Part shown: positions 1 through 46,538 of the stretch, piece after piece | Layout of the letters: every line of letters starts with the position of its first letter | Position numbering within the stretch: position 1 is the first letter of the stretch | Source: a virus | Reading direction: 5' to 3' (one strand) | Virus record (IMG/VR): IMGVR_UViG_3300044467_000165 | Coordinates: 1 to 46,538 of that record | Length of the DNA stretch: 46,538 bases | Notes under the pieces: model-generated | The model's database searches: none | What the model saw: the letters and a program-made list of their open reading frames with translations, nothing else | Told to the model about the DNA's origin: nothing | Position numbers and translations under genes: made by a program

Positions 1-1566
1 CGCGCCGAATTTTGGCGCTTGCTGCTGGAGCGCGCACTGAAACGCATAGAGCGCCGCGCGCTGTCGGTTGCGTCTGGCACGCTGATGCAGTTCGGTTTCA
101 ACGCCCTCACGGGATTCGACTTGCGCCATTTTGCGCAGGTCCATCTTGCCAATACGAATGACGGCAAAGCGAGAGGCGAGTTGCCGTGCCAGCAAAATGT
201 ATTCCTGTTGGCGTGAGGCGATTAAGTGCTCGCGCAGATTTGCTTCGCGATCAAAGTCAAGCTTGTCGACGTGCCGCCAGCCGTTCAGGAATTGCAGCAT
301 CTGCGGCCACCATTGCGCGTATGGCGCCTCACGCCATCGGGTCACGATGGCCGCCAATGAAGCGGCTGCGAACTTGGGGGCTTTTATGAGATTGGTGAGC
401 CGCTCGGCAAAGAGCGCCGGAATATCGGGCGGCCGATCCGGCCATATCGCCCGCAGCGTCGTATGAATTTGATTGAGCGCCAAGTCGCGGCGCTGGCGAA
501 TTGTCTCGACCTCATCCATGCGCCTGAGCCAATCCGTAGGCAAATGGGCATGCTCCACTGCGCCGAGGCCGAAGATGGTGGCAATCCGCAGCCCTTGCGG
601 GACTTGACGGAATCCGAGATTGATCCCGCACACCGTGTTGAGCGCTGAACGCACGGGCGGTTGCGGGGGGATGCGACACAGGAATGACACCATATAGCGC
701 CACGCGGTGCCAACGCGTCGCCGGGTCACCACGGCCTGTTGAATGCGTGCGCATTCAGGCAATGGATAGTCGTAGATGAGAGGCCATGTGAGCATTCTCG
801 GGACGCCGTCTTTCGTGTAAAGAGTCATCGACAGGCGCGGCGTGGATTTGCCGTCACGCCCTGGGACGGGCTGCGGCGATAGATCAATGGCGACCTGTTT
901 ACGGTCGTTGAAAATTTCCTCCGGCGTTGCGCCACCAATGATTTGTACGGTGAAGCGGCCCCCACCCGTGAAGCGACGGAAGCGCAGTTCGGTGCCTTCT
1001 TTCATGGCGCGTGAGCGCGCTACGTCGTAACTGCCCATGACAGCATTGTAGTTGCCCCACCACAGTCCGCTCGCCTTGCGCGCTTGCTTCATAGCCTCGT
1101 AATGCGCGCCTTGCAGGTCTTTCAGCGGCGCATGTACGCGCTCCCGCGCATTGATGCGCGCTGCCTTGCACAGCGCGGCAAGCGGCTGGATTTCCGTGGC
1201 GATCACGCGCAGTTCTTTGTCGATTTCCCCCGTGGCCACGCGCGCTTGGGCTTTCTGACGTAGCAGCTTGCGACTCGCGCGCAGTTCTGTCTGCCGGTCG
1301 CGCAGCTTCGTGAGCTGCTCTTGAAGGGGCGCCACTTCGCCATCTTCACCGACAATGGCGCGATACTCGGCTCGATTCTTGCGCTCCAGTTCCACAAGAT
1401 TGTTCCACAATCGATTCATGAGGAAGAGCTGCTCGTGGCAGTCCTGATCCCAATTAATCGGTTGCAGCAATCCGTATTTGCAGACGGTCAAGGCATGCGC
1501 CTCGGCCGGTTTTACTTCCGCAGCCGCTTCCACTACGTGCTGTTCGGCTATCATAGCAGTCGTCAT
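1..1566 (-). CDS. Cas12-like (type V, Cas12m-like) effector, nuclease-dead, 3' end outside window
   Basis: I translated this frame by hand: 522 codons are open from ATG 1566 to the window edge. Seen: an N-terminal helical region with a predicted coiled coil (about residues 55-150); a segment near 167-210 (LWWGNYNAVM, then FRRFTGGGRF) that resembles the Cas12m region before RuvC as I remember it; a RuvC-I-like motif GINLGFR at 314-320 followed by GLRIAT; a bridge-helix-like stretch with W430, R431 and LREHLIASRQQEY (444-456); and a RuvC-II-like motif AVIRIGKMDL (468-477). Type V effectors have Asp in the first motif (GID) and Glu in the second (hhhED). Here they are N316 and G473, so DNA cleavage is not expected. 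The third Asp and the zinc-ribbon are off the edge. Cas12m is about 600 residues and binds DNA without cutting, which fits. Inferred role: RNA-guided repression. It is the distal gene of the leftward early operon, 49 nt after the previous stop. Alternative: a large dead TnpB-like repressor. Confidence 0.8.
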   Translation of the reverse strand, partial: MTTAMIAEQHVVEAAAEVKPAEAHALTVCKYGLLQPINWDQDCHEQLFLMNRLWNNLVELERKNRAEYRAIVGEDGEVAPLQEQLTKLRDRQTELRASRKLLRQKAQARVATGEIDKELRVIATEIQPLAALCKAARINARERVHAPLKDLQGAHYEAMKQARKASGLWWGNYNAVMGSYDVARSRAMKEGTELRFRRFTGGGRFTVQIIGGATPEEIFNDRKQVAIDLSPQPVPGRDGKSTPRLSMTLYTKDGVPRMLTWPLIYDYPLPECARIQQAVVTRRRVGTAWRYMVSFLCRIPPQPPVRSALNTVCGINLGFRQVPQGLRIATIFGLGAVEHAHLPTDWLRRMDEVETIRQRRDLALNQIHTTLRAIWPDRPPDIPALFAERLTNLIKAPKFAAASLAAIVTRWREAPYAQWWPQMLQFLNGWRHVDKLDFDREANLREHLIASRQQEYILLARQLASRFAVIRIGKMDLRKMAQVESREGVETELHQRARRNRQRAALYAFQCALQQQAPKFGA

Positions 1567-1591
1567 GGTTATTTGACCCTGAAGTGAGGGA

Positions 1592-1607
1592 GCCATGCGC
1601 GCATGGC
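1592..1607. promoter_or_regulatory. 16-bp perfect palindrome upstream of the Cas12-like gene
   Basis: The sequence GCCATGCGCGCATGGC is a perfect inverted repeat in the 49-nt gap between the coiled-coil gene (stop 1616-1618) and the ATG at 1566. It could be an operator or an RNA hairpin in the leader of the Cas12-like gene. There is no T-run, so it is not an intrinsic terminator. Function is unproven. Confidence 0.5.
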
Positions 1608-1615
1608 CTCGTTGA

Positions 1616-1855
1616 TCACGCCGCTTTCGTTTTTGCCTTGGGGGCTTTCGCCGGAATCTCCTCGACGGCTGATTGCTTGATCCAGTCGATGGCCTGCCGA
1701 TACTCGGCCATATCGACTTTGAACTGCGCCTTATTTTGGCGCGTGAGGTCGCCGATTGAGGCATGCTCCGTCTGCAGGCGCTGATAGTCCCTTTCTAGCG
1801 TCTCGATGGCGCGTTTCAGGCCGCGCCGTGTACGCACGTTGTTCTTGATCGTCAT
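1616..1855 (-). CDS. small coiled-coil protein next to the Cas12-like gene
   Basis: 79 residues. The start at 1855 is preceded by a purine-rich GGAAAGGGAAAGAGCC leader. Residues about 8-60 form heptad-rich helix (TLERDYQRLQTEHASIGDL...), and the C-terminal tail is Lys/Ala/Pro-rich. No enzyme motif. It sits directly upstream of the Cas12-like gene in the same direction, so the two are probably co-transcribed. Whether it is a partner of the effector or only a neighbour cannot be told from sequence. I do not recognise a family. Confidence 0.7.
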   Translation of the reverse strand: MTIKNNVRTRRGLKRAIETLERDYQRLQTEHASIGDLTRQNKAQFKVDMAEYRQAIDWIKQSAVEEIPAKAPKAKTKAA

Positions 1856-1884
1856 TGGCTCTTTCCCTTTCCTTGCACTGCCGC

Positions 1885-2268
1885 TCACTCAATCAGTCTC
1901 CACTGGCTCCATTCGGAGCGGTTCGCTTTCACGCGGACATTGCCGCCGCACAATGATTCGCAAGTTTGACCGGTTGCGGCACATTCGCGCAATACGGCCC
2001 AGGCATCCCCGCCACCAAACACGGTATCCGGGTCATGGAATTCCGCAGCGGGGAGCGCTTCCACGGGCAACGCCAGAAACCGCTTCGCAGTGCTTGCCGA
2101 AGCGCTCACGGCAGGCCCGAATCCGCGAATCCCGTGCTGGTCCAGCCAGCGCGAGGTCGAATCATGGTTGCCCGTGAAGACTGCCCGACCGCCGGGTGCG
2201 TTAACGCGGCACGCCTCGCCCGTGACGTGCGCCTCATAGCCTTCGGTGAGTTTGATTTGGTAACTCAT
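1885..2268 (-). CDS. hypothetical phage protein, 127 aa
   Basis: Start at 2268 chosen because its ATG overlaps the stop of the HTH gene upstream (ATGA arrangement), the usual linkage in this operon; the frame stays open further upstream but inside that gene. The protein begins MSYQIKLTEGYEAHV and looks soluble and mixed alpha/beta, with three cysteines near the C-terminus (TGQTCESLCGG). No domain recognised. It is translationally coupled between an XRE-like protein and the coiled-coil/Cas12-like pair. Confidence 0.75.
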   Translation of the reverse strand: MSYQIKLTEGYEAHVTGEACRVNAPGGRAVFTGNHDSTSRWLDQHGIRGFGPAVSASASTAKRFLALPVEALPAAEFHDPDTVFGGGDAWAVLRECAATGQTCESLCGGNVRVKANRSEWSQWRLIE

Positions 2269-2504
2269 GTGTCCTCTTTCGGGAGTTGCTGATGCCACTG
2301 CGCGCGCGCAAGCGCATCGCAGGTGATTCGGGTGAGAAGCCACAACTGTGGCGTGACAGGATGTCGGCCGCGCTCGTATTTCTTGACGCGGTCAACGGTG
2401 GTCATGAGGAGTCGTGCAAGCTGCGCCTGGGAAAGTCCCGCGCGCGTGCGCAGCTCCCGGAATTCATCCGGTGTCGGGACAATGGGCTCCAGCGTGAAGG
2501 TCAC
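2265..2504 (-). CDS. XRE/Cro-type helix-turn-helix protein
   Basis: 79 residues from a GTG start at 2504 that overlaps the previous stop (GTGA). Residues about 14-45 (FRELRTRAGLSQAQLARLL followed by TTVDRVKKYERGRH) match the classic HTH of the XRE/lambda-Cro fold: helix 2 LSQAQLARLL, turn, recognition helix TVDRVKKYE. Probable DNA-binding regulator of this operon or of the host. The stop overlaps the start of the 127-aa gene. Confidence 0.8.
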   Translation of the reverse strand: MTFTLEPIVPTPDEFRELRTRAGLSQAQLARLLMTTVDRVKKYERGRHPVTPQLWLLTRITCDALARAQWHQQLPKEDT

Positions 2505-2686
2505 GTGGAACGTTCCGGTTCATCGGGCTTGTAGGCCTTGAACGCGGCCCATGCATCGGCCGGAATCGCTGAACCTGCGCGGCGCAACCATTCCGCGCGC
2601 TCGCGCTCGGTGAGTCTGTTCCACCATGTCATGCCAAGAGCCGCATCATTGACCGACCCGTTTCCGCTGTGACGAGTGTCGCTCAT
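2501..2686 (-). CDS. hypothetical protein, 61 aa
   Basis: Begins MSDTRHSGNG at 2686. Its ATG overlaps the stop of the preceding small gene (ATGA) and its stop overlaps the GTG of the HTH gene. Tryptophan-rich helical core (MTWWNRLTERERAEWLRRAG), then AAFKAYKP. No family recognised. Tight coupling on both sides supports it as a real gene. Confidence 0.65.
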   Translation of the reverse strand: MSDTRHSGNGSVNDAALGMTWWNRLTERERAEWLRRAGSAIPADAWAAFKAYKPDEPERST

Positions 2687-2853
2687 CGCCGCATGTCGTC
2701 GCGCGCAGCTTGGATTCGGGTGTGGCACTCTAAGATGACTGCTTCTAGCAGCTCAACCCACTGAGATAATGGCATTGGTGGCGCGCCCTCGCGGTCGATC
2801 ACTTCCATGATCCGTTGCGAGCTGTCTTCTACTCCAATGACTGGGCGGTTCAT
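2683..2853 (-). CDS. hypothetical protein, 56 aa
   Basis: A short frame starting MNRPVIGVED and ending at 2683 with an ATGA overlap into the next gene; its own ATG overlaps the stop of the gene upstream. It has a helical middle (PLSQWVELLEAVILECHTRIQ). No function recognised. Supported by overlaps on both ends and natural amino-acid composition. Confidence 0.6.
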   Translation of the reverse strand: MNRPVIGVEDSSQRIMEVIDREGAPPMPLSQWVELLEAVILECHTRIQAARDDMRR

Positions 2854-3008
2854 GACAGCGCCACCTCGATCTGACGGAATTCCTTCGCGAGTGCTTGCAC
2901 TTCGTCGTGGTCAAGCTGGTCGCCAGTGGTCCACCCCATCGCGGCCTGTTCGGTGAGAATTGCTTCGCGGCGGGCGTATAGCGCGCCGATTTCCTGGGAT
3001 GTGATCAT
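2850..3008 (-). CDS. hypothetical helical protein, 52 aa
   Basis: Start at 3008 (MITSQEIGAL) chosen because of a good leader GAGGTGAAAGC 5' of the ATG. The frame is also open to an ATG at 3083 (77 aa) that overlaps the previous stop. The leader and first codons closely match those of the gene starting at 3573 (GAGGTGAAAGCATGA, then ACATCCCA after a 2-nt difference), suggesting duplicated 5' ends. Mostly one long charged helix (EVQALAKEFRQIEVALS). Confidence 0.65.
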   Translation of the reverse strand: MITSQEIGALYARREAILTEQAAMGWTTGDQLDHDEVQALAKEFRQIEVALS

Positions 3009-3079
3009 GCTTTCACCTCGTAGTCGCGTGTAATCGGCATTCCGGAGCGTTCGTGGCGCGCTGTTTTCTTGTCTGGTGC

Positions 3080-3301
3080 TCATATTTTGAGCCCTCTAAG
3101 GGTTCGGAGGGTGCGAATCGCCCACGTATACGCGCACGACTGTTTGCAAAAAAAGTCGTCAGCGAATCGTCCATAGGTGCCACCGTATCGGGCTCGCATC
3201 AGCGGTGATGCTTTGCGAAGCTCGCGGTTACAGTTCTGACAGCGGGGCCGTATGTCGAGACTTACCGATTTCGTCGTTTCTTGTCCCGTGACCCCGCTCA
3301 C
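3080..3301 (-). CDS. small zinc-finger-like protein
   Basis: 73 residues from a GTG start overlapping the previous stop (GTGA). Two Cys pairs, CQNC and CKQSC, about 29 residues apart, suggest a treble-clef or zinc-ribbon fold. The rest is Arg-rich. Possibly binds nucleic acid. No closer family named. Confidence 0.7.
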   Translation of the reverse strand: MSGVTGQETTKSVSLDIRPRCQNCNRELRKASPLMRARYGGTYGRFADDFFCKQSCAYTWAIRTLRTLRGLKI

Positions 3302-3573
3302 GACCGACCCTCCGCTTTGGCGATGGCATCGCGAAGAGCGATGACGGCATCGACCGAAGCCTTGCTGTCACGTGCGGCGAGCATCGCCTTGGCGCCCGCG
3401 AGCAGATCGGGAGCGGCGGCGCACAGGTGAGCATCCGCAGGCAGCATTTCGAGCGACGTATACATGTCGTCGACACCGAACTGAACGCATTGGTACTCGG
3501 TAGGATGGCCGTGCTGGGGCGGAATGACCTTCCACGGTCCTGGCGAGTGCAACAGTTTTTCTTGGGATGTCAT
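3298..3573 (-). CDS. conserved phage protein, HTPGPW...AAPDLL type
   Basis: 91 residues. It has the two hallmarks of a small-protein family widespread in phages and prophages, as I remember it: an N-terminal HSPGPWKV segment and a central DAHLCAAAPDLLAGAKAMLA helix, ending AIAKAEGR. Function unknown. Strong leader GAGGTGAAAGC before ATG 3573, which overlaps the previous stop (ATGA). Confidence 0.85.
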   Translation of the reverse strand: MTSQEKLLHSPGPWKVIPPQHGHPTEYQCVQFGVDDMYTSLEMLPADAHLCAAAPDLLAGAKAMLAARDSKASVDAVIALRDAIAKAEGRS

Positions 3574-3773
3574 GCTTTCACCTCAATGAGCTGCATCGGT
3601 CCTTCCGATAGATTCGGCTGACACGCTTCGCTATAAGGAACGAAGCCTCGTTCTCTGAGATGCCGCTCAAGTGCGCGTGTCAGCTCGGCGCTGGAGAAAC
3701 AGAGATAAGAGAAACGGGGCGCCGTGTTCAGCGCCGTGAGCGCATGAATGATCAGTTTATCCGTGGTATCCAT
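3570..3773 (-). CDS. hypothetical protein, 67 aa
   Basis: Begins MDTTDKLIIH at 3773 behind a CAGGGAACTGCA leader. It is the first gene after hairpin element E1. Mixed helical/strand composition, no motif recognised. Its stop overlaps the next start (ATGA). Confidence 0.65.
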   Translation of the reverse strand: MDTTDKLIIHALTALNTAPRFSYLCFSSAELTRALERHLRERGFVPYSEACQPNLSEGPMQLIEVKA

Positions 3774-3783
3774 TGCAGTTCCC

Positions 3784-3835
3784 TGTGGTGGCGATCAATC
3801 GTGCGCCCCATGTGGGGGCGCACTGGTGAGCGTCA
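3784..3835 (-). repeat. inter-gene hairpin element E1
   Basis: Read on the minus strand: constant 5' flank (TGACGCTCACCAG), variable stem GTGCGCCCC/GGGGCGCAC with a 5-nt loop, constant 3' flank (GATTGATCGCCACCACA). The family consensus is TGACGCTCAACAG, then 8-9 bp stem, then CGATTGAACGCCACCACA. TCAA/TTGA of the two flanks pair as a lower stem. In E1 the upstream gene stops at 3915 rather than in the element. Confidence 0.9.
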
Positions 3836-3914
3836 ACCAAGGCGCGCAAGCTCAACGCGGGCACGTTGTCTTAACCACTCCGAAGGGGCCTTGCGAGAAG
3901 CCCCGACCGGCTGG
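3836..3914 (-). other. possible gene relic with hairpin
   Basis: 79 nt between the stop of the 118-aa gene and E1. In one frame it reads protein-like for about 28 codons (ending SEWLRQRARVELARLG) and stops exactly at the element's TGA, as intact genes here do, but it has no start codon. It also holds a 7-bp hairpin (GGGGCTT/AGGCCCC). Probably the 3' remnant of a deleted gene. Confidence 0.35.
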
Positions 3915-4271
3915 CTACTCTAGCTTTACCGCAGGCAGGTCGGCGATGCAGCCATCGATGCAGTCAACGCATCCGGCAGCGGTGCCAACTCGACGGATGG
4001 CGTCCGGGATGCTCTCGTCTGCCGTGAGCAAAGCCCCCGCACGTCGTCCATGCTCGTTCTGCCAATTGCTGCCATAGATCGCATACACGATAGCGCGGCC
4101 GTCCTCGTGCTGGCGCACGCGGATCGACCATGTGCGATTGGCTTGATGTTCGTGCTGACCACCGTCATGGGTCTTAGCCGAGGCGATCAGCGGCCACTGA
4201 TCATCGCGGATTTTCACGGGCGCCCTATCGGTCAGTATGATGGTGCAAGTCTTGGTTTCGGTGGTCGTCAT
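3915..4271 (-). CDS. hypothetical protein, 118 aa
   Basis: Start at 4271 (MTTTETKTCT) chosen for the AGG 9 nt upstream. An earlier ATG at 4280, and another near 4310 behind GAGGGCTGT, are possible. Body looks like a small beta-rich phage protein (TWSIRVRQHEDGRAIVYAIYGSNWQ), and the C-terminus contains CVDCIDGC. Stops with TAG. No family named. Confidence 0.65.
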   Translation of the reverse strand: MTTTETKTCTIILTDRAPVKIRDDQWPLIASAKTHDGGQHEHQANRTWSIRVRQHEDGRAIVYAIYGSNWQNEHGRRAGALLTADESIPDAIRRVGTAAGCVDCIDGCIADLPAVKLE

Positions 4272-4331
4272 GGTTGTCATCCTGTAATCGGTGCTGGAAT
4301 TTGTACCCTTATTCTTCATACAGCCCTCGTC

Positions 4332-4408
4332 TGTGGTGAGCGTCACGCCCTTTTCGCCGGCACGGGGTCCTTCTATGGCACGCAGTGCGTGCCATCTGTT
4401 GAGCGTCA
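4332..4408 (-). repeat. inter-gene hairpin element E2 (rearranged copy)
   Basis: The 5' half is canonical: its TGA is the stop codon of the upstream gene, and the stem GATGGCACGC/GCGTGCCAT is intact. The 3' flank is replaced by about 40 nt with a GC-rich hairpin ending GTGACGCTCACCACAG. It looks like a chimera of two elements. Confidence 0.75.
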
Positions 4409-4678
4409 TCGTGCATAAGGCTTGTCTAGCCATTGGCCTAGCGGCCATGTCTGGCCCGTGGTGTAGCAAATGGCCTGATGCGTTCCCATGAGGGCGGTGT
4501 GCTTTTCCTCCCCAGGGAAAAGCGTGTTTTCATACCATTCCGCGTCGCTGCGGAACTGCGGCGCGTAATACCCAGAGCGGGACCGCTCACGTGACCATGA
4601 CGGCACATGTTCCATTGTGAAACGGTGCACGTATTGCGCGCACGCTTCGGCTAGTGTCGGCCGTTTTTCTTTTGCCAT
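4406..4678 (-). CDS. hypothetical protein, 90 aa
   Basis: Start at 4678 (MAKEKRPTLA) fixed by the leader GAGGGTCAAGACAATG, also found before the genes at 6823 and 7121. Aromatic- and His-rich, soluble. The stop TGA is the first codon of element E2. No family recognised. Confidence 0.7.
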   Translation of the reverse strand: MAKEKRPTLAEACAQYVHRFTMEHVPSWSRERSRSGYYAPQFRSDAEWYENTLFPGEEKHTALMGTHQAICYTTGQTWPLGQWLDKPYAR

Positions 4679-4694
4679 TGTCTTGACCCTCATG

Positions 4695-4745
4695 TGTGGT
4701 GGCGTTCAATCGGATGTCCTGATGTGGGCGCCCTGTTGAATGTCA
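4695..4745 (-). repeat. inter-gene hairpin element E3 (weak stem)
   Basis: Both flanks are conserved (TGACATTCAACAG and CGATTGAACGCCACCACA), but the upper stem GGGCGCCC/GGACATCC has two mismatches. The upstream gene stops 12 nt before the element's TGA, in the same frame, as if an earlier stop had arisen. Confidence 0.8.
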
Positions 4746-4757
4746 CTCCATTGCGGG

Positions 4758-5060
4758 TCATTCATGACGGCGCCCCCTGTACGTATGCTCCGGCGCGACG
4801 AATATCCATTCAATTGCGGACCACACCGCGAAGTAACACGGGCGCCCCTGGTAGGTCCCCTTGCGATAGGCCACGTGATAGTCGCGTTGCAGGTGAAGCC
4901 CAGGCTCACCGCCGACTGAATAACCACGCGCCCGCGCCCATACTTGCCAGTCGCAACGTCTTTTGAACGTCGCGATAGACACGGCGCGCGCCGTGTCTAT
5001 CATCGCTGTGATCGACTCCCCGTCAGAGTTAACGCAGCACGTCAGATACTGGAATTTCAT
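4758..5060 (-). CDS. hypothetical protein, 100 aa
   Basis: Begins MKFQYLTCCV at 5060 directly after element E4. Mixed alpha/beta sequence with many aromatics near the C-terminus (YFAVWSAIEWIFVAPE). It stops at 4758 in the frame whose next TGA is the element E3 stop, so the last five codons may have been lost by mutation. No family recognised. Confidence 0.7.
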   Translation of the reverse strand: MKFQYLTCCVNSDGESITAMIDTARAVSIATFKRRCDWQVWARARGYSVGGEPGLHLQRDYHVAYRKGTYQGRPCYFAVWSAIEWIFVAPEHTYRGRRHE

Positions 5061-5073
5061 TGCCTTGGCCCTA

Positions 5074-5124
5074 TGTGGTGGCGATCAATCGATGGCCCGC
5101 GCACGGGCCATCTGTTGAGCGTCA
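5074..5124 (-). repeat. inter-gene hairpin element E4
   Basis: Canonical copy. Its TGA is the stop of the 57-aa gene (5122-5124). Stem GATGGCCCG/CGGGCCATC with loop TGCG; 3' flank GATTGATCGCCACCACA. Confidence 0.9.
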
Positions 5125-5295
5125 ACCAGCCTGCCGCTGCAAGAGCGCGGGCACAGACGGGACGGCACCGCACATCTTTGCGTAGCGAATCCATGCCGCC
5201 ATGACGGCTGCGTGATTGTCCAGTGGGTTGACTCCCTCACGTGCGGCTATTTTCATCGCAATGCGAACCGGGACGAGTGCGTGCTTTTGGCTCAT
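5122..5295 (-). CDS. hypothetical protein, 57 aa
   Basis: Start at 5295 (MSQKHALVPV) has AAGGA 8 nt upstream. Helical (RIAMKIAAREGVNPLDNHAAVMAAW). Stop is shared with element E4. No family recognised. Confidence 0.65.
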   Translation of the reverse strand: MSQKHALVPVRIAMKIAAREGVNPLDNHAAVMAAWIRYAKMCGAVPSVPALLQRQAG

Positions 5296-5311
5296 ACGTG
5301 CATTCCTTTGA

Positions 5312-5362
5312 GTGGTGGCGTTCAATCGTGCGCCCCCGCATGGGGCGCACTGGTGAATGTCA
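5312..5362 (-). repeat. inter-gene hairpin element E5
   Basis: Canonical copy with the same upper stem as E1 (GTGCGCCCC/GGGGCGCAC) but a different loop. Its TGA (5360-5362) is the stop of the 114-aa gene. Confidence 0.9.
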
Positions 5363-5704
5363 CGGCTTGATAAGACCGAGCATCGCCTCAGACAAATTGC
5401 CGTCGTCAGTGAAGACGCGAAACTCTTCCATGTCTTTGGATGAGATGCAAAGCGGCCACGGTTCTCGGCTATTCATCGGCCGGCGAAGGTAGTAGAGCTT
5501 TTCGTGAATGCGCAGCTCCACATTGAGCACGGTAAGCGTGCCGTCGTCGCTGTCCTGCGCAATCTCGAATGCGTCGCCGTCATGCGCAATTTCCACACAT
5601 CGGAAGCGCTCCGTTTCAATCCACAGGCGGCCCATGCATTTTAGCAGGTTGCCTTCGTTGAATAGATCGCGCGGGATCACGCGTAAATAGTTCGGCTCAT
5701 TCAT
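5360..5704 (-). CDS. hypothetical protein, 114 aa
   Basis: Start at 5704 (MNEPNYLRVI) because the ATG overlaps the stop of the gene upstream (ATGA). Here there is no hairpin between the two genes. Beta-rich pattern (CVEIAHDGDAFEIAQDSDDG...). Ends in the TGA of element E5. No family recognised. Confidence 0.7.
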   Translation of the reverse strand: MNEPNYLRVIPRDLFNEGNLLKCMGRLWIETERFRCVEIAHDGDAFEIAQDSDDGTLTVLNVELRIHEKLYYLRRPMNSREPWPLCISSKDMEEFRVFTDDGNLSEAMLGLIKP

Positions 5705-5910
5705 GACTGCGCCTCTAATTCGTGGAACGTTTGGCCGTGCACGCTGCGGTCTTTCCCTTTGTTTTCCGCCTCGCATCGGCGCTTGGCTTCGTCATATGAA
5801 AGGCCGCGCACTACCGTGCGTTTCGGGGCGCCGCCATACGGCTCCCAGCCCTGCGGATAAGCAGGGTTGCGCTTCCACGGTCGGCCCGTGAATACGCGAT
5901 ACTTCGTCAT
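5701..5910 (-). CDS. hypothetical protein, 69 aa
   Basis: Begins MTKYRVFTGR at 5910 with GAGGG 7 nt upstream, immediately after element E6. Basic, with YDEAKRRCEAENKGK helix. Overlaps the next gene by ATGA. Function unknown. Confidence 0.7.
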   Translation of the reverse strand: MTKYRVFTGRPWKRNPAYPQGWEPYGGAPKRTVVRGLSYDEAKRRCEAENKGKDRSVHGQTFHELEAQS

Positions 5911-5925
5911 GCTGTGACCCTCTTC

Positions 5926-5976
5926 TGTGGTGGCGTTCAATCGTGCGGCCTATCAAGGCCGCACTGTTGAGCGTCA
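5926..5976 (-). repeat. inter-gene hairpin element E6
   Basis: Canonical flanks with a distinct stem, GTGCGGCCT/AGGCCGCAC, loop TGAT. The upstream gene ends with TAG 4 nt before the element's TGA. Confidence 0.9.
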
Positions 5977-5980
5977 CGGA

Positions 5981-6154
5981 CTAGAAGCGCGCGCCGCTGG
6001 CGTTAAGGCGAGCAAGGTGCGCGAAGTACATTCCAGACTGGAGATGCGGGAATTTTTCATAGTCGCGCACTGGCGGACGCGGACAATTCATTTCGACGTC
6101 AATCACGCACCCTTCAGTGCGGCAAATGGCTGCCCATATTTGCAATCCCATCAT
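5981..6154 (-). CDS. hypothetical protein, 57 aa
   Basis: Begins MMGLQIWAAI behind AGGGGGACTGCATC, between elements E6 and E7, and ends TAG. Composition is natural (VIDVEMNCPRPPVRDYEKFP). The position, filling exactly the space between two elements, supports it. No family recognised. Confidence 0.65.
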   Translation of the reverse strand: MMGLQIWAAICRTEGCVIDVEMNCPRPPVRDYEKFPHLQSGMYFAHLARLNASGARF

Positions 6155-6172
6155 GATGCAGTCCCCCTGTTA

Positions 6173-6223
6173 TGTGGTGGCTCTCAATCGATGGCCCGTG
6201 CTCGGGCCATCTGGTGAGTGTCA
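6173..6223 (-). repeat. inter-gene hairpin element E7
   Basis: Stem GATGGCCCG/CGGGCCATC with loop AGCA; 3' flank is the variant GATTGAGAGCCACCACA. Its TGA is the stop of the 200-aa gene. Confidence 0.9.
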
Positions 6224-6823
6224 TCCTGCGAAGTGGTCGCCGTTCGCCTTGAATTCGTACTCGTTCGCGATGCAGTTTTCCGCTACGACATCGTCTGAAT
6301 TCTCGTAGGCGTAAGACGATTCAAGCTGTCTGTAGTACCAATCCATGAGTGCGCGCGCACTCTGGGCGAGGCTTCCCAGTAGATCGTCGCGAAGGTCTGC
6401 CGTTTCAAAACGCGTCGCCATGCTGTGCGAATAGCGTCCCGTTCCCCGCACGCTTGCGGACGTGTCGGGCATCAGCTCGCCGGCCAGTTCAACGTGCTCG
6501 GCCATGATCCGCGCGAGCGTTGCGTTGCGTTCACCTGCGCCCGCTGGTGCATGCTGTTCTAATGCTGCCGGGTCGCGAACATCCCCCGCGCGCCATGAGC
6601 CGTGAAACTGCGCGCCGTCGCCTTGTGAGCTGAAGCCCGAAAAAGCGGTGCCTGTAATCGTCCAGCCCATAAAGGCGGCAATCGTCTTGAGGTCTTCGGT
6701 TACATGCTCGGACCATGATTCATGCGAATCCTGGCCGCTGCGCCACCATTCGCGGGCGCGGGTTTTCGCCGCTTCAGATAGCTCGGAATACTGGTAAACC
6801 TTGATTGTGATATCACGTGCCAT
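6221..6823 (-). CDS. conserved phage protein, 200 aa
   Basis: Start at 6823 fixed by the GAGGGTCAAGACAATG leader. The N-terminus (IKVYQYSELSEAAKTRAREWWRSG) matches a widespread phage family that opens with a Tyr-rich strand followed by an ELSExAKxRAxxWW helix; its function is unknown to me. C-terminal helical segment with MDWYYRQLESSYAYE. It is the largest gene of the hairpin-separated cluster. Confidence 0.8.
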   Translation of the reverse strand: MARDITIKVYQYSELSEAAKTRAREWWRSGQDSHESWSEHVTEDLKTIAAFMGWTITGTAFSGFSSQGDGAQFHGSWRAGDVRDPAALEQHAPAGAGERNATLARIMAEHVELAGELMPDTSASVRGTGRYSHSMATRFETADLRDDLLGSLAQSARALMDWYYRQLESSYAYENSDDVVAENCIANEYEFKANGDHFAG

Positions 6824-6836
6824 TGTCTTGACCCTC

Positions 6837-6887
6837 TGTGGTGGCTCTCAATCGATGGCCCGTGCTCGGGCCATCTGTTGAGCGTCA
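6837..6887 (-). repeat. inter-gene hairpin element E8
   Basis: Same stem and variant 3' flank as E7 (GATTGAGAGCCACCACA). Its TGA (6885-6887) is the stop of the 78-aa gene. E7 and E8 flank the 200-aa gene on both sides as near-identical direct repeats. Confidence 0.9.
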
Positions 6888-7121
6888 CACGTTTGCGTGG
6901 CAGCCCTCGCGCAACATAACTTCACCTTCATCATCGACCACAAGCCCGCATAGCTGCGCATCCGCGATGGCATGTTCGCGCCACGCATACAGCGTGGCGT
7001 CCGCGACGTGAAGACGAATGAGCGCGTCGCCAAACGTGAAGGCATAGCGCTGATTGGTGGGGAGATACTGCAAGCGCATGCGCGCAACGGTGGGCGCTTG
7101 CCTGTATGTCGGAAGTGGCAT
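6885..7121 (-). CDS. hypothetical protein, 78 aa
   Basis: Start at 7121 (MPLPTYRQAP) with the leader GAGGATCAAGACAATG, nearly the same as at 4678 and 6823. Beta/alpha mix (YAFTFGDALIRLHVADATLYAWREH), acidic C-terminal part (GLVVDDEGEVMLREG). Unknown function. Confidence 0.7.
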   Translation of the reverse strand: MPLPTYRQAPTVARMRLQYLPTNQRYAFTFGDALIRLHVADATLYAWREHAIADAQLCGLVVDDEGEVMLREGCHANV

Positions 7122-7135
7122 TGTCTTGATCCTCA

Positions 7136-7183
7136 TGTGGCGTTCAATCGAGCACCCGTGAACGGATGCTCTGTTGAGCGTCA
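7136..7183 (-). repeat. inter-gene hairpin element E9
   Basis: Slightly shorter copy that lacks one TGG/CCA of the 3' flank. Stem GAGCATCCG/CGGGTGCTC has one mismatch. Its TGA is the stop of the 63-aa gene. Confidence 0.85.
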
Positions 7184-7372
7184 CAAACGAAACTGGCGCA
7201 CGAGCTGGCGGTCATTTTCGTGATACTGCAGCATGGAGCGTAACCATGCGTGGCGAGCCGCGCGCATCGCGCGCGTGCGCCCCTTGCGAGAAAGCATGCG
7301 ATGTGCGGCTCGGATCACGGCGCGCGGTGAAGCGGTCACCCGCACGCATAAGCGTAGATATTGCGCATACAT
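7181..7372 (-). CDS. hypothetical Arg-rich protein, 63 aa
   Basis: Begins MYAQYLRLCV at 7372 behind AGGAAACAGACCA. Very basic (RKGRTRAMRAARHAWLRS), so it may bind nucleic acid. Bounded by elements E9 and E10. Confidence 0.65.
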   Translation of the reverse strand: MYAQYLRLCVRVTASPRAVIRAAHRMLSRKGRTRAMRAARHAWLRSMLQYHENDRQLVRQFRL

Positions 7373-7384
7373 TGGTCTGTTTCC

Positions 7385-7435
7385 TGTGGTGGCGTTCAAT
7401 TGGTGGGCCGTGAGCGGCCCACCTGTTGACAGTCA
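7385..7435 (-). repeat. inter-gene hairpin element E10
   Basis: Stem GGTGGGCCG/CGGCCCACC; 5' flank variant TGACAGTCAACAG. Its TGA is the stop of the 68-aa gene. Confidence 0.9.
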
Positions 7436-7639
7436 CTCATCTTTTTGAGCCTTAATCGCGTAGCAACTCATTCCGTGTGCAATGGCCGCGCGTTCCGCGT
7501 TGCGGCGTGTCTTGAATCCGTGCGGCGTGTCGCCAATAGCTTCGGGCGAGAGGTAGTTCAAGCCGGGGCGCGCAAGATACCGGCCAGCATAGGCAAGCTC
7601 ACTGTCAGCATCGTAGCGGACAACATAAGTGCGAGGCAT
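7433..7639 (-). CDS. hypothetical protein, 68 aa
   Basis: Begins MPRTYVVRYD at 7639 with an AGGGAACACTAT leader, right after the half element E11. The segment DTPHGFKTRRNAERAAIAHG suggests a small nucleic-acid-binding or modification-type fold, but no family is named. Because E11 lost its stop, the frame is also open from the gene upstream. Confidence 0.7.
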   Translation of the reverse strand: MPRTYVVRYDADSELAYAGRYLARPGLNYLSPEAIGDTPHGFKTRRNAERAAIAHGMSCYAIKAQKDE

Positions 7640-7870
7640 ATAGTGTTCCCTGTGGTGGCGTTCAATCGATGGCCCGTGACCGGTGCGCGCGGAGTTATGG
7701 GCGCGGATATCCACGCGCGTGCCGGCCGGAACGATGGCCTCGACAGGTTCAAGGTTCTCATGCGCCTGCAGGCAATCCGGGCACGTCACGCAGTTAATGT
7801 CAGGATCGGACGCGCCTTGACGTCCGCACTCATTGCCGCCGCGCGTTTTGAGCAAGTGAATCTTCGGCAT
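7433..7870 (-). CDS. fused frame: Cys-rich protein read into the next gene
   Basis: From ATG 7870 (MPKIHLLKTR, leader GGGGAACTGAAC) the frame runs without a stop through element E11 into the 68-aa gene, giving 145 residues. The first ~60 residues carry CGRQG...CVTCPDC (possible zinc ribbon). The linker is translated element sequence (GPSIERHHREH). Inferred: deletion of the 5' half of E11 removed the original stop. Both products may be made, since the internal start at 7639 keeps its RBS. Confidence 0.6.
   Translation of the reverse strand: MPKIHLLKTRGGNECGRQGASDPDINCVTCPDCLQAHENLEPVEAIVPAGTRVDIRAHNSARTGHGPSIERHHREHYMPRTYVVRYDADSELAYAGRYLARPGLNYLSPEAIGDTPHGFKTRRNAERAAIAHGMSCYAIKAQKDE
7651..7685 (-). 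repeat. inter-gene hairpin element E11 (half deleted)
   Basis: Only the 3' half remains (ACGGGCCATC, then the CGATTGAACGCCACCACA flank). The expected 5' flank with its TGA and the first stem arm are absent. This is the only truncated copy. Confidence 0.85.
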
Positions 7871-7885
7871 GTTCAGTTCCCCTAT

Positions 7886-7935
7886 CGTGGTGGCGTTCAA
7901 TCGATGGCACTGGCCGTGCCATCTGTTGAGCGTCA
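7886..7935 (-). repeat. inter-gene hairpin element E12
   Basis: Stem GATGGCAC/GTGCCATC with loop GGCCA. The preceding gene stops with TAG one base before the element. This is the first copy in transcription order. Confidence 0.9.
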
Positions 7936-7936
7936 A

Positions 7937-8209
7937 CTAGAATTGCGAACGGTGAAGTTCGGCTAGCTCCCGCTCGTATGCGTCCGGATCGTCCGGCAGC
8001 TCATAGCGCGGATCGTCGCCAGCGGCGCGGTCGGACGCGTCCTCTGCTATGCCTTCGAGACCTGCCTCGAAACCATCCGACCAGACTTCGGATGCTTCCG
8101 AGCCCTCCGGGTGAGGGTTCGTGTCGAGTGACTCGCCCGCGTGAGCCGCTGCGATGCCTGTCTCGCTGATCGCCTCGCGAGCGGCATCGGTGAGAGGGGA
8201 AGTAGTCAT
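7937..8209 (-). CDS. hypothetical acidic protein, 90 aa; first gene of the leftward operon
   Basis: Begins MTTSPLTDAA at 8209 with AAAGGA 6 nt upstream. Strongly acidic in the second half (DRAAGDDPRYELPDDPDAYE). Being promoter-proximal in the leftward operon and acidic, it could be an early protein that binds a host factor; that is a guess. No family recognised. Confidence 0.7.
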   Translation of the reverse strand: MTTSPLTDAAREAISETGIAAAHAGESLDTNPHPEGSEASEVWSDGFEAGLEGIAEDASDRAAGDDPRYELPDDPDAYERELAELHRSQF

Positions 8210-8296
8210 GAGCGTCCTTTCAGGTGATGGGGGCGGCACGCCCCCTGCCTGAAAAGAAGCATGAACTGTGCCATGTGAGGCAAGCTCATGATTCAT

Positions 8297-8387
8297 CAGA
8301 CATCAGTGAATATGTCTGGTGAGAAAATGTATACATTTCCGTCACTAAGTGACGTGGTACGTGACGCTCACCGTCACGCTGAGCGTC
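8297..8387. promoter_or_regulatory. divergent control region with four inverted repeats
   Basis: Between the leftward operon (start 8209) and the rightward gene at 8426 lie four successive dyads: CAGACAT/ATGTCTG (8297-8318), the perfect 14-bp palindrome AAATGTATACATTT (8325-8338), GTCACT-A-AGTGAC (8341-8353) and GACGCTCA/TGAGCGTC (8363-8387). AT-rich hexamers inside could be -10 boxes. It resembles a phage early-promoter/operator switch. The last dyad also belongs to the CGCTNAGCG site family. Confidence 0.65.
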
Positions 8388-8425
8388 TTTCACTCTTATC
8401 TATGTGTTCGGGAGACTAGCAAGGT

Positions 8426-8926
8426 ATGGGAAGGCAGGGGAGTAAGCCGGGAGAGCGCAGAGGGGGGCGCAAGCTCGGGACACCGAATGTGCTCCCCGAT
8501 CTTCGAGCGATCACGCTCAAGGCTCTGATGCAAGCCGGAGGGGTCGAGTATCTGGCGCAACAAGCCGTCGCCAACCCCGGCCCGTTCTTAGGTCTTTTGG
8601 GTCGCGTCATGCCACGAGAGGCGCACATCGAGATGAGCGGTGAGCTGAGAGTGCGCCAAGAGGTGCGACGCGATCTGGTCGAGAAGTTCATCGCCCTGAT
8701 GCAGCTACCGGCCAGCAACGATGCGAGCATGCAAACCCTAGCGCTCCCCGCCCTTACGCATAACCCGGATACCCTACTCAAAGGTCAAGTGATCGCCGAC
8801 CGTGAAGGCTTGAGTAGACGCGCACAGAACGCAAGACGCGAGAGTGCAGGAACGATAGCAGGCGCCGTACAACGCGCAGCGGCTATGCAGATGGAACAGG
8901 AGGAGAACGACAGCGAGGCCGCATGA
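8426..8926 (+). CDS. putative small terminase-like protein
   Basis: 166 residues from ATG 8426. N-terminal RRGGRKLGTPN, then a helical segment (LKALMQAGGVEYLAQQAVANPGPFLGLLGRVMP) matches a phage protein type that I associate with small terminases or DNA-packaging proteins, with charged C-terminal helix. It is the first rightward gene after the control region, but about 9.6 kb from the large terminase, which is unusual for TerS. Could instead be another GRKxGTPN-type phage protein. Confidence 0.5.
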   Translation: MGRQGSKPGERRGGRKLGTPNVLPDLRAITLKALMQAGGVEYLAQQAVANPGPFLGLLGRVMPREAHIEMSGELRVRQEVRRDLVEKFIALMQLPASNDASMQTLALPALTHNPDTLLKGQVIADREGLSRRAQNARRESAGTIAGAVQRAAAMQMEQEENDSEAA

Positions 8927-9096
8927 AGCGAGCGGCAAGCATGGAACTGCAGTGGATCAAGGAGCGCGCGTCAAGCGCGCAGACAGGAGACAGACGCGCT
9001 ACAGCGCGGGAGGCTGACAGAGAATCGGAAAGAGGAGCGGGAGGCAGCGCACGGGCATCGCTCTTTCACGCACGCACAGGCATGCGGAATGCGTAG
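8923..9096 (+). CDS. hypothetical basic protein, 57 aa
   Basis: Begins MKRAASMELQ. The ATG overlaps the stop of the TerS-like gene (ATGA) and the frame ends TAG. Arg/Ala/Ser-rich, no motif. The coupling supports it, the biased composition weakens it. Confidence 0.4.
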   Translation: MKRAASMELQWIKERASSAQTGDRRATAREADRESERGAGGSARASLFHARTGMRNA

Positions 9097-9530
9097 TGTG
9101 GGAGCCTCAGGACGGGATGAATATGTAATATGCCTGTCCCTAAGGGGGAGATGCGCATACATGCAAGCCCATGATTAGCATGGAGATTGTGGAGCGCATA
9201 GCCACGGCCAGCCACGAGCGCGTCGCAACATCACATAATCCCTGCGACATAATGTAGGGTCCCTTGACATAACGCGTCCGGACTTACCATAACGCGTCGG
9301 CGACCCCCACAACCCGCGCCAGCGGAAGGCCGGGGTGCCGGTACCGGTGCATCCCCCCCGTCACATACATCCTGTTTCCCCCATTTTCACATTTCATTTT
9401 TCCCCGAGACGCTCAGCGCTATGCCCAGCGCTTTATCGCTCAGCGTCACGCTCAGCGTTAGAGTCTCTGATACTCACCCCGTGGAGAAAGGTCATTTTCG
9501 GGTCCCATCCGGTTCCTGGCCGGTTGCGTT
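9097..9530. other. gene-poor convergent region
   Basis: No convincing gene. It lies between converging units. It holds two short direct repeats (CATAACGCGTC near 9270 and 9290), a TTGACA at about 9264 followed after 18 nt by CATAAC (possible weak promoter), a CCGGTACCGG palindrome near 9338, a pyrimidine-rich stretch at 9350-9405 and a cluster of CGCTCAGCG sites. Confidence 0.5.
9406..9466. promoter_or_regulatory. cluster of CGCTCAGCG sites
   Basis: Three copies of the 9-mer CGCTCAGCG at 9410, 9437 and 9449. The last two are separated by TCA, i.e. 12 bp start to start, as at 13327. An AGCGCT/AGCGCT hairpin followed by TTTAT lies between them, and GAGAC/GTCTC flank the cluster. Could be regulator sites or a weak bidirectional terminator. 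Confidence 0.5.
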
Positions 9531-9752
9531 CTATGCCTTCGATGGGGACACCACTCCTGCGCCCTGGATCGGCACATCCCCCTGTGTGGGGAAGCCGGGC
9601 CACGGTGAGGTAAGCGGTTCGCAGTGAGCCTTGCGCCAGCACGTGTTCGGGCACCGGTGATGACAGGTACCGCCGTCATGGGGACACCGTTGATCGAGGG
9701 GCTTATGGTTCACCGAGGGTCTCATCGTTCGGGTCTTTGAGGTGGTTTTCAT
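9531..9752 (-). CDS. Cys/His-rich small phage protein
   Basis: 73 residues. The start at 9752 overlaps the previous stop (ATGA). Core CPHDGGTCHHRCPN followed by TCWRKAHCEPL matches a small Cys-rich protein type common in phages, probably zinc-binding. Last gene of the leftward unit that starts near 13.3 kb. Confidence 0.75.
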   Translation of the reverse strand: MKTTSKTRTMRPSVNHKPLDQRCPHDGGTCHHRCPNTCWRKAHCEPLTSPWPGFPTQGDVPIQGAGVVSPSKA

Positions 9753-9955
9753 GGGTGCTCGCTCCACGTATGGGCGCCGTGATGGGGGCAGTTACCCCAG
9801 CGCAGGACGCCGGGGACGCACTCGCAGGTTTGAGTCGGTGCGGGCGCGGGCGGCTTTCGGGGCGCGTGTTCGGCGCAAGTCTTGCCGCATCGTGCGCACT
9901 CGTCCTCGCCCGCCCGGAAGAGGGTGAACCGATGAAGCAGCGGCGCATCGTTCAT
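9749..9955 (-). CDS. zinc-finger-like protein, 68 aa
   Basis: Begins MNDAPLLHRF at 9955. CARCGKTCAEH, then CECVPGV...CPHHGAH give several Cys/His ligand pairs, so a small metal-binding fold is likely. Stop overlaps the next start. No strong RBS is visible. Confidence 0.65.
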   Translation of the reverse strand: MNDAPLLHRFTLFRAGEDECARCGKTCAEHAPRKPPAPAPTQTCECVPGVLRWGNCPHHGAHTWSEHP

Positions 9956-9971
9956 CGACTTCGCCTTCGGG

Positions 9972-10229
9972 TCATCCCAGCGGCCACTGAGTTCGCAAGG
10001 GTCTATCCCCGGCGTAGAGGTCGCGACGTTGCAGCCGTCTCCTGGGCTCGGGCTCGGGTGGTGGCATGAGGTTTGGATGAACCTTCACGAGCACTGGGGC
10101 GTTGGGCGCTACGGGCTTGAATAGTCCAAGTCCGGCGCGCAGTCGCTGATTCTCTTCAATGAGTTTGATGTTGTGCTCGCGGGTGAGCGCAAGGGCTGTC
10201 TTCAGTCGCTCGATCTCGGTGTTGTTCAC
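9972..10229 (-). CDS. coiled-coil protein, 85 aa
   Basis: GTG start at 10229 overlapping the previous stop (GTGA). Residues 1-35 form a leucine-zipper-like helix (IERLKTALALTREHNIKLIEENQRL); the rest is Pro/Arg-rich. Likely a small dimeric protein; function unknown. Confidence 0.6.
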   Translation of the reverse strand: MNNTEIERLKTALALTREHNIKLIEENQRLRAGLGLFKPVAPNAPVLVKVHPNLMPPPEPEPRRRLQRRDLYAGDRPLRTQWPLG

Positions 10230-10672
10230 GCTGCCCCGCTCGCCTCGGCGAACCGCTGCATGACCGCCTGTCCCATACGCAGGTCTTCGGGTTTGCGGGA
10301 GTTGTGGACGGTCACTTCGACGAAGGCTTTTCGTTCGGCGTAAGTGGTTTGGGTGTTCCAGATTCGGTTGATGGCGATCATGACGGGAGAATCGGGCGGC
10401 ATGAGCTGCCCTGTTTTCAGATCGATCAGGGCCGGGCGGCAGCCCGGACAGTGATCGCAGAAGTCATGGTTTTCCAGCATTTCGTTTTCCCCGAATGACG
10501 CACGGTTCCTGCGAATCCATCGTGCTCTGGCGAGTTTCATTAGGACGAAGAGCAAGGTCACTAGGAGGTCCAGGAGAAACACCGGCGTCATGATGAAGTC
10601 CCAGCCCAGGTGATGGCGGTTTTTCCATCGCTCCCAGCGTAATCGCTGGCTTACGCGTGCGTTCATGAGCAT
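10226..10672 (-). CDS. membrane protein with CxxCxGC motif
   Basis: 148 residues (or from ATG 10666). A single strong transmembrane helix at about residues 27-46 (MTPVFLLDLLVTLLFVLMKL) follows a basic N-terminus; then a short CDHCPGC metal-binding motif and a soluble C-terminal part. Probably an inner-membrane phage accessory protein. No closer call. Confidence 0.7.
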   Translation of the reverse strand: MLMNARVSQRLRWERWKNRHHLGWDFIMTPVFLLDLLVTLLFVLMKLARARWIRRNRASFGENEMLENHDFCDHCPGCRPALIDLKTGQLMPPDSPVMIAINRIWNTQTTYAERKAFVEVTVHNSRKPEDLRMGQAVMQRFAEASGAA

Positions 10673-10682
10673 CGGGATTCGC

Positions 10683-11021
10683 TCATGGGAGTTTCACGCA
10701 TCGATAGCGGACTTCGCGTGCAGCCTTCGCGTAGGTAGGTTGCAGGCCCAGTTCGATGGTCTCTCCGATCTCAAGGTGCTGGATGAGTTCAGCGTTCTGC
10801 AGTTCGGCTTCGTCAATGATCCGGCCTATGCCTTGTTCTATGTCGAGGCCCCCGCGCAGGCGGCTGATCGTGGCGTGTTCGGGGAACACTTGGGTGACGT
10901 AGACCTCGCGTGTGCCTTGGCTGATGTCGGTGAAGGTGGCAGGAGGCATGCCGAATCGCTGGACCGCCAGGGTTTTCCAGGCGCCGTTGAGTTTCCCTTC
11001 AAAGAGGAGTGCGGTGGGCAT
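10683..11021 (-). CDS. hypothetical protein, 112 aa
   Basis: Begins MPTALLFEGK at 11021 with AAAGG upstream at a long spacing. Soluble mixed fold (VYVTQVFPEHATISRLRGG). Ends just before the membrane-protein gene. No family recognised. Confidence 0.7.
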   Translation of the reverse strand: MPTALLFEGKLNGAWKTLAVQRFGMPPATFTDISQGTREVYVTQVFPEHATISRLRGGLDIEQGIGRIIDEAELQNAELIQHLEIGETIELGLQPTYAKAAREVRYRCVKLP

Positions 11022-11047
11022 GGCGGACGCCTTTCAGTTGGAATAAA

Positions 11048-11056
11048 CGCTCAGCG
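11048..11056. promoter_or_regulatory. single CGCTCAGCG site at a gene end
   Basis: The 9-mer CGCTCAGCG spans the stop codon of the 64-aa gene, 27 nt before the next start. It matches the recurring site at 9410, 9437, 9449, 13327, 13339 and 17840. Confidence 0.4.
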
Positions 11057-11245
11057 TCCAGGGAGTTTCTCTCCGACCTGAATCGAACAGGTCTTAGTCT
11101 TCTTGTCGAAGTGAAGCATGAAGAAGCGGTCGCCCACGAGGCGCCACGCAGCACGTTCGCACTCTTCCCGGTGTTCGTACTGGCGCGTGTAGAAGGGCTC
11201 ACCCAGTGAGTTCCAGGACACATGCCACAGGAGCGCGAGTTCCAT
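11051..11245 (-). CDS. hypothetical protein, 64 aa
   Basis: Begins MELALLWHVS. The ATG overlaps the previous stop as TAATG. Aromatic-rich, with FYTRQYEHREECERAAWRLVGDRFFML. No motif recognised. The stop lies inside a CGCTCAGCG site. Confidence 0.65.
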   Translation of the reverse strand: MELALLWHVSWNSLGEPFYTRQYEHREECERAAWRLVGDRFFMLHFDKKTKTCSIQVGEKLPGR

Positions 11246-11493
11246 TACGTGCTTCCCCCTGACTCATCGGTGAAGCCGATGGGGCCAAAGCCTTCGAGCG
11301 TCACGATATAGGTCTGATCCCACCCGATGCGGGTGTCAGGTTCCATGAAGTAGGGCTTTATTTCGAGGTTCTCAAAGGGCAGCGGCAACTCGTGCGAACG
11401 GTAAAGATGCTCAACGAGCGCGGCTCGATTCGGCAGTTCGACACACGTCGCCATCGAGTCGTGCAAGCCCCCGCGATGTTCTCTGAATTTCAT
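11245..11493 (-). CDS. hypothetical protein, 82 aa
   Basis: Begins MKFREHRGGL at 11493 with a strong GGAGG 4 nt upstream; the ATG overlaps the previous stop (ATGA). Soluble, C-terminal half acidic. No family recognised. Confidence 0.7.
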   Translation of the reverse strand: MKFREHRGGLHDSMATCVELPNRAALVEHLYRSHELPLPFENLEIKPYFMEPDTRIGWDQTYIVTLEGFGPIGFTDESGGST

Positions 11494-11810
11494 ACGACCT
11501 CCGGCGACGCACCATCCCCCTCATGCGGGCGGTACTGCCAGCCGCGTGTGACGAGCCGCAGGGCCTCGGTGGCTTTGCCTTCCTTTACGAGCACGGTGAC
11601 GGTGTTCAGTTCTTCGGTGGTGGCGTAGGCCACGATCACATCGCGCAGGGTCAGCCAGTGCCACGGCTCCCCGAGCGCGCGCGTGATGTCCCCTGAGACG
11701 ATCTCTGCCGGGTCATAGTGCCTGATTCGCTCGATGTTTTCATCGCTCAGGACCACCACGACGCTGTAGTGCAGTGGCCTCACCTGGAACGGGATCGTGA
11801 AGAGGCTCAC
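11490..11810 (-). CDS. hypothetical protein, 106 aa
   Basis: GTG start at 11810 chosen because it overlaps the stop of the amber-interrupted gene (GTGA); a GTG at 11831 is also possible. N-terminal hydrophobic strand (LHYSVVVVLSDENIERIRHYD), then alpha/beta. Function unknown. Confidence 0.65.
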   Translation of the reverse strand: MSLFTIPFQVRPLHYSVVVVLSDENIERIRHYDPAEIVSGDITRALGEPWHWLTLRDVIVAYATTEELNTVTVLVKEGKATEALRLVTRGWQYRPHEGDGASPEVV

Positions 11811-12088
11811 GGCTGGAGCGCAAGTTTCCACTCAACAACGAACACGGCATTTCGCTTGCGGTCGTCCCATTCCACGAAGTAGACGCAGCAGGGAAGTTGC
11901 GGATCGCAGAGTGAGCCCAGGATGGTGCCGGTCATGCCGATAGGGGTTGCATCGCCTTTCTCACTCTGGGCTTTTTGAATCCGTGTGCCGTTGGGATATC
12001 GAGCCTCGGCTGCCTAGTCGCGTGTAAACGCGCCGTACCAACCCGGCTCATGTTGGATATTGAACGGGTGCTCGCGCAGTTCGGTCAT
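11807..12088 (-). pseudogene. conserved phage protein interrupted by in-frame amber codon
   Basis: From ATG 12088 (overlapping the stop of the gene upstream) the frame reads 24 codons, hits TAG, and continues in the same frame for 68 more codons to TGA 11807. The second part (ARYPNGTRIQKAQSEKGD, then GMTGTILGSLCD, YFVEWDD, FVVEWKL) resembles a recurrent phage family with a TGTVxGS / YFVEWD pattern. A restart at ATG 11935 would give 42 residues. TAG is a normal stop elsewhere in this phage (e.g. 7937, 13662, 20060, 34035), so general recoding is unlikely. Confidence 0.65.
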
Positions 12089-12570
12089 CAGTCCGGATCA
12101 CGCCAGCGTTTAAAATTTGGGTCCCATCCGATGCAGGGCGCATGCACGGGCAACGCCTCAACGGTGCCGCCGTGGCCCGTGGGGTCCACAGGGATGAGCG
12201 TCGTGAGCTGCCCCGCCCGGAAGCGTTCGTGACACTTCGCACAACGATGCTCGTCGCTGTTCACCATCGGATGATCGGCGGGCAGTGGAGGAAACACTCG
12301 CATCATGAGGGAGTCTCGTTCGCCGACTGTCGGGGGTTCGATTCCCTCCCCTGCTTCCACGGTTTCGTTTCGATCCAGTTTCGCAGCAAACGCTGTAGCC
12401 TGTCCGAGCGCGAGCGATAGTTCAGGGGCGTCACGCATCACTTTTGGAACACGTTGAGTCAGGATGTCCCCAAGACCAGCGATCACGGGGGAATATCCAT
12501 TGCGCTCGATGAGTTCGGCGAGCACTCGCAGTTCTACTTCCGACAGCGTGCTGTAGTACGGGGTGACCAT
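12088..12570 (-). CDS. hypothetical protein with zinc ribbon, 160 aa
   Basis: Begins MVTPYYSTLS at 12570; its ATG overlaps the previous stop (TGATG). N-terminal helical part (SEVELRVLAELIERNG) and a C-terminal Cys cluster HRCAKCHERF...HAPC, as in phage zinc-ribbon proteins. No closer function. Confidence 0.75.
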   Translation of the reverse strand: MVTPYYSTLSEVELRVLAELIERNGYSPVIAGLGDILTQRVPKVMRDAPELSLALGQATAFAAKLDRNETVEAGEGIEPPTVGERDSLMMRVFPPLPADHPMVNSDEHRCAKCHERFRAGQLTTLIPVDPTGHGGTVEALPVHAPCIGWDPNFKRWRDPD

Positions 12571-12884
12571 CAGAGCCGCGCTCGCATCATGGCGATTTTG
12601 TCGGCGCAATTCACGAGCAGCTTTCCGCTGGCGGTCAGCTTGTACACCGGCCGGCTCCTGCCCGAATAATCCCGGACGTGCTCGTGGACCTTTTCGAGAT
12701 GGCCGCCGAGCGTCAGTCGCCGCAGGCATGAGTAGAGGCCCGCCGGAGGAATGCGCTCTTTGCGGGAAAGCTGCAGCCCGTACTGGGGGCCGTTGAGGTC
12801 TAGCGAGCGCAGCACCTTCAGGTCCAGCGACGTGCAGAACGGATAGGCGGCGGTCTTTCGGTGGCGTTTCGTTTTTTTCATCAT
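12570..12884 (-). CDS. PadR-like winged-helix regulator
   Basis: 104 residues; start at 12884 with AAGGAAACC upstream. After a basic N-terminus, residues about 20-90 follow the PadR/winged-helix plan: LDLKVLRSLDLNGPQYGLQL, then GLYSCLRRLTLGGHLEK (recognition helix and turn), then RSRPVYKLTASGKLLV (wing and YxLTxxG signature). Probable transcription regulator. Coupled to the next gene. Confidence 0.75.
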   Translation of the reverse strand: MMKKTKRHRKTAAYPFCTSLDLKVLRSLDLNGPQYGLQLSRKERIPPAGLYSCLRRLTLGGHLEKVHEHVRDYSGRSRPVYKLTASGKLLVNCADKIAMMRARL

Positions 12885-12892
12885 GGTTTCCT

Positions 12893-13255
12893 TCAGGGTA
12901 GATCGCGGATCAGGTTCAGGGCCGAGAGTAATTCGGATGCGGTGTTCACTTTCAGGATCGGGCCAGAATGTTCGATTTGCTGGGCGGCAGCGTCGTTGGG
13001 TCCGCCCAGCGCTTCCTCTATCGCTGTGGCAGCGCGCCACAGCGGCTGCAAATAGGTCATGAAGACGCGATGCTCGGCCTCATCCTGGCTCTCCCCATCG
13101 CGGCGAACGGGATAGTGATGCTCGCGCTCGATGTGCTCGGCGACTGTTTCACGATCAAGCGGCAGCTTGAATATCTCCGTGCCATTCAATCCGTGTTGAG
13201 CAAGACAGAATTTGCAGGCGTAGGCCACGTGCGCTTCCTTCGGTAAAGTCGCCAC
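12893..13255 (-). CDS. zinc-finger-like phage protein, 120 aa
   Basis: GTG start at 13255 (MATLPKEAHV), first gene of this leftward unit. C2H2-like arrangement: YACKFCLAQHG then HIEREHH about 20 residues later. C-terminal helical region. Regulatory or nucleic-acid-binding role possible. Confidence 0.7.
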   Translation of the reverse strand: MATLPKEAHVAYACKFCLAQHGLNGTEIFKLPLDRETVAEHIEREHHYPVRRDGESQDEAEHRVFMTYLQPLWRAATAIEEALGGPNDAAAQQIEHSGPILKVNTASELLSALNLIRDLP

Positions 13256-13326
13256 CCGGTTCTTCCTCGCCGTCCCGGCGCTTCAGGAAAGCAAGAACGA
13301 ACCGAGTGGCCACATTGCTTGTTCTG

Positions 13327-13347
13327 CGCTGAGCGTCACGCTCAGCG
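13327..13347. promoter_or_regulatory. 21-bp dyad between divergent genes
   Basis: CGCTGAGCG-TCA-CGCTCAGCG: two 9-mers, 12 bp start to start, 10-bp perfect inverted arms around one central base. It sits between the leftward unit (start 13255) and the rightward lipoprotein gene (13395), so it is well placed as an operator. Same layout as at 8365-8385 and 9437-9457. Confidence 0.6.
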
Positions 13348-13394
13348 TGTTCCACGTGAATCATACTCGCCGCTTTCCATTTGGGGAGAGTGCG

Positions 13395-13664
13395 ATGCGC
13401 GTCATGATGCTGTGCCTGGTTCTGACTGTCACCAGCTGTGCCTCGGGTCCGACGTTGAATGATCTCAACTGTGATCCGGCCTTCGGAGCCTGCTCGGCGA
13501 GTATCGATCCCATCGGATATGACTGGTACGTCATGACCGATACCGAGTGCGCGCTCGTCACAATGGACACCGGTGAGAAGCTGCCTGTCACGGGATACAA
13601 GCGTTTGCTGGGGACCGGCAGCGAATACGGCATCCAGTCCTGTCAGGTATGCGTGAAGAAGTAG
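13395..13664 (+). CDS. small lipoprotein
   Basis: 89 residues, leader GGGGAGAGTGCG. Signal peptide MRVMMLCLVLTVTS followed by a lipobox Cys at 15 (VTSC). The mature part has several cysteines (CDPAFGACSAS, CALV, SCQVCVKK). Could act at the outer membrane, for instance in lysis (outer spanin) or superinfection exclusion; no inner partner is seen beside it. It stands alone on the plus strand. Confidence 0.75.
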   Translation: MRVMMLCLVLTVTSCASGPTLNDLNCDPAFGACSASIDPIGYDWYVMTDTECALVTMDTGEKLPVTGYKRLLGTGSEYGIQSCQVCVKK

Positions 13665-13669
13665 GCGCG

Positions 13670-13786
13670 CTAATCCTCATCGTCATCATCCGAGTCGCTG
13701 TAGTCATAGCTCATCCAGCAGTACAGGATGACCGTGACGAAGGTGGTGACACAGATGGCGTTAACCTGATAGTCACTGAACAGCAT
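13670..13786 (-). CDS. tiny membrane protein with acidic tail, 38 aa
   Basis: MLFSDYQVNA start at 13786 with GGAG 6 nt upstream. One transmembrane helix (ICVTTFVTVILYCWM) followed by a run of Asp/Glu (SDSDDDDED). Ends TAG, converging with the lipoprotein gene. Holin-like or toxin-like small protein is possible but unsupported. Confidence 0.55.
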   Translation of the reverse strand: MLFSDYQVNAICVTTFVTVILYCWMSYDYSDSDDDDED

Positions 13787-13798
13787 TGTCATCTCCGC

Positions 13799-14338
13799 TT
13801 ATCTCTTCTGCAGGCGCTTGAGCCGGCGCAGCCACAGCGCCGGGGACTTCTGTGCGCTTTCTATCCACGGAACCGCCAGTACGGGTTTGAGCTGGGTCGC
13901 CGCCATCACCAGCGCTGCGGAGGCCAAGCGCGCGGCGCGCTCACCGCTGAGGCCCTGGCGGTCGCCGGCCGTTCTCCAAGTGCCTCCTTTGAGTACGATC
14001 TTTAAGGCGCGTATCCCTTGCTGTACCGAACGGACGGCCAGCTGAGCCTCTCCGTTGCGCAGACGCGCTATATAGCGTTTGCTTCGCGCACGGATTTGGA
14101 GTTTCTCGTTCAGCAGATGGCATGCCTTACTGCAGTAGACCAAATTTCGGATACCGGAGGGCTTCCATCGTTCGGTGTTCTTCCTCCAGAAGGATTCCCC
14201 GCAATTCGGATATCCGCATTGACGGTATCGGTAGAACGAACCGTTGTACTCAATGCCCAGGCATTGCGGGGCTTCACGCAGCAGGCGTGCGAAGTCCGGC
14301 GTCCGACCATCTGTATAGCTGCGGCGCTTGTGAGTCAT
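13799..14338 (-). CDS. basic zinc-finger protein, 179 aa
   Basis: Begins MTHKRRSYTD; the ATG overlaps the previous stop (ATGA). Cys cluster CGYPNCGESFW...YCSKAC (about residues 41-75) suggests a zinc ribbon, followed by a long basic helical tail. DNA/RNA binding is plausible. Confidence 0.75.
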   Translation of the reverse strand: MTHKRRSYTDGRTPDFARLLREAPQCLGIEYNGSFYRYRQCGYPNCGESFWRKNTERWKPSGIRNLVYCSKACHLLNEKLQIRARSKRYIARLRNGEAQLAVRSVQQGIRALKIVLKGGTWRTAGDRQGLSGERAARLASAALVMAATQLKPVLAVPWIESAQKSPALWLRRLKRLQKR

Positions 14339-14661
14339 CGACGCGGCCTCGCGTTCTGTACGAGGGCGGCACGCCCGCGTTCATAGCGTTCGATCAGAGC
14401 GGCGAGCAGTTTAACGCGCGGATGCGCGGCATCAGCCCGCACCAATATCTTCATTTTGTTCAGGGCGTGTCGATACTCCTGCTCCGTCCTGATGACAGTG
14501 GCATCGTCCAGCAGCTCGATAGTCTCTTGTAATGCCGTGATGCTGGCGCGGGCGACCTTGCCCACCGCGACATCATTGTAGTGGCGATCCGTGGCACACC
14601 GGAGTAGGTCTATAAGCTGCGCGATCCGCTTCACTCGTCTGCGTTCAATCACTTCGCTCAA
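14335..14661 (-). CDS. helical protein, 108 aa, TTG start
   Basis: TTG at 14661 has AGGAG 6 nt upstream, within the palindrome shared with the divergent gene. All-helical (RVKRIAQLIDLLRCATDRHY, ASITALQETIELLDD). No family recognised. Coupled to the zinc-finger gene. Confidence 0.7.
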   Translation of the reverse strand: MSEVIERRRVKRIAQLIDLLRCATDRHYNDVAVGKVARASITALQETIELLDDATVIRTEQEYRHALNKMKILVRADAAHPRVKLLAALIERYERGRAALVQNARPRR

Positions 14662-14672
14662 AGGAGTCTCCT
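14662..14672. promoter_or_regulatory. palindromic Shine-Dalgarno for two divergent genes
   Basis: AGGAG-T-CTCCT exactly fills the 11-nt gap between the TTG start at 14661 (minus) and the ATG start at 14673 (plus). Read on either strand it gives AGGAG with a 6-nt spacer to the start codon. Confidence 0.7.
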
Positions 14673-15153
14673 ATGCCTCGTCCGCGTCCCAGCCCCAAGC
14701 CCAAGCCTCGTGATCCGCCCCCGCCTCCGGCGAGCACGACGAAAGAGAAGTTCGCTGCGCGAGGTGGACCAATCCGCAAAGCATCCGGGGGCCGCGTGAA
14801 GCGCGGCTGTTTTTCATTTTATTGACGCCGCCGGTCAGCGTTCCGGTAGCTGGGCCATCTCCGCTTTGCCCCGTGCCAGCGCGGCATCGATTTCGGCGAG
14901 AACGAATTCCCCAAGCGTCTGGCGCTTGTCGGGGCGCGCGCGGTAATTCTTCATGATGTAGTCGGTCACTTTGCGCACGTCGCGCTCGTGCTCTTCCTTC
15001 GTGATGTCCATGACTCACTCCTGTTCGGAAGTAGCCCGGCCTCTCCACCGTCTCCACGCTTACTCGGCCCTGACCAATAGCTAGAGTCCGCAGAGAGGCC
15101 GGTATCCTATAGACGGCCGGGCTGCGCTTTTCCGTAGTGCAATAGACCATCAT
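14671..15153 (-). CDS. overlapping frame, probably real only at its 5' end
   Basis: ATG at 15153 overlaps the previous stop and has AGGAG 5 nt upstream. The first ~48 residues (MMVYCTTEKRSPAVYRIPAS...) look natural. Beyond that the frame runs on the shadow of the better 58-aa gene and becomes Arg/Gly-rich. A frameshift near 15020 may have removed its proper stop. I trust the start, not the end. Confidence 0.35.
   Translation of the reverse strand: MMVYCTTEKRSPAVYRIPASLRTLAIGQGRVSVETVERPGYFRTGVSHGHHEGRARARRAQSDRLHHEELPRAPRQAPDAWGIRSRRNRCRAGTGQSGDGPATGTLTGGVNKMKNSRASRGPRMLCGLVHLAQRTSLSSCSPEAGADHEAWAWGWDADEA
14673..14825 (+). CDS. Pro-rich basic protein, 50 aa
   Basis: Begins MPRPRPSPKP with an ideal AGGAG-N6-ATG. 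N-terminal Pro/Lys-rich stretch, then KEKFAARGGPIRKASGGRVKRG. The last codons coincide with an intrinsic terminator. Small, single-gene rightward unit inside leftward genes. Function unknown. Confidence 0.6.
   Translation: MPRPRPSPKPKPRDPPPPPASTTKEKFAARGGPIRKASGGRVKRGCFSFY
14791..14820 (+). terminator. intrinsic terminator overlapping an ORF end
   Basis: GCCGCG/CGCGGC stem with a 5-nt loop, followed by TGTTTTTCATTTT. Orientation fits the plus-strand 50-aa gene; the stem encodes its GRVKRG segment. Confidence 0.7.
14835..15011 (-). CDS. hypothetical helical protein, 58 aa
   Basis: MDITKEEHER start with perfect AGGAG-N6-ATG. Helical, charged (DYIMKNYRARPDKRQTLGEFVLAEIDAAL). No family recognised. 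Natural composition and RBS make it convincing. Confidence 0.7.
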   Translation of the reverse strand: MDITKEEHERDVRKVTDYIMKNYRARPDKRQTLGEFVLAEIDAALARGKAEMAQLPER

Positions 15154-15443
15154 GGATACTCCTCGTGGGAGCGCGGCTTTTCCACGGGAGTTATCGTGAA
15201 ATCGAAGCGCTGGCCTGTTCGTTCGAGTATCTCGATGAGTCGCTCCAGCGCGAGGGTATAAAGACTCCCGCCGCGTAGCGTGGTCTTGTGGCAGCCGAGT
15301 AATGATGCCGCCTGAACGGTGTTGAGTTTCTCCCGAGCGCGCCACGTATTGATGGCGGCAATAATCCCGACTCGCACGCGCTGTGCGGTCACATAACTGC
15401 TACGCGGCCGTGCCGGCGCTGGAGTCATGTTGCTCGCGGGCAT
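15150..15443 (-). CDS. XRE/HigA-like HTH protein, 97 aa
   Basis: Start MPASNMTPAP at 15443. Residues about 30-80: INTWRAREKLNTVQAASLLG, then CHKTTLRGGSLYTLALERLI and a terminal ILERTGQRFDFTITP. This matches XRE proteins of the HigA/antitoxin type (HTH followed by Leu-rich helix and a final strand). No toxin-like partner is evident next to it, so more likely a regulator. Confidence 0.65.
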   Translation of the reverse strand: MPASNMTPAPARPRSSYVTAQRVRVGIIAAINTWRAREKLNTVQAASLLGCHKTTLRGGSLYTLALERLIEILERTGQRFDFTITPVEKPRSHEEYP

Positions 15444-15447
15444 ACTT

Positions 15448-15681
15448 TCAGTGTCTCCTGGGTCTAGCGGACGGGGGTCTGCGAAGCAGGATCGTGGTTT
15501 CGTCCCACGTGCGTTGCAGGACATTGAATGCCTGCCTGTGGAGCGGACTGATCTCAATCCACGCTTTATAACGTGCTCGCATCTCGTCCGTGCAGTGGGG
15601 ATCGCTGAGTTCGACCACAAAGAGCGCCGCCTCTCGCTCGATCTTTCGTCTCTGGAGGCGTCCACGAGCCAACAGATGCAT
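15448..15681 (-). CDS. orphan FecR N-terminal-type (DUF4880-like) domain
   Basis: 77 residues from ATG 15681 (leader GGGGGACAACTCC). EREAALFVVELSDPHCTDEM, then ARYKAWIEISPLHRQAFNVL and WD follow the pattern of the cytoplasmic N-terminal domain of FecR-type anti-sigma factors (EAAxWxxxLxxP...AFxxWLxxSPxHxxAFxxxxxxW). No transmembrane helix or FecR domain follows. An upstream ATG at 15765 would add 28 residues. Inferred: may bind a host ECF sigma factor. Confidence 0.65.
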   Translation of the reverse strand: MHLLARGRLQRRKIEREAALFVVELSDPHCTDEMRARYKAWIEISPLHRQAFNVLQRTWDETTILLRRPPSARPRRH

Positions 15682-15754
15682 TGGAGTTGTCCCCCTTCGG
15701 TTTAGATATAGCGAGGTCCCGGACTGTCCACTCGCCTCCCCGTCCGGGAAGGGA

Positions 15755-15880
15755 TCACTCGACATTCGAGTAACCCGAATTTACGGCCCGAATATGCGTG
15801 GTGGACTCACCGCCAATCCCCGTGGCACCGCTGGCGAACTGGTGAATCCACGCTCTTGCGCTGCGGGGGAACACGATCAC
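15755..15880 (-). CDS. hypothetical small protein, 41 aa
   Basis: GTG at 15880 overlaps the previous stop (GTGA). Reads VIVFPRSARAWIHQF, then a Gly/Ser/Thr-rich tail. No family. Supported only by coupling and by filling a gap between two genes. Confidence 0.4.
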   Translation of the reverse strand: MIVFPRSARAWIHQFASGATGIGGESTTHIRAVNSGYSNVE

Positions 15881-16107
15881 GATGGCTCGGTTGTTCGTTG
15901 TACCGTCACGGAATGCGGGCGCGCTATTCGTGCCCCTGCGAGGCTGGCCACCACCAAGAGCCCTATCCCGAAGACAGCGGTAGGGATATCTGCGCCGAGC
16001 GCCGCGAGAAGGCAACCTTCCAAGACGCTGAGCACGCATAGAACACCGAGCCATCGATAATGGATGCGATAGCGAACGACCATCATGCGTGTCCTGATGG
16101 TTCGCAT
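15877..16107 (-). CDS. two-helix membrane protein, 76 aa
   Basis: ATG 16107, or 16086 (MMVVRYR) which has AGGA 5 nt upstream. Two hydrophobic helices (WLGVLCVLSVLEGCLLAALG and AVFGIGLLVVASLAGARI) with basic ends. Holin-like topology is possible but no lysis gene is adjacent. Confidence 0.65.
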   Translation of the reverse strand: MRTIRTRMMVVRYRIHYRWLGVLCVLSVLEGCLLAALGADIPTAVFGIGLLVVASLAGARIARPHSVTVQRTTEPS

Positions 16108-16449
16108 TCATTGACTCCAGGCAAGCGACAAATGAGCCAGTCGCTCACTGAGTGGTGTCGCCCGAGACAACGGCTCGGGGATCGCGCAACTGAGCGCATA
16201 CAGGAATGCATCGATGTGTTCTGCGCAGGTGAGCCATCCCTTCGCTTTGGTAATGGCCGCCATTCGTGCCGTATGGTTCATGGCGCGCTCAATGCTGCTG
16301 ACCAGATGCCGTGCTTCACACATCAGCGTTGCCACTCTGTCGGCCTGCTCCTCTTCGACCAGGTGCGCTTCAATGTCGCCTCCGCATCGAGTGCAGAAGC
16401 CTTCGCAGGTCATGGACCGAAAGAGGTACTGACAGTGACAGCGCTTCAT
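16108..16449 (-). CDS. zinc-ribbon-like protein, 113 aa
   Basis: Start MKRCHCQYLF at 16449. CHC...CEGFCTRCGGD gives two Cys pairs at the N-terminus; the remainder is helical (RVATLMCEARHLVSSIERAMNH). Longer frame to 16533 has unnatural sequence. Function unknown. Confidence 0.65.
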   Translation of the reverse strand: MKRCHCQYLFRSMTCEGFCTRCGGDIEAHLVEEEQADRVATLMCEARHLVSSIERAMNHTARMAAITKAKGWLTCAEHIDAFLYALSCAIPEPLSRATPLSERLAHLSLAWSQ

Positions 16450-16519
16450 CGGTAACTCATCTGTATACTGAGCGCAGCATCGATGAGGCAGGACCATCGA
16501 TGTGCGCCTCGGGAGATTC

Positions 16520-16705
16520 ATGAAAACAACCACGGCACTTGATGTCCTGAAATTCGCGTGGACACTCTATCGCAGCCCGCATCGCGCGAATTTGCGCATC
16601 GGGCAGATCGTGGAGAACTCCGTGCACTTCAACTCTCGTTACGGGCCCTTGTTCTATGTTGAGAACAAGAATCTGCGAACGCTGGTGCGGACCTACTGGT
16701 GGTAG
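16520..16705 (+). CDS. conserved-looking phage protein, 61 aa
   Basis: MKTTTALDVL start with GGGAG 5 nt upstream. LKFAWTLYRSPHRANLRIGQ, then VENSVHFNSRYGPLFYVENK has the look of a conserved small phage protein (aromatic, compact), though I cannot name its function. First gene of a three-gene rightward island. Confidence 0.7.
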   Translation: MKTTTALDVLKFAWTLYRSPHRANLRIGQIVENSVHFNSRYGPLFYVENKNLRTLVRTYWW

Positions 16706-16782
16706 TTGTACTCATGCTCCTGGGCTTGCTCGTGGGCCATATCGCTTTTCGCGTGTATCACCGGAAACGGAAGATTTGGTGA
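16699..16782 (+). CDS. tiny transmembrane peptide, 27 aa
   Basis: GTG at 16699 overlaps the end of the 61-aa gene; an ATG lies at 16714. Reads VVVVLMLLGLLVGHIAFRVY, then HRKRKIW: one transmembrane helix with a basic cytoplasmic tail. Overlaps the next start (GTGA). Confidence 0.5.
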   Translation: MVVVLMLLGLLVGHIAFRVYHRKRKIW

Positions 16783-17072
16783 AGATGATTCAGTTGCGTC
16801 CCCATCTGGATGACTTCGAGGGCTCTACTCGGCGCGTTGTCTATCTCACCAACGGGGATGCTGATGACGTGCTCGCTTACATTCGTTCTCACTTCCCGCA
16901 GTGGCGCCCGGACCTGAGATACCTCATGCAAATCCATTGCGGCATCGATAAGCGCAATGGATGGGATACCTGGGTCATCAAGCTCCGTAATCACCCGGTT
17001 GTGTGGACGGATGGTCCGGTCGCCGGGGTGCCGAGGCTTGAGGTTGTCGGGTCTTCACCCAATCGTTCGTGA
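16779..17072 (+). CDS. hypothetical protein, 97 aa
   Basis: GTG at 16779 overlapping the previous stop (ATG alternative at 16785). Alpha/beta sequence (RRVVYLTNGDADDVLAYIRS, HFPQWRPDLRYLM, WVIKLRNHPVVW). No family recognised. Ends before the structured noncoding segment at 17116. Confidence 0.65.
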   Translation: MKMIQLRPHLDDFEGSTRRVVYLTNGDADDVLAYIRSHFPQWRPDLRYLMQIHCGIDKRNGWDTWVIKLRNHPVVWTDGPVAGVPRLEVVGSSPNRS

Positions 17073-17115
17073 TCCTTGCTTCGAGGAACAGACCGCTTTA
17101 TTTTCGTACACGAGC

Positions 17116-17213
17116 GCCCGCAGACCCGTTGATGTGCCACCAGTGCCACATCGGCGGGAGCGAGAGGGCATAGCAGGAAAATAGCCCCTCTCGTTCACGC
17201 CGGGTCTGCGGGC
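17116..17213. ncRNA. candidate structured RNA, three-way junction
   Basis: Outer arms GCCCGCAGACCCG (17116-17128) and CGGGTCTGCGGGC (17201-17213) pair perfectly over 13 bp. Inside are a hairpin GATGTG/CACATC (17131-17152) and a hairpin CGAGAGGG/CCCTCTCG (17161-17193), which can extend by CGGCG/CGCCG. No T-run on either strand, so not a simple terminator. It lies between convergent genes. Strand and function unknown. Loop contains GCCACCAGTGCCA, repeated at 18.46 kb. Confidence 0.55.
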
Positions 17214-17241
17214 ACGGACTAGAGCCTAGCACAGCTTATGG

Positions 17242-17265
17242 AAAAATCCACACATGGAGTGTGGA
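17242..17265 (-). terminator. intrinsic terminator of leftward unit
   Basis: On the minus strand TCCACAC, loop TCCAT, GTGTGGA, then TTTTT. Lies 14 nt downstream of the stop of the 113-aa gene that ends at 17279. Confidence 0.75.
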
Positions 17266-17278
17266 ACTATAAGGGGGG

Positions 17279-17620
17279 TCAGCGGAAGGGCATGCGCCGG
17301 GTGTAGTAGGCCAGTGCTTGCCGCGCCGCTTCTCGCCGGGTCAGCTCAGGATCGTCATTGCATTTCGATCCTGGAACAGTGCAACAACAGCGTCCCTGTT
17401 GATGCGCGACCGACCCGAGAATCTTTCGCGCGTCACATTCGTCGTGATAGACGATCTCGGTTGGCAGATCGCAGGTTCCCACCAAGACGTTTGTGATGCC
17501 GCTGTCCTGTTCAGTGATCGGCTCGTCACACCACCCGCATCGTGATCCCACCGGAATTGCGATGCGCTCCAGCCAATCGGTTGGCGAGGCCCGCTCTGGC
17601 GGCCCGAACCACTTCATCAT
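17279..17620 (-). CDS. conserved phage zinc-ribbon protein, 113 aa
   Basis: MMKWFGPPER start overlapping the previous stop. CGWCDEPI...HDECDARKILGSVAHQQGRC, then a C-terminal PELTRREAARQALAYY match a recurrent phage protein type (GWC...HxxC...HQxGxC...LTRREAAR) as I remember it. Probably metal-binding; role unknown. Confidence 0.75.
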   Translation of the reverse strand: MMKWFGPPERASPTDWLERIAIPVGSRCGWCDEPITEQDSGITNVLVGTCDLPTEIVYHDECDARKILGSVAHQQGRCCCTVPGSKCNDDPELTRREAARQALAYYTRRMPFR

Positions 17621-17820
17621 GCAGCGCGGATCATCCGCACCAGGTCGGGCGTGACCGTCGTGAGCACGAGCGCCGCATGGCATCTCGGGCACATGCAGGA
17701 AACCATGCGTTCAACGCCCGCTTCAAAATCACACCTCGGACAGAAGTAGACGAGCGCACCGAGCCGGAAGCCGTGCAGCTTCAGGTTGGCAATGCGCGAG
17801 TTGTCCGGAATAAGGCACAT
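17617..17820 (-). CDS. small zinc-ribbon protein, 67 aa
   Basis: MCLIPDNSRI start at 17820. CPRC and CMCPRC about 16 residues apart form a zinc-ribbon. First gene of a leftward pair; the CGCTNAGCG sites lie just upstream of its start. Confidence 0.65.
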   Translation of the reverse strand: MCLIPDNSRIANLKLHGFRLGALVYFCPRCDFEAGVERMVSCMCPRCHAALVLTTVTPDLVRMIRAA

Positions 17821-17839
17821 GGGGAGAGTTTGCCATAAA

Positions 17840-17870
17840 CGCTGAGCGTACGGCCAGCGAGCGCTCAGCG
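17840..17870. promoter_or_regulatory. pair of CGCTNAGCG sites
   Basis: CGCTGAGCG (17840-17848) and CGCTCAGCG (17862-17870) with a degenerate CGGCCAGCG between them, 11 bp apart each. Located between the leftward start at 17820 and the rightward relic at 17877. Confidence 0.5.
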
Positions 17871-17876
17871 TCTTTA

Positions 17877-18032
17877 TGCCCGGAGTGCGAGCGGCGATGG
17901 GGCCAAGAGCACGCACCGGACTGCGTGCTTCGGCCCCTCCCACGCTATGACGATTACTCGCATTTCCTGAAGGCAAACCACCCCGAAGATTACTGGGGCG
18001 AACCGCTGAAATATCTCAGCGACTACCAGTAA
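17877..18032 (+). pseudogene. Cys-rich small gene lacking a start codon
   Basis: An open frame reads L-CPECERRWGQEHAPDC, followed by YDDYSHFLKANHPEDYWG and a TAA at 18030-18032. The sequence looks protein-like with zinc ligands, but no ATG/GTG/TTG precedes CPEC in frame; an ATG sits there in the wrong frame (17876). A 2-nt loss from ATGTGCCC would explain it. It converges with the gene ending at 18023. Confidence 0.45.
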
Positions 18033-18361
18033 TAAATGTGGGGTCTGCGGTAGTCGGGCCAGCGACGGATCAGATCGGGGTCTACACCGCGCTCGATGTC
18101 ACGCAGGAGTCGGTTGGAACGCACCCGAGAGGGCCGCAGGTTGTGCAGCTTCTGATGCCACTTCGGTTCCCCGTTCATGGTGATCCGGGGCGAGTGCTGC
18201 CACGGCTTTTCCGGCGCATGCCAGCCGGGCTGAAATCGAGGGTCATCCTGGAGCACGGCAAAGAAGGTGCCGTGCCAATACCAGGTGCATTCCCGCCAGA
18301 TATAGCGGGCACGGCGGATTGCGGCGACACGCTGCTGGTGGCGCCGAAGAGCTTTCTTCAT
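18023..18361 (-). CDS. basic aromatic protein, 112 aa
   Basis: MKKALRRHQQ start with GAGG 10 nt upstream. Very Arg/Trp/His-rich (YIWRECTWYWHGTFFAVLQD, RRWPDYRRPHIYYW). Divergent from the terminase operon. No family recognised; nucleic-acid binding is plausible. Confidence 0.65.
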   Translation of the reverse strand: MKKALRRHQQRVAAIRRARYIWRECTWYWHGTFFAVLQDDPRFQPGWHAPEKPWQHSPRITMNGEPKWHQKLHNLRPSRVRSNRLLRDIERGVDPDLIRRWPDYRRPHIYYW

Positions 18362-18415
18362 GACGTAGAGCCTCGTTAGGTAGTTACGTCACCGAAGTTC
18401 TCCTCATAGATAAGT

Positions 18416-18494
18416 GGACGAGGCGCCCCTGCGTTCGGTCTCACGCAACTGCTGTCACAGCCACCAGTGCCAGCAGTGCCAGGGCGCCCCGTCC
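18416..18494 (+). ncRNA. candidate structured leader of the structural operon
   Basis: Arms 18416-18431 and 18480-18494 pair over 14 bp with one A.C mismatch and one bulged C (GGACG/CGTCC, GGCG/CGCC, CCCTG/CAGGG). Inside, ACTGCTG/CAGCAGT (18448-18454, 18471-18477) closes a loop holding GCCACCAGTGCCA, the 13-mer also in the 17.1-kb structure. Ends 50 nt before the large-terminase start, so it would be in its 5' leader. Confidence 0.5.
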
Positions 18495-18544
18495 GACACC
18501 GGCGCGAACTATAGCCTCACTCAGATAGAGAGTTCAAACGACCG

Positions 18545-20062
18545 TTGATAGATGAATCAGTGCTCCGACGACAACTCGATGAGTTGTCCGAGCACGAACT
18601 GGCCATCGCCTATTGGAAAGCGCGGTGGATGCGGCAAGCCCGCCCGAAGCAAGTGCCCCCTGATGCCGCCCATCCCGATTGGAAAGTCTTTGGTATCTGC
18701 TCCGGCCGAGGATTCGGCAAGACGTTGGCCGGGGCGAACTGGATCGGCCTCGAAGCGGCACAGCATCCGAACTCCTTCAACGCGATTATCGCCCCTACCT
18801 ACCAGGACGCACGCTACACCTGCTTTGAAGGTCCGACCGGGTTGCTCGCGGTCGTGCCACCGATCCTCTACAAGCCCGAAGACTACTCGCGCTCCGTCCC
18901 TTCACTGACGCTATGGAATGGATCGGTCCTGCGCGGATTCGCAGGCGATTCTCCCGACCGTCTGCGCGGTCCACAGCATCACCGCGTCTGGGCCGAAGAA
19001 CTGGCCGCGTGGGCCTACCCCGAAGAGGCGTGGTCCAACATGGTGTTCGGCCTGCGCCTGGGTGCGCGACCGCGAGTGATGTGGACCACGACGCCGCGTC
19101 CGACCGCGTTCATGCGCGAACGGATGGCCCCCGTCTCGGGCACCGTCATCGTCACGGGCGCGATTCACGAGAACGCCGACAACCTGCCCGACTCGATGCT
19201 CCAGGAGATCGAGCAGTATCGCGGCACGCGCATCTGGGAGCAGGAAGCGCTCGGGCGCCTGATCGATCCCGAAGAAGGCGGCATCGTGAAGCGCTCGCAA
19301 TGGAATATCTGGCCGAAGGACAAGCTGCTGCCGCAGTTCCTGTGCATCGTGATGTCGCTCGATACGGCCTTCACGGAAGACACCGTAGATAAGAAGACGC
19401 GCGATGCGGACTTCACCGCCTGCAGCGTGTGGGGAGTCTTCGAGCAGGGCGGCGCGGAAATCGTCCGTCACGGCTCGGTCGTGAAACCATCGCCCATCCG
19501 CCACGTGATGTTGCTCGATGCATGGCAGGACCGGCTGGGCTTCCCCGATCTTGTGGCGCGTGTGCGTCAAGAATCCACCGGGCGGTACGGTCAATCTGAG
19601 GAAATGGCGGAGCCATATGTGCATCTGCCGAAGAAGGCCGCGCCTCGCGGTGGACACGGCATCGACATGATCGTGATCGAGGACAAGGGCTCGGGCATCA
19701 GCTTGCGCCAAGCCCTCGCGCGTGAGGGGTTGCTCTGCCATGCATACAACCCAGGACGTGCAGACAAGCTCGCGCGCCTGCATTTGGTGAGCCCGTTGTT
19801 TGCTTTCGGCCGCGTCTGGGCCGTTGAAAGTGACTTGAGTCCCGGCCGCCCGAAGCGTTGGGCTGATCCACTCATTACACAGGTGTGCTCGTACTCCGGC
19901 CAGGGAACGATTGCACACGATGACTTGCTGGACTCCACGACCGCCGCACTACGTGTGCTGAAGGATCAATGGATTCCTGCGTTCGCTCCCCCGATCCAGC
20001 GCAATGAAGACGATGTGATTCGTCGTAAGCCTGGGCCGGTCATCAACCCCTACGCCGTTTAG
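18545..20062 (+). CDS. terL: terminase large subunit
   Basis: 505 residues; the packaging motor ATPase and nuclease that cuts and translocates DNA into the prohead. Seen: Walker A SGRGFGKT (53-60), Walker B VWAEE (148-152), coupling motif TTTPRP (181-186), and RuvC-like nuclease acids SLDTAF (D273), VIEDKGSG (D380) and HDDLLD (459-463). Full length for the family. TTG start at 18545 has no good SD; GTG 18560 is an alternative. First gene of the rightward structural operon; ends TAG, 9 nt before the portal start. Confidence 0.95.
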   Translation: MIDESVLRRQLDELSEHELAIAYWKARWMRQARPKQVPPDAAHPDWKVFGICSGRGFGKTLAGANWIGLEAAQHPNSFNAIIAPTYQDARYTCFEGPTGLLAVVPPILYKPEDYSRSVPSLTLWNGSVLRGFAGDSPDRLRGPQHHRVWAEELAAWAYPEEAWSNMVFGLRLGARPRVMWTTTPRPTAFMRERMAPVSGTVIVTGAIHENADNLPDSMLQEIEQYRGTRIWEQEALGRLIDPEEGGIVKRSQWNIWPKDKLLPQFLCIVMSLDTAFTEDTVDKKTRDADFTACSVWGVFEQGGAEIVRHGSVVKPSPIRHVMLLDAWQDRLGFPDLVARVRQESTGRYGQSEEMAEPYVHLPKKAAPRGGHGIDMIVIEDKGSGISLRQALAREGLLCHAYNPGRADKLARLHLVSPLFAFGRVWAVESDLSPGRPKRWADPLITQVCSYSGQGTIAHDDLLDSTTAALRVLKDQWIPAFAPPIQRNEDDVIRRKPGPVINPYAV

Positions 20063-20071
20063 AGAAACCCT

Positions 20072-22633
20072 ATGGCTGATGAAACTATGGGTGCGTCCCC
20101 CGACGCGCCGACGATGCCGGCTGCCCGTGAAGAACCTGTCGATACTGATGATGGTGGCGCCATTGTCACGATGGCGCAGGGACGGGAGGTTGAAGAAGAG
20201 GAAGAGTTCTATCGCAACATCGCTGATGACCTCGACCAGAATGAGCTTGATGCGTTGTGTGTCGAGCTGCTGCAGAAGATCGACTACGACAAAGAATCCC
20301 GCAAGAAGCGTGATAAGCAATATGAAGAAGGGCTGAAGCGCACGGGACTCGGGGACGACGCTCCCGGAGGCGCAGGCTTTCAGGGCGCCTCGAAGGTGGT
20401 GCATCCCATGCTCACCGAGGCATGCGTGGACTTCTCCTCCCGCGCGATCCGTGAACTGTTTCCCGCCGAAGGCCCGGCGCGCGATTACATTCCCGGTGAA
20501 CCGACCAAAGCGCGCGTTCTCAAGGCCAAACGCAAAACCAAATACCTCAATTGGCAGTGCAAAGTGCAGATGCAGGAGTTCCGCTCGGAACTGGAGCAGC
20601 TCCTGACGCAAACGCCACTGGCGGGTGTTGGCTACATGCGCATCGTGTATGACGCGCAGAAGAAACGTCCGGTCCCGAGCTTCGTGCCCGTCGATGACGT
20701 GTATCTGCCATACGCGGCGAGCAGCTTCTATACGGCTGAACGTACGACATATGTTGAATACATCACGGAATACGAATACGAGAAGCGTATCGCGGAAGGA
20801 ATGTATCGCGATATCGATGTAACCCCTCCCGGTACGCCTCCGGAGATTACCAAAGCGGAGAAGGCCAACCAGAAGATCGAGGGCAAACAGGAAGAGGTCT
20901 ACAACACCGATGGTCTGCGCACCATGTATGAGGTGATGGCGCACGCCGAACTGGAGGAAGACGAAGACCTAGTGCCGTATCGCATCTCCATTGATCCCAA
21001 CGGCAAGAAGATCACCGCCGTAGTACGCAACTGGGAACAGACGGACGATACGCAGCAACCGATGTTCTGGATGAGCGAGTGGCCCTTCGTTCCGTGGCGC
21101 GGGGCGTATCCGATTGGGCTCACGCACATGATTGGCTCACTCTCGGGAGCCGCCACCGGCAGTTTGCGGGCACTCCTCGATGCGGCCCACATCAGCAACA
21201 TCCCAACGCTGCTCAAGCTAAAGGGGACGAACTTCAGTGGGCAGTCACTGGAGCTGAATGTCACGCAGGTGACCGAGATCGAAGGCGGTATCGCGACTGA
21301 CGACGTGCGAAAATTGTTGATGCCGCTCCCCTTCAATCCGCCATCGGCGACCCTGTTCTCATTGCTCGGCTTCCTTGTTGATGCCGGCAAGGGCGTCATC
21401 CAAACCACCTTCGAGAAGTTCTCCGACAACGCCTCGGCGAACATGCCTGTGGGCACGACGCTCGCCATGATCGAGCAGGGCATGACGGTGTTCAGCGCGA
21501 TCCATGCGCGCCTACACGACGCGATGGCGCGCACGCTCGGCATTCTCCACCGCATCAACCGGATGTATCTCACGGACGATGCCGTACGGGATGAGACCGG
21601 CGAACTGATGGTGAAGCGCTCGGACTTCGAGGGGCCCCTCGATGTCATTCCGGTCAGCGACCCGGAAATCTTCTCCGACATCCAGCGCTTCGCCCAGATG
21701 CAGGTTGTGGCCCAGCGCGCGCAGATGAATCCGCTGTATGACCAGCGCAAAGTTGAGCTGATGATTCTGCAGCAGACGCGCATCCCGGAGGCGGAGAATC
21801 TGCTCGTGCCTGCGCCGACCGCAGAGCCGATGAATGCGGTGAACGAAAATTTGGCAATGACCTTCGGGCGTCCCGTGGCGGCATTCCCCGATCAGGATCA
21901 CCTGGCGCATATTCAGGTCTTGCTCGACTACATGACATCGCCTGTCTTCGGGCAGCTCCCCATCATTGCACCCTCGTATCTGCCGGCCGCACTTCAACAT
22001 CTCACCGAGCACGTGGGCCTGTGGTACGTGAATCACGTGTACGAGTCCCTCTCCGCCGAATTGCGCCAGGACCTCGGCAATCTCATGAAGTTCCGCGATC
22101 CGGAAACACGCAAACAACTGGATGCAACGCTGGCCGCTGCATCGAGCGAGACGGTGGCGGCGGCACAAAAGACATTCTCTTCCCTGCCGGCGGTGATTCA
22201 GCGCGCGCAGCAGATGCTGCAGGCCTTCGGCCCGAGCATCCCTCCCGATCCCAAGGCGGCGGCCACCATCGCGGCGAAGCAGATGGATCAACAGACGGCA
22301 CGCGAGAAGATTCAGGCGCGCACGAACGAAGTGCAGCTGACCCTCGCCGCAGACGCTCAGCGTGATGCTCAGCGCTCACAAGGGGATGCACAGCGGGATG
22401 CCATGAAGCAGCAGCAGGAGGATCGGCGCACGCAAATGATCCAGCAGCAGTTGACGATGCGCGAAGCATCCCAACAGGAGAACGAGACAGAGCGGCAGGA
22501 TTCGGAGATGGCAGCACGTGAACGCATGAACACGGCCGACAATGTCACCGCACTCACCATCGCCGAAGCCGAAACGCTCGCGGACAATAAAGCCGCCGTG
22601 GAAACCGGCACCGGACTAAACCCGAATCCCTAA
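20072..22633 (+). CDS. portal protein (large podovirus type)
   Basis: 853 residues. Position directly after the large terminase and sequence (VVHPMLTEACVDFSSRAIRELFP, later PLARPPSD-like acidic segments, central PFNPPSATLFSLLGFLVDAG) indicate the dodecameric portal at the DNA-packaging vertex. The acidic N-terminus (EVEEEEEF) and the Gln/Arg-rich coiled-coil C-terminus with DAQRDAQR repeats are typical of long portals that reach into the capsid. Length suggests a podovirus with a barrel-like extension. Confidence 0.85.
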   Translation: MADETMGASPDAPTMPAAREEPVDTDDGGAIVTMAQGREVEEEEEFYRNIADDLDQNELDALCVELLQKIDYDKESRKKRDKQYEEGLKRTGLGDDAPGGAGFQGASKVVHPMLTEACVDFSSRAIRELFPAEGPARDYIPGEPTKARVLKAKRKTKYLNWQCKVQMQEFRSELEQLLTQTPLAGVGYMRIVYDAQKKRPVPSFVPVDDVYLPYAASSFYTAERTTYVEYITEYEYEKRIAEGMYRDIDVTPPGTPPEITKAEKANQKIEGKQEEVYNTDGLRTMYEVMAHAELEEDEDLVPYRISIDPNGKKITAVVRNWEQTDDTQQPMFWMSEWPFVPWRGAYPIGLTHMIGSLSGAATGSLRALLDAAHISNIPTLLKLKGTNFSGQSLELNVTQVTEIEGGIATDDVRKLLMPLPFNPPSATLFSLLGFLVDAGKGVIQTTFEKFSDNASANMPVGTTLAMIEQGMTVFSAIHARLHDAMARTLGILHRINRMYLTDDAVRDETGELMVKRSDFEGPLDVIPVSDPEIFSDIQRFAQMQVVAQRAQMNPLYDQRKVELMILQQTRIPEAENLLVPAPTAEPMNAVNENLAMTFGRPVAAFPDQDHLAHIQVLLDYMTSPVFGQLPIIAPSYLPAALQHLTEHVGLWYVNHVYESLSAELRQDLGNLMKFRDPETRKQLDATLAAASSETVAAAQKTFSSLPAVIQRAQQMLQAFGPSIPPDPKAAATIAAKQMDQQTAREKIQARTNEVQLTLAADAQRDAQRSQGDAQRDAMKQQQEDRRTQMIQQQLTMREASQQENETERQDSEMAARERMNTADNVTALTIAEAETLADNKAAVETGTGLNPNP

Positions 22634-22648
22634 TGACAGAGGTGAACT

Positions 22649-23062
22649 ATGAGGCTCCCTGACTTCTGGACCCGCAACGCGTGGCGCATCATCGTCTTTG
22701 CGCTCATCGTGCTCGTGGCGATCATCAGCATCCAAATCGCGCACGCAGCGGGCACATCCGCCACTCTCACGTGGACACACGCAACGAGCAACACGGACGG
22801 CTCGACGCTGGCGCTCACTGAGATCAAGGAGACGCTCATCGTCTGGCGTCGCCCTGGCAATAGCACCATTACAGGCTCGGTGCGTGTCACGGCGCCCGCT
22901 ACTACCATCATTGTGCCGGGATTGGTCTGCGGTAACTTCAACTTCACCGGCGTCACCATTGTGAAGACGAATGATGTGCAGTCCGCCGAGACAGCCCCAG
23001 TGCTCTACGCCACGGGAGTACAGTGCCTGCCAAACCCTCCGAGCGGCCTGGGGGCAAGCTGA
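22649..23062 (+). CDS. membrane-anchored Ig/FnIII-like protein, 137 aa
   Basis: Leader AGAGGTGAACT. One N-terminal transmembrane or signal-anchor helix (AWRIIVFALIVLVAIISIQIA), then a beta-sandwich-like domain (SATLTWTHATSNTDGSTLAL...) reminiscent of fibronectin type III modules in phage proteins. Could be a virion decoration or an envelope protein. Function not established. Confidence 0.65.
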   Translation: MRLPDFWTRNAWRIIVFALIVLVAIISIQIAHAAGTSATLTWTHATSNTDGSTLALTEIKETLIVWRRPGNSTITGSVRVTAPATTIIVPGLVCGNFNFTGVTIVKTNDVQSAETAPVLYATGVQCLPNPPSGLGAS

Positions 23063-23115
23063 CCCTCTGGGCCATCATCGCAGCAATACTCATCGCACTC
23101 GGCTTTTCACTTTGA
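23023..23115 (+). CDS. tiny membrane protein, 30 aa
   Basis: GTG at 23023 within the end of the previous gene. Reads VPAKPSERPGGKLTLW, then AIIAAILIALGFSL: one transmembrane helix at the C-terminus. No clear SD. Plausible but small. Confidence 0.4.
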   Translation: MPAKPSERPGGKLTLWAIIAAILIALGFSL

Positions 23116-23125
23116 GGATATTTCT

Positions 23126-23281
23126 ATGGAACCGCTTCGACAGCACTACATGGTCGCCACCGGAAAGGGCGTGCAGCCCGCCCCTGATCCAAATCCGAAA
23201 CCGAACTTCATCAAGCCCTCCGAGGCCGGTACGGCAAAGGACGCCCATCCGAATCCCATGATGATGAAGAAGGGCCGCTGA
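23126..23281 (+). CDS. hypothetical Pro/Lys-rich protein, 51 aa
   Basis: MEPLRQHYMV with GAGGA upstream. Repeated Asn-Pro pairs (PDPNPKPNF, HPNPMMMKKG). Likely disordered; small structural-operon protein of unknown role. Confidence 0.55.
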   Translation: MEPLRQHYMVATGKGVQPAPDPNPKPNFIKPSEAGTAKDAHPNPMMMKKGR

Positions 23282-23296
23282 GCCAGGATTCGCACC

Positions 23297-23393
23297 CCCA
23301 GTGAGTCCACACATCAGTCGGGGCTCGGCACTGATAAAGCCGACACGCCTGCTCACTAGAGGTGGGTCACGGACCTCCGGACCCCTCACTGGG
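23297..23393 (+). ncRNA. candidate structured intergenic RNA
   Basis: CCCAGTGAG (23297-23305) pairs with CTCACTGGG (23385-23393), enclosing an ATCAGT/ACTGAT hairpin and a GGGTC/GACCC hairpin. It occupies most of the 128-nt gap between the 51-aa gene and the GTG at 23410. Could regulate downstream translation or be a processing site. Confidence 0.4.
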
Positions 23394-23409
23394 TGTTGCG
23401 AACATTGAC

Positions 23410-23637
23410 GTGTTGAAACGTTCACACGTAACTTCTGTTATTGAACGTGCGATAGATGAGTTGCTGAAGCACGAACTCGAAATAGCGCGGGACAGCCTTG
23501 CGAGGCCGTCCGATAAAAGTGAGTTCGGCTACGGCCACGTCTGCGGAATGTTCCAGGCCCTTCAATTGGCCCGGTCAATCCTTGAGCACTGCCTCAACGA
23601 AGGTGATCCCGTCCGGGAACGCCGCGAAGAGAGCTGA
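23410..23637 (+). CDS. small phage protein, 75 aa
   Basis: GTG start at 23410. Helical, with EFGYGHVCGMFQALQLARSI resembling small proteins found near portal genes in other phages (E-YGR..G...GL..A). A longer frame from 23362 would read into the structured leader. Function unknown. Confidence 0.6.
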   Translation: MLKRSHVTSVIERAIDELLKHELEIARDSLARPSDKSEFGYGHVCGMFQALQLARSILEHCLNEGDPVRERREES

Positions 23638-23744
23638 CCCCTAGCCCCTGTTTTGCGTGCGGCCGTCCCGTATGCCTTCGCTTGCGGAGGGCACGCGCAC
23701 ACGCATGGCAGGCGTTTGGACGCTTTGCGGATGTGTGCCTGTGA
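23634..23744 (+). CDS. possible Cys-knuckle peptide with CTG start, 36 aa
   Basis: Between the 75-aa gene and the GroES-like gene a frame reads CFACGRPVCLRLRRARAHAW, then FGRFADVCL, and stops 2 nt before ATG 23747. The first in-frame candidate start is CTG 23634, overlapping the previous stop (CTGA). Metal-binding look and tight fit are in favour; the non-standard start is against. Confidence 0.35.
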   Translation: MTPSPCFACGRPVCLRLRRARAHAWQAFGRFADVCL

Positions 23745-23746
23745 CC

Positions 23747-24190
23747 ATGACTTCGGCCGCTGTGGTGCGGCCCGCATTCAACTATTCCTCGGCCGATGAG
23801 GCTTTCCCCGACGTAGATCCGGGGCTCATTCCCTATGGCTCGCGCGTGCTCGTGCAGATTCGCCGCGCCAAGACGCGCACGGCCAGCGGCATCTATGTCG
23901 CCCCGATGGCTCGCGCTGTAGAGAGTGATCTCACGCAGATCGCGAAGGTTATCGCGCTCGGCCCGCTTGCCTTCAAGAACCGCGACCAAGGCGTGCAGTG
24001 GGTCGAAGGCGCGTGGTGCCAGGCCGGCGAGTATGTCCGCGTTCCGCAATACGGCGGGGACCGCTGGGGCGTGCCGGTTCCCAATCCAACGAATTCTTCC
24101 GATGAGTACGTGACGTTCGTCGTGTTCGACGACCTGGACCTCATCGGCAAAGTCACGTGCGACCCGCTGTCCGTGGTCGCCTACATCTGA
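23747..24190 (+). CDS. GroES-like co-chaperonin
   Basis: 147 residues. GroES pattern: IPYGSRVLVQIRRAKTRTAS-GIYVAP near residues 27-52 (mobile loop region), IAKVIALGP (about 70), W-EGAWCQAGEYVRVPQYGG, and a final FVVFDDLDLIGKV where GroES has the D-ILG-strand. Longer than bacterial GroES (about 97), like phage co-chaperonins such as gp31. Likely helps host GroEL fold the capsid protein. SD is weak; earlier in-frame starts exist at 23657 and 23705. Confidence 0.75.
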   Translation: MTSAAVVRPAFNYSSADEAFPDVDPGLIPYGSRVLVQIRRAKTRTASGIYVAPMARAVESDLTQIAKVIALGPLAFKNRDQGVQWVEGAWCQAGEYVRVPQYGGDRWGVPVPNPTNSSDEYVTFVVFDDLDLIGKVTCDPLSVVAYI

Positions 24191-24206
24191 ACATCGAGGC
24201 ATTGCC

Positions 24207-25205
24207 GTGGGCGAAGCCGCCAAGAAAGACGACGAAGAGAAATTGATTCCGGTAGGCCCCGGAGCCGAAGGGCTCGAAGCGGAGAAACCGGAGAAAGACG
24301 CCGAGCCGGAAGACAAGCGGCTCGCTGCGCACGACGAAGAGGATGAGCCGGATCAAGAGGCTCAGGGCGGCAAGAAGAAAGAGTCAGCGAGGGAGCGCCG
24401 TGAACGTGCGAAGAAGTCGCGCGAGCGCGAGCGCCTCGAACTGAACTTCTTCATGAAGCGCAATGAGGACCTCGAAAAACGGTTGATGGTGATCGAAGGG
24501 CGCACCGCTCAGACCGAGACGGCCGCCATCGATCAGCGCATCACGAGCGTCCAAGCCCAACTCTCCAACGCGGATCGTGTGCTGGCCGAAGCACTGAAGA
24601 AGCCCAACGGCGGAGGTAGTGAGGAGTTCGTTGAGGCACTGAAGATTCGCGATCAGTTGCGCGATCAGTTCAGCAGCCTGACGGCGACGAAGACGCATCG
24701 GGAGACGGAGGCCGTGCGGCAGAAGCCGGCGGCGGTTTCGCAGGAGCCGAAGCCCGACCCGCGCGTGCTGCGCAACGCCCGTGAATGGGCGGACAAGCAC
24801 GACTGGTTCGACTTCAACGGCAATGACGAAGACAGCGTGATTGTTCGAGTGATCGATGAGGCAGTGGCCGCTGAAGGCTACGACCCCTCCTCGAATGATT
24901 ACTGGGATGAGCTGACGTCGCGCGTGAAGCGTCGGCTTCCCGAGAAGTTCTCCAAAGGAGCGCGTGCGCGCACCGATGAGGATGACGACGTGGATGACGA
25001 GGAGGAGAAGCCTCGACCGAGTTCAGGACCGAAGTTCTCTTCGGGCGGGCGCGAGCGCCCGCTGAAGAAGGGAGAGGTCTACGTATCGGCTGAGCGAAAG
25101 CAGGCGATGAAGGATTACGGCGTATGGGACGACCCCGTTGCCCGCAATCGCATGCTGACGAAGTACGCAAAGTATGACGCGGACGTTTCCGCGTCGAAGT
25201 CTTGA
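24207..25205 (+). CDS. scaffold-type head assembly protein
   Basis: 332 residues from GTG 24207 with GAGG 8 nt upstream. Very charged; a Lys/Glu-rich N-terminus, a long coiled coil (ERRERAKKSRERERLELN ... SVQAQLSNADRVLAEAL), then a folded part with AREWADKHDWFDFNGNDEDS. Composition and position just upstream of the capsid gene indicate scaffolding. Partner: major capsid protein. Confidence 0.75.
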   Translation: MGEAAKKDDEEKLIPVGPGAEGLEAEKPEKDAEPEDKRLAAHDEEDEPDQEAQGGKKKESARERRERAKKSRERERLELNFFMKRNEDLEKRLMVIEGRTAQTETAAIDQRITSVQAQLSNADRVLAEALKKPNGGGSEEFVEALKIRDQLRDQFSSLTATKTHRETEAVRQKPAAVSQEPKPDPRVLRNAREWADKHDWFDFNGNDEDSVIVRVIDEAVAAEGYDPSSNDYWDELTSRVKRRLPEKFSKGARARTDEDDDVDDEEEKPRPSSGPKFSSGGRERPLKKGEVYVSAERKQAMKDYGVWDDPVARNRMLTKYAKYDADVSASKS

Positions 25206-25231
25206 TCGACAGGACAGACCGGAGAAGCGGT

Positions 25232-25795
25232 GTGACCAACCAGCCCCCATTGGTGGATTCGCGTTTGAAACGGACTGCATCGGAGTCTCGTTCTGATCGG
25301 CGCGCGCATGAGCGCAGCCTGAGCGAGAGCCGTGAGCTGTCCGACTCCGAGCGACGCGAAGCCTACCGCAAGGGCTTGTATCAGTCCCATTTGCCGGATT
25401 TGCCGCAAATGAAGGGCTATCACGTGTGCTGGTTGACGACGACCAATCCGAAAGACTCCATCCAGGCGCGCCTGCGGCTCGGCTACGAGCTGATCAAGGC
25501 GAGCGAGATTCCGGGGTTCGACTTCGCCAATGTGAAAACGGGCGAATACGTCGGGTATGTCGGCATCAACGAGATGCTGGCCGCTAAGTTGCCTCTGGCT
25601 CTGTATCAGGACTTCATGACGATCTCTCACCACGAGCAACCGCTTGAGGAAGAGAGCGCCATCGTCGCAGATGTCCTGAAACATCAAGAGGCCACGCATG
25701 GCGCAGTCGGTGGCGTGAAGTTCTTCGATGGCACCTTGCAATTGGGGAAAGGTCCCGTCGCTCCGCATTTTGCCGACGAGTTCGGCGAATCGTGA
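25232..25795 (+). CDS. conserved head-region protein, 187 aa
   Basis: GTG 25232 chosen (GGAG 7 nt upstream); TTG 25202 overlapping the scaffold stop would add 10 residues. Globular domain from about residue 55 (MKGYHVCWLTTTNPKDSIQA...RLGYELIKASEIPG) seen between scaffold and capsid genes in other phages as I recall. Role unknown, probably head assembly. Confidence 0.65.
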   Translation: MTNQPPLVDSRLKRTASESRSDRRAHERSLSESRELSDSERREAYRKGLYQSHLPDLPQMKGYHVCWLTTTNPKDSIQARLRLGYELIKASEIPGFDFANVKTGEYVGYVGINEMLAAKLPLALYQDFMTISHHEQPLEEESAIVADVLKHQEATHGAVGGVKFFDGTLQLGKGPVAPHFADEFGES

Positions 25796-25832
25796 GCGCG
25801 GGAGGACCCATGCCCAATCTTCGGAGCCTTCC

Positions 25833-26390
25833 ATGTCCACGACCTCTGCGCCCTTCGGGCTGAAGCCGGTCTATCACCCCTCGGGCACCGTCATTCCGAT
25901 TTCCGGGACGATCACGACCGGGTACGCCTCAAACATTTTCCAGTATTCGCCCGTCGCATATGTCGCTGACGGAAGCATCGAACTGGCTGCGGCGGCAGCA
26001 CTCGCCATCGGTTCTTTCGCCGGTGTGCAGTACACCGACGTGAACGGCCGGCGTCAGTTCTCCAATAAGTGGCCTGCCTCCACCACCGCTACGGACATCG
26101 TGTGCTGGTTCACCTCGGACCCCGAGACCATCTACGAGATTCAAGGCGCGGGCTCCATCGTGCAGGCGGATATCGGCGAGCAGGCCGATTGGAGCACGAA
26201 CAACACCTCCAGCGGTAACACGACGACGGGTCTGTCGAACGTGACCATCGGGACTCCGGCGGTCACTACGGCGGGCTTGCAAGTCATTGGTATCAGCTTG
26301 GCCCCGGATAACGCCTTCGGCGATGCATTCACGGTTGTCCGCGTGCGCATCAACGAACACCAGAACCAAGCCGCTACGGCTGGCTATTAA
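25833..26390 (+). CDS. putative head decoration/structural protein, 185 aa
   Basis: Begins MSTTSAPFGLKPVYHPSGTV. Ser/Thr/Gly-rich beta protein with DVNGRRQFSNKWPAS and DNAFGDAFTVVRVRINEHQN. This pattern is common in phages directly before the capsid gene and is usually a virion structural or decoration protein. Stop is 12 nt before the capsid start. Confidence 0.7.
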   Translation: MSTTSAPFGLKPVYHPSGTVIPISGTITTGYASNIFQYSPVAYVADGSIELAAAAALAIGSFAGVQYTDVNGRRQFSNKWPASTTATDIVCWFTSDPETIYEIQGAGSIVQADIGEQADWSTNNTSSGNTTTGLSNVTIGTPAVTTAGLQVIGISLAPDNAFGDAFTVVRVRINEHQNQAATAGY

Positions 26391-26402
26391 GGAGAAACCT
26401 AA

Positions 26403-27320
26403 ATGGCCTCGCCTATGCAATCGACTGATTTCCGTTCCATCGTGGAGCCGATCATCTCGGACGCTTTCGATGGCCTCTATGACCAGCGCGCCGATGAATG
26501 GCGCCAGGTGTTCAAAGAGCAGACCAACGTTCCTGCGCGCGCGTACCTGGAGGACGTGACGCTCTACGGCTTCGGGGTTGCCCCGCAGGTGCCGGAAGGC
26601 ACCTCGTTCACCTACGACGCGGGCGGCGTGCTCTACATCACACGCTATGTGTACCTCGTGTACGGTTTGGCATTCGCATTGACCGCCGTTCTTGTTCAGG
26701 ACGGAGATCACATCCAGATCGGCACGACGTACGCGAAGCATCTCGCACAGTCGATGATCGAGACGAAGGAAACCCTCTGCGCCAACATCCTCAATCGTGC
26801 CTTCAATGGTGCGTATCTGGGCGGTGATGGCGTCTCGCTGGTATCCGCCTCGCACCCGATCATCGGGGGCACGGCGAGCAATCAGCTCACGACCCCTGCG
26901 GCTCTTTCACAGACTTCGCTTGAGCAGCTGCTCATCCAGGTGCGGCAAGCCATCGACTCGCGTGGCAAGAAGATTCGCCTGAATCCGATGTCGCTCGTGG
27001 TTTCTCCGAGCAACACGTTCCAGGCGGAAGTGCTCCTGAAGAGCGTGTTGAGAACTGGCGCCGCAAACAACGACATCAATCCGGTGAAGAGCATGGGTCT
27101 GCTGTCCAAGGGACAGGCGAACCTGTCTCGTCTGACTTCCACCACTGCGTGGTGGGTGCAGACGAACGTGGATGATGGCCTGAAGCTCGTGATGCGTCGG
27201 CGCCTGGATCGCACCAGCGAGCCGAGCTTCAACACGGACTCCATGCGCTACAAGTCGAGCGAACGCTATCTGCCTGGTTGGACTGACTGGCGTACCGTTT
27301 TCGGTACGGCGGGGGTGTGA
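26403..27320 (+). CDS. major capsid protein
   Basis: 305 residues, leader AAGGAGAAACCTAA. Sequence pattern (FRSIVEPIISDAFDGLYDQRA ... SASHPIIGGTASNQL ... NPMSLVVSPSNTFQAEVLL) fits the HK97-fold capsid family of phages with Mu gpT-like heads. Position after scaffold and decoration genes supports it. Would form the icosahedral shell. Confidence 0.85.
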   Translation: MASPMQSTDFRSIVEPIISDAFDGLYDQRADEWRQVFKEQTNVPARAYLEDVTLYGFGVAPQVPEGTSFTYDAGGVLYITRYVYLVYGLAFALTAVLVQDGDHIQIGTTYAKHLAQSMIETKETLCANILNRAFNGAYLGGDGVSLVSASHPIIGGTASNQLTTPAALSQTSLEQLLIQVRQAIDSRGKKIRLNPMSLVVSPSNTFQAEVLLKSVLRTGAANNDINPVKSMGLLSKGQANLSRLTSTTAWWVQTNVDDGLKLVMRRRLDRTSEPSFNTDSMRYKSSERYLPGWTDWRTVFGTAGV

Positions 27321-27323
27321 GCT

Positions 27324-28304
27324 ATGGGCGCGCCATACAATTCATTCACAGACTACCCGAACGGGGTGACGAGCTTCGGCGTCCCCGTGCTGGGGGGCGG
27401 ACCGGGGAAGTTCGTCACTGCCCCGTTCGGCCGCACCTGGTTCATCAATACTAACTCCACGATTCCAGCGTCTGGGTGGCAGGCAGGCAGTGACGGATAT
27501 AGCGGCACGTCTCCCACGTCTGCGTTTCAGACGATGACGAAGGCGTTCACGGTGGTAAATGCCGGTGACGTGATCAACTTCACCGGCAAGCTCACAGAAC
27601 AGCTCGTCACGCCCGTCCAGATTTTTGATGTCTGGATCAATGGATGCGGCAACCGTCCACGGCATGCGGACTCCACGCCTTCCGGTGGCCAGTACGCTGC
27701 AGCTCAGTGGGCCCCTCCGGCGAGCGGCGGAATTGCCGCGCAAGCCACGCTGCGTGTACTTCAGCAAGGCTGGCGTTTCACGAATTTCCTCTGGACGGCA
27801 ATCGATACGAATGCTGCGTGTCTGGAGATCGTGCGAAATGCCGGCGCTGGCGACCTGGAGCGCGATGGCTCCCACGCTTCGGTCTTTGGTTGCCGATTTG
27901 CCGGCGCTGGCGTTGGAATTCGTAGCGGTGTCGCCGGTACGTTTACCGAAATTGCGTTCAACGTCGAAGTTGCCGGGAGCAAGTTCAACGACATGACGAC
28001 TGCGATGAGCGGTATCAACGGAAACGGTTGGTACATCCATCACAACGTATTCGGCCCGAATACGAATCAGATCATCATGGCGCTGCAGAACTCCGTGATT
28101 GAGTACAACAACATTGGTCCATTCACGGCGGCGGCCAACTCCGGCGGCATCGATCTCAACGGCGGTGCCGGAACGAATCAGGTCTCATTGAACAATCTCA
28201 GCGGGACCTACTCGATTGCCGGCGGCTACCGAGTCGGTGGGGCCGGTGACAACTGGTACGGAAACGCTTCTTCCGCCGGCTTCACCTCGGCCGATCCTGC
28301 CTAA
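27324..28304 (+). CDS. beta-helix protein, putative tail spike
   Basis: 326 residues. N-terminal part with FGRTWFINTN and SAFQTMTKAFTVVNAGDVIN, then repeated short strands (NGNGWYIHHNVFG, NQIIMALQNSVIEYNNI, GIDLNGGAGTNQVSLNN), the pattern of a right-handed parallel beta-helix as in pectate-lyase-type spikes. Directly after the capsid gene. Likely a carbohydrate-binding or -cleaving spike or capsid fibre. Confidence 0.7.
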   Translation: MGAPYNSFTDYPNGVTSFGVPVLGGGPGKFVTAPFGRTWFINTNSTIPASGWQAGSDGYSGTSPTSAFQTMTKAFTVVNAGDVINFTGKLTEQLVTPVQIFDVWINGCGNRPRHADSTPSGGQYAAAQWAPPASGGIAAQATLRVLQQGWRFTNFLWTAIDTNAACLEIVRNAGAGDLERDGSHASVFGCRFAGAGVGIRSGVAGTFTEIAFNVEVAGSKFNDMTTAMSGINGNGWYIHHNVFGPNTNQIIMALQNSVIEYNNIGPFTAAANSGGIDLNGGAGTNQVSLNNLSGTYSIAGGYRVGGAGDNWYGNASSAGFTSADPA

Positions 28305-28313
28305 CCTCTCAAC

Positions 28314-28342
28314 GAGGCGCGGGTCCGAGCGGGCCGCGCCTC
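28314..28342 (+). terminator. strong hairpin between structural genes
   Basis: GAGGCGCGG/CCGCGCCTC, 9-bp perfect stem with an 11-nt loop, 10 nt after the beta-helix gene. No T-run follows, so it may attenuate or stabilise mRNA rather than terminate. Confidence 0.45.
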
Positions 28343-28352
28343 TGAGGAAATC

Positions 28353-28979
28353 ATGCGTCCTATCCGCATCACCCGTGCATTGCTCACGGCCGATGACAAT
28401 GGCATTGCCGAAGTGCAGCAGCTCGTAGGCGCCGGGGACCTCACGCTAAACGGCGCCCTCGTGGCCGGCGGCATTGCGCAACTCACCTCGCAGCGCAAGG
28501 TCGGCATGTTCTCCGCCGGCAACATCTCCACCGTTGTATTCACTATCTACGGAACGGATCAGGTGGGCAACACGATCAGCGACACGATCACTGGCATCAA
28601 CAACACCACGGTTTCGACCACGCTCGATTTCCTGACGGTCACGCGCATCGCTGCGAGCGCCGCAGTTGGATCGGATGTCATTGCCGGCACGACGGGCGTC
28701 GGAGCCTCCCAGCCCATTCCGCTCGATATGTATCTCGATCCATTCAACGTCTCATTATTCTGCGACGTGACGGGCACCGTGAACTACACCGCGCAGTTCA
28801 CTTTTGATGATGTATTCGCGAGTGCGGGGCCCTATACCTGGGCAAACCATCCAGACCTCACTGCCGCGACGGCGGACGGGGATGGGACTTATATCTCCCC
28901 TGTCACCGCGACACGACTCGTTACGAACTCGGGCACAGGCAGCATTGTGATGACTGTCTTGCAAGCCGGCGTGTTGTAA
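28353..28979 (+). CDS. virion-associated beta protein, 208 aa
   Basis: Leader TGAGGAAATC. Begins MRPIRITRALLTADDNGIAE. Rich in Thr/Val/Gly beta strands (TISDTITGINNTTVSTTLDF). Looks structural. No family named. Confidence 0.65.
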   Translation: MRPIRITRALLTADDNGIAEVQQLVGAGDLTLNGALVAGGIAQLTSQRKVGMFSAGNISTVVFTIYGTDQVGNTISDTITGINNTTVSTTLDFLTVTRIAASAAVGSDVIAGTTGVGASQPIPLDMYLDPFNVSLFCDVTGTVNYTAQFTFDDVFASAGPYTWANHPDLTAATADGDGTYISPVTATRLVTNSGTGSIVMTVLQAGVL

Positions 28980-28994
28980 AGCGCGCTCAATGCA

Positions 28995-29756
28995 ATGGCC
29001 ATCACAGGCGGCCGTGATCCGACGATTGATGCGAATACGGCGCTCGGCTTTGGTCTCTTTGGAGGCTACACCGTATTTACCATTTCCGGTTTCAATCCCG
29101 ATGTAGATACCGGGTCTCTTCCCGAAGATATTTGGAATGGTGGTGGTGTCTACACTGGCTTTCCAACCGGGGCCCCGGAGACGGTGGAGGTATTTTCGAG
29201 TAGCGCCTCGGACACGGGGCCTGTTCTCATCCGGGGACTTCAGTCGTCCACCTCAACTGCCTATAGCACCGAAACCATACAGCTCACCGGCACGACGCCC
29301 GTTGCGAGCGTGCAGGCATATTACCGCGTGAATCAGGGCGCCTTTTTAGGCGGCGCGCCGACGAGTTTCAATGTTGGCACGATTACCTGCCGACATACCG
29401 TCACAACGGCGAACGTGTTTTTCGTCATGCCCATTGGCAGATCGATCACGGCGGTTGCGGCGTTCACAGTGCCTTCTGGAAACAGCGCGCTCGTGACTGG
29501 GACGCGCACCAGCATTGTCTCTGGTGGGGCGAACGATTCCATCGAAGCAACGCTATGGATTCGCAATGCGAGCCTTGGCCCTCTTTTGCCGACCGCCCTT
29601 TCCGCCACGCCATCCTCCCCCGCTATTTATTCGCCGCGCGTAGGTTTTCTTCTCAGTGCTGGAGCCGACATGATTATGAGAGTGGTCGATACACAAGCTA
29701 GCAATGTGACGGTCGCGAGCGTCTATGAAGTGATCCTGCGGCGACTCAGCCTATGA
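28995..29756 (+). CDS. virion-associated beta protein, 253 aa
   Basis: Begins [10 protein letters not shown]. Thr/Ser/Gly-rich strands throughout ([20 protein letters not shown]). Probably a virion or fibre component. The SD is weak. Its stop overlaps the next start (ATGA). Confidence 0.6.
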
Positions 29757-31720
29757 GCGGTATCACAGGACCGGGCGTTACCGGAGGTGACAGCGCTTCG
29801 TCCGATGAGGATTTCGTCACTTACTCGGATGAGAGCGCGACCTTACCGAATTCCCGTGCGCTCACCGCCGGCACGAACATCACGCTCGATACCTCTGTCG
29901 CCAATGTTCTGACTATCAATGCGAGCGGCGGCGGGAGCACCGTTCCGACGACCGTGCAGGGCGATACGCTCTATGCATCCGCCGCGAACACACTGACCGC
30001 GCTCGCGAAGGATACGAACGCAACGCGCTACATTGCCAACACGGGCGCGAGCAACAACACCGCGTGGGCACAAGTGAATCTCGCCAACGGGGTCACCGGG
30101 ACATTGCCCGTAGGTAACGGCGGGACGGGTCTAACGAGCGGCACTTCGGGTGGAGTCCCCTACTATTCAGCGGCAAATACAGTTGCCAGTTCCGCTGCGC
30201 TCGCGGCCAATCAACTCGTGCTTGGCGGAGGCGCTGGGACCACCCCCGCTACACTTGGCTCGCTTGGGACCACGACGACGCTGCTTCACGGCAACGCTGC
30301 AGGAGCACCCACTTTCGGCGCGGTCTCACTCACTGCTGATGTGACGGGCGATCTGCCCTTCGCCAATCTCGCGCAGGGTTCCGCGCTGTCTCTCTTGGGG
30401 GTTGAGGGTAACGCGAGCGCAGACAACGCGAGCATTGTTGCGGCGAGCGACAACCAAGTAATGCGTCGCTCAGGCACTGCCATTGCGTTCGGCGCAGTGA
30501 ACCTCGCCAGTAGCGCTGCGATCACTGGCAATCTTCCGGTCGCCAATCTCAACAGCGGCACGAGCGCGAGCGCCTCGACGTTCTGGAGAGGGGATGCCAC
30601 GTGGGCCGCCGCAGGCGGAGCGCCGGCCGGCAGCGATACGCAGGTGCAGTACAACGACGGGGGCGCGTTCGGCGGCGACGACGCGTTCACGTGGGACGAA
30701 ACGACTCACCTACTCACGCTCGGCACGGCTGCGACAGCCGCCACTATTGCCGCACCCGGTGGAACGGTTGCGTTGTCGATCCGGGCGAGCACAGGAACGG
30801 GAGGCGGGAACGGCGGCCAGATGGCCGTGACGGGCGGCGCTGGCAACGGCGCGGGCGCGGGTGGCCAGCTCTTACTGAGAGGCGGAGCGGGCGGAACTAC
30901 CTCAGGTTCTGGTGGCGTGGCAAACATCCAAGGCGGTGCGGGCGGTTCGACCAACGGCAACGGCGCGCAGGTGTCTATCACGGGCGGTGCAGGCGTAGGC
31001 GCGGGCGTAAGCGGCGGCGTGGTAATTAATGGAGGCGCGTCGGGGTCATCGGGCACGAGTTCGCCGGTAGAACTTGTGGGCGGCACGTCCGGCAGTGGCG
31101 CCGGGGGCAACATCACGCTTGCGGCTTCGGCCGGCGTTGGAACGGGAGCCGGCGGCGTTATCACGCTGACGTCGGGAAATGGCGCCGGCACGAATCAGAA
31201 CGCTGGCACCGTCACGGTTGCAACAGGCACGCGTACCGGTAGCGGCACGGCAAATTTGAGCCTCGCAACGAATGGCAGCACGAGAATCACGATTGACGCC
31301 GGCGGCGCTTGGCTCATGGCGGGAACAACCTCCGGCACAGCAGCGCAGATTCTTACGAGCAATGGAAGCGCCGCAGCGCCGACGTGGCAAGACGCCCCTT
31401 CCGATGAGCGTCTCAAGCGAGATATCGAGCCTCTGGTCGATGCTGTTGACACGATCAGCAAGTTACGTCCTGTCGAATTCTCCTGGCGCTCCGACACGAC
31501 ACGGGACGACGGCCGCCGTCACTATGGACTCATTGCGCAGGAAGTGTTGATCGCGCTCGAAGGGCGTGCGGTATCGACATGCATGCTGCCGCAGGGCGGC
31601 GAAATGGTCGAGCGCTTCGATCTTCGCTTCAACGAAATTACTCCTATTTTGATCCGTGCTGTACAGGAGTTGACGGCTCGGCTCGTGCAGCTAGAAAACT
31701 TACTGGAGTCGAAGACATGA
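29753..31720 (+). CDS. tail fibre with C-terminal S74 chaperone-protease domain
   Basis: 655 residues. Repetitive Ala/Gly/Thr shaft; a module shared with the fibres at 34040 and 35561 ([33 protein letters not shown]); collagen-like Gly-rich stretch about 340-470; C-terminal domain from about 550 starting [12 protein letters not shown] with YGLIAQEV, the signature of the intramolecular chaperone Peptidase_S74, which trimerises the fibre and cleaves itself off. Role: host recognition. Confidence 0.85.
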
Positions 31721-32400
31721 AGGGTTTCAAACCGACAGGCTACGGTCCATCGAGTGGATTCAAATATCCGGCACGCATGGGCTTCACGGGTTCAACCGGG
31801 AACATCACGCAGGTTTCGCCTTACACGCGTCGCCTGGCGAAGTCGTATGTGCAGCCCCAGAAGTTCGCGGAAGGTGGCTTCGTACGGCAGGACAGTCCGC
31901 GCATGAAGTCTGATGTGATCGGCGATCAGGGCAGCGCACTCACCAAGCGCGCGAAACCCTATAACGCGCTTGACCAGGAGTCGGGCGGCAAATCGCCGCT
32001 TCGGCCCGGCTACAAGAAAGGCGGCATGGCAAAGAAACGCGGAGCGCTCATGCAGATGGCTGGCATGAATATGCCGATGAAAAAGACCATGAAGAAAGCC
32101 GATGGCGGCAAGATAGTTCGTGGATCAAGCGCGAAGAGCTTCATGGAGTCATTGAAGGATGTGCCAGCGCTCATGAAGAGCGTCGTGAATAGCGCCGTAT
32201 CCGACGTGAAGGGCAAGATGTACAACCGTCAACGCACGGTCGGTGGTCGCAGTGAGTCTATCGGCGAATACGCTACCGAGGCCGAACGCGGTGATCGGAA
32301 GGCGAGCCGCTATGCGCGCGGCGGGAAAACACGCATGGGCTACGGAATGGGCGGTGCCGCCGGGAACATTACGGGGATCGATCCTAAAAAAAAAGGATGA
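31717..32400 (+). CDS. basic GG-motif structural protein, 227 aa
   Basis: ATG overlaps the fibre stop (ATGA). Lys/Gly/Met-rich with recurring FAEGG, YKKGG, KADGG and YARGG motifs, a style common in phage virion proteins of this type. Ends with nine A residues (32386-32394) right before GGATGA, a possible slippage site into the next gene. Confidence 0.65.
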
Positions 32401-32573
32401 CGCAGGCTGAGCTGGAGGAGCGTCAGCTGAATCCTCGCTATGCAAGCGGCGGCGGTGTGACGGCTGGAGAAGCGAAGAAGATCGCCGAGCGCACAGTCGG
32501 CGAGCACGTGAAGTATCCGGCTCCGAAAGGCCATAGCGGCCTCGGACAGATGATCGCGAAGCGTCGCGGATAA
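32397..32573 (+). CDS. small GG-motif protein, 58 aa; possible frameshift extension
   Basis: [13 protein letters not shown] overlaps the previous stop (ATGA) in the -1 frame. NPRYASGGGVTAGEAKKIAE continues the GG-motif style of the gene upstream. A -1 shift on the A9 run would join both into about 285 residues. As a separate gene it lacks a clear SD, apart from AAAGG touching the start. Confidence 0.6.
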   Translation: MTQAELEERQLNPRYASGGGVTAGEAKKIAERTVGEHVKYPAPKGHSGLGQMIAKRRG

Positions 32574-32608
32574 ACGCTCCCCTTTGTTGTTGACCCTCGG
32601 AGGGGCTT

Positions 32609-32629
32609 GGCGCAAGGACGCGCCGTTTT
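32609..32629 (+). terminator. weak intrinsic terminator
   Basis: GGCGC/GCGCC stem with a 6-nt loop followed by GTTTT, in the gap before the TTG-started adaptor gene. Short stem, so probably partial. Confidence 0.4.
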
Positions 32630-32649
32630 AACTCCACTGGAGAATTACA

Positions 32650-33732
32650 TTGGCTGTGTCGGGCACGGTCTCTACGACCACGTTCACGACAAGGCAGGTG
32701 TGTGATCACGCCTTCCGTCGCTGTCGTCTGCCGACACAGCTTGTCACGAGCGAGCATCTGCAAATCGCAAAGGACTTGCTTTACCTGCTCATGAGCGAAC
32801 TGGTGAATCGCGGTATCCCGCTTTGGTGTATCGAGAAGCAGCTTCTGCCGCTGTATGAAGGTTCAACTGAAGTCACATGCCCGGATGGGACAGTGGATGT
32901 CCTGAACCTTCAGATTCGCCAGTTGCAGCGCCTCTCGGGCACAACGACAGCCAGTGAGGGAACGGCGGACAACGCCACCGATGCAGATGTGGAAACGTCC
33001 TGCACGCAGACGCTTGCCGCCGGCAACATCACTATCGAGTTCGAGTCCGCGACCTCGATCTCTAATCTGGGGATTCTGCCGAACGCCACGGGGACCTGGA
33101 GCATCGTCGTACAGACTTCACCGGATGGTGTCACGTATACGACCGTGTACGTGAATACCACATTCGCTGCGGTAAATGGCGAGTGGCAATGGATTGATTT
33201 GTTTGCGACGGACACCGTGCAGGAAGGCGTTGCGCTGAATACCGCCCTGTTCGTGCGGCTTCTGGCGGTGACGCCCACTATTCTCAACGTTCGCGAATTC
33301 GTGGTAGCGAACATGCCATCTGAGATTCCGATGGCGCGCATCAACAAGGATGATTATCAGAGCCTGCCGGATAAAGCCTTCCAGGGGCGCCCCGTCCAGT
33401 TCTGGCTCGACATCCAGCGAGACAACCCCGTCATCCGGATTTGGCCGGCGGTGCAGCTTCAGTACACCTTCTTCCAACTCGTCCTCACGCGAAAACGCTA
33501 CCTCATGGACGTAGGGACGCTGACGCAAACGCTCGACTTCCCACAACGATGGTTTGAGGCCGTGGTGTCTGAACTGGCTGCACGACTGGCGATGGAAGTG
33601 CAAGAAGTGGATATGCAATTGATTCCGGTGCTTCGGGGCGCAGCGGATCGCGCCCTCATGAACGCATGGACGGGCGAAGAGGATTCGAGTCCCGTGTTCC
33701 TCAGAGTAAACATCAGACCGTATACGACGTGA
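32650..33732 (+). CDS. head-to-tail adaptor, P22 gp4-like
   Basis: 360 residues from TTG 32650 with GGAG 7 nt upstream. The N-terminus (RQVCDHAFRRCRLP ... LYLLMSELVNRGIPLWCIEK) follows the P22 gp4-type tail adaptor plan: conserved helices, then GxxLW. The middle carries an inserted beta domain (about 105-215). The end has RWFEAVVSELAARLAMEV. Likely forms the ring below the portal. Confidence 0.7.
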   Translation: MAVSGTVSTTTFTTRQVCDHAFRRCRLPTQLVTSEHLQIAKDLLYLLMSELVNRGIPLWCIEKQLLPLYEGSTEVTCPDGTVDVLNLQIRQLQRLSGTTTASEGTADNATDADVETSCTQTLAAGNITIEFESATSISNLGILPNATGTWSIVVQTSPDGVTYTTVYVNTTFAAVNGEWQWIDLFATDTVQEGVALNTALFVRLLAVTPTILNVREFVVANMPSEIPMARINKDDYQSLPDKAFQGRPVQFWLDIQRDNPVIRIWPAVQLQYTFFQLVLTRKRYLMDVGTLTQTLDFPQRWFEAVVSELAARLAMEVQEVDMQLIPVLRGAADRALMNAWTGEEDSSPVFLRVNIRPYTT

Positions 33733-34037
33733 GCGGATGGGACGATCCCACAGGTGCCCCGTATTACGCGGTGGGCATCTGTGATCGCTGCAATCGTCGT
33801 TTTCTTCTGCACGAACTGATCCAGGACGGAAATCTTCCGGGTCTACGCGTCTGCAAAGACGACTGGGACATGCTCGACCCGTATCGCCTCCCGGCGCGCC
33901 AGTCGGACAACCTCATCCTCCCCTTCGTGCGCCCCGATGTGCCGCTGACTATTTCAGCCGCCGCAACCTTTTTGATCCTGACCGAAAGCAACGATCCGCT
34001 CATTACCGAGGATGACGATTACATCGTCCAGCAATAG
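33729..34037 (+). CDS. small zinc-ribbon virion-operon protein, 102 aa
   Basis: GTG overlapping the previous stop (GTGA). N-terminal ICDRCNRRF and VCKDDWD are zinc ligands, as in a small protein frequently found between adaptor genes of similar phages (CDRC..GLxVCxxCWD; here the last Cys is Asp). Unknown role. Confidence 0.7.
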
Positions 34038-34039
34038 AT

Positions 34040-34909
34040 ATGGCGAACGTCAAAATCTCCGAACTTCCGGCCGCCACGGAGCCTCTTGCCGGCACCGAGC
34101 CGGTGCCACTCGTTCAGAGCGGCGCCACCAAGCGAGCCCCCGCATCGGCCTTCGGCCCAGCGCTACCGCTTGTCGTGACCAACGGCGGAACTGGCCTTGC
34201 GACCGTGACTCAGGGAGACACGTTGTACGCGTCTGCGACAAACACGCTGACGGCGCTCGCGAAGAACGCAACGGCCACGCGATACGTATCGAATACTGGC
34301 ACGAGTAACAATCCTGCGTGGGCGCAGGTGAATCTCGCCAACGGCGTGACCGGAAATCTTCCGGTCGCCAATCTCAATAGTGGTACGAGCGCGAGTGCTA
34401 CGACCTTCTGGCGCGGCGATGGTACGTGGGCTGCCGCTGCGGGCGGCGTGACACTGCTCGCCTCAGTGCCAGCTGTATCTTTTACAAACACTGAGTTTGG
34501 AACACTCGTGAGTCTGTCAATCGCCAATGTCGCGCAATCTGGCGATGTTCTGTACTTCGTAGCTCACGGAACATTCAATCAGGACGATGCCGGTGGCGCG
34601 GGATTGATTATTAACGTCTCGCTCAATGGCACAAACCTGATGGGCGCCGTCGATACCGTTGACATTTTGACCGCAGGCTCCGGAGTATGGTGTTGTGAAT
34701 TCACGGCAGTTGCTACTGCAACGTACAGCGTTGGCGGCTCGTTCACTGTCAACAATGCCAGTCAAACCACTATTCCGGAAGCAGCCTTCATAGCGTCCGC
34801 AGCGGTTGCATTCGCAAATCCAACGACCGTTGAGCTTCTTTTCGATTGGGATGGCGTGACGGTGTCCGACATTGCGGTGTTTTCCGGCTTCCTCCAGCGG
34901 ATGAGATAA
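34040..34909 (+). CDS. tail fibre protein, 289 aa
   Basis: Begins [20 protein letters not shown], a classic fibre N-terminus. Then the shared shaft module ([18 protein letters not shown] ... [17 protein letters not shown]), FWRGDGTW, and a C-terminal beta-sandwich-like head. Probably receptor-binding. Confidence 0.75.
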
Positions 34910-34913
34910 CCGC

Positions 34914-35561
34914 ATGCCCACCGCAATGACTTTCACGTCGCTGCAAGTGGATTTGCGGCGATATCTCGAACGCGGCTACGTCGAAGATACGACGGTCTAC
35001 GACCAGCTCCCGCGCCTCATCAATCTCGCTGAACGAGCTATTGCCACTGAACTGAAGTTCCAAGGCTTCATCAACGTGGTGACTGCGGCATTTGTCGCCG
35101 GCACAAGCGTGTATCAAAAGCCGGATCGATGGCGCACCACGGTGAGCATCAACTACGGCAGTGGTACTGACAACAACACGCGCAATCCAATCTTCCCGCG
35201 CTCGTACGAATACTGTCGCAGCTATTGGCCCGATGCCACACAGCGGACCGTGCCTCTGTTCTACGCAGACTACGATTACGAGCACTGGCTCATCACACCG
35301 ACGCCGGATGCGGCCTATCCGTTTGAAGCCCTCTATTACCAGCAGCCACCGCTGCTGGATAGCACCAACGAGACGAACTGGCTGACAGACTACGCACCGA
35401 ACGCGCTGCTATATCGCGCGCTGCTCGAAGCCACGCCATTCCTCAAGAACGATGAACGCATTCCGACGTGGAGTGCGATGTACGGCCAGCAGATGCAGGC
35501 CATCAACACACAAGACCTGCAAAAGATCGTGGACCGCTCGGCCACACGCAAGGCACCGTAA
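34914..35561 (+). CDS. tail adaptor/tubular-like protein, 215 aa
   Basis: SLQVDLRRYLERGYVEDTTV, YDQLPRLINLAERAIATELK, then WRTTVSINYG and EALYYQQPPLL. The pattern fits head-tail connector or T7-gp11-like adaptor proteins (helix pair, then beta domain binding portal). Located between two fibres; ends TAATG with the next gene. Confidence 0.65.
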   Translation: MPTAMTFTSLQVDLRRYLERGYVEDTTVYDQLPRLINLAERAIATELKFQGFINVVTAAFVAGTSVYQKPDRWRTTVSINYGSGTDNNTRNPIFPRSYEYCRSYWPDATQRTVPLFYADYDYEHWLITPTPDAAYPFEALYYQQPPLLDSTNETNWLTDYAPNALLYRALLEATPFLKNDERIPTWSAMYGQQMQAINTQDLQKIVDRSATRKAP

Positions 35562-37981
35562 TGACCGTCTATACCGAAATCTTCGGCGGGGGAACGATCT
35601 ACCCCGCCGAGCCCACCTTCCTGTCGCTCACCTATTCGACGAACCAGACGCTCGTGTGGCCCATCGAGCAGTCGGTCGGCGGCGACGACATCGTTGCGAA
35701 GATCATCGAACTGCATCCATCGACCACGAGTCTGACAGTAACGCTCGCCGATGCACGTCAGGTGAGTACGGGCTATACGGTTGTGTTCTATAACGCCGAA
35801 GCCTCAACGACCACGATCCTCGACAACGGCGGGAACACGCTGCTCACGGTTGCCTCCGGCACGGCGTGGCAAATCTACTTGCGGGATAACTCTACGGACA
35901 ACGGTCTGTGGCGCACCTTTCAGCAAGGCGCCGGAACGTCCACTGCGAACGCCGCCTCCCTGGCGGGAGCTGGCCTCAAGGCCATCACGACGACGCTCAA
36001 CACGATGCTCGATCCGGTCGAGCAGGCCGTGAGCTACGTTATCGTCAATGCGGATCGCGCGACCGTCCAGGTATGGACGGGCGCATCGGGCACCTTCACG
36101 CTTCCAAGTCCGGCGACAGTCGGCTCGGACTGGTACGTCGTCGTTAAGAACGCGGGCACCGGCAGCGTCACCGTCACACCCCCTTCCGGCACTATCGACG
36201 GGAGCGGCTCGCTCATCTTTGCGGTCGATGAGAGCGCGTTCATCTACACCGATGGCACCGACTTCTTCACGGTCGGGCTCGGACAAGCGGTTAACTCCGT
36301 CTTCGACTTCATCACGATCAACGTCGCGGGTACTGGCAATTACGTGCTTGCGGGTGCCGAACTCAACCGTATCGCGTATGAGTTCACCGGCATCCTCACG
36401 GGCAACCGCAACATCATCGTGCCGGCGAGCGTGCAGCAATACTGGTGCGACAACCAAACGAGCGGCGCCTTCACTCTCACGGTCAAGACGCTCGCCGGAA
36501 CCGGCGAGGTCGTTCTACCGGGGCAACGTCGCATCCTCTACTGTGACGGAACGAACGTCATCAGCGCAGAGACGTTCATTGTCAGCACCCCGGTGGGGGT
36601 AACTCAAGGCGGCACGGGACTTATCACCGTGGCGCAGGGGCAGTTGCTGTACGGATCAGCCGCCGATACCTATTCGCTGCTGACCAAGGACGCCAACGCG
36701 ACGCGGTATCTATCCAATACCGGCGCGAGCAATAACCCAGCCTGGGCGCAGGTTGTTCTCACCAATGGCGTCAGCGGCATTCTGCCAGGCGCCAACGGCG
36801 GCACGGCGAACGGATTCATGGCATTCAGTGGGCCCACCGCCAGCCTGAAGACGTTCGCGCTTCCGGATGCCTCCACCACGATTCTGACCACTAATGCCGT
36901 CATCACGGTCCCACAAGGCGGAACCGGACTCACCACCATCGCGCAAGGGGACCTTCTCTATGGCTCCGCCTCCAATACGCTCAGCGCGCTGACGAAGGAT
37001 GCGAACGCCACTCGATATCTTGCGAATACTGGCGCCACCAATAATCCCGCATGGGGCCAGGTCAATCTTGCGAATGGCGTGACGGGGAATCTTCCCGTCG
37101 CGAATCTCAACACCGGCACCAGCGCGAGTGCGACGACGTTTTGGCGTGGCGATGCGACGTGGGCAACTCCGCCGGGCGGCAGCGCGGTCAGCAACACAAT
37201 CACCTTCGCCGCCGGTACCTATTTCGATTTCAACCTGATTCAAGCCCTCGGCGGCACTCCGGGCGGGTCCGTCACGGTCACGATCAGCGTACCAATTGGC
37301 GCGCTGTTCTATGCCACGAACACGGCCACGCCTGCGATGGACCTCACAGGCCTGCCGGCCGGGTCCACGGTCAACATCACGAATCTCGGCTACATCATCG
37401 GCCGTGGTGGGGATGCGGGAGATGGGGCCGTTGCACAGGAAGGCGAAGCCGGCGGCGGCCATGAACTTTCGCGCGCCCAAGCGGGCCAGGCGGGTGGCAC
37501 CGCGATCACCGGGCCCAGCGCGGGCAACACCATCAACATTACCAATGCGAGCGGATTCATTTGGGGCGGGGGCGGCGGTGGCGGTGGTGGCGGGGCCACC
37601 GTTGAGAACACGACGAACGTCGGAGCAAACGGAGGCGGCGGCGGTGGTGGTGCCAGCGGAGGTCGCGGCGGTTGGGGCGGCACGAGTCAATCCGCCGGTT
37701 CTGCCGGAGGTCGCGGCGGATTCGGTCTGAATGGAGTCAATAGCGCGGCGGGCGCGGGCGGGGCTGGTTCAACCTCCGGTGCCCCGAGTGCAGGAGGTGC
37801 CGGCGGAGCCGGTGGTGGAAATGGTGCGGCCGGCACGGCGGGGACGGCAGAAACAGGTTCCGATTTCGATGCCGCCGCAGGAACGGGAGGTGCGGCCGGT
37901 GCAGCATTGGTGAGCGGCGGCGCCACAGTGAACTTCATCAGCGGTAGCGGCTCACCGAATGTCAAAGGTGCCGCAGCCTGA
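35561..37981 (+). CDS. large tail fibre with Gly-rich tip, 806 aa
   Basis: ATG overlaps the previous stop (TAATG). Repetitive beta shaft; two copies of the shared module (about 370-420 and 460-535: [18 protein letters not shown] and TRYLANTGATNNPAWGQV), FWRGDATW, then a C-terminal region from about 600 with very high Gly (runs of 7-9 Gly), resembling polyglycine-rich fibre tips. Probably an adhesin fibre. Confidence 0.75.
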   Translation: MTVYTEIFGGGTIYPAEPTFLSLTYSTNQTLVWPIEQSVGGDDIVAKIIELHPSTTSLTVTLADARQVSTGYTVVFYNAEASTTTILDNGGNTLLTVASGTAWQIYLRDNSTDNGLWRTFQQGAGTSTANAASLAGAGLKAITTTLNTMLDPVEQAVSYVIVNADRATVQVWTGASGTFTLPSPATVGSDWYVVVKNAGTGSVTVTPPSGTIDGSGSLIFAVDESAFIYTDGTDFFTVGLGQAVNSVFDFITINVAGTGNYVLAGAELNRIAYEFTGILTGNRNIIVPASVQQYWCDNQTSGAFTLTVKTLAGTGEVVLPGQRRILYCDGTNVISAETFIVSTPVGVTQGGTGLITVAQGQLLYGSAADTYSLLTKDANATRYLSNTGASNNPAWAQVVLTNGVSGILPGANGGTANGFMAFSGPTASLKTFALPDASTTILTTNAVITVPQGGTGLTTIAQGDLLYGSASNTLSALTKDANATRYLANTGATNNPAWGQVNLANGVTGNLPVANLNTGTSASATTFWRGDATWATPPGGSAVSNTITFAAGTYFDFNLIQALGGTPGGSVTVTISVPIGALFYATNTATPAMDLTGLPAGSTVNITNLGYIIGRGGDAGDGAVAQEGEAGGGHELSRAQAGQAGGTAITGPSAGNTINITNASGFIWGGGGGGGGGGATVENTTNVGANGGGGGGGASGGRGGWGGTSQSAGSAGGRGGFGLNGVNSAAGAGGAGSTSGAPSAGGAGGAGGGNGAAGTAGTAETGSDFDAAAGTGGAAGAALVSGGATVNFISGSGSPNVKGAAA

Positions 37982-39498
37982 TGGAGAACCCGATTGTCAT
38001 CCGCTCCGATCCGGGCATCAAGCGCGATGGCACTCAATTTGAGGGCGACAACTACATTGATGGAAACTGGTGCCGCTTCAATCGGAATTTGCCGCGCAAG
38101 ATGGGTGGCTATCGCGGTATTAGCTCGACGTTTACCGAACTCGTCTATGGCATGTCGTCATATTCACAGAACGGCGTGCAGTACATCCATGTTGGTAGTG
38201 CCAGCATGTTGCAACAGGCACAGGTTGACTCCGCCGGCATCCTGATCGCGCTGCATAACCGCACACCGGCGGGCTTCACATTGGATGCCAATAATCTGTG
38301 GCAGTTCGATGTGATGAATAACAACGTGTCAGCGACGGACACGATCCTGGTCGCTCATGCCGCCCCAAACCTTGATGACATCAGTAGCGACGATCAGACC
38401 GCCATCTACTATGGCGATATCACGACCTCTGCAGCGCTCACAGCAACCGGCATGGATGCGCAGAGCGGTGGCCTCGTCGTGCTGTCGCCGTACCTCGTGA
38501 CCTACGGGAACGGCGGTCGCGTCGATGTATCTGAGGCCAACGATGTGGTGAGCGTCCCGATGGGCTCGGCCTTCGTGACGGGCCAGAAGATCGTGAAGGG
38601 CCTTCCGCTGCGCGGAGGGGGCGCCGGACCCTCCGGCCTTCTGTGGTCGCTCGACTCGCTCATCCGCATGACGTTTCAAGCAGCCGTTACGCCAATCCCT
38701 TTCGCCTTCGACACGATCAGTTCGGAATCTTCGATTCTCTCATCGCAAGGCGTAATCGAATACGACGGTGTGTACTACTGGGCCGGCGTGGATCGGTTCC
38801 TCTCATTCAATGGTGTCGTGCGCGAAGTGCCGAATACCATGAACCAGAATTGGTTTTTCGACAATCTCAACTACACGTGGCGACAGAAGGTATTCGCCTT
38901 CAAGGTTCCTCGCTGGGGAGAGATATGGTGGTGCTATCCGCGTGGCTCGGCGACAGAATGCACGCATGCGGTGATTCTCAATGTGCGCGAAGGTACGTGG
39001 TACGACACGGAACTGCCCAATAGCGGACGCAGTGCGGGTATCTACGCGAAGGTCTACAGCAAGCCATTCATGGTGGATGTGGATGCGACTGCGACGGGCT
39101 ACACGCTCTGGCAGCATGAGTCCGGCGTCAACTCCATCAATGGGCCCATCGTAGAACCGATCCCGGCGTTCATCGAGACCGCCGAGATTACGATGCTCAC
39201 GGGCCCGCAGCCCATGAACAAGAGCCTGCGCTGCGCACGCATCGAACCGGATTTCGTGCAGAGTGGGGATATGTCCTTAGAGGTGAACGGTCGCGCCAAC
39301 GCGCGCGCGCCGGAAGACATCGGCGAAACATTCACGTTCCCGGATACCGCGACAGGCCCCGAGAACCAGATCGTGAATGTGAAGGAAGTGCGCCGTCTCA
39401 TGCGTTTCAAGTTCACGAGTAACGCCATCGATGGAGACTTCGAGATGGGCCAGTGCATCGCGCACATCGAACCGGCGGACGGGCGCGTCACGCAGTGA
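37981..39498 (+). CDS. nozzle/stabilisation protein, P22 gp10-like
   Basis: 505 residues. VIRSDPGIKRDGTQFEGDNY, then GNWCRFNRNLPRKMGGYRGI is the signature start of the podovirus tail-hub proteins that plug the DNA channel (P22 gp10 and relatives). WSTD-type repeats and many aromatic strands suggest a beta-propeller. Follows directly on the fibre gene. Confidence 0.75.
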   Translation: MENPIVIRSDPGIKRDGTQFEGDNYIDGNWCRFNRNLPRKMGGYRGISSTFTELVYGMSSYSQNGVQYIHVGSASMLQQAQVDSAGILIALHNRTPAGFTLDANNLWQFDVMNNNVSATDTILVAHAAPNLDDISSDDQTAIYYGDITTSAALTATGMDAQSGGLVVLSPYLVTYGNGGRVDVSEANDVVSVPMGSAFVTGQKIVKGLPLRGGGAGPSGLLWSLDSLIRMTFQAAVTPIPFAFDTISSESSILSSQGVIEYDGVYYWAGVDRFLSFNGVVREVPNTMNQNWFFDNLNYTWRQKVFAFKVPRWGEIWWCYPRGSATECTHAVILNVREGTWYDTELPNSGRSAGIYAKVYSKPFMVDVDATATGYTLWQHESGVNSINGPIVEPIPAFIETAEITMLTGPQPMNKSLRCARIEPDFVQSGDMSLEVNGRANARAPEDIGETFTFPDTATGPENQIVNVKEVRRLMRFKFTSNAIDGDFEMGQCIAHIEPADGRVTQ

Positions 39499-39731
39499 TC
39501 ATCGATCCTCGCGGGCTCACAGTCATCGAGTGGACCGATTACATGGCTGATGAGCTGGTGGGCTTCAGTCTTCCGCCGCGCCTCGATGACCCGGAGCAAT
39601 GGCGCATGTGGGCGCTCATTGTCAGTCAATCCCCGGCCGTTGCTGCCTTCAATCCTCCAAACCCGCTCCAATACCTTGACTGGAGCGAGTGGGCCGAGCG
39701 CTTCAACCAGACCGTCGATCTTCCGACGTAG
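39495..39731 (+). CDS. small structural-operon protein, 78 aa
   Basis: GTG overlaps the previous stop (GTGA). Compact, Trp-rich (VIEWTDYMADEL, WRMWALIVSQSP, YLDWSEWAERF). Unknown function; sits between the nozzle and ejection-type genes. Confidence 0.65.
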   Translation: MIIDPRGLTVIEWTDYMADELVGFSLPPRLDDPEQWRMWALIVSQSPAVAAFNPPNPLQYLDWSEWAERFNQTVDLPT

Positions 39732-39739
39732 GTGACCCG

Positions 39740-41101
39740 ATGAATTCTTCGACGATCATCCGCAGCCCAAATCTGCGCGATGGCGATGTGCCGTACATCG
39801 TCCGCCTGTATGAAGCGCCGCGTCCGCTGCCGTTCAAGAATGGGGGCCTGGCGCGCGCAGCACAGACGATCCGCTCTGCCGGGCGCGGGGGCGACGACGT
39901 GCTGCTGCATATCAATCCCGAGGAGTTTGAGTTTCTGAAGCAGCAGTGGGGCGAGCCCTCAATGAATCCACACACAGGCCTGCCTGAATATGGCCTGTGG
40001 TCGAAGATCAAGAAGGCGCTGAAGTTTGAGGTGTTCAACACCAAAGGCATTCTCAAGAAGATCGCCAAGAATCCACAGCGCTTGCTGACGGGTGCCATCG
40101 ATCCACTCGGCACGAAAATCACGAACAAGATGTTTGGTACGCACTATGACCCGGCTGTGAATCAACTTGGTGGTGCAACGAAGCAGACATTTCAGGAAGC
40201 CAAAGCGAAGGGGATGGACACCGGTCTCGCCAAAACGCTGCACGGTGTTGCAGGCGCGGTCGCCGGCTTCTATGGCAGCAATGCGCTGGCAGGGCTCGCC
40301 AGTAAAGGCCTCGGCGCCGCGTCGCAGGCGCTCCAGGGAAGCGGCAGCCTTGGGGGCACCGGCCCCATCTCCGAAGTTGTACCGAGCGTGCAGCGAATCG
40401 GCGCTGGTGCAGACACGGTCGGCGCACTGAGCAATGCCGAAAAACTCGCGATGGCGACGAACACGGCCGGCAGTATCGCCGAGCCGATCAGTCCGGTTGT
40501 GACAAGTGTCTCAAGAGTTCCGGTAACGGGCGCTTCGCAAAGCGGGCTCAGTGGGCTGCTCACCAAGGGCGGCAAAATGGCCGGCGAATATGCGAAGAAT
40601 CCGAAGAACTGGCCCACGATCCTCGGCGCGGTGGGAGCGCTCGGCAGTGGCGGAGCCGATGAGGGCGCCGCACCGCTAACACCGCAGTCACCTGGGCTTC
40701 AGCAGCTTCCATTCTCGCGCACTCAGACGAAGCCCAACATCGATTGGTACACCTATGGCGAGCGCCCTGAAGCAGCGTTCTACAGCGGCAACACGATCCC
40801 GGCGTTCACTCCGGAAGAACAGCAGCCGAAAGGGGCGAAGCACGGGGGCGCGATGTCGCGCTACGTGCGCGGACCCGGCACCGGCCGTTCTGATTCCATC
40901 GATGCGAAGCTGAGCGACGGCGAATATGTGTTGACCGCAGAAGATGTGGCACTTCTGGGTGATGGTTCATCGGAAGCGGGCGCGAAGCGCTTGGATCAGT
41001 TCCGCTCGAACCTGCGAAAACACAAAGGCGGTGCGCTTTCGCGCGGCAAGATTTCCCCTAATGCGAAGTCCCCGATGTCTTACTTGCGGGGGCCACGCTA
41101 A
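39740..41101 (+). CDS. virion protein with C-terminal SDGEYVLTAEDV motif, 453 aa
   Basis: N-terminal KIKKALKFEVFNTKGILKKI, Gly/Ala/Ser-rich middle (membrane-like GVAGAVAGFYGSNALAG), and a C-terminal motif GRSDSIDAKLSDGEYVLTAE seen in many podovirus ejection or tail proteins. Likely an internal or ejected virion protein. Confidence 0.65.
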   Translation: MNSSTIIRSPNLRDGDVPYIVRLYEAPRPLPFKNGGLARAAQTIRSAGRGGDDVLLHINPEEFEFLKQQWGEPSMNPHTGLPEYGLWSKIKKALKFEVFNTKGILKKIAKNPQRLLTGAIDPLGTKITNKMFGTHYDPAVNQLGGATKQTFQEAKAKGMDTGLAKTLHGVAGAVAGFYGSNALAGLASKGLGAASQALQGSGSLGGTGPISEVVPSVQRIGAGADTVGALSNAEKLAMATNTAGSIAEPISPVVTSVSRVPVTGASQSGLSGLLTKGGKMAGEYAKNPKNWPTILGAVGALGSGGADEGAAPLTPQSPGLQQLPFSRTQTKPNIDWYTYGERPEAAFYSGNTIPAFTPEEQQPKGAKHGGAMSRYVRGPGTGRSDSIDAKLSDGEYVLTAEDVALLGDGSSEAGAKRLDQFRSNLRKHKGGALSRGKISPNAKSPMSYLRGPR

Positions 41102-42114
41102 TGGGTGTAGCCGACTTCCTCTTCGAGGGTAAAGCCCCGCCTGCCGTAACGACGTACGGCACGCAGACTTCCGACATTCCACAGTTTATGTCGGACTACA
41201 CACAGGGACTCATCTCGCGCGCGAATGCGGTCGCTGCCGAGCCCTATCAACAGTACGGTGGACCACGTGTTGCGGGCTTCACGCCCGATACGCAGAATGC
41301 TTTCAACCAGACGCGGCAGGCCGCGAATGCATATCAGGGTCCACTCGCGCAGGCGCTCGGACTCACGGAGCAAGCCACCGCGCCAGGACAGAGCGGCCTT
41401 GCGCAAGCGCAGCCCTATCTGAATCAAGCGGCCGGCAACTTCACACCCCAAGCCGCGCAGCAGTACATGGACCCGTACGTCGGCAACGTCATCAATCGTG
41501 CATCACTCGAAGCAAATCGAAACTATAACGAGAACATCCTGCCGGGGCTCACCAACAAGTTCACCGCAGCGGGGCAATACGGCTCCTCCGCGATGGCCCG
41601 CGAAGCCAACCGTGCCGCGCGTGACCTGACCGAAGGCCTGCAGTCCAATGCTGCCTCCCAGCTTTCCGGTGCGTACTCGCAAGCCGGCAACCTGTTCAAC
41701 GCCGACCAGGCGCGGCAGCTCGGTGTGGCACAGACCACAGGCCAGCTCGCCGGGCAACAGCAGGGCGCCTTGCTCCAGGGCGGTGCGCAGATGGGCGCGC
41801 TCGGGCAGGCCCAGCAACAGCTCGGGCTTCAGGGGGCCGCTGCACTCGACACGATTGGCCAGGAACAGCAAGGACAACAGCAGAAGAATCTCAATGTGGC
41901 ATATGAGGATTTCCAGAATCAGACGAACTATCCCCGCTCGACCATCGATTGGATGTCGTCGGTGATTCGCGGATTGCCGGCGCCTGTCTCTACTACGAGC
42001 ACGCAGACGGGCCCGGCGAATGTGTATCAGCCGTCGCCCCTGTCGCAGCTTGGTTCATTTGGCACCGGTATCGCGGGACTTCAGGAACTCCTGAAGAAGA
42101 ACGGAGGCACTTAA
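41101..42114 (+). CDS. internal virion/ejection-type protein, 337 aa
   Basis: Gln/Ala-rich helical protein: QAANAYQGPLAQALGL, PYLNQAAGNF, then SLEANRNYNENILPGLTNKF and repeated QQQG segments. Composition and position match ejection proteins injected with DNA. Start overlaps the previous stop (TAATG). Confidence 0.65.
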   Translation: MGVADFLFEGKAPPAVTTYGTQTSDIPQFMSDYTQGLISRANAVAAEPYQQYGGPRVAGFTPDTQNAFNQTRQAANAYQGPLAQALGLTEQATAPGQSGLAQAQPYLNQAAGNFTPQAAQQYMDPYVGNVINRASLEANRNYNENILPGLTNKFTAAGQYGSSAMAREANRAARDLTEGLQSNAASQLSGAYSQAGNLFNADQARQLGVAQTTGQLAGQQQGALLQGGAQMGALGQAQQQLGLQGAAALDTIGQEQQGQQQKNLNVAYEDFQNQTNYPRSTIDWMSSVIRGLPAPVSTTSTQTGPANVYQPSPLSQLGSFGTGIAGLQELLKKNGGT

Positions 42115-43419
42115 ATGCGCAAGAAGTACGCGACCGGCGGCTCACTCGATGTTCTGGCGGAGGATGACGAAGACAGCACCGAAGATGCTGATAACGGGAT
42201 GCCGGCGAGCGCCGTGACGAGTGCCGGAGGACTCAACGCACTGGATATGCCAGGCGCAGCCGAGGCGCTCGCGCTCATGGCGCGGAGTTCGGCCGATGCA
42301 CGCAAGGCGCTTCAGCAGGCGCGCGAGTCGATTCTGGCGCGCAAGTACAACCGCGCAATCCCGCTGCTCGCCGCGTCTGCTGCGCTCGGCGCTCCGACAC
42401 GCGCGGGCTCGACCGCCGAATCTTTCGGCGCAATGGCCGGTGCGCTCACGGGCCCGCTGCGTGAGAAGCAGGCATTCGAGACTGGCAATCAGAAGGAGCT
42501 GCTCGGTATCGATACCAGTATGGCGGGGCTCGATCAAAGCACGGCGCAGGCGCAACTACAGCTCGCGGTGCTCCGTGCGAAGCTCGCGAACGAAGCCAAT
42601 AACGCTCCGTTGGAGAAGGTGGTCGTTCCGGGCCAGACGAACCCGATTGGTATGCGACGCACGGAGGCACGGGGTAAACCGCTGTGGGTTCCACCCCCCG
42701 GTGCAGGAACTAACGTCACGCTCAATACGCAGAAAGACTTGTATGGAACGATGGCGACGAATCTCGGTGAGCAGTACACCAATCAATACCTCGCGGCACA
42801 GAAGGCACCCCAGGCCATCGAGGCGACGCGGCAGATCCGCGAACTGCTGAAGAAGACGCCTTACACCGGAACCGGCGCCGAATGGAAACTGAAGGTCGGT
42901 AAAACCGCCAAGGCGCTCGGCTTTAATTACGCGGGAGATGATATCAAGAATACGGAGCTTCTCTTCTCGCGGCTCGGACAGGAAACGCTCAACAACGTCA
43001 AGCAATCAGGGCTTGGCACGGGGAACGGCTTCACCGAGAAAGACCTGCGCTTCCTGCGCGAGGTAGTGGGCGGCACGATTACGCTCGATAACGAGACGTT
43101 CGCGCTGCTCGCGGACCTTCACGAGAACTCCGCACGACAGTCTGCGAAGGTTTGGAATGACACTTATGGACGCCTGAACCAAGAACAATTGCGCGGACTT
43201 GGCGTGACGCGCATCGAACTACCCGAAGCGCCTGACGTTATGCAACCTACTGTGACGACGCCATCTGCGACTGAGTCGGACGAAGAACCGATCAATCCGG
43301 ATGATGAGGCTCCCGCTCGCGCTCCGCCCGCTGCCGAGACCCTCCTGCGCTCAAATCCGACACCAGAAATGAAGCAGTTCTTCCTCGGAAAGTATAAGTA
43401 CCTGCCCGATGGCCTCTAA
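42115..43419 (+). CDS. internal virion/ejection-type protein, 434 aa
   Basis: Begins MRKKYATGGSLDVLAEDDED; the YATGG motif again. Long Ala/Gln/Lys helices (QAQLQLAVLRAKLANEANNA), then a folded segment with NTELLFSRLGQETLNNVKQS and a Pro-rich tail. Likely ejected with the DNA. ATG follows TAA directly. Confidence 0.6.
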   Translation: MRKKYATGGSLDVLAEDDEDSTEDADNGMPASAVTSAGGLNALDMPGAAEALALMARSSADARKALQQARESILARKYNRAIPLLAASAALGAPTRAGSTAESFGAMAGALTGPLREKQAFETGNQKELLGIDTSMAGLDQSTAQAQLQLAVLRAKLANEANNAPLEKVVVPGQTNPIGMRRTEARGKPLWVPPPGAGTNVTLNTQKDLYGTMATNLGEQYTNQYLAAQKAPQAIEATRQIRELLKKTPYTGTGAEWKLKVGKTAKALGFNYAGDDIKNTELLFSRLGQETLNNVKQSGLGTGNGFTEKDLRFLREVVGGTITLDNETFALLADLHENSARQSAKVWNDTYGRLNQEQLRGLGVTRIELPEAPDVMQPTVTTPSATESDEEPINPDDEAPARAPPAAETLLRSNPTPEMKQFFLGKYKYLPDGL

Positions 43420-45910
43420 CCCGTTCGATCAGTTCGATGCGGCTTCTGCGACTCCAGCGGTGTTAGCTCCACGCGTTGCGCCTCGTTCGCGGCCCGCGCA
43501 AGCACCTGCAACGAATCCCTTCGATCAGTTCGATGCGCTGCCAATCGATAAAGCGCTGGCGCAGCATGAAGACGAGACTATTGCCTATCAGGCCAAGGCG
43601 CAGGAAGCATACATGGCCCGCATGGCAGCGGCACAGAAATGGGCCGGTGAGCATCCGGAGTTGGCGGGGCCCTCTTCGATGCAAGAGCCCCCGCCGGCCC
43701 TCGATCCATACCTAACTCATCGCAAGCCACCGATTGCTCCACGCGAAGCCGCGCCGAAACAGCAGATGGGCAGCGGCTTCAGTGCGACCGCGCAACTGGG
43801 GCTCGTCGAAGATCAGGACACGAAGCGCCGCATCCTCGCGCAGACACTGTTCCCGAATGATCCGGGCGGCATCTATCGCGTGGGCTTCGATGCGGATGGG
43901 CAGCCGGTCTACGTGGGCGATGACAACAAGCTGCACAAGATCGCGAGTGGCACGGCCGCGTTTGGGGCGCAGCTCGCCGCGAATGCACCGGAGATGATTG
44001 GTGGGGGCATCGGCGCCGTCGCAGGCCCGTGGGGCGCAACGTTGGGCGCATCCGGTATGCACGGGATCAAGCGGGGTGTCGCCGGCCTTATTTATGACGA
44101 GCCGCAGACGGTCGGTGCGAACTTGAAGGGAATGGCGGCTGAAGGATTGAGTACGCTGGCCGGGGAAGGCACTGGCAAGTTGATGAACGTGATCGGGAAC
44201 CGAAATCGCGTCATCGACTTCACGCCTCAAGATATGGCGGCAGCCGAGGCGGTGCGCCAGCGCGTGTGGGATGTTGCCCGCGTCAACCTGGACCTGGCGC
44301 AAGCATCCGGGGACCGCCGTCTCATTGCGCTTCGTGCCTATGTCGCGCGTTATCCAGGGCCCTCGGCCAATCTCGTGCAGTCTGCCGAAGAGCGTGCGAA
44401 GGGGCAGTTCCACGAGGCCACAGAGCGCGTACTCGACACGATTGCGAATGCCACACCGGCCGAGGTCGCGGGACAGGAAGGGATCAACGCGGCGAAACTC
44501 GCCATTCAAACTGCGCGTGACGTAGCGCAGGCGAAAGTTGATCCGCTTTACAGAGCGGCCTATGAGAAAGGCGCAGCTGTGATGGACCCCGAGGTCATTC
44601 GCTTCTTTCGGCACAAGGAATTCCGGGAGGCCTATCGCAAGGGACAAGACATCGCACGGTTGGACGAGGCGGAAGCGCCAACGGTCACCGTGCGTACGAC
44701 ACGCACCGTGCCGGGCGAGATGCCACCGATGACGGCGACAGAAGTTCCGCAAATGAATATGAGGGAGGTCCCCACACCACCCGGCGCCGCGCAAAAGCCA
44801 CCGGGACTCACGGTAGATCAACCGCGATTGGGCCTTGAACGGCAGGAAGCGGTTCCCAGTCGCGAGGTCGCGGTGATCGACCAGGATGGCAACATCGTTC
44901 AGCGTCCGCGCAAGTTCCGTCGCGAGCGCATGCCATCGTCAGGAGTCTATCGCACGACCGAAGTGACCGATGAAGAGTATATGAAGGTGCCGGACCTGCG
45001 CGCGCTCGATAACACCAAGCGGGGGCTGGATCGGATGGTGGAAGAGTTGATGAGCGCTGGAAAGCGAAATGAGGCACGCGCCTTATCCAGACAGCGCAGG
45101 CGATTCGTCGCAGCGCTAGATAATCTAGACATTCCAGAATACAAGGCCGCGCGCACGGCCTGGAAAGAGGAACTCGCCAACAACATCAACCCAATGGAGA
45201 ACGGCGTGGTGGGGGTGCTATCACGCATCAAGGACCCGCTCGCCTCCAAGGCCGCCGCACGTATATTCTCGGACCCGAATCTCACGCCCACGATGGTGGA
45301 GGCCGCGAAGACGGCGATTCGGAAACAGAGCCCGGAAGAATGGGATGCGCTTTCACGTACGTGGATTGCACATAAATGGAACCAAGCCCAGCGTGTCACG
45401 CGGACGAGCACGGATGTTAATTCACCAGGTGCGTTTCATCAGGCGCTCTTTGGGACGCCGAATGCTCGGGCCAACACGATGGCCATGCTCGACAAACCTT
45501 CCGCCGATGCCCTCGAAGGCGTCATGGAAGCAGCGGAAGGGCTGAAGCGCACGCCGATTGCGGGCTCTAATACGTTTCGGGACCAGGAGACCAAAGCGAT
45601 ATTTGAAGGTCTGACGGGAACGGGGTTCCGCATCTGGCACGCGATCTCAAGCCCGCGTGAGGCACTGCGCGATGTCGCTCAACGTCGGGCCGCCGAACAG
45701 AGCACGCTGGCCGTAGCGCAGGGCATCCTCGATCCGACGATGCGACACAAGCTGCGCGTCATCCTGCGCATGAAGCCCACCACTCAACGCAACGTTCTGC
45801 TCTTCAATGTAATCGGTGCGCAGTCACTGAAGGATTATATGAAGTCCCGCGCATCTCAAGGTGAGGACAGCGGGCTCATCGCCGGAGAAGAAAATGCAGT
45901 CGGGCAATAA
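43409..45910 (+). CDS. large internal virion/ejection protein, 833 aa
   Basis: N-terminus has the motif NPFDQFD twice (residues 4-10 and 36-42), then Ala/Gln-rich helices, a Gly-rich membrane-like stretch (GGGIGAVAGPWGATLGASG), and a long helical body. Such large low-complexity proteins form the DNA-ejection conduit of podoviruses. Overlaps the previous gene by 11 nt and the next by 17 nt. Confidence 0.65.
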   Translation: MASNPFDQFDAASATPAVLAPRVAPRSRPAQAPATNPFDQFDALPIDKALAQHEDETIAYQAKAQEAYMARMAAAQKWAGEHPELAGPSSMQEPPPALDPYLTHRKPPIAPREAAPKQQMGSGFSATAQLGLVEDQDTKRRILAQTLFPNDPGGIYRVGFDADGQPVYVGDDNKLHKIASGTAAFGAQLAANAPEMIGGGIGAVAGPWGATLGASGMHGIKRGVAGLIYDEPQTVGANLKGMAAEGLSTLAGEGTGKLMNVIGNRNRVIDFTPQDMAAAEAVRQRVWDVARVNLDLAQASGDRRLIALRAYVARYPGPSANLVQSAEERAKGQFHEATERVLDTIANATPAEVAGQEGINAAKLAIQTARDVAQAKVDPLYRAAYEKGAAVMDPEVIRFFRHKEFREAYRKGQDIARLDEAEAPTVTVRTTRTVPGEMPPMTATEVPQMNMREVPTPPGAAQKPPGLTVDQPRLGLERQEAVPSREVAVIDQDGNIVQRPRKFRRERMPSSGVYRTTEVTDEEYMKVPDLRALDNTKRGLDRMVEELMSAGKRNEARALSRQRRRFVAALDNLDIPEYKAARTAWKEELANNINPMENGVVGVLSRIKDPLASKAAARIFSDPNLTPTMVEAAKTAIRKQSPEEWDALSRTWIAHKWNQAQRVTRTSTDVNSPGAFHQALFGTPNARANTMAMLDKPSADALEGVMEAAEGLKRTPIAGSNTFRDQETKAIFEGLTGTGFRIWHAISSPREALRDVAQRRAAEQSTLAVAQGILDPTMRHKLRVILRMKPTTQRNVLLFNVIGAQSLKDYMKSRASQGEDSGLIAGEENAVGQ

Positions 45911-46538
45911 GCCGCCATCGACGCTGATGGCGATCCGCAACGGCAAGATGAAGCGCGGGCCCGGCGGGAACTCTCCGATGGAAGCGGGCATGAACGCGCA
46001 GATGAACAACGGACAGGGACACGGCCACAACTTCTTCTCCACCACTCCGCTCATGGGGCACGCCATGTCAGGCACGCAACTCGGGCAGGCCGATGGTGCG
46101 ATCCGCAACGCGCAGAGCACGCTCGCGAAGTTCCGCTTCGCCGATGGCGGCAAGGTCGCAAAGCCAGCGGGGCCGTCAGCCAAGGAACGCAAGGAAATAC
46201 GCAACATCATCGAGCGGGGAAAGACGAATGCAGTGGCTGCGCTGCGCGGAACGCGAGCAGCGCTCATCGATTCGTCGCCCGATGATTCATCGGATTTTGG
46301 TCCCGCGTTGGACAAGCTGCGTGGGCGTCTTGAAATGAAGGACGGCGGTGAGGTCGAAGCGTCCGCGAGCGGTGATCCCCAGATGATGTATCAGGAATAT
46401 ATGGAACTGATGGATCACCTCCAGGATGCGAACCTGGATCAGGGACTCCAGGTGCAGATCGTGGAGCGGCTTGCTGACCTTGAACAGACGCTCGAAGCAC
46501 TCGGTATCAATGTCGCCGAGCAGGCCGGCATCGGATAA
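45894..46538 (+). CDS. GG-motif virion protein, 214 aa, last gene of window
   Basis: ATG 45894 behind GGAGAAGAAA. Met/Gly/Lys-rich N-terminus (AIRNGKMKRGPGG), then FADGGKVAKPAG and MKDGGEVEAS motifs like those of the proteins at 31717 and 39740. Helical C-terminus (EYMELMDHLQDANLDQGLQV). Ends TAA at the window's last base. Confidence 0.6.
   Translation: MQSGNKPPSTLMAIRNGKMKRGPGGNSPMEAGMNAQMNNGQGHGHNFFSTTPLMGHAMSGTQLGQADGAIRNAQSTLAKFRFADGGKVAKPAGPSAKERKEIRNIIERGKTNAVAALRGTRAALIDSSPDDSSDFGPALDKLRGRLEMKDGGEVEASASGDPQMMYQEYMELMDHLQDANLDQGLQVQIVERLADLEQTLEALGINVAEQAGIG

Follow-up and report, generated by a model that had tools for sequence, protein, structure and literature searches.

What is the function of a 98-base noncoding segment that folds as a T-shaped three-way junction in the genome of an uncultured phage, and is it read as RNA, and if so from which strand, or as DNA? 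The phage is represented by a virus record in IMG/VR, whose 46,538 bases are together referred to here as the window. In the element (17116-17213), a perfect 13-bp stem (P1), formed by GCCCGCAGACCCG (17116-17128) and CGGGTCTGCGGGC (17201-17213) with no mismatch, encloses two hairpins (17131-17152 and 17153-17200), with junctions of 0-3 nt. The location is noncoding and lies between convergent ORFs, the plus-strand one ending at 17072 and the minus-strand one at 17279, as the initial annotation had stated. The minimum free energy (MFE) of the window element is -62.1 kcal/mol for the plus strand and -61.1 kcal/mol for the minus strand; neither strand is matched in stability by any of 200 dinucleotide shuffles (z-scores of -7.4 and -6.9, respectively). 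Because about 0.1 perfect 13-bp inverted repeats spanning at most 160 nt are expected by chance per window, the stem by itself is only mildly improbable; it is conservation in two relatives that settles that the three-way junction is real, and with it the stem, paired hairpins, and short junctions first described from the window alone. The features of the locus are as follows.

17116..17213, minus (judged RNA strand): whole three-way-junction element, from folds, covariance model, and P1 pairing
17201..17213, minus: 5' arm of P1 as read on the minus strand, GCCCGCAGACCCG, near-invariant across three phages
17116..17128, minus: 3' arm of P1 as read on the minus strand, CGGGTCTGCGGGC, from the three-phage alignment
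17153..17200, minus: P3 hairpin (long arm), whose stem and length differ among relatives
17131..17152, minus: P2 hairpin, GATGTG..CACATC, ambiguous in G001 and clear in the other two phages
17137..17142, minus: invariant TGGTGG motif (CCACCA on the plus strand), which in the window and G002 falls in the loop region of P2
17219..17232, minus: box GTGCTAGGCTCTAG, a candidate promoter with a -10-like TAGGCT, conserved and also present in element-free copies
17247..17265, minus: intrinsic-terminator-like hairpin with TTTTT, belonging to the upstream minus-strand ORF and standing, in the window, between that ORF and the element
16776..17072, plus: small conserved protein, its 3' end facing the element, 35-46% identical in relatives

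Relatives with the region were found by searches with the large terminase (TerL). Contigs 3300037755_000598 (G001) and 3300005471_000014 (G002), with TerL proteins 85% and 83% identical to that of the window, respectively, carry homologues of the element at 20566-20673 and 61901-61991 (loci L002 and L003), giving a length range of 91-108 nt over the three phages. In all three, the element lies 0.9-1.3 kb upstream of TerL, between the small-protein gene and leftward genes, in convergent arrangement. The intergenic DNA around it is not alignable by BLAST across the phages; within the locus, the P1 arms, TGGTGG, and the flanking box are near-identical, and the P2 and P3 stems are variable.

A covariance-model search of related phages, proposed as a check in the initial annotation, has three syntenic members on which to build, and it finds no further member either in 79 loci (828 kb) of TerL relatives or in 19 whole records of such relatives, including Caulobacter phage KcrB. 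Since the relatives scanned, mostly with 46-60% TerL identity, add nothing to the three, the element is confined, as far as seen, to one small clade. Other searches agree on this number: the exact stem pattern has no match in IMG/VR and a looser pattern retrieves just G002 and chance matches, searches with the small protein, TerL, and the zinc protein give no extra element carriers, a TerL scan of prokaryote genomes gives two distant relatives only, BLAST of phages with the element gives no match at E<=5, and no Rfam family scores above the gathering threshold. Sequence-unrelated equivalents, sought upstream of TerL in about 60 relatives, are not clearly more frequent there than in coding DNA downstream. 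We rejected as chance the sole sub-threshold Rfam match (mir-4865, E 4.8) and, from their appearance, two box-plus-arm pattern matches beside G001 and G002 (L034 and L035); two partial plasmid BLAST matches (E=5) are likewise unconvincing.

The initial annotation had read the structure on the plus strand, and the relatives argue for the opposite one. The ninth P1 pair, A-T on the plus strand of the window, becomes an A.C mismatch in both relatives, whereas on the minus strand an A-U pair becomes G.U in both, such that all 39 P1 cells pair over the three minus-strand sequences. G001 further contributes one double (compensatory) change in P1, from C-G to U-A on the minus strand. Statistical support from this covariation (one compensatory pair and one wobble) is weak because there are only three sequences, with 164 of 500 column shuffles reaching the same score. 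Folding energies point the same way: the minus strand folds about 15 kcal/mol better than the plus strand in both relatives (-51.0 vs. -35.9 kcal/mol in G002 and -56.6 vs. -42.0 kcal/mol in G001), with z-scores, computed with slightly different ends, of -4.1 vs. -3.0 and -3.8 vs. -1.6. None of 200 shuffles is as stable as the minus strand of either relative, and the plus strand of G001 is not significant (16/200). Against this choice, the window alone folds equally well on both strands, and P2 is unclear in G001. Taken together, these sequence comparisons favor the minus strand as the RNA strand, and the plus strand is probably wrong, an example of how a strand assignment made from a single genome can be corrected once relatives are compared.

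On the minus strand, each of the three phages has the box GTGnTAsGCTC(T/C)A immediately ahead of the stem, with 6-10 nt between its TAsGCT hexamer and P1. The exact box occurs five times over the three genomes, against approximately zero expected; three of these copies accompany the element, and the other two are element-free and precede leftward ORFs, the G001 copy standing about 20 nt from a possible ATG (with a start further upstream also possible) and the G002 copy about 170 nt from the ORF. The box is thus a module separable from the element and placed at leftward starts, which suggests that it is a promoter and that an RNA would begin at the stem. No -35 hexamer was found at the box and a sigma-70 scan gave no match there, so the putative promoter would need a factor.

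The reading that we prefer, and whose chances we put at about even, is that the element is a leftward (minus-strand) structured RNA, either standing alone or forming the leader of a leftward transcript. The course of events that we infer, from promoter activity and transcription to protein binding and a regulatory role, would begin with transcription starting leftward a few bases downstream of the box GTGnTAsGCTCTA, such that the 5' arm of P1 is made first. The RNA would then fold into a closing helix of 13-14 bp bearing the two hairpins, and TGGTGG may be read by a protein, possibly RNA polymerase or a factor from the phage or its host. It could work as a stand-alone regulator or, like the put leader of phage HK022, act on the polymerase making the leftward transcript. 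Points that count against this leftward-RNA reading include the following: its members number only three; no U-run follows the element, leaving the 3' end of a minus-strand RNA without explanation; and the transcript would first cross DNA antisense to two plus-strand genes rather than an operon, with read-through antisense to the small-protein gene.

The likeness to HK022 put RNA, a nascent antiterminator leader, is one of layout and perhaps of position, and a putative role in antitermination is drawn by analogy. Like put, the element would be a short two-hairpin phage RNA; put is about 70 nt with two adjacent stem-loops and no long closing helix. HK022 putL follows immediately after an early promoter (PMC9378689), and in all three phages here a promoter-like box lacking a -35 stands 6-10 nt upstream of the element. 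The prohead or packaging RNA (pRNA) of phi29-type phages is also built on a three-way junction (PMC5340915), but its fold is kept despite little sequence similarity, whereas the P1 sequence here is near-invariant; in addition, pRNA belongs to phi29-like packaging motors, the TerL here is of the T4-like Terminase_6 type (Terminase_6N/6C), and the element has no Rfam match. A more specific proposal, which we consider possible but doubtful, is that the element represents a new phage RNA family, a three-way junction of 91-108 nt with its own phage-specific promoter, recognized via P1 and TGGTGG, that would reprogram RNA polymerase or a phage protein. If the element is transcribed, it would represent a phage RNA family not described before, for which the strand, the start site, and a candidate motif for recognition are defined, making its role directly testable.

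Alternatively, the locus might be a bidirectional 3'-end element, whose strong GC stem would stop transcription at, or protect, the ends of the plus-strand gene (16776-17072) and of the leftward minus-strand genes, with no separate RNA. We regard this as unlikely, in spite of the convergent position in all three phages, the high stability of the window stem on both strands, and, in G001, a stop codon of the plus-strand gene only about 2 nt from P1. The element shares with intrinsic terminators a GC-rich stem between convergent genes but differs from them in being an enclosed junction, not one hairpin, with conserved arms and loop, and in having no U-run directly after the stem on either strand of the window. 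The minus-strand ORF of the window, moreover, is already followed by a terminator-like hairpin of its own ahead of the element (17265-17247; 0.9 such hits are expected in shuffles); the lack of T-runs in the initial annotation therefore holds for the element itself and not for this adjoining hairpin with its TTTTT. Nor does a terminator need near-invariant arms, TGGTGG, a box, or copies of that box preceding leftward genes. The earlier view that the structure goes beyond a terminator gains support from the two relatives, in which sequence and closing stem are kept and the minus strand shows one compensatory change and one wobble.

It is also rather improbable, in our judgment, that the locus acts as a DNA site for packaging or terminus formation, replication origin, or recombination, recognized by a protein in duplex or cruciform form, with the arms kept as binding sequence. 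Such a site would fit the conservation of the P1 arms in sequence beyond pairing alone and the position 0.9-1.3 kb upstream of TerL, and the strand also folds as DNA; in KcrB, a distant TerL relative, the terminal repeat ends about 0.8 kb upstream of TerL. However, the KcrB terminus, judged by eye, has no such structure, phages whose TerL is 46-60% identical have no copy, and a closed two-hairpin structure upstream of TerL is not general among the roughly 60 relatives. The A/G difference in P1, furthermore, breaks a cruciform pair and leaves G.U on one RNA strand.

The initial annotation had raised a guide-like RNA, possibly linked to a Cas12-like protein. The ORF in question (1-1764, minus; 588 aa), which the end of the contig truncates, is by its sequence matches (E 1.9e-36 to the solved Cas12m 23vw; PADLOC models 3e-80 for Cas12f and 2e-79 for Cas12u1) a true Cas12m/Cas12u1 relative, and G001 has both the element and a diverged homologue (1498-3078, minus). 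A guide, tracr-like, or decoy RNA for this protein is nevertheless highly improbable, since G002 keeps the element with no Cas12m-like gene by BLAST and no left-arm ORF of such size (its contig covers the syntenic left arm, though a piece may be missing), the guide of characterized Cas12m effectors is a single short crRNA, with no tracrRNA involved (PMC11013384), and the element lies 15 kb from the gene in a window in which no tandem CRISPR array was found. What the element shares with the setting of a Cas12m crRNA or TnpB omega RNA is a Cas12m-like gene in the same phage; it differs in having no repeat-spacer array, in its distance from the gene, and in its presence where the gene is undetected, showing how a comparison of relatives can also separate a structure from a tempting neighbor. 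One RuvC motif of the Cas12m-like protein reads GINLGFR, a possible Asp-to-Asn change, and this motif is more degenerate in the G001 copy.

Some further features were observed in these genomes. In a distant relative (locus L087, 3373-3498, minus), an unrelated two-hairpin structure closed by 12 bp lies 2.5 kb upstream of TerL (z about -6). Hairpin repeats of about 48 nt occur in the window (3788-7935, 10-11 copies) and in G001 (5668-11923, 16-18 copies), with invariant ends TGACGCTCAACAG and CGATTGAACGCCA and an inner 8-bp stem that covaries freely. The preceding minus-strand ORF has its stop codon inside the repeat in about 20 of 26 copies, so each gene with its repeat looks like a cassette; the repeat end GTTGAGC fits the integron attC core GTTRRRY, and the other end is not a full fit. 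These repeats and the Cas12m-like gene co-occur in the window and G001, and both are undetected in G002, which retains the element. Finally, recurring intergenic palindromes of the ACGCTCAGCGT type are found in the window at 8341-8400, 9407-9470, 11045, 13330, and 17838-17875, and may be operator sites.
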